Positions 1 through 64,000 of a DNA stretch of 64,000 nt are shown piece after piece. The stretch covers positions 13,388,683 through 13,452,682 of the forward strand of contig NC_091208.1 in NCBI RefSeq assembly GCF_040958095.1. Direction: 5' to 3'. Position 1 is the first letter of the stretch, and each line of letters starts with the position of its first letter. Position numbers and translations under genes: made by a program. The DNA comes from Procambarus clarkii. Lineage: Eukaryota; Arthropoda; Malacostraca; Decapoda; Cambaridae. The notes under the pieces are model-generated. The model did no database searches, had not been told where the DNA came from, and saw only the letters and a program-made list of their open reading frames with translations.

Positions 1-990
1 ACCGAGACGAGTGGGGTTGAAAGTAACAGACGCATCCACGGAATCTACAAGATGCCGATGGAGGAAGAAATCGTCAGGAGGAGCAGAATCAAGAAGGAGG
101 AGATCAAAGTATTTGGCCCATGAAGCAGGACCAAACAAGGCCTGATACGACTCAGCACGGGAAAAAATCGAGCAAGTGCGGCTGGGGCGCGAACGGCGTT
201 GAGAACCCCCAGAGAGAGAGGGGTCAAAAGGCGCAGTAGTCACAACGAGAGACTTAGCCGCATCAGGGGACGAAGTGGTCACCACTGGGGGCTGGAGGCT
301 CGACCCAACCACAGAGGAGGGAGGGGAGCTGGGGGAAGAAGTCAGGACGGTCAAAGGAGGAGCAAGGTCGGGGCCCAACGCAGTGGGAGCTACAGAGCCT
401 GGTCTTCCAATACAGGCTGACTCGGGGGCTTGGTCGCCCACCCCACGAGCCTGAGAGGGTACAACGGAAACATTCATCGACATAGAGACGAAGAGAAAGA
501 AATTCATCCACGAATGTGCCCCCATACCCACCATGGAGCCACAATTAGAAGCAGTACACCCAACAGGAAGCTATCGCCGATCATGCCGGGGCCCCCTAGG
601 GGTGCGTCGTGAGTATACGCCCCACAGACGCCACCTTAAGAACCGTCAGTCCGCCGAGATCGGGTTCAGCGACGAAAGGGGGATTGACAATAAGAGGTTC
701 CCCTCGCTCGAGACGTCGTGTACAACAGTTCTACGGGTGCAAGAGTATGCCTCCCCAATCACCCGGGCGTCAAAATAGAAGAAGTCCAAAGAAATAATCC
801 AAAACAAGCAAAAGGTCGGTAGGAAACGACAAGCAGATAGGAGAAGAGGGGGGGAGAAAAACGAAACATAATGAAAAGGAAAAGCGATCCGGCATAATTA
901 GAGAAGACAGCAGCAGGAGTGCAAGGCCATAAAAGGACAGAGGACTGTCCCACGGAGCATCACACTCCGGCAGCCGACCACGAAGCCCCC
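1..990 (-). mobile_element. I-group LINE (family A, copy A1), 5' end and start of ORF1
   Basis: This stretch aligns base for base, with moderate divergence, to 8676-9669 of the full-length copy A2. It therefore represents the 5' UTR and first part of ORF1 on the minus strand, and the rest of the element lies left of the window. The match stops at about 985-990, where A2 also ends, so this is probably the element's true 5' end. Only the N-terminal, proline/serine-rich part of ORF1 is present, without the zinc knuckles. The open frames here are shadows of the UTR. Confidence 0.8.
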
Positions 991-1109
991 TCACGACGCC
1001 AACGGGCCAGATGGGGAGGGGGTTGATTGGGAGAAGGCTTCTACAACAACGAACTGTAAAAGCATTTTCAATAGAAACATTATTGAATCTGTTTCTACAC
1101 TCAAATTTT

Positions 1110-1300
1110 ATCTTTGGGTAAATACCAGTTAAGAAACAATGTTGTTAATATGTGGAATTGATTACCGGGTTATTTAATAGATGGGGGGTTATCTGATAGT
1201 TTAAAGCGTAGTCTATACATATATGAGTTTGGGTGAAAACGAATAAGAACTACCACAGAAGGCCAATAGCCTTCTGCTGTTTCTTAATTCTTATATGTAG
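1110..1300 (+). mobile_element. CR1-type LINE (family B) 3' tail, decayed
   Basis: The sequence follows the family B 3' end seen complete at 16370-16552: a 'gggtaaatac' block, an 'attaccg' block, the 'tataaatag-gagc' region and a terminal 'ggccaatagccttctgc...ttcttat'. Only about the last 190 bp of the element is present, as expected for a short 5'-truncated insertion. No coding sequence remains. Confidence 0.7.
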
Positions 1301-1449
1301 TTTATGACAACCCAGCATGACATGATTATACCTGTTCTCTCATGTCAGCGAGACGGAATTAGATGTCTTAAAGGGAGATTGATGAACAAAAACCTCTTTG
1401 CCGCTTCCTTTGTTTACAAAATTTATTGATATAACATCGTTGAGATCTT

Positions 1450-1690
1450 GAGTTCTTTTGTAATGACCTGGAGTTCGCGAGCGATTTGACCTGGGTTCGT
1501 ATCCTGGCCAAGGAAGATTGACTAGACACAAATCCTTAACTGTAGAGTCTGTTCACCAAGCAGTGAATGGGTACATCGTTCTTAAACGATTTAGCGGGTC
1601 GTATTCCAGGAAAAATTCAGATTAGGGACCTGCTCGAAATGCTATTGGTGCTAGTGGCTTTACAATAAAGTAAGAACTCTTCCACATATA
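1450..1690 (+). mobile_element. tRNA-derived SINE (SINE-1)
   Basis: A pol III B-box-like motif (GGGTTCGTATCC, about 1492-1503) is followed by a body that recurs on the minus strand near 35684-35870 ('aatccttaactgtag', 'tgttcacc-agcagtgaatgggtac'). The 3' end, 'gctagtggctttacaataaa', recurs at 28645-28665. B box plus a shared body and tail indicate a tRNA-headed SINE. The A-box region is degraded here. Confidence 0.65.
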
Positions 1691-1977
1691 TATAAATAAA
1701 ATAAAATAAATAGTATACATCGGGAAAAACATGCTTAGATGTAGATGTAATTTTTTACAATTGGGATAAATTTCAGTAAAAAATATCTTGCAAGTTATTG
1801 GGCGAAATATATAATGGTGGATGAATAAATACAAAGAATGAACAGTGAAAATATTAATTAACCGGAAAATAAAGAAGATAAGCCTACTTTCCCAAACAGT
1901 GTGGACTGTAATCAGAGATGAAATTGCAAAGCAGCGCAGAGTAATTGGAAGACATAAATGTAGAGAGAGGCATGAAG

Positions 1978-2300
1978 ATAACAAGATGGTGGTGTTGAGA
2001 GGTGGACAAGATGATGGTGTTGAGAGGTGGACAAGATGATGGTGTTGAGAGGTGGAGAAGATGGTGGTGGTGGTGAGAGGTGGACAAGATGATGGTGTTG
2101 AGAGGTGGACAAGATGGTGGTGGTGAGAGGTGGACAAGATGGTGGTGGTGAGAGGTGGACAAGATGGTGGTGGTGGTGAGAGGTGGACAAGATGGTGGTG
2201 TTGAGAGGTGGACAAAATGATGGTGTTGAGAGGTGGACAAGATGGTGGTGGTGAGAGGTGGCCAAGATGGTGATGGTGTTGAGAGGTGGACAAGAAGTTG
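1978..2300. repeat. Minisatellite, ~25-bp unit (with 28-bp variants)
   Basis: About 12-13 imperfect copies of a unit built from 'gttgagaggtgg' and 'acaagatgatggt'. Some units gain extra 'ggt' triplets. Because 25 is not a multiple of three, all three minus-strand frames stay open and read as histidine/proline/serine-rich repeats. These are an artefact of the repeat and not genes. Confidence 0.9.
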
Positions 2301-3553
2301 ATGGTGAGCCAGGCATGATGGCAGTGGTGGGAAAGGCAAACAAAAACATTGCATAAAACAACACCACCCAAGCGAACTCCAAGAATGATCGATGAGCTGA
2401 AAGATGCGTTATTGGCCTCCTGGGAGATGTCGAACGCTCCGCTATGTGATATTAAACTACTGAAGTGCGAAGTCTCGAGATATAGAGTCCAGGAAGTTTC
2501 CTGGGAAAGAAGGCGCTGGGACACCTTGCTAAAATCGTACCTATTTTAAACTCTTAAGAAACAGATGAAGTTGGAGAGTTTGGGAATCTGAAAGACTAGT
2601 TAGAGTTAAGCTTTGTGTTTGTCTCTGACCATTATCTGTCTTTGGATCTAGACTTTTTTAATGTATCTTAGTGTTGGAAAGCGAGAAAATCTATTTATTA
2701 GATGCTTTGATGAAAATCTTGAGCATTATGAACTTTTCAGGGAATAATTTCTGTCTTATAGCTTTGCCTTAATTATATTTAATGTTTGTCTTCTGATACC
2801 TTCAACATCTTCATTTCTAAATTCTTTATTAAATTCAAGTTGAATAATATTTATCTACTTTCCACTGCTTTAAATACTCGAGTTCATTGAAGGCGTATTT
2901 GTAAGACAAACGCTATCAAGAGAATATATAATGCGTGTCATTTTTTAAATTCTGTATTTCAATATTATTATGAATTGAGTTTCTTCTATTAATGCTGAAG
3001 TTCGAAATACACACTGAAGATTAACCTTAAAATTTTTAAATACAGGTCGTCTCAAAAAGAAATATATATATACTTTGATAACAGCTGATTCTCATATATG
3101 ATCTTACCAATTTAAACAAATTATATATTTTCCAAGTCTTATATTTTAATTGCAGTATCGGCCGGCCTCTCAAAAAAGTGACTTCAGAACCCTTAACGGA
3201 CAAATAACAGTACTGTAAATTATAACGGCTCAGGAACAATACTATATAAGATAGTGATTAGAGGGGAAAAGACCGACCCAAAGTAATAGGAAACTTGCAG
3301 TTACGGAAAACAAGAACCTGATAGCAAACTTTATGCCATCACAGACCGACGGAAAGTTAAGGAAAAAGGAATAGGTGTGTTGGGAAGACTTCATATTTTT
3401 GTATTTTGATGTTCAGTAATCGCGTAAATCTACATATTGTATCATAACTATCAGATTAGTTTTAAGGAAGGTGTGGGGGTTAGGGGGGAATTCATATATT
3501 CGTCTGATCTCATGCTTGTAACTCTTCAAAAGGTTTTGCTTAAGAAATACATA
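2301..3553. other. Intergenic, AT-rich, no gene recognised
   Basis: No coding frame with family resemblance, RNA gene or named repeat was seen. The sequence is AT-rich with short homopolymers. A small GC-richer block is at 3155-3175. Confidence 0.6.
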
Positions 3554-3650
3554 CTTAAAACTTAAGTAAGTAAGTAAGTAATTATCAAAAAAGGCACCAA
3601 GCCGGGAAGGCTATGTAGCACCATCAAATACGCAAAATAATCAGAGGGCG

Positions 3651-6600
3651 CTAAATATCACCAAGGATGCCAATACGAGAACAAAAACGCATAAGGCGAA
3701 CGATATCAAAAGTATCCGAGTCACCAAGAATTCTATCGAGTGACAGGTGACCGCGAGGGGCAGTCGGAAAGCAAGACACACGCTCGTCCTGGAAGTCAGG
3801 ACGTTCAAGAAGGACACGCACGACCGTAAGAGGGACAATGCAACTAGGACAATAAGGAGTAGGGCGGCGCTCCATCAAGTGACCATGGGTTAAGCGAGTA
3901 TGGCCAATACGCAACCTCGCCAGAGCTGTTTCCCACCGCCGGTTACGGTGGAAGGAGGACGGCCACGAGGAAACACAACATTTAAGAGTACGTAGCTTGT
4001 TACCAGTAACAGACAACCAAGAACCCTGCCAACGGGTAAGGACTGAGGAATAGATAACCGGGTAAAAGTCGGAATACGGAATGCCTTTACGAGAGATGGG
4101 ACAAGAGCGGACAGCTTCCTTGGCGGCAGCATCCGCACGCTCATTTAAAGACACACCAATATGGCTGGGAACCCAACAAAACTCAACCGACTTAAATTTA
4201 CTGTGAACGAGAAACAGCCAATGCTGGATCTCGACAACTACTGGATGAACCGGATTAAAGGACCCGAGAGCCATGAGGACACTACGAGAGTCAACAACAA
4301 CTACAAAGGAAGACTGACACAAGAAAGCAGGAGACGAAGAGCATAGAGAATAGCATAAAGTTCCGCTGTAAAGATGCTAGTCTCCGGAGGCAAACGACAC
4401 ATATAAATGCGATCAGGAAAAACAACAGAGTAGCCAACACCGTCCGCTGACTAAGACCCATCGGTGAAGACAAAATCGGAGCGGGAGTGAGAAGAAAACT
4501 GCTTGAGGAAAAGGCGTTTTAGAACCGTAGGAGGGGTAAAAGCTTTAGTGATACGGGTCAAGGATGTACAAAACCGCGGAAGAGGGACCCTCCACGGGGG
4601 CAAAGAAGGAACAACACGAGGAGAAACATCAGAAATACGAACGGAAAGAGAATCCTGTAGGCGAGATAACCGGACAGAAAGAGGGAGGTGGTGAAGAGGA
4701 ACAGGAACCGCAGGAGGGGTAAAAGTTAAAGCACGACAGAGGCGAGAGGAAGGATGTTGCAAGGACCGCGCAAGATAGCGAAGACAGTAGCGATCACGGC
4801 GGTCCTGGAGAGATAGAAAGCCATTGTCAACATACAAGCTAAGGATGGGAGTCGAACGAAAGGCACCGGAACTGAGGCGCAACCCAGTATGGTGCAAAGC
4901 ATCAAGACGGCGAAGAGTAGAATGAGAAGCAGACGAGTAAGCAGGGCAACTATAATCGAGCTTAGACAGGACGAGAGAGGAATGTAAAGCAAGGAGAGTG
5001 CGCCTATCTGCCCCTCAAGAAGTATGGGACAAGACCCAAAGGAGGGTAAGGGCCTAAGAGCACACAACACGGAGGTAAGAGACATGGGGAGACCAAGACA
5101 AACGAGTGTCAAGGAATAACCCCAAAAGCTTCGCGGGATCTTTTTATTCAAGGGGATGACCATAAAGTGACAAAGAGGGACGAAGAACAACCCGTTTCCG
5201 CGTAAAAGTCATGGCACAAGTCTTAGAAGTAGAGAACTTGAAGCTATGATCTGTGGCCCAAGACGACACGGCATCAATTGCAAGTTGAAGCCGGCGTTGA
5301 AGGAGAGGCGAATCATCACCCTGACAACAAAGGGTAAGATCATCGACATAGAGAGCGGAGAAGACACCAGAAGGAAGAGAGGAAAGAAGACCATTGAGGG
5401 CAACCAGAAAAAGAGTAGTGCTCAGAACACTACCCTGGGGCACACCTTCGTATTGCTGAAAAGAGGGAGAGAGAGCGGTACCAAGGCGCACCCGAAAGGA
5501 ACGACGAGAGAGGAAGCTGCGGAGAAAGAGAGGGAGATGACCACGAAGGCCAAAAGAATGAAGTTGAGATAGGATATGATAACGCCAAGTGGTGTCGTAA
5601 GCCTTTTCCAGGTCAAAAAGGACGGCAACAACGGAGGTCTTCGCAGCAAAAGCAGTACGAATATAGACCTCCAAGTTCACCAGGACATCTGTCGTTCTGC
5701 GGCACTTGCGGAAACAAGTTTGCGAACAGGGAGGACAACGGCATCGAGCCAGTCCTCAGGGACTGACGACGACTCCCAGATCCGATTATACAGACTCAGT
5801 AAATACTCGGAGGGAGATGGCGAAGCATCTCAAAATGAATACCATCGGAGCCCGCCGCCATAGAACCGCAGAGGGCCAGGGCAGAACGAAGTTCAGAGAG
5901 AGAGAAGGAATCATTATAGGGAAGCTGAAGATGAGTGCAGAAATCTAAAGGACGAGACTCAAGGACAGGTTTAAGAAGAAGGAAAGATGAAGACCAGAGC
6001 TAACAGAAGAAAAGTGGGGAACCCAGTTCGGAAGCGACCTGCAACGGGTCCGCCACAAGAGTATCATGGAGGTGAAGGACCGGTGAAACATCAGGAACGA
6101 ACTTACCCGCTATCATGCGGATACGCTTCCAGATCTGGGCCAGAGGGATTTCAGACGTAATTGTTGAGACATAAGATGCCCAACATTCACGTTTAGCCGT
6201 ACGGATGGCCCTATGGGCCACCGCACTCGCTTTCCGAAAGAAAAGAAAAGAATCGGTCGTCTGCCTACGGCGGTGCCTCTTCCAGGCTGCACGCTTACAG
6301 CGGACAGCCCGAGCACAGTCTGCATTCCACAACAGGGAACGCACTTCCGTGGACCCCGAGAGGAAGAGCGAGGAATAGAGCGGAGGGCAGCATTGAAGAC
6401 AGTGTCATGAAAAAGGAGGAGAGCGCGAGAGAGAGAGGCAGAAGGGAGAGGTCAGAGAGAGCAGCACTGAAGGTAAATAGGGTCCAGTCTGCCTTAACAA
6501 ACTGCCACCTAGGGAAAGAGAGGGAAGGGCGAAAAGAGAAAAAGGAAACAAGGATGGGGAAATGATCACTTCCATGGAGGTCATCAAGAACCTGCCACGT

Positions 6601-7223
6601 GAAATCTAAGTAAAGAGAAGAAGAGCAGAGAGAAAGATCAAGACAAGAAAGGGTGCCAGTCCGAGAGTCCAAATGAGTGGGCTCACCAGAATTCAGAAGA
6701 GACAGGGAAGAAGAGAGGAGAAACGGCTCAAGGAGGCGACCCCGGGTATTCGTCGGAACGTCACCCCAAAGAGAATGACGACAATTGAAGTCACCCAGCA
6801 GGAGCACAGGCTCCGGCAAGGAGTCTAGGAGGTGTTTCAAATCAGGAAGAGAGAGCGGGACACTCGGGGGGAGATAAATGGAACAAACTGTGTACCATTT
6901 CCCCACAAAGACACGAGCAGCAGAACAATGGAGAGTGAAGGAAAAAGTAAAGGAACAAAGGGAACATCAGCACGAATCAAAAGAGCAGAAGAATTAGAAG
7001 CCCCAGCAACAGCTGGGGGGGGGGGGGAGAGAAAGGAATAGCCACGAAAACGACCAGGACGAACACCAAGCATCGGCTCCTGGAGACAGACACAAAGGGG
7101 CGAAAACCGCGAAATCAGAAGTTGGAGTTCGAGGAAATTAGCGTAATAACCTCGAACGTTCCATTGAAGAATGGACAACGACGAGAAGAGAAAGGACAAA
7201 AACAGAGAACATGGAAGAAACAA
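3651..7223 (-). pseudogene. Family A LINE ORF2 (APE endonuclease, RT, RNase H)
   Basis: The first Met (7223) leads into an APE-type endonuclease: 'LSILQWNVRG' at the start, then LLGDFNCRHSLWG and SDHFPI after a frameshift near 6940. The RT domain (about 5680-5144) has motif A FDLEKAYDTTW, motif B GVPQGSVLSTTLF and motif C YVDDL. RNase H follows: FTDGS near 4453, the ELYAILYA block, VVVDSRS and WVPSHIGVSLNERAD. The C-terminus has a CPSC zinc-type motif. Several frameshifts and stops (at least five breaks) separate these blocks, for example near 6940, near 6320 and around 5700-6000. The enzyme set is that of target-primed reverse transcription. This copy cannot make a full-length protein. Confidence 0.85.
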
Positions 7224-7246
7224 AGGCTAAAGAGCAACAGAGCACG

Positions 7247-8989
7247 TTAAAGAATATCAGGGTCGGGATCAGGGTCAGCAAAGTCAGGGTTAGGGGGCAT
7301 GGGTAAACTGAGCAAAGACGGAGGGAAGGAAGCGGGAGAACAGATCAGAGGTGGGCGGGCGGGGTCCGGAGGAGGAAGAGGAGGAGACAACGGAGAGGAG
7401 CAGGCAAGGACAGCAGCAGGAAGAGGAGGGGTAGAAAGAGGGGAGCGTACCTCAGCAAGGGCAGCAACTGAGAGGGAAGCGGGGGCTAAAGAAACCTCCA
7501 TAGCAGGAACAGGGGGCGCAACCACCGAAATGGGAGGGGAAGGAGCGAGAGAGGCAGAAGTAGAGGCCGAGGAAGAAAGCGAAACCTTCTTACCGGCCGG
7601 GGAGGAGGAAGGAGAGGAGCCAGGTTTACGCTTCTGACGTAAAGAGACAGGTGTTCCAGCAACCACGTACTGGGCAACGGATTCTAGCGCCTCAACAGGA
7701 GAAGCTTAACGAGAGCACACATGACGGCCGTTTGGAGAGCGATGGACATCAGCCTGCACCGACAGGCGGCGGGGAGAGTCAAGAGACGGAGGGGAAGGAT
7801 GGGAAGGAGGAACGGAGGGAGACGAGGAAGAAGAAACAGGAGACACGACAGACCGGGTAAAAGGAAGGCGAACCCCAGACAGAGGACCAGGAGGAGGATC
7901 CTTCGGGAGAGAACCCAAAGGAACAGAGGAGGGGGCAGTGGGCGCATCAGGGTCCAAGGCCCGGAAACCGTTGTGAGTCTGAGGAAGGCGGGAAGGACGA
8001 GGAGAGGAAGAGCGCAACACGCGAGCATAAGAGATATTAGCATAAGGCGGGAGCCGGCGAACCTGGCGTCTCGCTTCAGGAAAAGATAAACGCTCCCGGT
8101 GCTTCAAGTTGAGGACGACTGCCTCAAGCTTGTAAAGGACACACGCACGGGAGAAGGCAGGATGGGCCTCACCGCAGTTGAGGCAACGAGCCTGGGGAGA
8201 AGTGCACTCCGACTTAGAGTGACCTTCGCCACCACAAAAAGGACAGAGAGAGACAGTCCCGGAGCAGCGGAGGGCACCATGCCCAAACCTCCAGCACTTG
8301 TTGCAGAGCCGAGGAGAAGGAATGTACTCCTGGACAGAGCACCTGGCACCAGCAAGAATGACAGAGGGTGGAAGGGTCCTACCATCAAAGGTAATCTTCA
8401 CAACCCGGAGGGGTTGACGGCGACTACCACGAGGGGGACGAGTAAACGTGTCCACCTGGAGAATAGAATGGCCCTGGGCAGCAAGGATATGTCGAATATC
8501 GTCGTGGCAGTCGCGCAGGTCCCGAACACCGGTCGCAACATGGGGCGGGAGCAAAATAGTGCCAACACTGGCATTCAACTGAGCGTTTTTCGAGACCCGA
8601 ACAGGGGTCTCGCCAAGGCAGGATAAGGCAGCCAAGCGGGAAGCAGCATCCTGAGAAGGAGCAGCAACGACACGTGTACCGAGACGAGTGGGGTTGAAAG
8701 TAATGGAGGCATCCACGGAATCAACGAGATGTCGATGGAGGGAGAAATCGTCAGGAGGCGCAGAATCAAGAGGGAGGAGATCAAAATATTTGGCCCACGA
8801 AGCGGGACCAAACAAGGCTTGATAGGTAGCAGAACTGGAAGGAATCGAGCGAGGGCGGCCGTGACGAGGACGGCGGTGAGAAGCCCCAGAGAGAGTGGGG
8901 TTAAAATGCGCAGTAGTCACAACTAGAGAAGGAGCCGCGCCAGGGGACGAGGTAGTCACCACTGGGGGCTTGGGGCTCGACCCAACCAC
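7247..8989 (-). pseudogene. Family A LINE ORF1 (gag-like, three CCHC zinc knuckles)
   Basis: The frame is open from the ATG at 8989 for 427 codons to a TAA at 7706-7708. It then continues in the same frame for about 153 more codons to 7247, so one in-frame stop interrupts a ~580-codon ORF1. Mid-protein are three zinc knuckles: CNKCWRFGHGALRC, CPFCGGEGHSKSEC (both CX2CX4HX4C) and CLNCGEAHPAFSRAC (CX2CX4HX5C). The termini are rich in Pro, Ser and Ala. ORF1 proteins of this type bind the element's RNA in the ribonucleoprotein particle. ORF2 begins about 24 bp downstream of the ORF1 stop. Confidence 0.8.
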
Positions 8990-9682
8990 AGAGGGAGGGA
9001 GGGGAGCCAGGGGAAGGAGTCAGAGAGGCCAAAGGAGGAGCAAGGTCGGGGCCCAATGCAGCAGAGGCTACAGAGCCCGGTCTTCCAATACGGACCGACT
9101 CGGGGGCTTGGTCGCCCACCCCACGAGCCTGAGAAGGTAAACCAGAAGCAGCCGAAACAGGGGTTATCATCATTACGAAAAGAAGAATTCATTCACGAAT
9201 GTGCCCCAAAAACCACCATGGAGCCACAATTAGAGGCAGGACACAACAAGAAGCTATCGCCGATCTTGCCGGGGCCTCCTAGGGGTGCGCCGTGAGTATT
9301 CGCCCCACAAACACCACCTTAAGAAACCGACAATCCGTCGAGATCGGGTTCAGTGACGAAAGGGGGATTGACAATAAAAGGTTTCCCTCGCTCTCGACGT
9401 CGGGTACTGCAGTTCTACGGGTGCAAGAGTATGCCTCCTCCAGCACCCGGGCGTCAAAACAGAATAAGTCCAAGGGAAGAACCAGAACGAGCAAAAGGTC
9501 GGCAGGAAACGGCAAGCAGATAGGAGAAGAGGGGGGTGAAAACGAAACAGAAGGAAAAGGAAAAGATGCCCAGCAGAATTGGAGAGGACGGCAGCAGGAG
9601 CACAAGGCTAGAAAAGTTCAGAGGACTGTCCCAAGGAGCATCACACTAAGACAGCCGCCCACTAAGCGGCTTAAAACTTAAG

Positions 9683-10139
9683 ATGTAATCATATATGGGC
9701 TTCCATGATCAGAGAAATTGTACTTACGTCATCCCTAAACTTTAAAATTAATCTCTCTACGTCTTATGTTTTATAACATTTTAATTGGGTTTATTGTCAA
9801 CTCATTCGGGAATCCTCAGGTCGCGGGATAAGTTCTCTCGGCCGTTCAACCCGTTAGGTTCGTTTGGATGGCCAAATTATCTTTGCCGTCCAAACCATTA
9901 TGGCCCCACACGCATGCTGCCAGTCATGTGAGAACTAAGATTTTAGTACGAGATTTAGAGAAGACAAGATGTGCGATTTTCTCACTCAAGAGGGCTTAAG
10001 AAAATAGTTTACTCTATCCTTGCAGTGACGTCACAGGTATTGCAATAATATTAAACTTTAATTCATATTTTAACCTGAATAATATTCAAAATACCTATAT
10101 TTGAGTATAAGTTTGTAGTTAGGCTTAAAAGCTAAAAAT
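9683..10139. other. Intergenic, no gene recognised
   Basis: This stretch between the LINE A2 target-site duplication and the region shared with the 2H gene copies has no coding frame, RNA gene or known repeat that I could support. Confidence 0.5.
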
Positions 10140-12320
10140 CATGGCGGTATATTATTAGAAGGTTTAAATAGTTAATTGTTATAATTGGGGAATTTCCTAT
10201 TTTAAGTGTAAAATGATCCAGTTATAAATGAATATGTATTAGTAAAGAGTGGCTTTCCTTTTAATATCTGATATTTTTGTTCAAACATTTTTTGCACCCA
10301 ATTGGAAAATAAGATTTCTGGTATATATACAATTTATTAATGATAAAAGATACAATTTGTATAACATTCACGTTTATAAAAATACTGAAGGGAGACAAAT
10401 TCAGTTTTAGTAATGGTCATCGAACTACCCATTACTCGTTAATTTAAGAACAAATTATAATTTACATAATTTGTTTAATGAGAAGCTTTGTCTTGGTTGT
10501 CTAGATTCTGTTTGTCCGTTCATTTTAATCTTTTCATTTTTCCTAGGAGGAATCTACAAACTTTGTTTTTTCAGTTGTCTAGATTTTATTTTATTCATTG
10601 TAGCCTCAATATAGGAATACAGGGTAATAGTTTTACCAAAGGTTGTTGGTATTATTCAGGCTGTTGACATGTTATTAGATTCCACAGCATTCTTAGAGAA
10701 ATACTCCTTGAAGTTCACCCTTGGGACACCGATATTGGTTCGGCGGGGTATGTCTGCAGAGTTTCACGTTTTTTACGATTGCTTTATGTTGTGAGAGAAC
10801 CTTGGGCGTCTTGAAATAGCAAAGTTCCTTATCTACCCAGCGTCACTTAAATAAGGACGTGGGGGTTAAATCTTTCTTAAAGTGTAGACCTCTTGTTCAG
10901 GAGGGCAACTAGCTCCTTTCTCAGATCAAACCGCTCCGGCGACTTTTGAACCTTTACATACGACATTGTTATCCAAACGTCCCATGCCTTTTAAGACTTC
11001 GGTGTACTTATCTGAGGATAAGAGAACACGTTAATATGGATACAGTGCACAAATAGTAATTATATATATAAATCATTTAATGAATGACAAAGCTTAAATT
11101 ACATTCTCTAGAAAGATGAAGAATGAATAAATATATGAATAAATCTATAAGGAAAAAAAAAGGCCCTCAGTAGGGTTCGAACCTACGACTGGGATGATCT
11201 CAGACGCATCTTATTCGACTGCGCCACGACAGGGTAAAAAAATACCATTTTTAGTGCACCTGCCGTCACAAGGCTCCCAGAGTTTCAACAGGAAGAAGGT
11301 TCGAACCCTCATCACGGGCCTTATGGATTTGTTCATTTGATGCATCACGCTATTGTAATTTCTGTGTAATCAGATACTGGTTCGGTAACATGGTAGAAAT
11401 TGTGTGGAAGCAATTACCGCGTAACATAAGTGGGGTACATCGATTGTTTCAAGCGTAGGTTAGACATATGTTTGAGACTGGGTGGATATAAACAACAGCC
11501 GTCTCGTATGGGCCAATATGCTATCTGCAATTGCTCATTCTTATATTCTTAACTTTTTAATGGGATTAATACATGCAATGAAGCTAAATTTTTGACCGAG
11601 ACATTAAGTGCTACGAAATGGACGAGGATTAATCGAACATTTAAGAAACTTTTATAACTTTCCTTTGTTATGGCGGTTTAGTTTGCATTTATCGAGCAAT
11701 TTAATAAGAGGTTGTTGTACTTGCCATGAACTTTTCAATTAGTTGACGAATTATGTATACAACATCTGTCTGGTCAAGCTCATTTACCCCTCCATCTGTG
11801 AAATTACGAAATAGGAACTTTAATATTAAACCTGCTATATATATACGCAAATTCAGATTCTTTAAAACAAATATACATTGTTTTACCGATACATTTATAC
11901 TGTCACTAATGTTGGTACCTTTCAAACTTAAAGTATACTAGAGGTATTAGTCATGGTTCAACTGATAGTACGTGTCTAGGGACCCGCTTTCAAACCCATT
12001 GCAGTCCTTTATTTTAGTGCATATACATCACTATTTAAAAGCAAGAACAAAAATACAAGAACCTAACGTGGCTTCTTTCACTACAAGCTTAAGAGAACCA
12101 GCTTAGTTTGGAGGATAATCTGTTCATCTTTGACAAATTTCCCACTGACCAATTCTAACTTCTTCACTACTCATTTATTAACACTGTCCCAACTCCTTAC
12201 CCGTCTAGTATGAAGTAGCCGAGGGTGATGTGCCTGTAGTCTGGAACGGCTGCAACATGTTCCATCTTCTTGGCTTCTCCTCACAGAGAGAATCTCTGTT
12301 CCTTCATGTCGTGTGCAGGC
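10140..12320 (-). pseudogene. 2H phosphoesterase gene copy A (AKAP7-like), decayed
   Basis: Three exon remnants lie in order on the minus strand. The first (12320-12201) encodes 'KKMEHVAAVPD' and YRHITLGYF, which contains the first HxT motif of the 2H fold, and ends at a GTAAGG donor; it has an in-frame TGA upstream of the motif. The second (11795-11725) follows a TTTCACAG acceptor, encodes ELDQTDVVYIIRQLIEKFM and now has a GC donor. The third (11011 to ~10640) follows TTATCCTCAG and starts well (DNNVVYVKVQKSPERFDLRK) but then accumulates shifts and stops. Known members of this family (AKAP7 and relatives) hydrolyse 2'-5' oligoadenylates or related phosphodiester bonds using two HxT/S motifs. 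Intron 2 holds a family B LINE fragment and a SINE pair shared with copies B and C, so the copies arose by duplication after those insertions. Confidence 0.65.
11095..11560. mobile_element. Inverted tRNA-like SINE pair inside a CR1-B LINE fragment (copy A intron)
   Basis: A minus-strand tRNA-like head (11236-11163) carries 'TGGCGCAGTCGAATAAG' and the B box GGTTCGAACCC. A plus-strand relative (about 11280-11375) has 'GGTTCGAACCCTCATCACGG' and the tail 'tggatttgttcatttgatgcatcac'. They lie face to face and split a family B LINE fragment, of which 'ttacattctctagaaag' is to the left and 'tactggttcggtaacatgg...ttcttatattctta' to the right. The same arrangement occurs in copies B and C. Confidence 0.65.
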
Positions 12321-12322
12321 GA

Positions 12323-12404
12323 CGAGTCAACGTGGCTAGAGTATGTCGACCAGACCACACTAGAAGGTGAAGGGACGACGACGTTTCGGTCCGTCCTCGA
12401 CCAT
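12323..12404 (+). repeat. Interspersed repeat E, fragment
   Basis: This contains 'ctagaaggtgaagggacgac' and 'gtttcggtccgtcct', shared with 35588-35680, 18565-18690 and each unit of the 2.26-kb array (for example 40480-40560). The family is dispersed, with no coding capacity seen. Its class is unknown. Confidence 0.6.
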
Positions 12405-13150
12405 TCACATGGCATTGGCTAATTCCAAGCCACCCTTTGAAAATACCACTACTGTGTATTCGTATATTGTGGCTAAGGTGAATGAACCCGACAGAAACAC
12501 CATTTAGACGAGAAAGAAGAAGTTTAAGACGACGATAAAGTTTGTCGATTCCTCAGACGACTGAAACAACTGAAACAAACAGCCAGCGTCGTCTTAGATG
12601 GCTTAGGGAATTTTGACACAAGTGTCATCTTCGTAAAGATTCAAGAGTCACAATCTTTTCGATCTGCGACGGGTGATTATTGCCCTACTGGACAAGCAAG
12701 GTCTACGCCTACAGAATTACAGTTTTGAGCCCCACGTCACATTATTCAAGCGACGGCGGGTGAACGAGAATGAACTTGCTTATTACAAGAGACCCACCGT
12801 TCAAACCCAACATCGGGAAATCCTAAGAGATCTGATCAAATCTGCAAATATTCAACGCCGAACGAAAATCTCCATTCCAAGGGTGGGGTTCAAGGCGTAT
12901 ACCCTGAAGTATGCTTCCCAATCTACAAATATGCCCATGTCAAGTGGGCATTTGGCTAATTCCCAGCCACCCTTGGAAAATACCTCTACCGTGTATTCAT
13001 ATATTGTGGCTCATATGAATGAACCTGACAAACACCATTTAGAAGGGAGAGAAGAAGTTTAAGACGACGACAAAGTTTGTTGATTTCTCAGACGACGACT
13101 GAAACTGAAACAGACAAGGAGAACAGTCAAGACGACGCCAGAGCTTGTCA
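12405..13150 (+). pseudogene. 2H phosphoesterase last exon, two fused inverted duplicates
   Basis: On the plus strand, opposite to copies A-C, 12405-12583 matches the C-terminal coding tail of the last exon ('LANSKPPFENTTTVYSYIVA'). It joins at a short shared 'CAGC' to a second, longer copy (12585-13150). That copy runs from 'VVLDGLGNFDTSVIF' through SFEPHVTLFKRR, the second HxT motif, to a C-terminal 'SRRRQSLS' and stop. A 2-bp deletion near 12648 puts the N-terminal part out of frame with the remaining 129-codon open stretch (12673-13062). No splice acceptor precedes either piece, so these look like non-functional rearranged duplicates. Confidence 0.7.
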
Positions 13151-13311
13151 TAATTACAAATTATATGTAAATTATAAAATGTTTTTTTAATTCAGTATTT
13201 TTATAAACATGATATAATATTTACATATATGATTTGTATCTGATTATTGTATATAATAAAAATATAAAAATACATGTATATAAAAAATTAATAAATTTTA
13301 TTGTATAAAAA
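13151..13311. other. AT-rich spacer
   Basis: This is low-complexity AT-rich sequence shared with the 3' flank of copy C (37440-37740) and lying between the inverted exon copy and LINE B1. Confidence 0.6.
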
Positions 13312-16300
13312 AATGCAGGGGGTAATGATGTTGGACAAGTTAGGAGTGAGGAACTAACAGATTCAGGATAGCCATTGAATTAGTTAGGAGCAAGGGAGGA
13401 ATCCCGATCATATGTGGCATTTTTCCAAGATAGGGAGTGGGAAATGAATGGATGTCGAGGGCACTTTGTCAATTGCCGGCTGGAAAGATTTCAAATCAAA
13501 TGCAATACCTTTCATAGACAAATGGGAACACTTGTATTGAAGATATGAAAAGTATGCTCGTTATGGGGTGCATCTATGGAGGGCTGGGGTTGTTGCGAGC
13601 TCGTTGGAACCAGTGGTTAGAGGTGTTTGGGTTTAAACTGTTAGTAGATAGTGGTATGGGAATTTATTTGGAGGAAGAAGGTAATAAGTATGCTTGTGGG
13701 AGAGGCATTGGCAAAATGATCAGGGAAAGAAAAGGGCCTCAAAATAGCTACTCACTTACAGTATATTACACTAACAGTAGAAGTCCAAGAAATACAATTA
13801 ACGAATTAAATGCTCTTGTCTGCACAGAAAAAAAAAAGATAATTGCACTTACCGAAACGTGGATCAATGTAGAAAATAGAGAACTATTAGCCGAATATCA
13901 AATAAATGGATTTAAACCATTTCACACAGATCGATATATTAGACGAGGAGGGGGAGTCGCCATACATGTTAGGGACAATTAGAAATGTAGTCTCAAAGAG
14001 GGAATCAAAACCGAGCCACAAACTATTTGGACAGAATTAAACGAAAAAGCAAATGATATAAGAGTTATATATAGGCCACCAAATTTAGACAATGGAAGCA
14101 AAGCATCTATGGGATGAAATATCAAAACCATCTAGATCTAACAGCATGTCATGAGCGACTAATTTTAGTGGAATAAACTGGTTGAACAAAACAGGGAATG
14201 GTGAAGCAGAAGATTTCCTAGAATTGACGATTGCTTTCTTACACATCACATTAAGGAACCAACGCGGGAAAATAATTTTAGATTTTGTGTCGACCAACAG
14301 CAAAACAAATTAATGACATAGAAATAGGTGGGGAGCTAGGGAACAGTGATCACAAAGAAATCAGATTTAGCATAGAACGGAATAGTTCTGTAGGAGAAAA
14401 TTCTGTTAAAGTGCCTGATTTTCGAAAAGCTGATTTTAATAGCCTAAGAAATTTTTTTGGGTTAAATATATTGGAAAGTCTTTGGTATGGGGTGTGGGCC
14501 GGTCTTTGAGCGAGACATGAACCCAGCGATAGGTGACGTAAAATGGGATTTCGATGTAGATTTAATATATAACTTTAAAAATATTCAAAAAGCACAGTAA
14601 CGTAGTATACCATACAAATTTAATAAATCGAATACTAAAGACCCAAAGTGGATAAAGAATTTAAAGAACCTTATAGGTAAAAAGAACTTTGCACAAAAGG
14701 ATTAAGAATGGGGAAGTCAGTTTAGAACAGGAATTCGTATAACTAGTTAAAAATGTTATAAAAAGATATTAGGAAAGCAAAAAAAAAAAAACTGAAGTTC
14801 GCATAGCAGAGCAAGCAAAGTCAAATCCTAAAGGTTTTTTTCAGTTATATCGAACTAAGACTGGGGAAAGGATAGGTCTTAAAAACCGAGACAGGTCAAA
14901 TAACGGATAATGACAAGACGAGTAGTATTTAACAAATATTTTATATCTATTTACTAAAGAACTTAACAATATGCCTTCAGCCGAACAAGTCTCTGGGTGG
15001 GAATGAGGACAGGTCGACTAGTTTAGCAGTTACCAGGGAGGATGTAATTAAACAATTAGTAAAACTAAAACCAAACAAATCCCCAGGGCCGGATGAAGTG
15101 TTTGCCAGGGTGCTTAAAGAATGCAAAGAGGCGCTTTCCGAGCCACTGTCTACCATATTTAATAAATCAATAGAGTCAGGCAGAGTGCCAGATTCATGGA
15201 AGGTAGCTAATATGGTACCAACCTTTAATAAAGGAGATAGATCACTTGCGTCAAACTATCGGCCAATTAGCCTAACTTCTATTGTGGGACAGTTACTGGA
15301 ATCAATAATTGCAAATACAATTCGTCTCCGTCTTTAAAAACAAATTAATAAACGAGTCGCAACATGGTTTTACAAATGGCTGTTCATGTTTAACAAATTT
15401 GCTAACTTTTTATTCCAGCATAGTTGAGTCAGTTGATAGTGGTAAGGATTGTGATTTGTACCTTTACTTTAGCAAAGCTTTTAATACAGTGCCACATGAA
15501 AGACTAGTTAAAAAAAATAGAAGCTCAGGGTATTGGGGGCGCTGTATTAAGTTTGATTAGGGCATGGCTATTTCAAAGGAAGCAGTATAAATGGGGTTAA
15601 GTCAGTGGGATAAAGTTAGTGGAGTACCTCAGGGCTCTGTCCGGGGACCTCTGGTTATAATATATATAAATGATTTAGATTCAGGTTTGAGTAGCAACAT
15701 CTGCAAATTTGCAGACTATACAAAAATCAGTAGGGAAATCAACACGAAAGAAGACTATCACTTCAAGTTGATCTAAATAGGGTTTTAAAATGGTCAAAAG
15801 ACTGGCAGATGCAGTTTAATGCTAATAAATGTAAAGTTGAGGCTAGGTAATGATAGAGTTACAAGATAAGAGCTAGATGGTGTTGAGACTGCGAAGTCGG
15901 ATTGCGAAAGGGATCCGAGAGTTATGATTAGTAAAAATTTAAAACCAAACTATCAATGCATGAATGTTCGTAATAAAACGAATAGGACACTGGGATTTAT
16001 TAATCTAAGCGTTAGTAACAAGACACCTGGTGTAGTTCTTTAGCTTTATCTTGCTCTGGTTAGGCCCCATTTAGATTATGCAGTCCAGTTTTGGTCGCTG
16101 TACAATAGAATGGATATAAATTCCAAGGAACGTGTCCAACGTAGGATGAGAGTTAATTCCAGAAATTAGAAGTCTTTCATATGAAGAAAGATTAATAAAG
16201 CTTAAATTGCATTCACTGGAAAGACGAAGAGTTATTGGCGACATGATAGCTTACAAGAGGATGAATGGACATAAAGGGGATATTAATAGGGTATTTAAAG

Positions 16301-16552
16301 TATCAACTCAAGACAGAACACGAAACAATGGGTATAAATTGGACAAGTTTAGATTTAGGAAAGACTTGGGTAAATACTGGTTCAGTAACGGTTGTCGATA
16401 TGTGGAACCAATTACCGCGTAACGTGGTGGGGTCCCTCGATCGTTTCAAGCGCGGGTTGAACATTTATATGAGTGGAATTGGGTGGTTATAGATAGGAGC
16501 TGCCTCGTATGGGCCACTAGGCCTTCTGCAGTTACCTTTGTTCTTATTCTCA
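13312..16552 (+). mobile_element. CR1-type LINE (family B, copy B1), 5'-truncated, decayed
   Basis: From the left come remnants of an SGNH-type esterase: 'VRSEELTDS', the GGIPIICG-like block near 13390-13420, and RYEKYARYGVHLWRAGVVAS at 13533-13592, whose family form is DGVHLS. Next is an APE endonuclease N-terminus (13770-14110; KIIALTETWINVENRELLAE, RRGGGVAIHVRDN). The RT blocks are SPGPDEVFARVLKEC (15070-15120), NYRPISLTSI, SKAFNTVPHERL, GVPQGSV and 'DLDSGLSSNICKFADYTK'. The C-terminal region (16140-16480) and a 3' tail ending in TTCTTATTCTCA follow. Esterase plus endonuclease plus this RT is characteristic of CR1-clade elements. Many stops and frameshifts show it is old. Confidence 0.8.
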
Positions 16553-17194
16553 AGTCTATTGTCGTCCTGGACCAGTCTCATGTCGATAACTCTTCTTCAC
16601 TAGCTTTCCAGTTACACATTTTGGATGCGATCCAAATTGAAAAATAACCATCTTCAATATATAGGCAAGCGGCGAAGGAAATCTTGGAAGAAAAAGCAAG
16701 GCAACAGGTACGGAAGGCAAGGTGTAATAAAGGGGGAAAGTATAGGAATAAGAAAGTTAGAGAAAACTAGATAAAAAGGGTATGCTTATGTTAAGTCATG
16801 TTAGAAAATTTATAACATTTCAGTATATACTGTTACAGGGAAAAGTCAACAGCAACAAAGCCAGGACTTAAGGCGATTCAGAAGAGCATTGTTTGCGTCT
16901 GCAGACAACACTTTTGTTCAAGTCTCATTTCATCACCAGACTGAAGTAGATCGGTACGAAAAGTGTTAGGCGAACTTTATGTCTGGAGGACGAATGGTAT
17001 TAGTAACAGTTTAAGTCCAGATATGAAGGAAAGGCAAAGCCCAGTGCAACTAATGTTGGTGGCAGGATGAAAAAGATCTTTTAGCTTGATAATAGGCAAA
17101 GTAGATAAAAATGTGAAGGGTAAACAAGGCCAGAGAAAGACTATAAAAATATCAGAATCAAGGAATCAAGCCTTGAATCTTAGAGCGCGGAAGA
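16553..17194. other. Intergenic, no gene recognised
   Basis: A short piece of repeat E ('gtcgtcctggaccagtctca') is at 16560-16590. Otherwise this is AG-rich non-coding sequence without a supportable gene. Confidence 0.5.
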
Positions 17195-17810
17195 CATGGG
17201 AGGACATTTTTTAAGAACGTAAGAATAAAAGACAAAGGCAGAATGCTCATTGGCCCGTACGAAGGATCTTGTTCGCAAGATTCCAATTCATGTCCAACCC
17301 ATATTGGACACAAAGAAGGGAGCCCCCCCACCCCAACTTCCATGTTACGCGGTAATTTGTTCCATAAACCAACCCTGTTACCTCATCAGTATTTACCCGT
17401 GTCTTAACTAGAACTAAAACTTATCCAACTTATACCCATTGTTTCGCGTTCCATCTGTTTTATACTCTTTATATTCCCCTTTATGACCATTTTTCCACTG
17501 AAACTTCTCATATCAACCCCCCCCCCCCTAACTTCAACTTTCAAGAGGCTGCAATTTAAGCTTTATATTAAATTATTTTCATCTGAAAGATCTCTTAATT
17601 TGGGGAATTAACTTTGCCATCCTACACTAGACACGTTGGAGCGAGTTTATATCCATTCTATAGTACGGGGACTAAAACCGAAGTGCACAATATAAATGGG
17701 GCCTAACCAGAGCAAGATTCAGCTTAAGAACACCAGGCGTCTTGCAACTAACACCGATTAATAAATACCAGCGTCTTATTTGCCTTACTACGAACATTGT
17801 TGGGATCCAA
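17195..17810 (-). mobile_element. CR1-type LINE (family B, copy B3), 3' part
   Basis: Read on the minus strand, this gives the end of family B ORF2 and its 3' tail. Recognisable blocks are the reverse complement of 'ggccccatt-tatattgtgc', 'ttggtc...tatagaatgga-ata-aa' near 17650-17710, and 'ggtaacagggttggtttatgg' near 17355-17375. It ends at the left near 17195-17230 with the reverse of 'ttcttacgttcttaaaaaat'. A poly-C run at 17518-17528 lies within it. No long open frame remains. Confidence 0.7.
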
Positions 17811-18564
17811 CTGTCATGGATACTTTTATCCATATTACCCAAATACGTTGGTATCTTATGTGAAGATAAATATATTATCTAATTATTGCCACTACGTTAA
17901 ATGTACGGTTACATATACTTTAAGACTAACAATGAGAGTCGCGCTACTCCGTCGATTTATCTCTTCCGAGCCATTTACTTCTCTAGACTACGAAACAATA
18001 AACTTATCTACTATGAAACAGTAAAGCAATTTTTGAAGCTCCCTCAGCCAACTACACCTATATATTCCGTCCAAGACGGAATATATAAATATACATAATA
18101 TATATACTGGAACCCCAAACGTCTGTAGAACATTTTCTACCTTCTTGGGTGGTTCAGTTTCATTACTATCCTGATGCCGATTTCTGAAATTCCCTACGGC
18201 GTTAACCAAACCATCTTCCACTGGTATTTCGAAAGATAGAGGATCACCTCGTCTGTAATTTTTACAGATGCCGGCCACACACACACACACACCTACGCTG
18301 TATCAAATGGTGGGGAGTGAGTAGAGTACTGGCTTCTGCCCACATTCCGGCAGGTACTCATTGCCTCGCCCGGTGATTCTGATTGGCCATCAGAACTCCC
18401 GCCACCGGACGATCGTTAACGATCGCTGGTCGTTAACAACCCTGCATGGTTGTTAACGTCGTTCTCCCTGCACCATTGAGCAAGAAAAATATTACTCTTA
18501 ATACCACCAATTCTATTCCGATGCGACGCAATACGGAACTTTACGTAACACTCCTCCCCCCCCC
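17811..18564. other. Intergenic with several palindromes
   Basis: No gene was recognised. Perfect inverted repeats are at 18060-18086 (12-bp arms, 3-nt loop), 18411-18424 (GATCGTTAACGATC) and 18431-18458 (11-bp arms CGTTAACAACC, 6-nt loop). A short (CA)n lies at 18277-18292. The GC-richer segment 18300-18560 differs in composition from its AT-rich left neighbour and may be an unclassified repeat. Confidence 0.5.
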
Positions 18565-18690
18565 CTAGAAGGTGAAGGGACGACGACGTTTCGGACGACA
18601 GACCGAAACGTCGTCGTCCCTTCACCTTCTAGTGTGTGGTTTGGTCAACATACTTTAGCCACGTTATTGTGACTCAACGCCTGCACTCCT
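18565..18690 (-). repeat. Interspersed repeat E with a perfect 30-bp inverted repeat
   Basis: 18565-18594 and 18603-18632 are exact reverse complements (30 of 30) around an 8-nt loop. The right arm continues into the normal repeat E sequence ('tgtggtttggtcaacatactttagccacgtt'). The left arm is therefore a second, inverted piece of E, or a fold-back copy made during insertion. Confidence 0.85.
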
Positions 18691-18902
18691 CCCCCCTTAA
18701 ATAAGTGTTGTCTCGGAGCATCCAAACAAACTTTCTTCGACGAATGTAGTACTATTCATTTTACGTCCATCATACAATGATTCAACTCGTTCTAGTCATG
18801 ACACGTCTCATTAGACATACATTGTAATTTCCTTCTGAAGATGTATTAATATACGAAAGTACTTGAGGAAATTCCTGTTTCAATTCAGGAAATAGTGTTA
18901 AG
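18691..18902. other. Intergenic, no gene recognised
   Basis: Nothing supportable was seen here apart from the flank of the 20-bp tandem repeat that follows. Confidence 0.5.
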
Positions 18903-18962
18903 TTTCAATAGTGTTTATCCATTTTCAATAGTGTTAATCCAGTTTCAATAGTGTTAACTAAC
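18903..18962. repeat. 20-bp tandem repeat, three units
   Basis: 'tttcaatagtgtt' recurs at exactly 20-bp spacing (18903, 18923, 18943). It abuts the 5' truncation point of LINE copy B2, whose endonuclease-region sequence starts at about 18951, so the repeat may have formed at the insertion junction. Confidence 0.8.
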
Positions 18963-21378
18963 AGGGAAACACAAATTAAGGACATCGAAATAGGGAGTGA
19001 GCTAGGGAACAGTGATCATAAAGAATTCAGATTTAGCATTCAATGGAATAGATCTGTAGGAGAAAATTCTGTTAAAGTGCCTGATTTTCGAAAAGCTGAT
19101 TTCAATAGCCTAAGAATTTTTTTGGGTCAAATATATTGGAAAGTTTTTTTTTTTTATTTTTTTTTTATTTTTTTTTTTTATTATTTTCTACCACAGACGT
19201 GGCCACACATTTACAATGCTAATCAGCATATATACATTTTCTTCTGTCCTCCATGGACAGGGTTAGAGAAATGTTAAACATAGAGTTCAGGGGTTTATTG
19301 AACACTCAACCACAGAAGGCGATTCGGTGCTTTTAAAATGCTAAGCTAACCTACATACGTAAATACATAGATACACAGATTTACGTATTCCCTACATAAA
19401 GTGTTTGATGTGTCTTTTACATAGTGTCATTAATGTACATTCACAAAGGTGAAATGTAATTCTGATCAGCTTCCATATATACTTTATACCCATACATATA
19501 CATACATATACACACACATGCATTCACATACATCTGTCTCATTTACTCTGACACGGTGAGATAGCTGATAAAGAAACTAGTGTGCAATTAAGTGTGGGCC
19601 GGTATTGCCGGTATTGGAGCTAGACGTTAGCCCAGAGATAGGTGACGTAAAAGGGGTTTTCCATGTGGATTCAAAATATAACCTATTTAAAAATATTCTA
19701 AGCGAAGCCCAGGAATGTAGTATACCATATAAAATGAATAGATCGAATACTAATGATCCAAAGTAGATAACAAAGGATCTGAAGAACCTTTTAGGTAAAA
19801 AGAGAGCGTGGGACAAAAGGATTAAGAATGGGGAAGTCTGTTTAGACCAGGAATTCGTACAACTGGTTAAAAATACTAAAAGAGAGATAAAGAAAGCAAA
19901 AAGAAACTATGAAGTTCGCATAGCAGAGCAAGCAAAATCAAATCCTAAAGGGTTTTTCCAATAATACCGAACAAAGATTAGGGAAAGAATAGGTCCATTA
20001 AAAACTGAGACAGGTCAAATAACAGATAATGATGAAGAGATGAGTAGTATTTTTAATAAATATTTTGTATCTGTATTTACTAAAGAGGAACCTAACAATA
20101 TGCCTTCAGCCGAACAAGTCTATGTGGGTAGGGACGAGGACAGGTTGACGAGTTTAGCAGTTACCAGGGAGGATGTTCTTAAACAAATAGTAAAACTCCA
20201 ACCAAACAAATCCCCAGGGCCGGATGAAGTGTTTGCCAGGGTGCTTAAAGAATGCAAAGAGGAGCTTTGCGACCCACTGTCTACCATATTTAATAAATCA
20301 ATAGAGTCAGGCAGAGTCCCAGAGTTATGGAAAGTTGCTAATGTGATACCAGTTTTTAAGAAAGGAGATAGATCACTTGCGACTAACTATCGACCAATTT
20401 GCCTAACGTCTATTGTGGGAAAGTTACTCGAATCTATAATTGCAAATAAAATTCGTGTTCATCTTGAAAACATAAATTAATAATTAAGTCGCAACATGGT
20501 TTTATAAATGGCCGTTCATGTTTAACAAATTTGTTATCTTTTTATTCTAGCATAGTTGAGGCAGTTGATAGTGGTAAGGATCGTGATGTTGTGTACCTTG
20601 ACTTAGTGCCACATGAAAGACTGATTAAAAAGATAGAGGCTCATGGTATTGGGGGTGCTATAATAAGCTGGATTAGGGCATGGCTATACCAAAGGAAACA
20701 GTATAAATGGAGTCAAATCAGAGTGGGAAAATGTTGTAAGTGGAGTGCCTCAAGGCTCTGTCCTGGGACCTCTTTTGTTTATAATATATATAAATGATTT
20801 AGATTCAGGTTTCAGTAGCAACATTTGCAAATTTGCCGATGATACGAAAATCGGTAGGGAAATTAATTCGGAAGGGGACTCGCTATCATTTCAAGTTGAT
20901 CTAGATAGGGTTTTGAAATGGTCAAAGGATTGGCAAATGCAGTTTAATGCTGATAAATGTAAAGTTCTGAGGCTAGGTAATGATGATAGAGTTACAAGAT
21001 ATGAGCTAGATGGTGTTGAGATTGCGAAAGGTGTCTGGGAGTTATGATTAATAAGAATTTAAAACAAAAGGATCAATGCATGAATGTTCGTAATAAGGCA
21101 AATCGGACACTGATTTATTAATCACAGCGTTAGTAACAAGACACCTAGTGTTGTTCTTCAACTATATCTTGCTCTTGTTAGGCCCCATTTAGATTATGCA
21201 GTTCAGTTTTGGTCGCCGCACTATAGAATGGATATAAATTCACCTGAACGTGTCCAGCATAGGATGACTAAGTTAATTCCCCAAATTAGAAATCTTTCAT
21301 ATGAAGAAAGATTAACAAAGCTTAAGTTGCATTCACTGGAAAGGCGAAGAGTTAGGGGTGACATGATAGAGGTTTACA
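18951..21378 (+). mobile_element. CR1-type LINE (family B, copy B2), split by two insertions
   Basis: The C-terminal endonuclease region ('IEIGSELGNSDHKEFRFSI') is interrupted by element H (19144-19585). The linker and RT follow from 19586. The RT segment 20040-20480 is open and gives NKSPGPDEVFARVLKECKEE and NYRPICLTSIVGKLLESI. After a short deletion that removes the AFDT block, 20531-21047 gives 'VPQGSVLGPLLFIIYINDLDS', FADDTKIGREI and the thumb. The copy runs to 'RRRVRGDMIEVYK', where the Tx1-like element begins. A matching 3' tail resumes at 28256-28380. It is better preserved than B1 but still carries frameshifts. Confidence 0.8.
19144..19585 (-). mobile_element. Unclassified retroelement H inserted in LINE B2
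   Basis: A T/TA-rich stretch at 19144-19186, which is an A-rich tail on the minus strand, begins a ~440-bp insertion within family B sequence. The block 'gtggccacacatttacaatgctaatcagcatatatac' on the plus strand recurs in the opposite orientation at 54181-54293 with the same A-rich tail, so H is a dispersed 3' end. About 14 bp of the LINE target is missing at the site relative to B1. No coding sequence identifies the class; it could be a LINE 3' UTR or a SINE. Confidence 0.65.
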
Positions 21379-21399
21379 AGTTTTTTTTTAGTTTTTTTT

Positions 21400-22124
21400 A
21401 TTTTTACATGCAAAGCATGCAATTTAAATACAATAAAAATACAGAAAACAGAAAGGAAAACAATAGACCACCGGCCAGAAGGGCCGACAGCAGAGCACAA
21501 CAAAACACATACACAAGAAAAACATGAAAAATACAGCATACATCAAAGCACAAAACAGAATACAATGGCAAACTAGCAATTACAGTAACAACACAAAACA
21601 ACACCTCCAGAAAAACAAAACATACATCTACAGGCATAGCATGAAACATAACAGGACAAACACAATACTGTCCAAACAAAACAAAGAACAAACACGTACA
21701 ACAGGTAAAGCAATATAAAAACAATACATTAATAAAGAATACACACCAAGCCATCCGCCCCGTAAACAAAAGGCGAGGCCAAAATAAACAATAACAATAA
21801 ACAAGCAAACCACGCACACCTGAAAACAAAACAGGCACAAACACAACAACATACATGCACTGGCCTGAAGGACCGAGAATGAAACAACAAAGTACATCAA
21901 GAAACAGAACAAGACACTTCAGCACAAAACAAATCAATACACATCCATACAAAGACACTAAACACCGGCCTTAAGGGCCGACAACAAAAACAAATGAAAA
22001 ATACAACAAAACAACGATCAAGAGAACAAACATAACACCAGCCTGAAGGGCGCACAATAGGTACAACACAGTTCAAACAAACCACAGGTCCAAGCACACA
22101 CTAAACACACAACAAGCACACAGA
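21400..22124 (-). promoter_or_regulatory. Family C LINE 3' UTR with repeated small stem-loops
   Basis: This is A/C-rich on the plus strand (T/G-rich in the element RNA) and has no coding frame of interest. A motif like CCGGCC-agaa-GGGCCGACA occurs at about 21472, 21860, 21966 and 22040. In the first and third the flanks pair (CGGCC/GGCCG); the other two are partial. Related LINE 3' UTRs contain the structure recognised by the RT, so these repeats could serve that role; this is inference. Confidence 0.45.
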
Positions 22125-25100
22125 CTACGAAAAGATCTCATACTTGTCCGGCCACTCTTCCGCCGGGAATCGAATGCAATACGCTTCCCAAAGTAACATA
22201 AGGTCCTCCGAAGCAGGGTCATTTTGGAGCGTACGAGGATCAGGCATTAACTCTGGCACACCTGCAATAAAACACCGAGCCCGACGAACACAGATGGTAG
22301 AAGGGCACCACGGAACAGGACGCACACGGTCATCAATGTCAAAACGCAACGGATGGTCAGCATCATTCGCCACTCCGGAGGCCAAGATGAGAGGGAGAGG
22401 CTCCTTCCCATGAGGCCGGGCAATGGGCAGCGCACTGGGAGCCTCCTCGGCTGCCTCACAGGGCCCGTCGTCAACCACCGAACGTTGTACCTGCTGGGAC
22501 CCCCCACGCTTGGCATCCTTCTTCAGCACCAGCTTCATGCCTCGGCTCGCACCAGGACCCACACCATCCACGTCTGTAGGAGCAACCACCTCCCACTGCG
22601 TAGAACCTTCTGCAGGAGAAAGAACAGGATGTAAATCAGACGCACAACCATCGTCAACAGCAGACACATGGACATCAGACACCACCAGCGTCGTAGAGCA
22701 CGAAGCACCCGGAATCGCCACACCATCCCCCGAAGCTCCACCCGCGTCGTAGTCCTCCACATCAGCCCAAGCAGTAGAAGAGCGCCTAGAACGCTTGGGC
22801 ACTGGCCGCACATCCTCACAGCCGGAGGTGGACCCAGAACCACGGGCCTCACGAACCGGGCGAACCAACGCCCGTCGCAGCACCGCAGCAGCCTCAACCA
22901 CATGGGGAATCGGGCCGCACACAACAGGACGCTCCGCAGCCCCCCCAACACCCAACACAGCCGCAACACCTGGCGAGGGTGCAGGACCAGGCGCAGCAGC
23001 AGGAGTCGAGGAAGACGCAGACGCACTCGGCTGAGGGACAACAAGCACCGGGGTCATGTCCGGTGACGCAGGGGGGGGGGGGGGCCGCAGCAGCAGCGAC
23101 TGGGACCTGCCACTCCTCATCCCCGGAATCCACGCCCTGAGGGGATGAGGAGGATGAGGAGAACACCCCAATCCCAACACGGGAACAAGCCCTCCACTCG
23201 AGGCCGCACCCGGGGCAACAACACCCCATACACAGCCTTGCACGAGAAAGACAGAAACCCAGGATGGCGGCAGAGCTCCCGAAGAATCCCCACGGCCCAA
23301 GAATAAACAGGGGGGGTAACCAAGGCCACCTCCTGACAAACCCCCAAATCAACCAAAAAACTGAAGCGAAGCGAGCAGAAAAACACACCCAGCGTATTCA
23401 ACCCCCCACCGAGAGCCAGCCCCCGACGCAACGAGACCCAGAAGAGGGCCTTGGCCTTCGTGAAAACGTCAGGAATGCCAACACCCCCCTCTCTCACCCC
23501 TAACACCAACGTCGAACGGCGCACCGGTTGATAACGCCCACACCATACATATCTATACACCACACTCTCCAAACTCAAGGCCTTCCGACGATCCAACGGG
23601 AAACATCGAGCCACAAACCAGACACGCGACAAGACCTTACACGCAACAAGCAGTCCCCTCTGATAAATCGTCAAGGGACGACGCGACAAAAGGCCAACTG
23701 CAACACCAACCGACCGAGAGACAGCACCCCAATTCCACTCCAAGGAGCGGTCATAGGAGGCAAACCAAGTAATCCCAAGAACCCGAATCGAGGAGACCAA
23801 AGGAAACCACGACCTATCCCACACCAGGCGGGAGGCCCACTCACCGATCCCCATCAACCCCGACTTCGCCCGATTAAGAACGGCCCCCGTAGCGGACTCA
23901 AACCGCAGGAGAACGTCCTGGACAGCTTCAACAGAACCCTCCGAAGCTACAAATAGAATGGTGTCGTCAGCATACCCGCAAACGGGTAGCCGGAGACCGG
24001 ACGGCAGACAAGGAGGCACGATCAAGGAACACGCTTTCACCGCCCGAAAAAGAGGTTCCTGAAAAATCACATACAAAAGCATGGACATGGGACACCCCTG
24101 ACGAACGGAACGGCAAATAGGAAAAAATGAGCTAAAAAACCCATTCACACAAACGCGACTGCGACTCCGGACATACAACAAACGGATCCACCCCACAAAC
24201 ACCACCGGAAACCCAAGCCTCTCCATAGCACTAAAAACAAACTCTAAAGACACCCGATCAAAGGCCTTGGACCAGTCCAAGCTGATCATAGCCGCCGAAA
24301 GCCGATACTCGGACGCATAGAGAAGCACGTCACGAAGTAAGGCATTGCAATGCATCAGGGCACGGCCAGGCACACCACAAAATTGCTCCATAGAGACCAC
24401 CGACGCAACGACACCCCGACATCGACGCGCTAAAACCTTAGAAAGAATTTTATAATCAACATTTAAGAGCGTAATAGGCCTCCAATTGGAAAACAACTGC
24501 AAATCGCCCGGCTTCGGGAGTAGCCGCACGATCCCGTCACAGAAGGAATCAGGCAGAGCACCCAAACGCAAACACGCCTGCACCACTTCCAAAAGCACCC
24601 CCCCCCCCCAGCACATCCCAAAAGGTAAGGTAGAACTCAATGGGCAGGCCATCCGCACCCGGCACTCTCCCAGAACGAAACGACCGAACCACCTCCAGGA
24701 GCTCCACCGTGGAAACATCCTGCACCAACCGGGCACACTCCGAGCGTGACAAACCGGGGAAGCACCTGTCCAAAAAGGAACCCGCGAGCACACTATCACC
24801 ATGCACCTCCCCATAGAGTGCCTCCAACTCCCGCCGTGCGGTAAGCAGAACACCCTCTGTGCTAGAAAGCACAGACCCATCAGGCCGCCGAAGGCCCTGG
24901 AGAAGAACGGAACCCCTAGCAGCCTTCTCCCTCCCTAAAAGAAAGGGAGAGAGCCTCTCCCCATCCACCCGCTCAGCTACACGAGCACGCACGCGAACAC
25001 CGTCAGCCAACACCGCACGCAAATCACAAATACGCTCCTTACACTCAGCAATCTCACTAAAGCAGTCAACCCCAGCATTCAACCGCACATATAAAGAAGA

Positions 25101-26057
25101 CAAACGCGCCTGAAGGAACCGCAGCAGACCAAACCTCCCGGCAGCCTCCCGCTTAGCAACAATCCCAAAAAACCTCCGACACTCCACCTTACACCACTCC
25201 CACCAAACGAACAAAGAGGAGAAATCAGCCTTCCGGGCAACGATGCCAACCCACCAGGCCCGAAACTGCGCACAAATACGTGGACAACGCAATAACCGAC
25301 AATTGAGTTTCCACCACCCAGGCCCCACCCGCACCTGACTCCGGACACCAACCCGGACAACCACCATACAATGATCCGAGAAAGCCACCGGGACCGTGCG
25401 AAAATCAAAAACCGAACACTCCCCACCAGAAACATAGAACCTATCCAACCTAGAACTCGCCCCACGCGCAGCGAAGGTATACTCCAACGAGCCGCCACAC
25501 AAAACAGCCGCATCGCGAAACCCGCACGCACGCAAAACCTCAATTAAAGCGGCCGAAACATTCCGAGGGTGAGCACTAGAGCAATCCCTCACACACGTAA
25601 CACAATTAAAATCCCCCCCAAAGATCAAATCCCGCGTATCATGCCGCAGGTATGGCAAAAGCCCCTCCCGAAAAAACAGCTCCCGGTCCTGACGATGCGC
25701 CACCCCAGAAGGGGCGTACACTGTCAAGAACGGAATCACAACCCCCAAATACTCAGCCCGAACAAACAAGACCCGCCCATCTTCATCCATTTCCGTGTGA
25801 AGCACGGAAATGGATGCCCTCCGCGAAAACAACATCAGCGTTCCCCCAAAGGACGTCCTCGGCGGGTTCAGCACAACATGATACTCAGCACACAACCCCT
25901 GCAACACAGACACATCCCGAACATTGTGCTCTTGGATCAGAGCCACATCCACCCGCTGCTCCCGAAGCACATCCACAAGGCCCAATTGGACCGCCAAAGC
26001 ATTCAGACCACGAACATTCAAAGACGCACAAACAATAGCAGGCGCCATCGAACCCAT
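22125..26057 (-). pseudogene. Family C LINE ORF2 (APE endonuclease, RT, long C-terminal tail)
   Basis: The ATG (26057-26055) overlaps the ORF1 stop. Endonuclease: 'CASLNVRGLNALAVQLGLVD', ALIQEHN, VYAPSG, FGGDFNCV, SRLDRFYVS and FSDHCMVVV, open for about 500 codons. The frame then changes at a run of 12 C (24598-24609), after 'EFYLTFWDVLGGG', and continues with the RT (24600-23117): LLPKPGD, WRPITLLNVDYKIL, ISLDWSKAFDRV, SVRQGCPMS and YADDTILFV. Beyond 23160 a Ser/Pro/Ala-rich tail continues in another frame, passes a run of 14 G (23071-23084), and ends 'FPAEEWPDKYEIFS' at 22125. The breaks at homopolymers may be polymerase slippage or assembly error. The protein would nick target DNA and reverse-transcribe its RNA. 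Confidence 0.8.
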
Positions 26058-28174
26058 TAATGACCCCCAGCCCCTCCAGGACCACCAGAGGGCACAGAGC
26101 CACCCACTGCAGAGGCGCCGTCAGCATCCTGAGGCTCAAACTGCCGCCGTTCCACCGTCGGGGAATCCACCATAATGCCTGGCCTCTGATCCCGCAGGAG
26201 GCGGACAGTGCCGGCATCACCCAGCGAAGCACGCCGAGACCCCGCTGCCACTGACCAGGTATCACCAACGTCCACCACCGACGAGGAATTCTTGCTGCCA
26301 ACCGGCACTGCATCACTTCCGGAATCCATATCAGACACAGGAGAATTAGGAGGAGGAGGGGGGGCACCACCCAAGGCACAACTCCGCGAAGCCTCAATCC
26401 ATTTGCCAGGGGGCTCTCGACTGCGTGAGCGCGCCCCCGCAACGCGCTTCCGGCGAGGAGCATGGGAGGTCAACGCCCCCTCATGGCACGCACCCGCAGG
26501 GGGAGCAGAAGGCGGACTCGCAATGCATGCAACAGGAACGCCGGCACCAACGACGACGCTCCCATCACCCTCAGTGAAAGCATCGCCTACAACGGGAGGC
26601 ACCGAGACGACACTCCCAACACCTCGCCCATTCACCAACGAAGCACCAGGAACAGGATGCACCTCCACATCCACCGGAAGTAGAAGACGGGAATCAGGAG
26701 CAGCCACGTCCTCCACCACAGCTGGCACAGAAGACACGATAGGCACAGACGAACCAGCAGGCACAGCAGTCGCAGGTGCACCACCAGGCACAACAGTCGC
26801 AGGTGCACCACCAGGCACAGCAGTCGCAGGTGCACCACCAGGCACAGCAGTCGCAGGTGCACCACCAGGCACAGCAGTCGCAGGTGCACCACCAGGCACA
26901 GCAGTCGCAGGTGCACCACCAGGCACAGCAGTCGCAGGTGCACCACCAGGCACAGCAGTCGCAGGTGCACCACCAGGCACAGCAGTCGCAGGTGCACCAC
27001 CAGGCACAGCAGTCGCAGGTGCACCACCAGGCACAACAGGCGCAGGTGCACCACCAGGCACAACAGGCGCAGGTGCACCACCAGGTACAGCAGTCGCAGG
27101 TGCACCACCAGGCACAGCAGTCGCAAGTGCACCACCAGGCACAGCAGACGCAGGTGCACCACCAGGCACAGCAGACGCAGGTGCACCACCAGGCACAGCA
27201 GTCGCAGGTGCACCACCAGGCACAGCAGTCGCAGGTGCACCACCAGGCACAGCAGTCGCAGGTGCACCACCAGGCACAGCAGTCGCAGGTGCACCACCAG
27301 GCACAGCAGTCGCAGGCGCACCACCAGGCACAACAGTCGCAGGTGCACCACCAGGCACAACAGTTGCAGGTGCACCACCAGGCACAACAGTCGCAGGTGC
27401 ACCACCAGGCACAACAGTCGCAGGTGCACCACCAGGCACAACAGTCACAGGTGCCCCACCATTCACACCCCCACGCCGAGGACCAGCCAGGGATGCACCA
27501 TCCTCACGGAGGGGGGGAAAATCCCCCACACTGAATACAGAAGCAGTCTCCAGTCGAGGAATCTCACACTGGGCAGCGTCATGGCCCTCCTCCCCACAGC
27601 GGAAGCACGTGCGGGCCTGCCCTGGATAGAAAACCCGGAACGGAAGACCACAGCATATGACCTTGGAGGGGATGGGCTCCTTGAGGCGCATATGCAGCGT
27701 GCGAGTACCCAGCCGGAGGCCCCGCAGCCGCCCGGCACTAAACAAGTTGTACCGATGACGCAACACCATACCATACCTCGTAAACACAGAAGAAAGCTCC
27801 ACCTCTGGAAACGTAACAGGTACCCCGTGCACGCTCACAAAGGTCAGTGGACCCCACGGATCAGAGACAGTCACAGACACAGCCGAATGAGGAAGGGGAG
27901 TCGTCCGCTCGTTCCAACACCCCACAAACCGCTCGTATCCAGGTGACGTGGCAAACGTCACCGCCACGCGAGTGGGAGAAAATTTCTCGAGACCGAGGAG
28001 ATCTTTAACATCCACCTGAAGGACATCCAAAAGCGCAGCCGCCACTAGTTCCCAATCCACCGGTGCAGAGAACTCCAGCCGAGCAGTATTCACACGGCGG
28101 ATGCGGCCACCACCAGCCGCCGCCATATTGCTGACCTCCGCCGCAGTCAGCTGGCGCCCCACAGCAACGAGCAA
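26057..28174 (-). CDS. Family C LINE ORF1 (CCHC protein with 25 nonapeptide repeats)
   Basis: An uninterrupted 705-codon frame. The N-terminal ~190 residues contain an RNA-binding-like region ('VAAALLDVLQVDVKDLLGLE', 'TFVSVHGVPVTFPEVELSSV') and one zinc knuckle, CFRCGEEGHDAAQC (CX2CX4HX4C). Next come about 25 tandem nonapeptides of the type VPGGAPATA or VPGGAPATV (about residues 240-465), then a Pro/Ser/Val-rich C-terminus. The start at 28174 is the first ATG of the frame. The stop TAA shares a base with the ORF2 ATG. Chromosomal ORF1 proteins of this kind package element RNA. The repeat is probably an expandable low-complexity linker, because its unit varies only at positions 6-9. Confidence 0.8.
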   Translation of the reverse strand: MLVAVGRQLTAAEVSNMAAAGGGRIRRVNTARLEFSAPVDWELVAAALLDVLQVDVKDLLGLEKFSPTRVAVTFATSPGYERFVGCWNERTTPLPHSAVSVTVSDPWGPLTFVSVHGVPVTFPEVELSSVFTRYGMVLRHRYNLFSAGRLRGLRLGTRTLHMRLKEPIPSKVICCGLPFRVFYPGQARTCFRCGEEGHDAAQCEIPRLETASVFSVGDFPPLREDGASLAGPRRGGVNGGAPVTVVPGGAPATVVPGGAPATVVPGGAPATVVPGGAPATVVPGGAPATAVPGGAPATAVPGGAPATAVPGGAPATAVPGGAPATAVPGGAPASAVPGGAPASAVPGGALATAVPGGAPATAVPGGAPAPVVPGGAPAPVVPGGAPATAVPGGAPATAVPGGAPATAVPGGAPATAVPGGAPATAVPGGAPATAVPGGAPATAVPGGAPATAVPGGAPATVVPGGAPATAVPAGSSVPIVSSVPAVVEDVAAPDSRLLLPVDVEVHPVPGASLVNGRGVGSVVSVPPVVGDAFTEGDGSVVVGAGVPVACIASPPSAPPAGACHEGALTSHAPRRKRVAGARSRSREPPGKWIEASRSCALGGAPPPPPNSPVSDMDSGSDAVPVGSKNSSSVVDVGDTWSVAAGSRRASLGDAGTVRLLRDQRPGIMVDSPTVERRQFEPQDADGASAVGGSVPSGGPGGAGGH
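26760..27455. repeat. 27-bp coding minisatellite in LINE ORF1, ~25 units
   Basis: The unit 'caggtgcaccaccaggcaca' plus 'gcagtcg' repeats about 25 times with few substitutions. Because 27 is divisible by three and the unit lacks stops, antisense and shifted frames also stay open. That explains long spurious plus-strand frames of His/Gln/Ala type. Confidence 0.95.
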
Positions 28175-28255
28175 CCACCACCAGTCAGCGACAAACAGCT
28201 ACTGGCAGCCAGAGCCCGACGTCCACGCCCCCCAGAGGCATAGGACGGAATCTTC

Positions 28256-28380
28256 GTGGATGAGGTGGTGTCCCTCGATTGTGTCAAGCGTGGGTTGGAC
28301 ATGAGAGATTGGGTGGATATAAATAGGAGCCGCCTCGTATGGGCCAATAGGCCTTCTGCCTATTTGCATTTGTTCTTATG
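28256..28380 (+). mobile_element. CR1-B 3' tail, probable distal half of copy B2
   Basis: 'gtggtgtccctcgattgtgtcaagcgtgggtt' through 'gggccaataggccttctgcc...ttgttcttatgtt' is the family B 3' end, directly abutting the 5' end of the Tx1-like element. It is most simply the remaining part of B2. Confidence 0.75.
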
Positions 28381-28434
28381 TTATGTAAAAAAAATAGTTA
28401 GAGTACCGAAGTATTAAGAGTGTTTGTAATGTTA

Positions 28435-28735
28435 ATAGGCAAGGACCAAGTAAACATTGGTTCAGTAACAGGGTTGTTGATATGGGGAACCAATTACCGC
28501 GAAACATTATAAAAACATAACGTAAGAATAACGGTAACTGCGCTGCAGTTACCTTAAGACCTGCTAACATTTTATCATCAATTTTACTGTTAATTTATCA
28601 ATTTTTTCTATTAAAGGACTTGCCCAAAACTATGCGTGCTAGTGGCTTTACTAGAACGTTAATTCAACTTATTTTCTTATTCTGTTAACCCCCAATATAA
28701 CGTGTATATAAATAAACGAACTTTGGGTATATTAC
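28435..28735 (+). mobile_element. CR1-B tail fragment followed by SINE-1 tail
   Basis: 28440-28560 is another family B 3' fragment ('ttggttcagtaacagggttgttgatatgg', 'attaccgcgaaac'). 28615-28670 matches the SINE-1 tail ('gacttgcccaaaactatgcg', 'gctagtggctttac'). Both are remnants. Confidence 0.6.
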
Positions 28736-29030
28736 ACTAACAGTGGAAGTCTAAGAAACAAAAAGAATCTAGTGCTCTTGTCTGTATAGAAAAATATATT
28801 TAACTTACCGAAACGTTGATGAATGTAGAAAAAATAGAGAACCATTAGCCGAATATCAAAAAAATGGATTTAAACCATTTCACAGACGAAAAGGGGTGGA
28901 GTAGCCATTTATGTTGGGGACAATTTGAAATGTAGTCTCAGTGGGAATCAAAACCGAGCTACACAAACAATTTGGAAAAGATTAAATTTTAAAGCAAATG
29001 ATCCTATAATAGGAGTTACATATTAGGATG
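28736..29030 (+). mobile_element. CR1-B LINE endonuclease fragment
   Basis: This aligns to 13765-14070 of copy B1: 'cactaacagtggaagtctaag', 'ttaccgaaacgttgatgaatg', 'ccgaatatcaaaaaaatgga'. Several indels break the frame. Confidence 0.75.
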
Positions 29031-30109
29031 ACAGACACTTTTTTGACATAGCTAGATGGCATAGGCCATAGCTCGGCCTCTTTATATAGCTCGAGTGCAT
29101 AGGGGAGTTGTGTAAAACCCTGGTTTGTGTCCGACTGCAGGATCCAACAAGTTCAGAAGTTAATCAAGTTATTATTTGGAAACATTTCCCCATTGCAAGT
29201 AAAATGATAGTTATAAATGAATGTCTTCATCACTTACTACCCGATTTTATTGTATAAACATTATTGCACAATTAGAAAAAAAGAGATTTCTGGTTTATAT
29301 ACAATAAAGTTAATGATAAAATACAATTTGTATAACATGAAGATAAAATTTTTGTAACATGTTTATAAAAAACACTTTAGAGACAAATTCAGTCTTAGTA
29401 CTTGTCATCGAACTAACAATGCGTTACTTTAAAAACAAATTAATTATAATTTACATATAATTTATAATTAGAAGCTTTGTCGTCATCTTTGTTTCAATTA
29501 TTTCATTCTCCTAGGAGGAATCAACAAGCTTTTTAGTCGTAGATTGTGTCTCTGTCTAGATTGTGTTTTAGTTTCAGTCATCCGAGCCTCAATATAGGAA
29601 CAGGGTAATAGTTTTATCCAAGGGATGCTGGGTATTATCCAAGAGTTTGTTTGATATTTACGTTCGTAGATGCGACAGCTTCGGAGTATACACCTTTAAA
29701 CCCACTCTTGGGATACCGACATTTATTTCGGCGGTGTATCTCTTGCAAAGTTTATCAGATCTCTTACGATTTCTTTATGTTGCGAGAGAACACAGTCTCT
29801 TAAAAGAGTTCAGCAGGTAGTTCATTCTGGGTAGTTCATCTACGCTTAAATAAGCTGACGTCGGGAGTTGAAACTGTAGTTCTGCAATCTTAGACCTTGT
29901 CCAGGAGGTCAACTAGCTCCCCCCACCAGATCAAACAACTTCGGTGACTTTAGAACGTTCACATAGAAGACACTTTCGTAGAAATTTCTCAGTCCATCTA
30001 ACACTACTTGCAGGTTCTGTATTTTCCCAAAGAGAGAAGGAACACGTTAATATGGATACAGTGCATGAATAATAATATATAAGAATCATTTGATGAATGA
30101 CAGCCTGAA

Positions 30110-30560
30110 TTACAATCTCTAGAAAGGCGAAGGAATACAAAAAAAAAAAAACGTGAATAGGGTTCGAACTTACCTCTGGGATGATCCCAGACGCGCCTTA
30201 TGCGACAACAGGGTAAAAATATTGCAACTTTGGGTGCCACTGCCCTTAAAAGCCTCCCGCAGTTTCTACAGGGAGAAGGCGCGTCTGGGATCCCAAACGT
30301 AGGTTCGAACCCTCATAACGATCTTATGGATTTGTTCATTTGATGCATCACGTTATTGTCATAGTGTAGAGAGAATAGTAGTTCGGTAACATTGTTGAAA
30401 TTGTGCAGAGCTAATTACTGCATTACAATACAAGGAGTACCTTTGTTGTTTGAAGCGTAGGTTAAACATTTATGAATGAGATTGGGTGGGTGTGAACAAG
30501 AGCAGTCTCGTATGGGCCAATAGGCTTTCTGCAATTACTTTTATTCTTATGTTCTTAACG
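30110..30560. mobile_element. Inverted tRNA-like SINE pair inside a CR1-B fragment (copy B intron)
   Basis: The minus-strand head is at about 30222-30155 and the plus-strand relative at about 30275-30365 ('aggttcgaaccctcataacg', 'tggatttgttcatttgatgc'). Both are flanked by the same LINE B pieces as in copy A. This supports common descent of the three gene copies. Confidence 0.6.
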
Positions 30561-31086
30561 TTTCTGATAGGGTTAATAGATGCAATCAAGTTAAATTTTT
30601 GACCGATTGTGGTAGACATTAAGTGCTACGAAAGAGACGAGGATTAATCGAATATTTTTGAAAATTTAAATCTTCATTTGTGGAGGATTAGTTTGCATTT
30701 ATTGATCAATTTAAGAGGTAAGAGGTTGTTGTACTTACCATGAACTGTTCAATGAATTGACTAATGATGTACGCAACAGCCTCGTCTGTCAAGAAGCTTA
30801 TCTACCTCGCTCCATCTGTGAAATTATAAATAAAAATGTTAATTTATTATTTTACCTATGTATATGCAAATTCAGGATTTTTTTTTTAATCTTTAAAAGT
30901 TTTACCGATACATGTATACTGTTGCTAATGTTGGTACCTTCCAAACTTCAAGAAACTATTAAGAGATATTTCTTTACTCTTAGTTCAACTGGTAGTACGT
31001 GTCGAGGGACGAGAGTTAAATCCCTTTGTAGTCCCTCCATAGTTTATCGCAGATAAATCACTTGCGAGTTTTATTATGTTCAGTAA

Positions 31087-32112
31087 TGTTATGGCCACTA
31101 TGGGTCGCAACTGGGTTCTTTGATGGTGGAGGCAAAATGATAGTATCCGACCCCAAGTCGGTACTGGCCTTCAAAGAGTATTAGGTAGTGTAATAAACCT
31201 AAAAAGGTGCATGGGGGGGGGGGGGGGTATTGAAGCAGAGCTAAACACAATATATTCCCATCACCATAAATTAACAAACGGAATTATTACTCTATTTAGA
31301 AATATATATAGGTGCCGTTCTCATATAAGAGACCGAGCACTCATGACGCGAATATAATGTAGCCTTCGTTAATGTTCGGGCTCCGCTTCCGACCTTACTA
31401 GCCACAGTACCAGGAAATACCCGCGAGCCTACCAACATTATCACGAAGTGCCTCTCTACCCAACAACCACTCTGCAGCCAAGCGCTGGCAGAGAACCTCA
31501 GCCACGCGCTGATTAGGTCCTACTACACGGACAACTACAGAGGTGTCGCACCCCTGGCAGAAGCCTCTAGCAACGGGATAGCAACGCTCCTCAACAGGCA
31601 CTTTACTCTCTGTCGTCTCTCCCCTTCGCCAGTCCCGGGATATGACGAACTCTTCCACCACTACTCCACTATTATTAACAACACCTCTGATCGGCGGCGG
31701 CTCACTTAGTTGTCAGACGGGACTAAGTTGGGCGAGTTCAGGCTGCTCAAGGTAGACTTTCATCCACAGTACCACTGCTGCCCCACGGCACCTCTGTGGA
31801 TACAGACACGTCATCAGTTCTAAGGTACGGGAGACATTAGGAAGCAAAACTTACTCTTTTGGACATTGACATTTATTCTCGTAGTAACTACAGATGGCGC
31901 TGGTCTTGAATTGCCTTATCACCAGAGGTCACTCACTACCACCTCACTGGTTTCTCAAGGCAGGAATCTTGAGCCAATTACACCTACTACGCCACCCCCA
32001 ATAGATGGCGTTGTCCAGGTAGAGTCCAATTCCATGGGGGTTTGAGAGCAGACTCACAAATGGTGCTGAAGTCGCTCCTCCATACGTCAACAGTGTCATC
32101 GGGTTCGTAACA
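31087..32112. mobile_element. Possible solo LTR (fossil), family undetermined
   Basis: A ~1,026-bp block absent from the equivalent intron of copies A and C begins TGTTATG and ends CGTAACA, a near-perfect TG...CA inverted terminus typical of LTRs. No internal retroviral-type coding region is present, and I could not find a clear target duplication, so the call is tentative. It is younger than the gene duplication. Confidence 0.3.
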
Positions 32113-32281
32113 AATATATTAAAATCCAAGAACCTAACATAGTTTCTTTCACAAGCTAATAAACAAGCAGCTTAGTTTGGATAACATAATCTGTTGAACT
32201 TTTAATGACTTTGTAAACTCCCACTGACCAATTCTCCTAACACTCTCATCAGTCTGCGTCGGCTGCAACATGGTCGAGCTT

Positions 32282-32395
32282 GTTGTTGTTGTTATTGTTA
32301 TAGATTCAGCTACTCGGAACAAGTTCCAAGTAGCACGAGCTATGGTGAGCCCGTAGTGGACTTACCTGGCACAGGAGCGAGGCTGTGTGTGGGTC
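32282..32395 (-). mobile_element. 114-bp retroposed LINE-tail/SINE with 11-bp TSD
   Basis: Flanked by TGGTCGAGCTT at 32271-32281 and 32396-32406, an exact 11-bp duplication. The left edge is (GTT)n, which reads as an (AAC)n tail on the minus strand. The body ('ctactcgga-aagttc', 'tagcacgagctatggtgagc') matches the 3' end of family G at 32553-32620. It sits inside the first coding exon of 2H copy B. Confidence 0.85.
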
Positions 32396-32539
32396 TGGTC
32401 GAGCTTCTTGCCTTCGCTCCAAAGAGAATCTTGCAGTTCCTTCATGTCGTGTTTCACGTTACCTGACAGGTCCAAGTTGGCGATGTGGGTAGGTTCCGTT
32501 CTGGTAGTCATTTCGGATGCCATCTGCAATGAAACTTAC

Positions 32540-33990
32540 ACGTTGTTGTTGTGTTAGATTTAGCTACTCAGAACGAAGTGTTCATGTAGCACGGGCTATG
32601 GTGAGCCCGTAATTGAGTTCGGTTATTCGCGATAACCTTGTTACTGTGATATTTGGGTCAAAGATTCAAATAGAGGTGGGGATTCCTCCGTTTTTCCAGT
32701 TTATTTTTCGCTTCTGTTTTAGTGCACTGGTTTTAGCCTTGTTTTAATAACATTATCTTGGTGGCGGATGTAGATGCAAAATGCTCACTAGTGAGTCCCA
32801 TTCCTCAATGGCTTTTCTAATCATTGTAGGTGCGGTGGAATGTGCATCTAATGTAGCTGGCGTCGTTGGATTAATGTTGAGTTTGATGCGCAGGGGTTCA
32901 GTAGCTTCACATTCCAATGAGTAGTGCAATAGTGGCGCCTCTGCTTCTGTTCCACAGATATGACACCTTTTAACTATTGTGTTCATTACCTCTCAGCAGC
33001 ATTGGTAACCAAGTCTGAGTCTGTGTATGGCTACTGTAATGTCTCTGGATATATTTTTGCCAGGCTTGAAAGAGGAGTAACGAGTGGCTTGTTCGTACCA
33101 TATCGCAGTGGATCTTCCTTCCGCTACTTTGGCTCTGTGGCGACTTTTGATAGTTGAGAGTATTTTCTTCTTTATTTGCTCTTTAATCTGTGAAAAACTT
33201 GGAGGTATTTGAACCTGTACAACAGGTAGAGCAGTGGCAGTTTTTGCTAGTGAGTCTGCCTTTTCATTACCATCTATGCCAATGTGACTTCGTATCCAAT
33301 TTAGGGTGATTGACAGCCCTAGATTATGGGTCTCTTTTCCTATATGTTGGATTTCTGTGAATCGAAAATTATCTCTCTGCTGACTGGATAACAATGCCTG
33401 GAGCGAAGATTCAGAGTCGGTATGAATGATGACATCATGTAAATTATTCTCAATTGTCGGCCTCCTTCAGGGCATATAATTCTGTTTGTATTGTTGAGCA
33501 CCCACTATAAATGCTCCAGTAAGCTTTATGAATGGTAGTGTAAACTGCTGCCTCAGCAGAACCTCTTTCTTGATCAACTGATCCGTCTGTGAAGATGTGA
33601 GTCATTGTAGGTCTTGAGATGGTTTCCATTTGTTGCTCTATGACTACTTTGAGCCTCTGCGAGTCACATGCTGATTTTTTAACTGGTAATAATTCAATGA
33701 TTATCTTTAGACTCGATTCTTTTCCATGGAGGAGGCTGCCAAAAGTGTTCATATGGTCTATCTTCCCTATTGTTTTTAATGGTCCATTTCAAGTCCACTT
33801 TCTCTAGAATCTTGACCAGATTATCCATCCATGTACTTGTTCTATATTGAAGGCTTTTCTGAAGCGATCTCTGTATGCGGTCTTTGATTGACAGTCTGGC
33901 GGTGGTTCCAACAAGTTCTGCTGTTATGGGGGCTATCCTTCGTTTGATCCGTAGAGATTCTCTCTATGCGTCCATATAGATGCTCCGTGG
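32540..33990 (-). mobile_element. LINE family G (I-group), 3' part with RNase H
   Basis: On the minus strand, 33606-33450 contains an RNase H start (THIFTDGSVDQERGSAEAAV, TELYAL). A frame change follows near 33450. 33394-32993 gives ITLNWIRSHIGIDGNEKADS (the RNase H C-terminal catalytic block) and a basic linker, and 32986-32753 gives a CHICGTEAEAPLLHYSLEC zinc-type motif. The 3' UTR (32752-32553) has the 'ggctcaccatagcccgtgctac' box and ends in an AAC-type tail at 32543-32552. RT and endonuclease are absent, so it is 5'-truncated near 33990. Domain order fits a RNase H-bearing LINE of the I group, distinct from family A. Confidence 0.75.
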
Positions 33991-33999
33991 GATCGGATG

Positions 34000-34830
34000 C
34001 TCCCCAGCTGCCCGATACCGGGAAATAGCGGAAGGATGGGGTCCCTATAGTCTCTTCAGGCCATAGACCCTAGAAGATTTTCCATGTTTGGTGAAACTAA
34101 AATTTGAACGGTTGAATCACAAATACTTTGGTTCCTGTGGATACGACGATCTGTCGTTGTTCTGTATATTGGTGAGGTTTTATGGAAAACAAAATCGTTT
34201 GGGCACGTTTCCTTAAACCAATGCTTCTGCTTCCCCCCCCCCCCCTCGTAGTGAATACACGGGAGTCAGGCGACTGTTGTGGGTTGTATTCTGGAAAATG
34301 TCAAGGCCTTGAGAAACCTTGATAAGTCAAATAGCTTTTCTTCCCCCTACAAAGAGTGACGACATTTCATGAATAAATCTCTTAGTTAACGTCTGTTTGT
34401 GAAGGTAATATTGTGACATTTTGGGTAGTGCGGAGTACTGTTATCAGTTGGCATGTATACTGAGCGATGCTTATATCTCCCGGTGTAGTATACCTTGTGG
34501 TTTACTATTTATTTGTATTATACAATGTGGTGTACTCTTTTTTGGTTATTTTATGTGGTTTACTTTTTTGGTTGGTGTACTCTTTTTTTTGGGTTATACC
34601 ATGTGGTATACTTGTCTGCTTCATTAGATAAGGATTGCGTTCGATTACAGTTCAGATTCCCGAAGTCAGTATAGCCTGCTTATATTGTCTAACCTTTCAT
34701 ATTCCGCTGATTGAACTCGGTATATGTGTGGCGTGTGGGATATGTTTGGGCGCTGTTGGCAGAAACCTCCGAATGAGTTTGACTGTTGAATTCGTCTTCC
34801 TTATATCCGGACACTGTCTTTCCTTTCCGC
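34000..34830. other. Intergenic, no gene recognised
   Basis: A poly-C run is at 34234-34246. A loosely repeated 'tgtggtgtactcttttttgg' motif is at about 34480-34610. No coding evidence was seen. Confidence 0.5.
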
Positions 34831-34950
34831 CATTTTTATTACTTTGTATCCGGCCTCCTGCTCCAGCACCCATTTTCATTACCTTATATCCGGCCTCATG
34901 ACCCAGCACCTATTTCCATTACCTTATATCCGGCCTCATGACCCAGCACT
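34831..34950. repeat. 40-bp tandem repeat, three units
   Basis: 'accttatatccggcctcatg' begins at 34881 and 34921, and a diverged copy ('actttgtatccggcctcctg') begins at 34841, giving an exact 40-bp period. Confidence 0.85.
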
Positions 34951-35399
34951 CATCTTGCATTTCATGCAACACATTACTTGCCACGAGTGATCGTTGAATG
35001 TTATAAGTGCTTTCTTTGCGAACTTTTAGTCCGAGTGGGCCTGTCTGTGTTCTTATCTGTGCTTTTGTGCACAGCGCAATTTTTGTGTTTTGGTTTAGCA
35101 ACAAAAAGGTAAATATGTTTAATGATGTGTTTCTCTGTATTTTATCTAAAAGGAGAATGTCCTGACGAGTGATTTCTGGAGCCGCCGAAGACCCATTCAC
35201 TCAAGTGGGAGGAGACCAGGTGCAAGCATTGATTTTAGATACTCCTTCACTGCTTGTTCGGGCTGTCTCTGTCTCTCTCTCCCTTTTATCTTTTATATAT
35301 ATACAAGAGTTGTTACATTCTTTTACAGCCACTAGCACGTATAGCGTTTCGGGCAAGTCCTTAATCTTAATTTTCCCCGGAAAACGACCCGTTATATAG
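34951..35399. other. Intergenic, no gene recognised
   Basis: No supportable gene was seen. Short open frames on both strands lack family resemblance. Confidence 0.5.
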
Positions 35400-35680
35400 T
35401 TTAACAACTAGGTACTTTCAGCGCCGTGGAGAGGGAAGACCTGCTGCCTGGGTAACAGCTTCTCCCCCGAATCAACCTACCCTGGCTTTGCGCTCTGGTG
35501 AGGCCACTCCAGACCGACAACCAGAGCGCAACTCCATAGTCTCTTGAGACTGATGGATGCCAACTACTACCCATATGGAGACGAGGAGTCACAATAACGT
35601 GGCTGAAATATGTTGACCAAGCCACACACTAGAAAGTGAAGGGACGACAACGTTTCGGTCCGTCCTGGACCATTCTCACT
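35400..35680 (+). repeat. Interspersed repeat E, long copy
   Basis: This is the longest copy of E in the window. It contains 'tggctttgcgctctggtgag', 'gtctcttgagactgatggat' and the shared core 'gaagggacgacaacgtttcg'. It contains small self-complementary stretches but no coding frame. It abuts the SINE at 35684. Confidence 0.6.
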
Positions 35681-35683
35681 CGG

Positions 35684-35870
35684 ACTGTAGGTACCTATAC
35701 ACTACTGGATGAACAAAGGCTACAGTTAAGGATTGGCACCCAGTAAATTCTCCCCCGGCCAGGATACGAACCAAGGTCTGAGCGCTTCCGATATGCCTAG
35801 CAAGTGTGTTACCACTTCCCCATGGGGACTGCGAATCTCCACGGATATGTTTACTCACCAATCTGGCTGG
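35684..35870 (-). mobile_element. tRNA-derived SINE (SINE-1)
   Basis: Read on the minus strand, an A-box-like 'GGGGAAGTGGTAACACACTT' and a B box TTGGTTCGTATCC lie about 40 bp apart. They are followed by the body 'GGCCGGGGGAGAA', 'CCAATCCTTAACTGTAGCC', 'TTGTTCATCCAG' shared with 1450-1600. The head is a tRNA-like region without an intact cloverleaf. Confidence 0.75.
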
Positions 35871-36779
35871 CTTTAAAAACCGTCTTTCGCCTGGGCAGCC
35901 GGTTATCTAGGATATGGTTCTTAACCCACCTTGTAATTGATCAGTTACAAAATATCAAAGCTATTAAATATCGTTATTAGTTAAAGCTACTAACTAAATC
36001 TCCCAATTAAGGTTACGAAACAACTCAACTGAGGTTACTAACTAGTGATATTGAAACTACATGTATATTTTAGTGCTACTACTTGAATATTGTTTTCTTG
36101 GCTGCGATTCTGCTAAAAATGAGATTCATGAGGTGATGGGACGAGTTGAATGGGGTTGTTGAGGGAGGGGGTAAATGTTCTCGATGAGGGGGAGTAGGAG
36201 GGATGGGATGTGATTGTACGAGGAAGGGAGAGAAAGAGAGAGGGGGGGGCAAAAGGGAGGGAAAGTATGAATGGGAAGGAGGAGGGTGGGGGGGGGGGAA
36301 ATGAGGGTCAGCGGCAACTTGAACAATAGCCTTTTTTTCTCTCACAATGAAAACTATTTTAATTTTAAAAAAACGTTTTCTGTAATTGTCGTCATGTTGC
36401 AGCATAGAAGCAAATGTGTTTTATATTTGTCTTAAAATATATGAATATATTTTCTTTGTTTTGTGTTATAGCTCGATAGTGTTTTTTTTGTACATTAAAA
36501 AAAAAAAAACTTAGTGGGTATGCCCTATATCGATAGAAATGGACGGGAGATTTAGACAACAATTACAATCGAATTAATAACATGAAGCCAACCAAATACC
36601 AATTTCATTTGTATTTCGTGTGCATTGTGCGGGGATTATTTACTGCATATAAAGTGAAGCCAGTCGATATAGTAGCTACAAGTTCTTTGCAACAGGTCCA
36701 AGAGATACATGCTCTGTATACTACAGCTGTCGGCACACATTACCTTCCTGGTACAGGCGTCCACCGCCAATGGCGTAGG
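35871..36779. other. Intergenic with a purine-rich tract
   Basis: 36150-36300 is strongly G/A-rich on the plus strand, including runs of 7-9 G. Poly-A runs are at 36368-36373 and 36498-36509. No gene was seen. Confidence 0.5.
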
Positions 36780-37245
36780 CACATCGGGGAGGAGACACAC
36801 TCCTAGCCCGCCTCGATCGCTTTGAGACAGGCTGCCGGTCGTCTGAGCTATCACTCCCATCAACATTTCCATCTTCCTGCACCACAACAGAACCCTATGG
36901 CGGGCACGCTTTACCCCTGAGAACCGCAGCTTCCACAACCGGGGGCCACACACGGCACGAGACAGCTCCTCGTGGACAGCCAGAGCGACAGGAGACACCG
37001 TATTCAGGGACGTAGCAGGCAGGGGCGGCTGAGACGGGAAAGCCGACGGCGTGGGCTGAGCTGCACCAACCCCCATACCACCACCCAGGCGAGCTGCAGG
37101 ATCCGACACTGGGGCAACAGACGGCAGGAAATCAACACACATGCCAGCACCAGGAAACGGGTCCGGGGCCGAAAACGCCGACAACAGGGTTGACCCGGCG
37201 TGCCTCACACCCCGCAGCCCCGGGAGGCTGCACCTGAAAAGCTAA
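36780..37245 (-). mobile_element. GC-rich block, possible LINE ORF fragment
   Basis: A sharply bounded GC-rich island lies in AT-rich sequence, with an open minus-strand frame (37208 to ~36790) rich in Pro/Ala/Ser and ending in a basic 'KLRFSGVKRARHRVLLWCRK' stretch. Base composition and Pro/Ala richness resemble the Tx1-like element at 21379-28255, but I see no direct alignment to it. It may be a fragment of a related element or of an unrelated gene. Confidence 0.3.
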
Positions 37246-37757
37246 AAATCCTCCTCGCGGTACATAATTAGAAGTGAGTTTTAAGTAGTTAAGTTATGTT
37301 ATAATTGGGAAATATTTCCCATTATAAGTGTAAAAGGTTCCAGTTATATATGAATATGTATTATAAAGGGAAGAGTCACTCTTACTATCTTGGTGATTTT
37401 ATTGTGTAAAAATTATTGCATCCAATTGGAAAATAATATTTCTGGTATATATACAATAAAATTTATTAATGTTATTTATATTCAAATAAAGATACAATTT
37501 ATATTGTATCTTATATCACTAATAATACATGATTTTATAAATCATGTTAAATCATTTATTATATGTAAATCATAAATCATATATTATATATAAATCATAA
37601 ATCATATATTATATTTAATTCATAAATCATATATTATATTTAAATCATAAATCATATTATTATATCATGTTTATAAAAATCCTGAATGAAGACAAATTCA
37701 GTTCTCGTTACGTTAAATGCAAATAAATATTATTTATAATTTACATATTATTTGTAA

Positions 37758-38363
37758 TTATGAGAAGCTCTGGCGTCGTCTTAGCTGTCCTCCTTGGCTG
37801 TTTGTTTCAGTTGTTTCAGTCGTCGTCTGAGAAATCAACAAACTTTGTCGTCGTCTTAAACTTTTTCTTTCTCGTCTAAATGGTGTTTGTGTGTTTGTTT
37901 CAGGTTCATTCATATATGCCGCAATATACGAATAAACGGTAGTAGTATTTTCCAAGGGTGGCTGGGAATTAGCCAAGTGCCCACTTGACATGGGCATATT
38001 TGTAGATTGGGAAGTATACTTCAGGGTATACTCCTTGAACCCCACCCTTGGAATGGGGATTTTCGTTCGGCGGGGAATATTTGCAGATTTGATCAGATCT
38101 CTTATGATTTCTCGATGTTGGATTTGAACGGTGGGTCTCCTGTAATAAGCAAGTTCATTCTCATTCACCCACCGTCGCTTGAATAATGTGACGTGGGGTT
38201 CAAAACTGTAATTCTGTAGGCGTAGACCTTGCTTGTCCAGTAGGGCAATTATCTCCCGCCGCAGATCGAAAGGATTGTGTGACTCTTGAATCTTTAGGAA
38301 GATGACACTTGTGTCAAAATTCCCTAAGCCATCTAAGACGACGCTCAGCTTCCGTTCTTTTTT
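37758..38363 (-). CDS. Last exon of 2H phosphoesterase copy C, second HxT motif
   Basis: The exon follows the strong acceptor CTCTCTTTTTCCTTAG and is open for 201 codons to a TAA at 37758. It begins 'KKERKLSVVLDGLGNFDTSV' and contains IFLKIQES, a helix region 'LRREIIALLDKQGLRLQN' and SFEPHVTLFKRR. This matches the second half of the AKAP7-type 2H fold, where human AKAP7 has a GIGTFGNQVGFVKL-like strand and SFKPHLTFMKL. HVT is the second catalytic HxT. The C-terminal ~80 residues are not in that domain. They contain 'PPLENTTTVYSYIA' and two RRRQS motifs, which fit PKA-type phosphorylation consensus (inference). Similar exons occur in copies A and B and inverted at 12585-13150; this is the only fully open one. 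Function is uncertain without the first motif. Confidence 0.7.
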   Translation of the reverse strand, partial: KKERKLSVVLDGLGNFDTSVIFLKIQESHNPFDLRREIIALLDKQGLRLQNYSFEPHVTLFKRRWVNENELAYYRRPTVQIQHREIIRDLIKSANIPRRTKIPIPRVGFKEYTLKYTSQSTNMPMSSGHLANSQPPLENTTTVYSYIAAYMNEPETNTQTPFRRERKSLRRRQSLLISQTTTETTETNSQGGQLRRRQSFS

Positions 38364-38439
38364 CTAAGGAAAAAGAGAGCACGTTGTTAATATCAGCGAA
38401 TAGTAAGTAAATATATAAGAACTATTATTTAAAGCTTAA

Positions 38440-38920
38440 AAACTTAAATTACATTCTCTAGAAAGGCGAAGAATGAATTAATATGAACAAATCCACAAGG
38501 GCCGTGAATAACCTACGTCCGAGATGGCCCCAGACGCGCCTTATTCGACTGCGCCACGACATGGTAAAAGAAAATGGGCACTTTGAGTGTAACTGCCCTC
38601 ACAAAGCTCCCACAGCATATACACAGGGAGAAAGCACGTCTGGGATTATCCCGGACGTAGGTTCGAACCCTCATGGATTTGTTCATCTGATGCATCATGC
38701 TATTGTGATTTCTGTGTGTAATGAGATAATATTCGTTCGGTAATATGGTTGAAATTGTGCAGAACTAATTACCGCATACCATAATGCAAGTGGGGTATCT
38801 TGATTGTGTCAAGCGTAGGTTTGACACATGAATGAGATTGGGTGGATATAAACAAGAGCTGTCTCGTATGGACCAATAGGCCCATACTTTCTGTAGTTAC
38901 TCTCATTCTTATATTCTTAA
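38440..38920. mobile_element. Inverted tRNA-like SINE pair inside a CR1-B fragment (copy C intron)
   Basis: The minus-strand head (38572-38500) has 'GTGGCGCAGTCGAATAAGG'. The plus-strand relative (38625-38720) has 'gacgtaggttcgaaccctc' and 'tggatttgttcatctgatgc'. Both are flanked by LINE B pieces ('ttacattctctagaaaggcg' left; 'ttcggtaatatggttgaaat' right). The heads keep pol III box-like motifs but the cloverleafs are imperfect, so they are not called tRNA genes. Confidence 0.65.
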
Positions 38921-39138
38921 CGTTTTTAATGGGGGTGCAATGAAGCAAAATTTTGACCGATTTTGGGAGACATTAAGTGCTACGAAATGGACGAGGATTA
39001 ATCGAACAGTATCCTCAATTCGAGGATTAATCGAACCGTATCCTCAACTCGAGGATTAATCGAACATCTTTCCTCAATTATGGCGGTTTAGTTTGCATTT
39101 ACTGATCAATTTAACAAGTACGAGGTTGTTGTACTTAC

Positions 39139-39212
39139 CATAAATTTCTGAATCAGTTGACTAATAATGTACGAAACATCCTGGTCAAGCTTATGTACCT
39201 TCCTCCATTTAT
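39139..39212 (-). CDS. Internal exon of 2H phosphoesterase copy C
   Basis: A 74-nt exon between a TAGTTTCAG acceptor and a GTAAGT donor. It reads KWRKVHKLDQDVSYIISQLI then QKFM, the helix that follows the first HxT strand in AKAP7-like proteins. The acceptor side needs one base from the previous exon (phase 1). The donor side is phase 0 and matches the last exon at 38363. Equivalent exons are at 11795-11725 and 30815-30739; the first lost its GT donor (now GC). Confidence 0.65.
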
Positions 39213-39596
39213 CTGAAACTACAAAATATGAATTTTATAATTTAATATTTAACCTGCTATGTATATACGCAAATTCAGAAAAAAAATATTTAATTTTAAA
39301 AACAAAACGAACATAGTTTTACCAATATATGTATATTGTCGCTAATGTTGGTACCTTCCAAACTTCAAGTAACTATACAAGAAATATTTCATTAGTCATG
39401 GTTCAACTGGTAGTACGTGTCTAGGGACACGTACGCAGATAAATCACACCCTTTTGAGTTCATAATATGCAATATATAAAAATTCAAGAACCTAACGTAC
39501 CTTCTTTCACCACAGGTAGCTTAGTTTGGATAACATAATCTGTTGATCTGTGAATGACTTTATAAACTCCCACTGACCAATTCTGCTAACCCTGAT

Positions 39597-39888
39597 CTAC
39601 ACTACTTATGAAAGTAGTCATGAAAGTTAATGAATCTGTCGAACAAAGGCTCCGCTATTACATTAGTTAAGAACATAAGAATGAAGGTAAATGTTGAAAG
39701 CCTATTGGCCCATACAACCTAGATCCTTTTTATAACAAACCATATGGTCAGCAGGAGGAAGAAGCTAAGGGGAGAACTTACCGTTAAATAATTCTTCTAT
39801 ATATTTTAACCTGTTTCTCGTTAACTCCTGCGCCACCAGTTTCTTGAGGTTCTTCAACATAACATATCGATGCAAGGACGTATTTCTG
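39597..39888 (-). repeat. Inverted edge fragment of the 2.26-kb array
   Basis: This is the reverse complement of the segment found in direct orientation at, for example, 41781-42040. It includes the 3' half of the candidate exon (39888-39782, with the same GTAAGTTC donor) and the 'ggccaataggccttcaac' LINE tail. It joins the direct array at about 39889 and copy C of the 2H gene at about 39596. Confidence 0.85.
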
Positions 39889-40059
39889 GGCCTGATGGGA
39901 TTTGTTTCTCGAACAGTCAGTAATAAATTACCTAGTGCTATTTTTTGCAGCCATACAATGCTCCATTTACATTATCCTGTCCTGTTTTTGTCCCAATTGT
40001 ATACAATTAATAAATGTTTGGGTATTCGTTACGATTGTGCAGGCAGGTTGTGAAAGGAA

Positions 40060-41330
40060 TCAGAGGGGATATAAGAAATGTAAAACCAAAAAATCAATAC
40101 AAAAATATTAGTAAAAAGTCAAATAGGACAATAGGAATAATTAATCGTAGCGTTAGTAATTAGAGACCTGGTGTTGTTCTTCAGCTATATATTACTACTA
40201 TTAGGCCCCCTGAAGATTATGCAGTTCAGATCGTATCAACGTACTATGGAATGGATATTAATTTACTAGAACGTGTCCAGTGTAGGATGACGAAGGTATT
40301 CTCGCAAATTAGAAATCTGGCATAGTAAAAATGATTGACGAAGCTTAAACTACATTATATGGAAAGGCGAAGAATTAGGGTTAACATGATAGGGATTTAC
40401 AAGTGGGCTAATGGACATAGCAAAGGGGTTATTAATAGGGTATTAAAAGTCTCAACACACACAGACGAGGAGTCAAAAAATTTGGTTGAAATATGTTGAC
40501 TGAACCTCACACTAGAATGTGATGGAACGACGAAGTTCCGGTCCGTCTTGGACCAGTCACAATTCGATCAACACAAGGCAAAACATGAACAAATGGGTAT
40601 AAATTTGAAAAGTTTAAATTTAGAAATGGCCTGGGTAAATGTTGGTTTGGTAAGAGTGTACACAATTCGAAGGGCAAATTACCGCATAGCATAACAGTTG
40701 AAGGATCTCTTGATTGTTTCAAGCGTAGGTTTTATATATATGTGAATGGGGTTGGGTGCATATAAATAGGAACTTCTTCGACGGCGATGCCATCTGCTAA
40801 TAGGCCATCTGCTTTTACCTTCATTCCTATGTTCATATGAATGGACATTCATATGAACATAGGAATGTTCATATGAACAAAAAGGGATATTAATAGGGTA
40901 TTAAAAGTATCAACGCATAATAAAACTCAAAACAATGAATATAAACTGGATAACTATAGATATGGGAATGTTCTGGGTAAATAAAGATTCGGTAACAGGA
41001 CTGTCGATTTGTGGACCCTATTACGGCAAAACATTGGGGGATACTAATAGTAGTAATAAAAGTGTCAACACAAGACATAACACGAAACAATGAGTATAAA
41101 TTGGATAAGATTAGATTTATAATAGACATGGGTAAATACTGGTTCGGTAACAGAGTTGTTGATTTGTAGAACCAATTACCGCCTACTGTTGTGGAGGTGG
41201 GGTCCTTCAATTGTTTCAAGAGTTGGATGGACATGTATATGAGTGGGATTGGGTGGTTATAAATAGCAGTTGCCTTGTATGGGCCAATAAGCCTTCTGCA
41301 GTCACCTTCTTATGTTCTTAACTGTTGCAC
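40060..41330 (+). mobile_element. CR1-B LINE fragments in array unit 1 (same in each unit)
   Basis: 40060-40330 encodes the family B thumb region; in other units this reads 'NISKKSNRTLGLINRSLSNK' and ERVQRRMTKVFSQIRNLA. The 3' portion and tails follow: 40340-40480, 40560-40830, 40880-41040 and 41040-41330, each ending like a truncated CR1-B 3' end. A repeat E piece lies at 40480-40560. Equivalent segments recur at 42260-43580, 44520-45830, 46780-48090 and 49040-50350. They predate the amplification. Confidence 0.8.
40822..40867. repeat. 46-bp palindrome in array unit 1
   Basis: Arms of 22 bp (40822-40843 and 40846-40867) are perfect reverse complements around a 2-bp centre. The core is TTCATATGAATG. 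The same palindrome is perfect at 47586-47631 and has one or two mismatches near 43067, 45326 and 49846. Confidence 0.9.
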
Positions 41331-41654
41331 CAAGAGAATCTCATTCTTGCTCTAATGATCCATTTGAGAAAATGTGAGTGGTTGTTTGTGTTGAGACATT
41401 TTCCATCAATAGCATGTTGATGTTGTCTCTCAATCGACTACTATAACAAAATTTATCATAGTACGGGCTATTGTTTGCTGTAGCGGCTCAGTGATATATC
41501 TATTTATTTCAGATACTAGACATAAACTCCATGTCACCAGACTTCACCTGATATGATTTAGCTCGTAAGGCGCCGAACCAACTCAGACCCTCACTTGCTT
41601 CCCCAGTTCTTTTCTGGTCGTGCTGTTTGTTTACGCTCGTCCGTTGTTGTAACC

Positions 41655-41874
41655 ATGGAAAAGACTAATCCATTTGAGAAGAGTTACTTCTCACCCCGCA
41701 AGATTCAGATGAGAGAGCAAAATACAATTCTGAAGCTCTCCACCGCCAAAATTTCCAAACTCAGGCGCAGAAATACGTCCTTGCATCTATATGTTATGTT
41801 GAAGAACCTCAAGAAACGGGTGGAACAGGAGTTAACGAGAAACAGGTTAGAATATATGGAAGAATTATTTAACG
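41655..41874 (+). CDS. Candidate first exon, array copy 1
   Basis: An ATG in optimal context (aaccATGG) opens 73 codons ending at AACG|GTAAGT, a perfect 5' splice donor in phase 1. The peptide begins MEKTNPFEKSYFSPRKIQM and is highly basic, with a leucine-spaced helical stretch ('LKLSTAKISKLRRRNTSL', 'VMLKNLKKRVEQELTRNRLE') that suggests a coiled coil. I do not recognise the family. The frame is intact in all units although the surrounding LINE debris is not, which argues for origin from a real gene exon. No downstream exon on the plus strand is visible. A partial inverted copy lies at 39888-39782, upstream of 2H copy C. Confidence 0.5.
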
Positions 41875-43898
41875 GTAAGTTCTCCCCTTAGCTTTTTCCT
41901 CCTGCTGACCATATAGTTTGTTATAAAAAGGATCTGGGTTGTATGGGCCAATAGGCCTTCAACATTTACCTTCATTCTTATGTTCTTAACTAATGTAAGA
42001 GCGGAGCCTTTGTTCGATAGATTCATTAACTTTCATGACATTTATGAAACACAATTAATGACATTCATATACTAATGGGTCCATTACCTCCTAGCATCAC
42101 CTGTAGCCAGGTCTGCAAATAGCTATTGCAAATATGCAATGGGATTTGTTTCTCGAACAGTCAGTAATAAATCACCTAGTGCTATATTTTGCAGCCATAC
42201 CTTGCTCCATTTACATTATCCTGCACTGTTTTTGTCCTAATTGTATACAAATAATTCATTTTCTGGTATTCGTAGCGATTGCGCAGGCGGGTTGCGAAAG
42301 GGATCAGGGGGATATAAGAGATATAATTAGCAAGAAATTAAAACCAAAAAATCAATACAAAAATATTAGTAAAAAGTCAAATAGGACACTAGGATTAATT
42401 AATCGTAGCCTTAGTAATAAGAAACCTGGTGTTGTTCTTCAGCTATATATTACTACTGTTCGGCCCCCTGTAGATTATGCAGTTCAGATCGTATCAACAT
42501 ACAATGGAATGGATATTAATTTACTAGAACGTGTCCAGCGTTGGATGACGAAGGTATTCTCGCAAATTAGAAATCTGGCATAGTAAAAAAGATTGACGAA
42601 GCTTAAACTACATTATATGGAAAGGCGAAGAATTAGGGTTGACATGATAGGGATTTACAAGTGGGCTAATGGACATAGCAAAGGGGTTATTAATAGGGTA
42701 TTAAAAGTCTCAACACACACAGACGAGGTGTCACAAAAACTTGGTTGAAATATGTTTACTGAACCTCACACTAGAAAGTGATGGAACGACGAAGTTCGGG
42801 TCCGTCCTGGACCATTCACAATTCGACCAACACAAGGCAAAACATTAACAAATGGGCATAAATTTGAAAAGTTTAAATTTTGAAATGGCCTGGATAAATG
42901 TTGGTTTGGTAACAGTGTACACAATTCGAAGGGCAAATTACCGCATAGCATAACAGTTGAAGGATCTCTTCATTGTTTCAAGCGTAGTTTTTTATATATA
43001 TGTTAATGGGGTTGGGTGGATATAAATAGGAACTTCTTCGACGGCGATGCCATCTGCTTTTACCTTCATTCCTATGTTCATATGAATGGACATTCATATG
43101 AACATAAGAATGTTCATATGAACAAAAAGGGATATTAATAGGGTATTAAAAGTATCAACGCATAATAAAACTCAAAACAATGAATATAAACTGGATAACT
43201 ATAGATATGGGAATGTTCTAGGTAAATACAGATTCGGTAACAGGACTGTCGATTTGTGGACCCTATTACCGCAAAACATTGGGGGATATAATAGTAGTAT
43301 TAAAAGTGTCAACACAAGACATAACACGAAACAATGAGTATAAATTGGATAAGATTATATTTATAATAGACATAGGTAAATACTGGTTCGGTAACAGAGT
43401 TGTTGATTTGTAGAACCAATTACCGCCTACTGTTGTGGAGGTGGGGTCCTTCAATTGTTTCAAGAGTTGGATGGACATGTATATGAGTGGGATTGGGTGG
43501 TTATAAATAGCAGTTGCCTTGTATGGGCCAATAAGCCTTCTGCAGTCACCTTCTTATGTTCTTAACTGTTGCACCAAGAGAATCTCATTCTTGCTCTAAT
43601 GATCCATTTGAGAAGATGTGAGTGGTTGTTTGTGTTGAGATATTTTCCATCAATAGCATGTTGATGTTGTCTCTCAATCTACTACTATAACAAAATTTAT
43701 CATAGTACGGGCTATTGCGTGCTGTAGTGGCTCAGTGATATATCCATTTATTTCAGATACTAGGCATAAACTCCATGTCACCAGACTTCATCTGATATGA
43801 TTTAGCTCATAAGGCGCCGAACCAACTCAGACCCTCACTTGCTTCCCCAGTTCTTTCCTGGTCGTGCGGTTTGTTTAAGCTCGTCCGTTGTTGTAACC

Positions 43899-44118
43899 AT
43901 GGCAAAGACTAATCCATTTGAGAAGAGTTACTTCTCACCCCGCAAGATTCAGATGAGAGAGCAAAAATCAATTCTGAAGCTCTCCACCGCCAAAATTTCC
44001 AAACTCAGGCGCAGAAATACGTCCTTGCATCGATATGTTATGTTGAAGAACCTCAAGAAACGGGTGGAGCAGGAGTTAACGAGAAACAGGTTAGAATATA
44101 TGGAAGAATTATTTAACG
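43899..44118 (+). CDS. Candidate first exon, array copy 2
   Basis: The same exon as at 41655, beginning MAKTNPFEKSYFS, with the donor GTAAGT at 44119. It has Q-K-S where other copies have Q-K-T or Q-N-T, but the frame is intact. Confidence 0.5.
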
Positions 44119-46158
44119 GTAAGTTCTCCCCTTAGCTTCTTCCTCCTGCTGATCATATAGTTTGTTATAAAAAGGATCTGGATTGTATGGGCCAATAGGC
44201 CTTCAACATTTACCTTCATTCATATGTTGTTAACTAATGTAAGAGCGGAGCCTTTGTTCGATAGATTCATTAACTTTTATGACATTTATGAAACACAATT
44301 AATGACATTCATATACTATTGGGTCCATTACCTCCCAGCATCACCTGTAGCCAAGTCTGCAAATAGCTATTGCAAATATACAATGGGATTTGTTTCTCGA
44401 ACAGTCAGTAATAAATCACCTAGTGCTATATTTTGCAGCCATACCTTGCTCCATTTACATTATCCTGCACTGTTTTTGTCCCAATTGTATGCAAATAATA
44501 AATTTTCTGGTATTCGTTGCGATTGCGCAGGAGGGTTGCGAAAGGGATCAGGGGGATATATGAGATATAATTAGCAAGAATTTAAAACCAAAAAATCAAT
44601 ACAAAAATATTAGTAAAAAGTCAAATAGGACACTAGGATTAATTAATCGTAGCCTTAGTAATAAGAAACCTGGTGTTGTTCTTCAGCTATATATTACTAC
44701 TGTTCGGCCCCCTGTAGATTATGCAGTTCAGATCGTATCAACATACTATGGAATGGATATTAATTTACTAGAACGTGTCCAGCGTAGGATGACGAAGGTA
44801 TTCTCGCAAATTAGAAATCTGGCATAGTAAAAAAGATTGACGATGCTTAAACTACATTATATGGAAAGGCGAAGAATTAGGGTTGACATGATAGTGATTT
44901 ACAAGTGGGCTAATGGACATAGCAAAGGGGTTATTAATAGGGTATTAAAAGTCTCAACACACACAGACGAGGAGTAACAAAAACTTGGTTGAAATATGTT
45001 GACTGAACCTCACACTAAAAAGTGATGGAACGACGATGTTCCGGTCCGTCTTGGACCAGTCACAATTCGATCAACACAAGGCAAAACATGAACAAATGGG
45101 TATAAATTTGAAAAGTATAAATTTAGAAATGGCCTGGGTAAATGTTGGTTTGGTAACAGTGTACACAATTCGAAGGGCAAATTACCGCATAGCATAACAG
45201 TTGAAGGATCTCTTGATTGTTTCAAGCGTAGGTTTTTATATATATGTGAATGGGGTTGGGTGGATATAAATAGGAACTTCTTCGACGGCGATGCCATCTG
45301 CTAATAGGTCATCTGCTTTTACCTTCATTCCTATGTTCATATGAATGGACATTCATATAAACATAGGAATGTTCATATGAACAAAGAGGGATATTAATAG
45401 GGTATTAAAAGTATGAACGCATAATAAAACTCAAAACAATGAATATAAACTGGATAACTATAGATATGGGAATGTTCTGGGTAAATACAGATTCGGTAAC
45501 AGGACTGTCGATTTGTGGACCCTATTACCGCAAAACATAGGGGGATATTAATAGTAGTATTAAAAGTGTCAACACAAGACATAACACGAAACAATGAGTA
45601 TAAATTGGTTAAGATTAGATTTATAATAGACATGGGTAAATACTGGTTCGGTAACAGAGTTGTTAATTTGTAGAACCAATTACCGCCTACTGTTGTGGAG
45701 GTGGGGTCCTTCAATTGTTTCAAGAGTTGGATGGACATGTATATGAGTGGGATTGGGTCGTTATAAATAGCAGTTGCCTTGTATGGGCCAATAAGCCTTC
45801 TGCAGTCACCTTCTTATGTTCTTAACTGTTGCACCAAGAGAATCTCATTCTTGCTCTAATGATCCATTTGAGAAGATGTGAGTGGTTGTTTGTGTTGAGA
45901 TATTTTCCATCAATAGCATGTTGATGTTGTCTCTCAATCTACTACTATAACAAAATTTATCATAGTACGGGCTATTGCGTGCTGTAGTGGCTCAGTGATA
46001 TATCCATTTATTTCAGATACTAGGCATAAACTCCATGTCACCAGACTTCACCTGATATGATTTAGCTCATAAGGCGCCGAACCAACTCAGACCCTCACTT
46101 GCTTCCCCAGTTCTTTCCTGGTCGTGCTGTTTGTTTACGCTCGTCCGTTGTTGTAACC

Positions 46159-46378
46159 TTGGCAAAGACTAATCCATTTGAAAAGAGTTACTTCTCACCC
46201 CGCAAGATTCAGATGAGAGAGCAAAAAACAATTCTGAAGCTCTCCACCGCCAAAATTTCCAAACTCAGGCGCAGAAATACGTCCTTGCATCGATATGTTA
46301 TGTTGAAGAACCTCAAGAAACGGGTGGAGCAGGAGTTAACGAGAAACAGGTTAGAATATATGGAAGAATTATTTAACG
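46159..46378 (+). pseudogene. Candidate first exon, array copy 3, start codon lost
   Basis: The frame and splice donor are intact, but the start is TTG (aaccTTGG) where the other copies have ATG. If the exon is a genuine first exon, this copy would not initiate at that site. Confidence 0.5.
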
Positions 46379-48418
46379 GTAAGTTCTCCCCTTAGCTTCT
46401 TCCTCCAGCTGATCATATAGTTTGTTATAAAAAGGATCTGGATTGTATGGGCCAATAGGCCTTCAACATTTACCTTCATTCTTAAGTTCTTAACTAATGT
46501 AAGAGCGGAGCCTTTGTTCGATAGATTCATTAACTTTTATGACATTTATGAAACACAATTAATGACATTCATATACTATTGGGTCCATTACCTCCCAGCA
46601 TCACCTGTAGCCAAGTCTGCAAATAGCTATTGCAAATATACAATGGGATTTGTTTCTCGAACAGTCAGTAATAAATCACCTAGTGCTATATTTTGCAGCC
46701 ATACCTTGCTCCATTTACATTATCCTGCACTGTTTTTGTCCCAATTGAATACAAATAATAAATTTTCTGGTATTCGTTGCGATTGCGCAGGAGGGTTGCG
46801 AAAGGGATCAGGAGGATATAAGAGATATAATTTGCAAGAATTTAAAACCAAAAATTCAATACAAAAATATTAGTAAAAAGTCAAATAGGACACTAGGATT
46901 AATTAATCGTAGCCTTAGTAATAAGAAACCTGGTGTTGTTCTTCAGCTATATATTACTACTGTTCGGCCCCCTGTAGATTATGCAGTTCAGATCGTATCA
47001 ACATACTATGGAATGGATATTAATTTACTAGAACGTGTCCAGCGTAGGATGACGAAGGTATTCTCGCAAATTAGAAATCTGGCATAGTAAAAAAGATTGA
47101 CGATGCTTAAACTACATTATATGGAAAGGCGAAGAATTAGGGTTGACATGATAGTGATTTACAAGTGGGCTAATGGACATAGCAAAGGGGTTATTAATAG
47201 GGTATTAAAAGTCTCAACACACACAGACGAGGAGTAACAAAAACTTGGTTGAAATATGTTGACTGAACCTCACACTAAAAAGTGATGGAACGACGATGTT
47301 CCGGTCCGTCTTGGACCAGTCACAATTCGATCAACACAAGGCAAAACATGAACAAATGGGTATAAATTTGAAAAGTATAAATTTAGAAATGGCCTGGGTA
47401 AATGTTGGTTTGGTAACAGTGTACACAATTCGAAGGGCAAATTACCGCATAGCTTAACAGTTGAAGGATCTCTTGATTGTTTCAAGCGTAGGTTTTTATA
47501 TATATGTGAATGGGGTTGGGTGGATATAAATAGGAACTTCTTCTGCGGCGATGCCATCTGCTAATAGGTCATCTGCTTTTACCTTCATTCCTATGTTCAT
47601 ATGAATGGACATTCATATGAACATAGGAATGTTCATATGAACAAAAAGGGATATTAATAGGGTATTAAAAGTATCAACGCATAATAAAACTCAAAACAAT
47701 GAATATAAACTGGATAACTATAGATATGGGAATGTTCTGGGTAAATACAGATTCGGTAACAGGACTGTCGATTTGTGGACCCTATTACCGCAAAACATAG
47801 GGGGATATTAATAGTAGTATTAAAAGTGTAAACACAAGACATAACACGAAACAATGAGTATAAATTGGTTAAGATTAGATTTATAATAGACATGGGTAAA
47901 TACTGGTTCGGTAACAGAGTTGTTAATTTGTAGAACCAATTACCGCCTACTGTTGTGGAGGTGGGGTCCTTCAATTGTTTCAAGAGTTGGATGGACATGT
48001 ATATGAGTGGGATTGGGTGGTTATAAATAGCAGTTGCCTTGTATGGGCCAATAAGCCTTCTGCAGTCACCTTCTTATGTTCTTAACTGTTGGATCAAGAG
48101 AATCTCATTCTTGCTCTAATGATCCATTTGAGAAGATGTGAGTGGTTGTTTGTGTTGAGATATTTTCCATCAATAGCATGTTGATGTTGTCTCTCAATCT
48201 ACTACTATAACAAAATTTATCATAGTACGGGCTATTGCGTGCTGTAGTGGCTCAGTGATATATCCATTTATTTCAGATACTAGGCATAAACTCCATGTCA
48301 CCAGACTTCACCTGATATGATTTAGCTCATAAGGCGCCGAACCAACTCAGACCCTCACTTGCTTCCCCAGTTCTTTCCTGGTCGTGCTGTTTGTTTACGC
48401 TCGTCCGTTGTTGTAACC

Positions 48419-48638
48419 ATGGCAAAGACTAATCCATTTGAGAAGAGTTACTTCTCACCCCGCAAGATTCAGATGAGAGAGCAAAAAACAATTCTGAAGC
48501 TCTCCACCGCCAAAATTTCCAAACTCAGGCGCAGAAATACGTCCTTGCATCGATATGTTATGTTGAAGAACCTCAAGAAACGGGTGGAGCAGGAGTTAAC
48601 GAGAAACAGGTTAGAATATATGGAAGAATTATTTAACG
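48419..48638 (+). CDS. Candidate first exon, array copy 4
   Basis: MAKTNPFEKSYFSPRKIQM with intact frame and GTAAGT donor at 48639. It appears identical in protein to copies 3 and 5 apart from the start in copy 3. Confidence 0.5.
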
Positions 48639-50677
48639 GTAAGTTCTCCCCTTAGCTTCTTCCTCCAGCTGATCATATAGTTTGTTATAAAAAGGATCTG
48701 GATTGTATGGGCCAATAGGCCTTCAACATTTACCTTCATTCTTATGTTCTTAACGAATGTAAGAGCGGAGCCTTTGTTCGATAGATTCATTAACTTTTAT
48801 GACATTTATGAAACACAATTAATGACATTCATATACTATTGGGTCCATTACCTCCCAGCATCACCTGTAGCCAAGTCTGCAAATAGCTATTGCAAATATA
48901 CAATGGGATTTGTTTCTCGAACAGTCAGTAATAAATCACCTAGTGCTATATTTTGCAGCCATACCTTGCTCCATTTACATTATCCTGCACTGTTTTTGTC
49001 CCAATTGTATACAAATAATAAATTTTCTGGTATTCGTTGCGATTGCGCAGGAGGGTTGCGAAAGGGATCAGGGGGATATAAGAGATATAATTAGCAAGAA
49101 TTTAAAACCAAAAATTCAATACAAAAATATTAGTAAAAAGTCAAATAGGACACTAGGATTAATTAATCGTAGCCTTAGTAATAAGAAACCTGGTGTTGTT
49201 CTTCAGCTATATATTACTACTGTTCGGCCCCCTGTAGATTATGCAGTTCAGATCGTATCAACATACTATGGAATGGATATTAATTTACTAGAACGTGTCC
49301 AGCGTAGGATGACGAAGGTATTCTCGCAAATTAGAAATCTGGCATAGTAAAAAAGATTGACGATGCTTAAACTACATTATATGGAAAGGCGAAGAATTAG
49401 GGTTGACATGATAGTGATTTACAAGTGGGCTAATGGACATAGCAAAGGGGTTATTAATAGGGTATTAAAAGTCTCAACACACACAGACGAGGAGTAACAA
49501 AAACTTGGTTGAAATATGTTGACTGAACCTCACACTAAAAAGTGATGGAACGACGATGTTCCGGTCCGTCTTGGACCAGTCACAATTCGATCAACACAAG
49601 GCAAAACATGAACAAATGGGTATAAATTTGAAAAGTATAAATTTAGAAATGGCCTGGGTAAATGTTGGTTTGGTAACAGTGTACACAATTCGAAGGGCAA
49701 ATTACCGCATAGCATAACAGTTGAAGGATCTCTTGATTGTTTCAAGCGTAAGTTTTTATATATATGTGAATGGGGTTGGGTGGATATAAATAGGAACTTC
49801 TTCTGCGGCGATGCCATCTGCTAATAGGTCATCTGCTTTTACCTTCATTCCTATGTTCATATGAATGGACATTCATATAAACATAGGAATGTTCATATGA
49901 ACAAAGAGGGATATTAATAGGGTATTAAAAGTATCAACGCATAATAAAACTCAAAACAATGAATATAAACTGGATAACTATAGATATGGGAATGTTCTGG
50001 GTAAATACAGATTCGGTAACAGGACTGTCGATTTGTGGACCCTATTACCGCAAAACATAGGGGGATATTAATAGTAGTATTAAAAGTGTCAACATAAGAC
50101 ATAACACGAAACAATGAGTATAAATTGGTTAAGATTAGATTTATAATAGACATGGGTAAATACTGGTTCGGTAACAGAGTTGTTGATTTGTAGAACCAAT
50201 TACCGCCTACTGTTGTGGAGGTGGGGTCCTTCAATTGTTTCAAGAGTTGGATGGACATGTATATGAGTGGGATTGGGTGGTTATAAATAGCAGTTGCCTT
50301 GTATGGGCCAATAAGCCTTCTGCAGTCACCTTCTTATGTTCTTAACTGTTGCATCAAGAGAATCTCATTCTTGCTCTAATGATCCATTTGAGAAGATGTG
50401 AGTGGTTGTTTGTGTTGAGATATTTTCCATCAATAGCATGTTGATGTTTCTCTCAATCTACTACTATAACAAAATTTATCATAGTACGGGCTATTGCGTG
50501 CTGTAGTGGCTCAGTGATATATCCATTTATTTCAGATACTAGGCATAAACTCCATGTCACCAGACTTCACCTGATATGATTTAGCTCATAAGGCGCCGAA
50601 CCAACTCAGACCCTCACTTGCTTCCCCAGTTCTTTCCTGGTCGTGCTGTTTGTTTACACTCGTCCGTTGTTGTAACC

Positions 50678-50897
50678 ATGGCAAAGACTAATCCATTTGA
50701 AAAGAGTTACTTCTCACCCCGCAAGATTCAGATGAGAGAGCAAAAAACAATTCTGAAGCTCTCCACCGCCAAAATTTCCAAACTCAGGCGCAGAAATACG
50801 TCCTTGCATCGATATGTTATGTTGAAGAACCTCAAGAAACGGGTGGAGCAGGAGTTAACGAGAAACAGGTTAGAATATATGGAAGAATTATTTAACG
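50678..50897 (+). CDS. Candidate first exon, array copy 5
   Basis: The same exon with intact ATG and donor. It is the last copy before the assembly gap, and about 100 bp of the downstream unit sequence follows before the Ns. Confidence 0.5.
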
Positions 50898-51000
50898 GTA
50901 AGTTCTCCCCTTAGCTTCTTACTCCTGCTGACCTTATAGTTTGTTATAAAAAGGATCTGGATTGTATGGGCCAATAGGCCTTCAACATTTTCCTTCATTA

Positions 51001-51500
51001 NNNNNNNNNNNNNNNNNNNNNNNNNNNNNNNNNNNNNNNNNNNNNNNNNNNNNNNNNNNNNNNNNNNNNNNNNNNNNNNNNNNNNNNNNNNNNNNNNNNN
51101 NNNNNNNNNNNNNNNNNNNNNNNNNNNNNNNNNNNNNNNNNNNNNNNNNNNNNNNNNNNNNNNNNNNNNNNNNNNNNNNNNNNNNNNNNNNNNNNNNNNN
51201 NNNNNNNNNNNNNNNNNNNNNNNNNNNNNNNNNNNNNNNNNNNNNNNNNNNNNNNNNNNNNNNNNNNNNNNNNNNNNNNNNNNNNNNNNNNNNNNNNNNN
51301 NNNNNNNNNNNNNNNNNNNNNNNNNNNNNNNNNNNNNNNNNNNNNNNNNNNNNNNNNNNNNNNNNNNNNNNNNNNNNNNNNNNNNNNNNNNNNNNNNNNN
51401 NNNNNNNNNNNNNNNNNNNNNNNNNNNNNNNNNNNNNNNNNNNNNNNNNNNNNNNNNNNNNNNNNNNNNNNNNNNNNNNNNNNNNNNNNNNNNNNNNNNN
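51001..51500. other. Assembly gap (500 N)
   Basis: Exactly 500 unknown bases, probably a placeholder length. The left side is the tandem array and the right side the middle of a LINE, so both the array end and the LINE RT are missing. Confidence 0.95.
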
Positions 51501-51509
51501 TATTTCTTT

Positions 51510-52985
51510 GTCATCCTCCGTGTATGAACCTTCACTTGTACGAATAGGTCCAATACTAGCAGTGGTTTTTGCTTTTGATTTCGCATATGTGAAGAAATAT
51601 TTTGGATTTTTCTTTATTTCCTGAATTGCTTTCCGTTCTAACTGCCTTGCTTCAGTTTCATATGAGTGTTTCAATTTCCGCTCGATTTCTTCAATCTCGC
51701 TATTTAAATTATTCCTTCTTTGACGGGAAATTCGTGTCTGCATAAGCAGTTCCGTTATTTTTTTCCTGCGTTTATAGTGTCGTCTGCGTTCTCTTTCTAC
51801 GTTAGATCTCTTTCTGGCTTTCCTCAAAGGAACATGTTTCAGACAGACTTGATACGCTTCTGAAGTCAGTTTTTCTATTCCTTCTGTAGGACTTGTATTA
51901 TTTAGAACAGTTCCCCATGGAATGTTTGTAAGTTCCCTGTTTATTATCTCCCAGTCTATCTTTTATTATTAAAATTGAATTTACTGAATAGCCCCTCTCG
52001 CTTTATCAACGTTTTAGGTCTATTCTGAGTATTGATGGTCGTTTGCACTTCAATGAGCTTGTGATCTGAGTATGTGTATCTGATATCGTAATGTCTCTGA
52101 TAATGTCTTCATTGTTCGTAAAGACCAGATCTAAAATATTTTCATTTCTCGTTGGCTCCGATATCTGCTGATTGAGTGAAAATTTGTCACAGAATCTAAG
52201 TAGTTCTCTAATCTGTGGTTGGTTAGGTCCCGATAGATTTCCTGGTATAATATTATTGTTTGCTATTTTCCACCTGAGACTAGGCAAGTTGAAGTCACCT
52301 AGGAAGATAATATCAGGTATCGGGTTCTCCAAATTATCAAGGCTATTCTCTATTTTGTTTATCTGTTCTGTGAATTCCTCAGCCGTTGCATCTGGCGGTT
52401 TATATATTAGAATAATCACTAAATTTATTTTCTCTATTTTTAATCCCAGTACCTCTACCACCTCATTTGTAACGTTTAGGAGCTCCGAGCATACAAGGTC
52501 TTCCCTAATATACAGACCCACTCCTCCATGTGACCTAATTTTCTTATCACACCTGTATAGGTTATATCCTGGAATCCAGATCTCACTGTCCAACAATTCC
52601 CCTGCATGGGTTTCTGTGAAAGCTCCAAATACTGCATTTGACTCCGTGAGGAGGCCATTTATGAACTGTACTTTGTTGTTTGTTCTTGTTTTCAGTCCTT
52701 GTATGTTGGCAAAGATGAATGAGGTTACTCTATTAGTGATAGTTTGAATGGGAGACTTTTTCGGCAAGTCCATTATTCGTGGACATAATGAGTTTGTTCT
52801 GACCAGTACTGATTGTTGTAGGGCAGTTTTCTGTCGTAGTTGTAGTTCCCTTTCAGTGTGTAATTGTATCTGTAATTCTGGAATGCAAGTGGATCTGGCA
52901 TCCAGTTCCATACACTCTCCATGCTCCTCCTTTTGAATTCTCTTTCGGTCTGGTATAAAAATTTATAGAGTTCCTCCAAATTCAT
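51510..52985 (-). pseudogene. Family F LINE ORF2, endonuclease and linker (RT in gap)
   Basis: After a short N-terminal piece (52985-52773, MNLEELYKFLYQTEREFKRR) and a frame change, 52911-52006 is open for 301 codons. It contains FIFANIQGLKTRTNNKVQF, FGAFTETHAGELLDSE, RSHGGVGLYIREDLV, IYKPPDATAEE and IIFLGDFNLPSLRW, the APE endonuclease blocks; the usual final SDH motif is altered or lost. After a break near 51960, 51827-51510 encodes the basic linker (RKARKRSNVERERRRHYKRR). The RT and 3' end are not visible. Confidence 0.7.
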
Positions 52986-53720
52986 TATCCTGCTTGCCGT
53001 TCTTTATGTAGCGTTCCGTACCTTTCACGTGAAAGTGTGGGCAGCTGTGGTCATAGCAATTTCTGTCCTCCAGTGAGGTTTGGCACATGTCAGGATGGAA
53101 AAACGTACATATTGATCCAAATCGACACTCACCTTTCCTAAGCATATTTAAACATTTTTTGGGATGTTGGTAACTGCATTCTAATCCTTTCTTATTACCA
53201 GCATATATATGTCTGCATATGCCCTTGCATAAAATTTGCATAAGTCTGTCCTTCTGTTCTGAATTGCTATCGGGAACCGTCGTAGTGTCTGTACCTATCG
53301 AGCTGTCAGTGCTGTCTGTTACACTTTCTAGTTTACTGTCATCTACATCCTGGCCTACTGAGTCAGAGTTTACAACTTCCTGAGTTTCAGCCTCAGTTTC
53401 ATCCCTGACTATAGCCACCGCCCCTGGTATATTAGAATTGTTGTGTTCCTTTCCCACTCCTTCTGGATGGCTGGTAGGCTTCCAATGAATGATGTTTTCC
53501 GATCAAGCGTCATGTTATCTAGAAGGTTTTTTAGGATATTCCAAGCTGGCAGGTCATTTTTACACACCCAGAGCAAGTGGCCAGCTCTCAGTGTCGTAGT
53601 GTTACTCACTCCTGAACAAGCCGAATGAAATCTATTCTTACAGATATAACATTCAATTCCCGTTACCTTCGACTTTAAGGAGTTGTTACAGTGGCCACAA
53701 ATTTGTTTATTTACTCCCAT
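52963..53720 (-). pseudogene. Family F LINE ORF1 (PHD-like and CCCH zinc fingers)
   Basis: 53720-53450 begins MGVNKQICGHCNNSLKSK and has the spacing CGHC...CYIC...HSAC...WVCKND of a PHD/RING-like finger. After a one-base frame change near 53450, an acidic linker follows (ETEAETQEVVNSDS). Then comes a cysteine/histidine-rich region with CCCH-type spacing: CRHIYAGNKKGLECSYQH, CLNMLRKGECRFGSICTFFH, CYDHSCPHFH. PHD fingers are known in ORF1 of CR1-like elements; CCCH fingers typically bind RNA. Together they suggest a protein that holds element RNA and may contact chromatin (inference). Confidence 0.7.
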
Positions 53721-54067
53721 TTTGCCTTGTTTTGTTGTATATATCTATATATTTATAATATTATATGTATATCGCATATTTGTAATAATATATATGTTTA
53801 TTTGTTCTACTGTATGGTCAGTACTTATCGCACGGTGGAGGGTGAGGGTCCCAGAGGCTGTACAGTTGACACGTTGTTGTCCCAGGCCGCGGCTGGAGGC
53901 CCTCACTTGGCAGTTACTTAGGTTATAACACTGATATATTAATTCGCTTGTATTACAATAAGGGATTTTCTGCTTTATTTCCGACTTGCAATAGTATTCA
54001 CTTTCTCTATTACTAATTTCTCGATCCACATTCCCCTATTACACTTGTTGGAAACCAATTTTCTAGT

Positions 54068-54095
54068 AAGCACACACACACACACACACACACAC
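54068..54095. repeat. (CA)n microsatellite
   Basis: About 13 CA units. Confidence 0.9.
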
Positions 54096-54180
54096 GGTTG
54101 ACACACGGGATGTGCGCCTATGGGGTGGGTTCTGGCACCACGAGGTGGACTCCACAAAATTCACTTGTCTATATGTTTAA

Positions 54181-54293
54181 CACTTCTCTAACCCTAACCC
54201 ATGTAGGACAGAAGAAAATGTATATATGCTGGTTAGCATTGTAAATGTGTGGCCACGTCTGTGGTAGAAAAATAATAATAAAAAAAAAACTCG
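54181..54293 (+). mobile_element. Retroelement H 3' end
   Basis: This matches 19186-19275 in opposite orientation ('ggttagcattgtaaatgtgtggccacg') and ends in an A-rich tail (54270-54290), giving the 5' to 3' polarity of element H. Confidence 0.7.
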
Positions 54294-54322
54294 CTTACCA
54301 AGGGTATCCCCCACCACCCGCC

Positions 54323-54330
<8 letters not shown>

Positions 54331-54404
<74 letters not shown>
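54331..54404. repeat. (CA)n microsatellite at the 5' edge of LINE D1
   Basis: About 36 CA units with one CC interruption. It is followed without spacer by mid-ORF2 sequence of LINE D1. Confidence 0.95.
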
Positions 54405-54407
<3 letters not shown>

Positions 54408-55998
54408 GAGGTAATGAAACAGTTGACAACACTGAATGAAACAAAAGCAGTTGGACCAGACAAAGTATCACCGTGGATACTAAAAGAGGCAGCGCAGGCT
54501 CTCAGCATGCCTCTGGCAATGATCATTAATGAATCACTTATGTTGAGAGAATTGCCCAGTTGTTGGAAGGAGGCAAATGTCGTACCAATTTTCAAGAAAG
54601 GTGATTGGGAGGAGGCACTTAACTACAGACCCGTATCACTGACAAGCATCCCCTGCAAAATACTTGAAAGAATAATTAGGCTAAGACTTGTTGAGCACCT
54701 GGAGAGCATTGGGTTTGTAAACAAGCACCAACATGGATTCTGGACAGGGAAATCATGCCTAACAAGCCTTTCAGAATTCTATGACAAAGTAACAAGGATA
54801 AGGCAGGACAAAGAAGGCTAGGCAGACTGCATATTTCTTGACTGCCAAAAGGCCTTTGATACAGTACCACACATGAGACTGCTATATAAACTTAAGGCAA
54901 GCAGGAGTAAGCGGAAAGGCCCTAGCATGGGTGAGGAACTACCTAACAGGAAGGATCCAGATGGTAATGGTAAGGGGCGAGAAGTCGGACTTGCGAACAG
55001 TAGCGAGTGGAGTACTCAAGGATCGGTGCTGGGCCCAATCCTCTTTCTAATTTACGTAAATGATATGTTTACAGGAGTGGAATCATCCATGTCAATGTTT
55101 GCGGATGACGCAAAATTAATGAGAAGTGTTGTAACAGATAAGGATTGTAGGATCCTCCAAGAGGACTTAAACAGGTTGCAGAGATGGTCAGGGAAATGGC
55201 TACTGGAGTTCAACACCAGTAAATGTAAAGTTATGGAAATGGGATCAGGTGATAGACGACCAAAGGGACAGTACACAATAAAGGGGAATTGCCTACCTGT
55301 AACGATTCGAGAAAGAGACCTGGGAGTGGATGTGACACCTAATTTAACTCCTGAGGCACATATAAATAGGATAACGACAGCAGCGTACTCTACACTGGCG
55401 AAAATTAGAACTTTATTCAGAAACCTAAGTGAGGAGGATTTTAGGGCGTTTTATACTGCCTATGTAAGACCAGTCTTAGAGAATGCCGCGACATCGTGGA
55501 GCCCCCACCTGAAGAAACACATAAGGAAACTGGAAAAGGTTCAGAGGTTTGCAACGAGGCTTGTCCCAGAGTTACGAGAGATGGGATATGAAGAGCGTCT
55601 GAGGGAACTGAACCTTACGACAATAGAGAAAAGAAGGGAAAGAGATATGATAGGAACATATAAAAATACACAGGGGAATTGACAAAGTGGAAATAGATGA
55701 AATGTTCACACGTAATAATAACAGAACGAGGGGACATGGGTGAAACTGGAAACTCAGATGAGTCACAGAGATGTTAGGAAGTTTACTTTTAGCGTGAGAG
55801 TAGTGAAAAATAATGCACTTGGGGAACAGGTTGTGGAAGCAAATACTATTCATACTTTTAAAATAGGTATGATAGGGAAATGGGACAGGAGTCATTGCTG
55901 TAAACAACTGATAGCTGGAAAGGCGGGATCCAAGAATCAATGCTCGATCCTGCAAGCACATATAGGTGAGTACATATAGGTGAGTACACATACACATA
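54405..55998 (+). mobile_element. CR1-type LINE (family D, copy D1), 5'-truncated
   Basis: Begins within ORF2 at 'NEVMKQLTTLNETKAVGPDK'. The RT blocks are KVSPWILKEAA, NYRPVSLTSIPCKILE and HQHGFWTGKSCLT. A TAG at 54819-54821 replaces a Trp codon before 'ADCIFLDCQKAFDTVPH'. Frame shifts near 54890-55010 precede QGSVLGPILFLIYVNDMFTG, SMFADDAKLM and the thumb, and another shift lies near 55665. The 3' UTR has a small stem-loop and two 14-bp units ending at 55990. Not functional. Confidence 0.85.
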
Positions 55999-58670
55999 GA
56001 CTACATAGCAGGCACCATGACAATGGGAGGACCAAGGATAGTAGTAGCAGTAATATGTAATCCTCCTCCAAATGACAAAAGACCCAGTCAAGAGTACGAA
56101 AGCAACAACATGGCAGTTAACACTATTGTTGAGAGCAGCCTCTTCTGCCTGTAGAAATAGATCCCACCTGCTCATCATGGGGGACTTCAATCACGGCAGG
56201 ATTGATTGGGAGAACAAGGAACCGCATGGAGGCGAGGATACGTGGAGAGCCAAACTACTGGAGGTGGCGACTAGAAACTTCTTAACCCAGCATGTCAGTG
56301 AACCCACAAGGATGAGAGGAAACGACGAACCAGCGAGACTCGACCTGGTTTTCACCCTGAACGACTCTGACATAAGAGAAATCAGTTTTGAGGACCCAGT
56401 AGGAATGAGCGACCACAGTGTATTGGTGTTTGAGTACCTGATTGAAGAAGGGTTATTGAACTCGAGAAGGGATACCGAAACCAAAAGGTTAGCATACCGA
56501 AAGGGAAACTATGAGGAGATAAGAAAATGCCTAGCAGATATAGCATGGGAAACAGAGCTCAGGGAAAAGACGGCCCAAGATATGATGGAATACATCACGC
56601 AAAAATGCAAGGATGCAGCAAACAAGTTTGTACCAGTCCAAAAGGAAAACAGTGAAATGAAGATGAGAAACCCATGGTTTAATCAGAGATGTAGGCTAGC
56701 TAAGCAGCAAAGTAAAAGGGCATGGAGAAACTATAGGAATAACAGGACACTGGAGAGCAGAGAAAGATACCAGAATGCCAGGAATGAATATGTTAGGATG
56801 AGAAGAGAGGCAGAAAGACAATACGAAAATGACATCGCAAGCAAGGCAAAGACTCAGCCTAAATTGCTGCATAGCCACATCAGGAGAAAAACAACAGTAA
56901 AGGAACAGGTTATGAAATTAAGGTTAGGGGCAGAAGGATTCACTACAAACGACAAGGAAGTGTGTGAGGAACTGAATAAGAAATTCCAGGAGGTCTTCAC
57001 CTTGGAGCAAGGAGAAATCCCAGAGATAAGAGAGGGAATAGCTAACCAGGAACCACTGGAAGAGTTTGAGATTACAAGCGGGGAAGTAAGGAAGTGTTTA
57101 CTAGAATTGGATGTGACAAAGGCTATAGGTCCAGATGGAATCTCCCCTTGGATACTAAAGGAAGGAGCAGAAGAACTGTGCCTCCCGCTCTCCATGGTGT
57201 ATAACAAATCACTGGCAACAGGGGAACTGCCAGAAATTTGGAAAGCAGCTAACGTAGTCCCGATATACAAGAAAGGGGATAGGCAGGAGGCACTGAATTA
57301 CAGACCAGTGTCCCTAACCTGCATACCATGCAAGTTGATGGAGAAGATTGTGCGAAGAAAGCTAGTGGAACATCTGGAGCGAAAGAACTTTGTAGCACAG
57401 CATCAACATGGATTCAGGGATGGCAGGTCCTGCCTCACAGGGTTACTTGAATTCTACGACCAGGCAACAAAAATAAGGCAAGAAAGAGAAGGGTGGGCAG
57501 ACTGCATATTTTTGGATTGTCAGAAAGCGTTTGACACAGTGCCACACAAGAGGCTAGTGAAAAAACTGGAGATGCAGGCTGGAGTGAAAGGGAAGGTACT
57601 CCGTTGGATACAGGAATACCTAAGTAACAGGAGACAACGAGTCAGTGTGAGGGGTGAGGTCTCAGATTGGCGAGACGTTACGAGTGGAGTACCGCAGGGG
57701 TCAGTCCTTGGACCTATACTGTTTCTGATATATGTAAATGATCTTCCAGAGGGTATAGAATCGTTTCTCTCAATGTTTGCCGATGATGCAAAAATTATGA
57801 GGAGGATTGAAACTGAGGACGATAGTAGGAGGCTACAAGATGACCTAGACAGACTGAGTGAATGGTCCAACAAATGGCTGTTGAAGTTCAACCCGAGTAA
57901 ATGCAAAGTAATGAAACTAGGTGGTGGAAATAGGAGGCCAAACACAGGATACAGAATAGGAGATGAAGTACTTAATGAAACGAACAGAGAGAAAGATCTA
58001 GGAGTTGATATCACACCAAACCTGTCTCCTGAAGCCCACATAAAAAGAATAACGTCTGCGGCATATGCGAGGCTGGCTAACATCAGAACAGCATTCAGGA
58101 ACCTGTGTAAGGAATCATTCAGAATCTTGTACACCACATATGTAAGACCAATCCTGGAGTATGCGGCCCCAGCATGGAGCCCGTACCTTGTCAAGCACAA
58201 GACGAAGCTGGAAAAAGTCCAAAGGTATGCCACTAGACTAGTCCCAGAACTAAGAGGCATGAGTTACGAGGAAAGGCTGCGGGAAATGCACCTTACGACA
58301 CTGGAAGACAGAAGAGTAAGGGGAGACATGATCACGACCTACAAAATCCTCAGAGGAATCGACCGGGTAAACAAGGATAAACTATTCAACACTGGTGGGA
58401 CACGAACAAGGGGACACAGGTGGAAACTGAGTACTCACATGAGCCACAGAGACGTTAGAAGGAACTTTTTCAGTGTCAGAGTAGTTAACGGATGGAATGC
58501 ATTAGGCAGTGATGTGGTGGAGGCTGACTCCATACACAGTTTTAAATGTAGATATGATAGAGCCCAGTAGGCTCAGGAATCTGTACACCAGTTGATTGAC
58601 AGTTGAGAGGCGGGACCAAAGAGCCAAAGCTCAACCCCCGCAAGCACAAATAGGTGAGTACAAATAGGTG

Positions 58671-58676
<6 letters not shown>
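55999..58676 (+). mobile_element. CR1-type LINE (family D, copy D2), 5'-truncated, ORF2 largely intact
   Basis: Starts in the endonuclease domain ('MGGPRIVVAVICNPPPNDKR', one frameshift near 56110) directly at the AC-rich tail of D1. ORF2 is then open to its natural end, followed by a ~95-bp 3' UTR with a stem-loop (58610-58641), two AAATAGGTGAGTAC units (58650-58677) and a (CA)n tract. This is the best-preserved LINE in the window. Confidence 0.9.
56072..58570 (+). CDS. LINE D2 ORF2: endonuclease C-terminal part plus complete RT
   Basis: An open frame of 832 codons. Endonuclease end: LLIMGDFNHGRIDWENKEPH, SEPTRMRGNDEPARLDLVFT, GMSDHSVLVFEYL. A basic linker follows (residues ~190-320). RT: KAIGPDGISPWILKEGAEEL, NYRPVSLTCIPCKLMEKIV, HQHGFRDGRSCLTG, FLDCQKAFDTVPHKRL (motif A), SGVPQGSVLGPILFLIYVND (motif B) and MFADDAKIMRR (motif C). 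The thumb and C-terminus are 'YATRLVPELRGMSYEERLRE' and WNALGSDVVEADSIHSFKC. All catalytic Asp residues of the RT are present. The endonuclease N-terminus is missing, so an authentic start is not present; the first in-frame ATG at 56072 is arbitrary. Confidence 0.85.
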   Translation: MTKDPVKSTKATTWQLTLLLRAASSACRNRSHLLIMGDFNHGRIDWENKEPHGGEDTWRAKLLEVATRNFLTQHVSEPTRMRGNDEPARLDLVFTLNDSDIREISFEDPVGMSDHSVLVFEYLIEEGLLNSRRDTETKRLAYRKGNYEEIRKCLADIAWETELREKTAQDMMEYITQKCKDAANKFVPVQKENSEMKMRNPWFNQRCRLAKQQSKRAWRNYRNNRTLESRERYQNARNEYVRMRREAERQYENDIASKAKTQPKLLHSHIRRKTTVKEQVMKLRLGAEGFTTNDKEVCEELNKKFQEVFTLEQGEIPEIREGIANQEPLEEFEITSGEVRKCLLELDVTKAIGPDGISPWILKEGAEELCLPLSMVYNKSLATGELPEIWKAANVVPIYKKGDRQEALNYRPVSLTCIPCKLMEKIVRRKLVEHLERKNFVAQHQHGFRDGRSCLTGLLEFYDQATKIRQEREGWADCIFLDCQKAFDTVPHKRLVKKLEMQAGVKGKVLRWIQEYLSNRRQRVSVRGEVSDWRDVTSGVPQGSVLGPILFLIYVNDLPEGIESFLSMFADDAKIMRRIETEDDSRRLQDDLDRLSEWSNKWLLKFNPSKCKVMKLGGGNRRPNTGYRIGDEVLNETNREKDLGVDITPNLSPEAHIKRITSAAYARLANIRTAFRNLCKESFRILYTTYVRPILEYAAPAWSPYLVKHKTKLEKVQRYATRLVPELRGMSYEERLREMHLTTLEDRRVRGDMITTYKILRGIDRVNKDKLFNTGGTRTRGHRWKLSTHMSHRDVRRNFFSVRVVNGWNALGSDVVEADSIHSFKCRYDRAQ

Positions 58677-58736
<60 letters not shown>
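58673..58736. repeat. (CA)n microsatellite between LINEs D2 and D3
   Basis: About 30 CA units. The left edge merges with the GTGAGTAC tail of D2 and the right edge with 'caaaattaatgag' inside the RT of D3. Confidence 0.95.
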
Positions 58737-58740
<4 letters not shown>

Positions 58741-59611
58741 TAATGAGAAGAGTTGTGACAGACGAGGATTGTAGGATCCTCCAAGAGGACTTAAACAGGC
58801 TGCAGAGATGGTCAGGGAAATGGCTACTGGAGTTTAACACCAGTAAATGTAAAGTTATGGAAATGGGATCAGGTGACAGGAGACCAAAGGGACAGTACAC
58901 AATGAAGGGGAACAGCCTACCTGTAACGATTCGAGAAAGAGACCTGGGAGTGGATGTGACACCTAATCTAACTCCTGAGGCACATATAAATAGGATAACG
59001 ACAGCAGCGTACTCTACACTGGCGAAAATTAGAACTTCATTCAGAAACCTAAATGAGGAAGCTTTTAGGGCGCTTTACACTGCCTACGTGAGACCCGTCT
59101 TAGAGTATGCCGCGCCATCATGGAGCCCCCACCTGAAGAAACACATAAAGAAACTGGAGAAGGTTCAGAGGTTTGCGACGAGGCTTGTCCCAGAGCTACG
59201 AGGGATGGGATATGAAGAGCGGCTGAAGGAACTGAACCTTACGACACTAGAGAAAGAAGGGAGAGAGGAGATATGATAGGGACATATAAAATACTCAGGG
59301 GAATTGACAAAGTGGAAATAGATGAAATGTTCACACGTAATAATAACAGAACGAGGGGACATGGGTGGAAACTGGAAACTCAGATGAGTCACAGAGATGT
59401 TAGGAAGTTTTCTTTTAGCGTGAGAGTAGTAGAAAAATGGAATGCACTTGGGGAACAGGTTGTGGAAGCAAATACTATTCATACTTTTAAAACTAGGTAT
59501 GATAGGGAAATGGGACAGGAGTCATTGCTGTAAACAACCGATAGCTAGAAAGGCGGGATCCAAGAGTCAATGCTCGATCCTGCTAGCACATGTAGGTGAG
59601 TACATATAGGT
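58735..59611 (+). mobile_element. CR1-type LINE (family D, copy D3), 5'-truncated
   Basis: Begins just after the RT motif C position ('KLMRRVVTDEDCRILQEDLN') and is a close relative of D1 (same subfamily). It is open to 59276, where a one-base shift (EKEGREEI) precedes the rest of the C-terminus (59273-59533). The 3' UTR has the same stem-loop and two 14-bp units (about 59585-59611). Confidence 0.85.
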
Positions 59612-59630
59612 GAGTACACACACACACACA
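59612..59630. repeat. (CA)n microsatellite at the 3' edge of D3
   Basis: About 8 CA units directly after GTGAGTA of D3. Confidence 0.85.
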
Positions 59631-59818
59631 CGATTCTACTATATAACTACAACACACTATATCTCAAATATACAACGCCGTGTGGCTCACTTGGGTACGG
59701 GGCTTGACACATGCTACCCTGGTGACCGCTCACCCATCCTCCCCCACACCTTCCCAAGTCTTACACTGTCCCAAGACACCCCCTTACCACCTACCCCTAT
59801 ACACAAACACCCCCGCAC
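59631..59818. other. Spacer between LINEs D3 and D4
   Basis: About 190 bp of C-rich sequence with no gene or repeat recognised. Confidence 0.5.
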
Positions 59819-59946
59819 TCAACACACACACACGCACATACACGCACACACACATGCGCACACGCACACACGCGCACACACACACACCGCGCACACACAC
59901 GCACACCACACGTACACACACACACGCACACACACACCACACACAC
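59819..59946. repeat. (CA)n-rich tract with CG variants, 5' edge of D4
   Basis: An interrupted CA/CG dinucleotide tract that ends directly in LINE D4 endonuclease sequence ('gcagattggaagaacagaga'). Confidence 0.9.
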
Positions 59947-62195
59947 GCAGATTGGAAGAACAGAGACCCGCATGGAGGACCAGAAACATGGAGAGCTAAG
60001 CTGCTGGACGTGGCAACAAGAAACTTTCTAAGCCAGCACATCAAAGAACCAACAAGAATGAGAGAAGATGAACCAGCAATGCTTGATTTGATATTTACCC
60101 TAAATGAGTGGGATATAAGGGAAGTTAAGATGGAAGCGCCCTTGGGAATGAGTGACCACAGTGTATTGAACTTTGAGTACCTGGTAGAGCTAGGACTTAT
60201 CTCCCCAAAAAAAGAACTAGGAATCAAAGGCTGGCATACCGAAAGGGGAATTATGAACAGATGAGAAGTTTCCTAAGTGAAATACCTTGGGACACAGACC
60301 TCAGAGATAAGTCTGTACAGGGTATGATGGATTATGTTACCCAAAAGTGTCAGGAGGCAGTAAACAGCTTCATCCCGGCCCAAAGGGAAAAATCCGAGAA
60401 GCAACAGAAGAATCCATGGTATAAAAGGCCATGTATGGAAGCGAAGAAACTGAACAAAAGGGCGTGGAGGAACTTCCGGAATAACAGAACACCAGAAAGC
60501 AGAGAGAGATACCAGAGAACCAGGAATGAGTACGTCAGGGTGAGAAGAGAAGCAGAGAAAAGTTTTGAAAATGATATAGCAAACAAAGCCAAGACCGAAC
60601 CAAAGCTACTCCACAGTCACATTAGAAGGAAAACAACAGTGAAAGAACAGGTATTGAAACTTCGAACAGGCGAGGACAGGTATACAGAGAATGACAGAGA
60701 GGTGTATGAAGAACTCAACAAGAGGTTCCAGGAGGTCTTCACAATAGAACAAGAAGAGGTCACTGTGCTAGGAGAAAGGGAGGTAAACTAGGCGGCCTTG
60801 GAAGAGTTCGAAATTATGAGAGAGGAGGTCATGAGACACCTGCTGGATCTGGATGTTAGAAAGGCTGTTGGTCCAGATGGGATCTCACCATGGATACTGA
60901 AAGAGTGTGCAAAGGCACTTTGCTTGCCACTCTTCATAGTGTATAGTAAATCACTGGAGACGGGAGACCTACCAGAAATATGGAAGAAGGCGAATGTTGT
61001 CCCAGTATACAAAAAGGGCGACAGGCAAGAGACACTGAACTACAGGCCAGTGTCCTTGACTTGTATACCATGCAAGGTGATGGAGAAGATCGTGAGAAAA
61101 AACCTGGTAACACATCTGGAGAGAAGGGACTTCGTGACAAATCGCCAACATGGGTTCAGGGAGGGTAAATCTTGCCTTACAGGCTTGATAGAATTCTACG
61201 ATCAGGTGACAAAGATTAAGCAAGAAAGAGAGGGCTGGGCGGACTGCATTTTCTTGGATTGTCGGAAAGCCTTTGACACAGTACCGCATAAGAGGCTGGT
61301 ACATAAGCTGGAGAGACAGGCAGGTGTAGCTGGTAAGGTGCTCCAGTGGATAAGGGAGTATCTAAGCAATAGGAAGCAGAGAGTTACGGTGAGGGGTGAG
61401 ACCTCCGATTGGCGTGAAGTCACCAGTGGAGTCCCACAGGGCTCTGTACTCGGTCCTATCTTGTTTCTGATATATGTAATGATCTCCCGCAGGGTATCAA
61501 TTCATTTCTCTCAATGTTTGCGAACGATGCTAAAATTATGAGAAGGATTAAAACAGAAGAGGACTGTTTGAGGCTTCAAGAAGACCTAGACAAGCTGAAG
61601 GAATGGTCGAACAAATGGTTGTTAGAGTTTAACCCAACCAAATGTAATGTAATGATGATAGGTGTAGGGAACAGGAGGCCAGATACAAGGTATCATCTGG
61701 GAGAGGAAATTCTTCAGGTCAGAGAAGGAAAAGACTTGGGGGTGATATCACGCCAGACCTGTCTCTTGCAGCACATATCAAGCGGATAACATCAGCGGCA
61801 TATGCCAGGCTGGCCAACATACGAACGGCATTCAGAAACTTGTGCAAAGAATCATTCAGAACTTTGTATACCACATATGCCAGGCCAATCCTGGAGTATG
61901 CAGCCCCAGCATTGGGTCCATATCTAGTCAAGGATAAGACTAAACTGGAAAAGGTTCAAAGGTTTGCCACCAGACTAGTACCCTAGCTGAGAGGTATGAG
62001 CTACTAGGAGAGACTAAGGGAATTAAACCTCACCCCGTTGGAAGACAGAAGAGTTAGGGGGGACATGATCACCACATTCAAGATTCTGAAGGGAATTGAT
62101 AGGGTAGATAAAGACAGTCTATTTAACACAAGGGGAACACACACAAGGGGACACAGGTGGAAACTGAGTGCCCAAATGAGCCACAGAGATATTAG
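59947..62195 (+). mobile_element. CR1-type LINE (family D, copy D4), truncated at both ends
   Basis: Starts in the endonuclease (DWKNRDPHGGPETWRAKLLD) and continues with the linker (60261-60791), which ends at a TAG where the D2 frame has sense codons. The RT (60798-61540) has KAVGPDGISPWILKECAKAL, FLDCRKAFDTVPHKRL and GVPQGSVLGPILFLIYV, then shifts by one base near 61480 before MFANDAKIMRR, in which the first Asp of motif C is Asn. Further breaks lie at about 61740 and 61983-62010. It ends abruptly at 'MSHRDIRKNF', fused to D5. It represents a third subfamily besides D1/D3 and D2/D5. Confidence 0.85.
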
Positions 62196-64000
62196 AAAGA
62201 ACTTTATAACCCAGCATGTCGGAGAACCCACAAGGATGAGAGGCAATGACGAACCAGCGAGACTCGACCTAGTCTTCACTCTGAACGACTCCCGACATAA
62301 GAGAAATCGGTTTTGAGGATCCAGTAGGAATGAGCGACCACAGTGTACTGGTGTTTGAGTACTTGATTGAAGAAGGGTTATTGAACTCGAGAAGGGATAC
62401 CGAAACCAAAAGGTTAGCATACCCGAAAGGGAAACTATGAGGGGATAAGAAAATTCCTAACAGATATAGCATGGGAAACAGAGCTCAGGGGAAAGACGGC
62501 CCAAGATATGATGGATTACATCATGCAGAAGTGTAAGTACGCAGCAAACAAGTTTGTCCCAATCCAAAAGGAAAAGAGAGAAATGAGATGAGAAACCCAT
62601 GGTTTAATCAGAGATGTAGGTTAGCTAAGCAGCAAGTAAAAGGGCATGGAGAAACTATAGGAATAACAGGACACTGGAGAGCAGAGAAAGATACCAGAAT
62701 GCCAGGAATGAATATGTCAGGATGAGAAGAGAGGTAGAAAGACAATACGAAAATGACATCGCAAGCAAGGCAAAGACTCAGCCTAAATTGTTGCATAGCC
62801 ACATCAGGAGAAAAACAACAGTAAAGGAACAGGTTTTGAAATTAAGGATAGGGGTGGAAGGATTCACTACGAATGACAAGGAAGTGTGTGAGAACTGAAT
62901 AAGAAATTCCAGGAGGTCTTCACTTTAGAGCAAGGAGAAATTCCAGAGATAACTGAGGGAATAGCCTAACCAGGAACCACTGGAAGACTTTGAGATTACC
63001 AGCGGGGAAGTAAGGAAGTGTTTACTAGAGTTGGATGTGACAAAGGCTATAGGCCCAGATGGACTCTCCCCTTGGGTTCTAAAGGAAGGAGCAAGAGAAC
63101 TGTGCCTACCACTCTCCATAGTGTATAACAAATCACTGGCAACAGGGGAACTGCCAGATATTTGGAAAGCAGCTAACGTAGTCCCGATATACAAGAAAGG
63201 GGATAGACAGGAGGCACTGAACTACAGGCCAGTGTCCCTAACCTGCATATCATGCAAGCTGATAGAGAAGATTGTGCGAAAAAAAAATAGTGGAACATCT
63301 GGAGCGAAGGAACTTTGTAACACAGCATCAACGTGGGTTCAGGGATGGCAGGTCCTGCCTCACAGGGTTACTTGAATTCTACGACCAGGCAACAAAAATA
63401 AGGCAAGAAAGAGAACGGTGGGCAGACTGCATATTTTTGGATTGTCAGAAAAGCCTTTGATACAGTGCCACACAAGAGGCTAGTGCGAAAGTTGGAGATG
63501 CAGGCAGGAGATGCAGATGTGAAAGGCAAGGTACTCCGGTGGATAGAGGAGTACCTAAGCAACAGGAGACAACTAGTCTGCGTGAGGGGTGAGGTCTCAG
63601 ATTGGCGAGACGTTACAAGTGGAGTCCCGCAGGGGTCAGTCCTTGCACCTATACTGTTTTGGTATATGGAAATGATCTCCCAGAGGGTTTAGATTCGTTC
63701 CTCGCAATGTTTGCCGACGATGCAAAAATTATGAGGAGGATTGAAACAGAGGATGATAGAAGGAGGCTACAAGATGACCTAGATAGACTGAGTGAATGGT
63801 ACCAACAAATGGCTGTTGAAGTTCAACCCGAGTAAATGCAATGTAATGAAACTAGGCAGTGGAAACAGGAGGCCAGACACAGTATACAGAATAGGAGATG
63901 AAGTACCTAATGAAACAGACAGAGAGAAAGATCTAGGAGTTGATATCACACCAAACTTGTCTCCTGAAGTCCACATAAAGAGAATAACATCTGCGGCATA
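62196..64000 (+). mobile_element. CR1-type LINE (family D, copy D5), continues past the window
   Basis: Begins at 'TQHVGEPTRMRGNDEPARLD' in the endonuclease and is a close relative of D2. It follows the D2 order to the thumb at the right edge: linker, KAIGPDGLSPWVLKEGAREL, NYRPVSLTCIS, QRGFRDGRSCLTG, a frame-shifted AFDTVPH, SGVPQGSVLAPILF and MFADDAKIMRR. Many single-base indels (for example near 62290, 62430, 62590, 62895, 63285, 63450 and 63660) break the frame. Confidence 0.85.

What the first reader, a model, noticed from the sequence alone, without database searches (positions are those of the whole stretch)
39597..51000. Recent 2.26-kb tandem array that carries a coding-like exon in every unit
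Five near-identical units (periods 2244, 2244, 2260, 2260) preserve a 220-bp basic, coiled-coil-like exon with an ideal start context and donor, while the LINE debris in the same unit is full of stops. Amplifying an exon with its start and donor but no visible partner exons is unusual. It could be a megasatellite, a multi-promoter or trans-splicing-like cassette array, or a young gene amplification cut by the gap.
Basis: partly seen in the sequence, partly recalled or inferred. Interest (0 to 1): 0.75.

Follow-up and report, generated by a model that had tools for sequence, protein, structure and literature searches.

The report
Genome-wide 2.25-kb macrosatellite with short reading frame
The five tandem copies are one small piece of a 2.25-kb repeat, about half of it dead LINE debris, that recurs in tandem in many places of this animal genome; each unit carries a short reading frame that shows no clear sign of being preserved as a protein.

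Summary
The array is real: four full 2244-2260-bp units plus a fifth cut by a 500-N gap, 96.1-99.1% identical. The "exon" (73 codons, good start context, GTAAGT) is in all five, but unit 3 has lost the start codon. It is not a purely local array. The window's own 4.03-Gb assembly holds the peptide at 150 scored places (of 1568 candidates) on 14 contigs. A paralogous locus has a 2.35-unit array with both donors altered. In 20 full units from 11 places the exon has 14 replacement and 6 silent variants, close to neutral; its DNA is mildly less variable than the rest (20/220 against 299/2013, p=0.02). Copies with a stop or frameshift exist. No Pfam family passes its cut-off and no solved structure matches. 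Best reading: a LINE-derived macrosatellite carrying a once-coding relic, like human macrosatellites with a short ORF per monomer. Weak selection is not excluded. The trans-splicing/multi-promoter idea has no support here; expression could not be tested.

The parts
39617..39895 (-). inverted copy of the exon's last ~113 nt, its donor and downstream sequence, forming the left edge of the array
   Evidence: 95.3% to 41761-42039 on the other strand; the same edge is present in the C26 paralogue
39895..42138 (+). unit 1 (2244 bp; most diverged, 96.1-96.4% to the others)
42139..44382 (+). unit 2 (2244 bp)
44383..46642 (+). unit 3 (2260 bp)
46643..48902 (+). unit 4 (2260 bp)
48903..51000 (+). unit 5, cut by the gap
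41655..41874 (+). exon-like frame, unit 1, ATG...AAC G|GTAAGT
43899..44118 (+). exon-like frame, unit 2
46159..46378 (+). exon-like frame, unit 3; start codon lost (TTG)
48419..48638 (+). exon-like frame, unit 4
50678..50897 (+). exon-like frame, unit 5
46821..48072 (+). LINE 3'-end debris within unit 4, with stops and internal duplications
   Evidence: 76-84% DNA identity in pieces to LINE copies at 15.9-16.5 kb, 21.0-21.4 kb and 35.6 kb; tblastn 57 of 89 residues identical to the frame at 21114-21524, which lies just downstream of a frame with RVT_1
48073..48683 (+). segment of unit 4 without a LINE match, which holds the exon-like frame
   Evidence: compared only with LINE copies of this window
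48684..48748 (+). second LINE 3' tail of unit 4, just downstream of the exon-like frame
40822..40867 (.). 46-bp near-perfect palindrome, present in all five units (also 43067-43112, 45326-45371, 47586-47631, 49846-49891)
   Evidence: DNA hairpin z-score -7.9 for the unit-1 copy
51001..51500 (.). assembly gap (500 N) that ends the visible array

Best explanation
The feature is one short array of a dispersed 2.25-kb macrosatellite. Shown: the unit consists of LINE 3'-end debris (about half) plus a ~610-bp segment without a LINE match that holds a 78-codon open frame; it recurs in tandem at many loci of the same assembly, in both orientations; one whole stretch with the array's left edge is duplicated on another contig. 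Inferred: a fragment that may once have been the 5' end of a gene or of another mobile element lay between LINE insertions; a tandem duplication formed; unequal crossing-over and gene conversion expanded and evened out the arrays; segmental duplication and template switching (inverted pieces at array edges) carried arrays to new places. The reading frame rides along and is not maintained as a protein.
For: 150 scored places (of 1568 candidates) on 14 contigs of the window's own assembly; 15 listed units run from base 1128 to 32830 of C1534, a 33,008-bp contig. A 901-bp non-exon query gives 40 long matches (of 6110 candidates, the window's own included) on 8 contigs. LINE origin of about half the unit. 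Units of one array are 97.3-100% identical in the 8 pairs (96.1% for window units 1 and 2). Frame not visibly preserved as protein: 5 replacement: 2 silent in the window; 11:4 in 8 copies from 3 loci; 17:7 plus 1 stop in 29 copies not chosen by exon match; 14:6 in 20 full units; these samples overlap, and the neutral expectation is about 25% silent. Start lost in unit 3, donors altered in A1 and A2, a frameshift in one C96 unit and a stop in a C159 copy. No Pfam hit above its cut-off, no PDB relative, no Rfam family or tRNA in the window.
Against: Variable sites are fewer in the exon than elsewhere: 20/220 against 299/2013 (p=0.019), exon among the lowest 53 of 2260 sliding windows, though a LINE stretch at unit position 905 is lower still; 17/220 against 105/737 flanking sites (p=0.011). 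With the exon-chosen copies included (54), the count is 17 replacement, 10 silent, 1 stop: P=0.11 under neutrality and 0.08 under dN/dS 0.3, so neither is excluded; dN/dS 0.5 is not excluded in the window set with the inverted piece either (P=0.12). In the six arrays read contiguously all 18 exons have the same peptide (0 replacement, 1 silent); those regions were chosen around high-scoring exon hits. Start + frame + donor is rare in shuffles (2 of 1000), and the peptide models as a confident helix while a chance frame of the unit does not (pLDDT 90 against 42.5), so it probably was coding once.
Confidence: 0.75

Rival explanations
1. Protein-coding macrosatellite: each unit is a small gene (78-residue ORF, or first exon of a longer gene) that is expressed and selected in at least the young arrays, while decayed copies are pseudogenes.
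For: Identical peptide in all 18 units read from six arrays; lower DNA variation in the exon; good start context and helix-forming peptide; human TAF11-Like and PRR20 macrosatellites are precedents (passages of PMC3018141).
Against: Replacement:silent close to the neutral expectation in four overlapping samples; under dN/dS 0.3 so few silent changes have P 0.019 (29 copies) and 0.041 (8 copies), but 0.08 in the full 54-copy set; start, donor and frame losses occur; the six young arrays differ at only 40 of 1977 other sites, so an identical peptide says little there.
Confidence: 0.14
2. The low exon variation reflects constraint or conversion at the DNA/RNA level (promoter, origin, protein-binding site) around the frame rather than on the peptide.
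For: Low variation without amino-acid bias. In the six young arrays the interval from 132 to 358 nt after the start, which reaches past the exon end, has 0 variable sites of 225.
Against: A non-exon LINE stretch is less variable still; not significant in the six-array set alone (1/220 against 40/1977, p=0.12) nor in the window alone (p=0.12).
Confidence: 0.08
3. Assembly artefact: false tandem duplication of one locus.
For: The array abuts a 500-N gap.
Against: Units differ at 18-87 sites from each other, and the peptide is found on 13 other contigs.
Confidence: 0.02

Closest known systems
Human ORF-bearing macrosatellites, nearest the TAF11-Like array on 5p15.1 (also RS447, D4Z4, PRR20)
   Same: Kilobase units in tandem; TAF11-Like has a 3.4-kb unit, 31.7% masked as mobile-element sequence, with one short ORF per monomer carrying 1 silent and 2 replacement SNPs (passages of PMC3018141).
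   Different: There the ORF has recognisable homology and primate conservation and was tested by RT-PCR; here no homology was found, start/frame/donor losses exist, and the repeat is on 14 contigs, whereas the human ones tend to one or two chromosomes.
Satellite DNA derived from transposable elements
   Same: Tandemised mobile-element segments, with unequal crossing-over between element copies as a proposed route (passages of the review PMC12628747).
   Different: The unit is long and composite: LINE 3' ends plus a segment without a LINE match that holds a reading frame.
Crayfish and decapod satellitomes
   Same: PMC13130569 (outline and passages) and PMC10454600 (outline and passages) report very many satDNA families and abundant LINEs in these genomes.
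   Different: Placement of this window in a decapod is recalled from the LINE 3'-tail type and the 4.03-Gb genome size, not tested. In the passages read no 2.2-kb LINE-derived repeat with an ORF was seen; the supplementary tables were not read.

Membership tests
macrosatellite / megasatellite (tandem repeat with kilobase units) | head-to-tail array of kilobase-scale units | tested here: met
   tandem units on other contigs
macrosatellite / megasatellite (tandem repeat with kilobase units) | units of one array more alike than units of different arrays | tested here: inconclusive
   within arrays 96.1-100%, between arrays 94.9-99.6%: the ranges overlap, although C159 and C109 pairs are 100%
macrosatellite / megasatellite (tandem repeat with kilobase units) | copy-number variation between individuals | not testable with these tools
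   one assembly only; two paralogous arrays on C26 have about 2.35 and 1.35 units against at least 4.9 here
macrosatellite / megasatellite (tandem repeat with kilobase units) | tendency to one or two chromosomal locations (as in the human examples) | tested here: not met
   14 contigs (contigs are not shown to be different chromosomes); the human criterion is from a passage of PMC3018141
TE-derived satellite | unit contains recognisable mobile-element sequence | tested here: met
   unit-4 positions 179-1430 (in pieces) and 2042-2106 match LINE copies
protein-coding tandem gene family | purifying selection on the encoded peptide | tested here: inconclusive
   14 replacement: 6 silent against about 25% silent expected, so not detected; strong constraint fits poorly, weak constraint is not excluded
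protein-coding tandem gene family | intact start and frame in all copies | tested here: not met
   start lost in unit 3; frameshift and stop copies
protein-coding tandem gene family | transcription | not testable with these tools
trans-splicing / multi-promoter cassette array | functional donor in each unit and a shared downstream acceptor exon | tested here: inconclusive
   donor sequence intact in 5 of 5 window units, altered in 2 of 2 full units of the C26 paralogue; acceptor exons were not searched for systematically; the gap hides the right side

The most novel reading that the evidence does not exclude
The repeat is an expressed coding macrosatellite: a lineage-specific basic helical 78-residue protein, matching nothing searched here, encoded well over a hundred times and held identical across young arrays, analogous to D4Z4/DUX4 or RS447 but dispersed over many contigs.
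Probability: 0.1. Interest if true: 0.65.

Novelty: new member of a known kind. Interest (0 to 1): 0.3.

Why it matters
It shows how a LINE-rich genome can turn a chimaera of dead LINE tails and a coding-like fragment into a widespread tandem repeat. It also gives a caution: a well-formed 'exon' repeated in every unit of an array is not by itself evidence of a gene, because tandem duplication and conversion copy it whether or not it works. If the frame proved to be expressed, it would be a dispersed counterpart of the human ORF-bearing macrosatellites.

Tried and rejected
Protein-family identity: Pfam gave only sub-threshold SERTA and DUF7870 scores; PDB gave only two gp41-derived constructs at E 0.7; in IMG/VR 48 stretches matched a pattern and none was confirmed. 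My own recalled lead of a P-element/THAP-type coiled coil found no support in Pfam. A second lead, that the frame is the linker between the endonuclease and reverse-transcriptase domains of a LINE, was rejected: even the best match outside the array (22.3 bits, not the LINE one at 21.2) is equalled by 82 of 300 shuffled peptides. RNA gene units (5S, snRNA, tRNA) were rejected. Heptad periodicity was rejected. Paper searches for ORF-bearing satellites gave nothing that I used.

Rows dropped or invalid: five loci that repeat the window's own units (L019, L021, L030, L032, L036), gapped copies and copies whose alignment did not reach both ends of the 219 nt were left out before counting (this removes unit 3, A2 and the frameshifted C96 copy, among others, so losses are undercounted). 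In one search the C57a row is out of register (its upstream lies outside the array), so the pooled 'rest' figure there is not used. In one search the set 'young subfamily all' is invalid because minus-strand loci were not turned; it is not used. In one search's W+A+B set the last bin (from +584 on) is inflated by an array edge, and its p-value is not used. The count of 107 of 160 differences printed for the sequence after the exon is a one-base register slip and is not used.
Full report
Observation. Self-comparison gives dominant offsets of 2260 and 2244 (and their multiples) and one 500-N gap at 51001-51500. The forward units begin at 39895, 42139, 44383, 46643 and 48903; the last is cut at 51000. 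Pairwise identity is 96.1-99.1%: units 3-5 are about 99.1% to each other and unit 1 is the most diverged. Nothing in the window right of the gap matches the unit. The left edge is an inverted 279-bp piece (39617-39895) of the exon's 3' part, its donor and downstream sequence.

The exon. All five units carry the 219-nt frame followed by G|GTAAGT, but unit 3 reads TTG for ATG. Stop to stop the frame has 109 codons, and it ends in TAG five codons beyond residue 73, so it can equally be a 78-codon ORF. Length proves little: an antisense frame of the same unit is open over 139 codons in 4 of 5 units, and 89 of 400 shuffled units reach 109 codons. The full combination of good start, open frame and GTRAGT at 220 nt is met in 2 of 1000 shuffles, but reached or exceeded in 2 of 22 equal tiles of the rest of the window. 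The peptide has no heptad periodicity beyond shuffles (2937 of 5000). AlphaFold from the single sequence gives one helix over residues 14-72 with mean pLDDT 90, while the antisense control frame gives 42.5; that is one control frame only. I take it as probably once coding. Pfam gives no hit above cut-off, and PDB and IMG/VR no relative.

The unit. In unit 4, pieces between positions 179 and 1430 and the stretch 2042-2106 match LINE copies elsewhere in the window, with stops and internal duplications; the nearest intact frame lies just downstream of one with a reverse-transcriptase domain. The exon (1777-1996) sits in a ~610-bp segment without a LINE match between two LINE tails. Each unit also has a 46-bp near-perfect palindrome. 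Rfam and ARAGORN find no RNA gene in the window.

The genome. The own-genome search answered 3 of 31 requests, but decisively. The window is C59:13388683-13452682 of a 4,027,284,227-bp assembly in 2308 contigs. The exon peptide matches 150 scored places (of 1568 candidates) on 14 contigs: C17, C26, C57, C59, C69, C96, C109, C131, C159, C192, C1534, C1624, C1974 and C2030. Hits on C96 span 1.850-2.124 Mb, which is not shown to be one unbroken array, and C1534 (33,008 bp) has 15 listed hits from base 1128 to 32830. A non-exon query of 901 bp gives 40 long matches (of 6110 candidates) on 8 contigs, the window's own included. Strand switches occur inside arrays, for example on C131 between 1480474 and 1482955. 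Units of one array are 97.3-100% identical in the 8 pairs and 96.1-99.1% in the window; units of different places are 95.8-99.6% in the 11 pairs and down to 94.9%. The ranges overlap, so homogenisation within arrays is inferred, not shown.

The paralogous locus. Window 28257-45165 is 96.9% identical to C26:29884545-29901433. There the same inverted left edge is followed by about 2.35 units that end, without a gap, in a ~190-bp inverted piece. A second short array lies about 10 kb further on the other strand (29911436-29915996), and another place on C26 (about 34.956-34.959 Mb) has about 1.35 units. I infer that the edge inversion predates the segmental duplication, and that the copy number has changed since.

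Selection on the frame. Window units: 5 replacement (start loss included) to 2 silent; the neutral expectation is 71% replacement, 24% silent and 5% stop. The inverted piece adds 4 replacement and 0 silent. Eight copies from three loci: 11 to 4, with ATAAGT and GCAAGT in place of the donor in the two full C26 units. Twenty-nine copies not chosen by exon match: 17 to 7 plus one stop; all 54 countable copies: 17 to 10 plus one stop. Twenty full units from 11 places: 14 to 6. These samples overlap. A frameshifted unit on C96 and a copy with a stop on C159 were seen. Under dN/dS 0.3 so few silent changes would have probability 0.019 (29 copies) or 0.081 (54 copies), and 0.041 (8 copies); dN/dS 0.5 is not excluded. 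Against neutrality of the DNA, variable sites in the exon are fewer than in the rest of the unit: 20/220 against 299/2013, p=0.019, lowest 53 of 2260 sliding windows, with a LINE stretch lower still. In the window alone the difference is not significant (7/220 against 120/2040, p=0.12). In six young arrays all 18 exons encode the same peptide, but there 1/220 against 40/1977 is also not significant (p=0.12, 11 full units), and those regions were picked around good exon hits. I read this as no demonstrated constraint on the protein, with a weak, possibly biased deficit of DNA variation left unexplained.

Mechanism and comparison. The anatomy fits tandemisation of a chimaeric segment, evening-out by unequal exchange and conversion (inferred), and spread with inversions and segmental duplication (the latter shown once). 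Human macrosatellites with one short ORF per mobile-element-bearing monomer are the nearest described kind that I found; for TAF11-Like the monomer is 3.4 kb and 31.7% repeat-masked (passages of PMC3018141). Satellites from transposable elements, with unequal crossing-over as a proposed route, are reviewed in PMC12628747 (passages). Decapod and crayfish genomes are described as rich in satDNA families and LINEs (PMC13130569 and PMC10454600, outlines and passages). That this genome is a decapod is my recollection from the LINE tail type and genome size, not a test. A search for papers holding 'macrosatellite' and 'crustacean' listed 3, of which by title only PMC13130569 concerns crustacean satellites; there 'macrosatellite' means any unit above 100 bp.

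Verdict.

Noticed in passing
window 12637-13059 (+) and 37761-38363 (-): Two related frames; the second matches the 2'-5' RNA ligase superfamily (PF13563, E 3.6e-6, just above cut-off) and AKAP7_NLS below cut-off. Their DNA is 91% identical over 613 bp in opposite orientation, with further copies on C26: a dispersed 2H-phosphoesterase-like gene fragment.
   Followed up: partly
window 28257-45165 and C26:29884545-29901433: Segmental duplication at 96.9%; other window blocks (5923-16249 at 94.2%, 19607-23143 at 98.1%) also match the same C26 neighbourhood, and block 11616-18088 matches it inverted at 92.9%.
   Followed up: partly
window 23120-28198 (-): Long LINE with endonuclease (E 1.9e-15) and reverse-transcriptase (E 6.3e-28) frames; its upstream 713-codon frame contains a 27-bp minisatellite of 26 copies at 26753-27461.
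   Followed up: no
window 43602 and 43912 (unit 2; 13-15 bp of it also in other units): A 15-bp stretch near the start of the exon recurs exactly 310 bp upstream, followed there by a GTGAGT donor-like site: possibly a partial exon duplication inside the unit.
   Followed up: no
C131:1464460-1496703: Array that switches orientation once, 8 listed units on + then 7 on -: two convergent macrosatellite arrays forming a large inverted repeat.
   Followed up: no
window 52009-53744 (-): LINE with sub-threshold PHD-like and CCCH zinc-finger scores in its first frames and an endonuclease (E 3.5e-12), just right of the gap.
   Followed up: no
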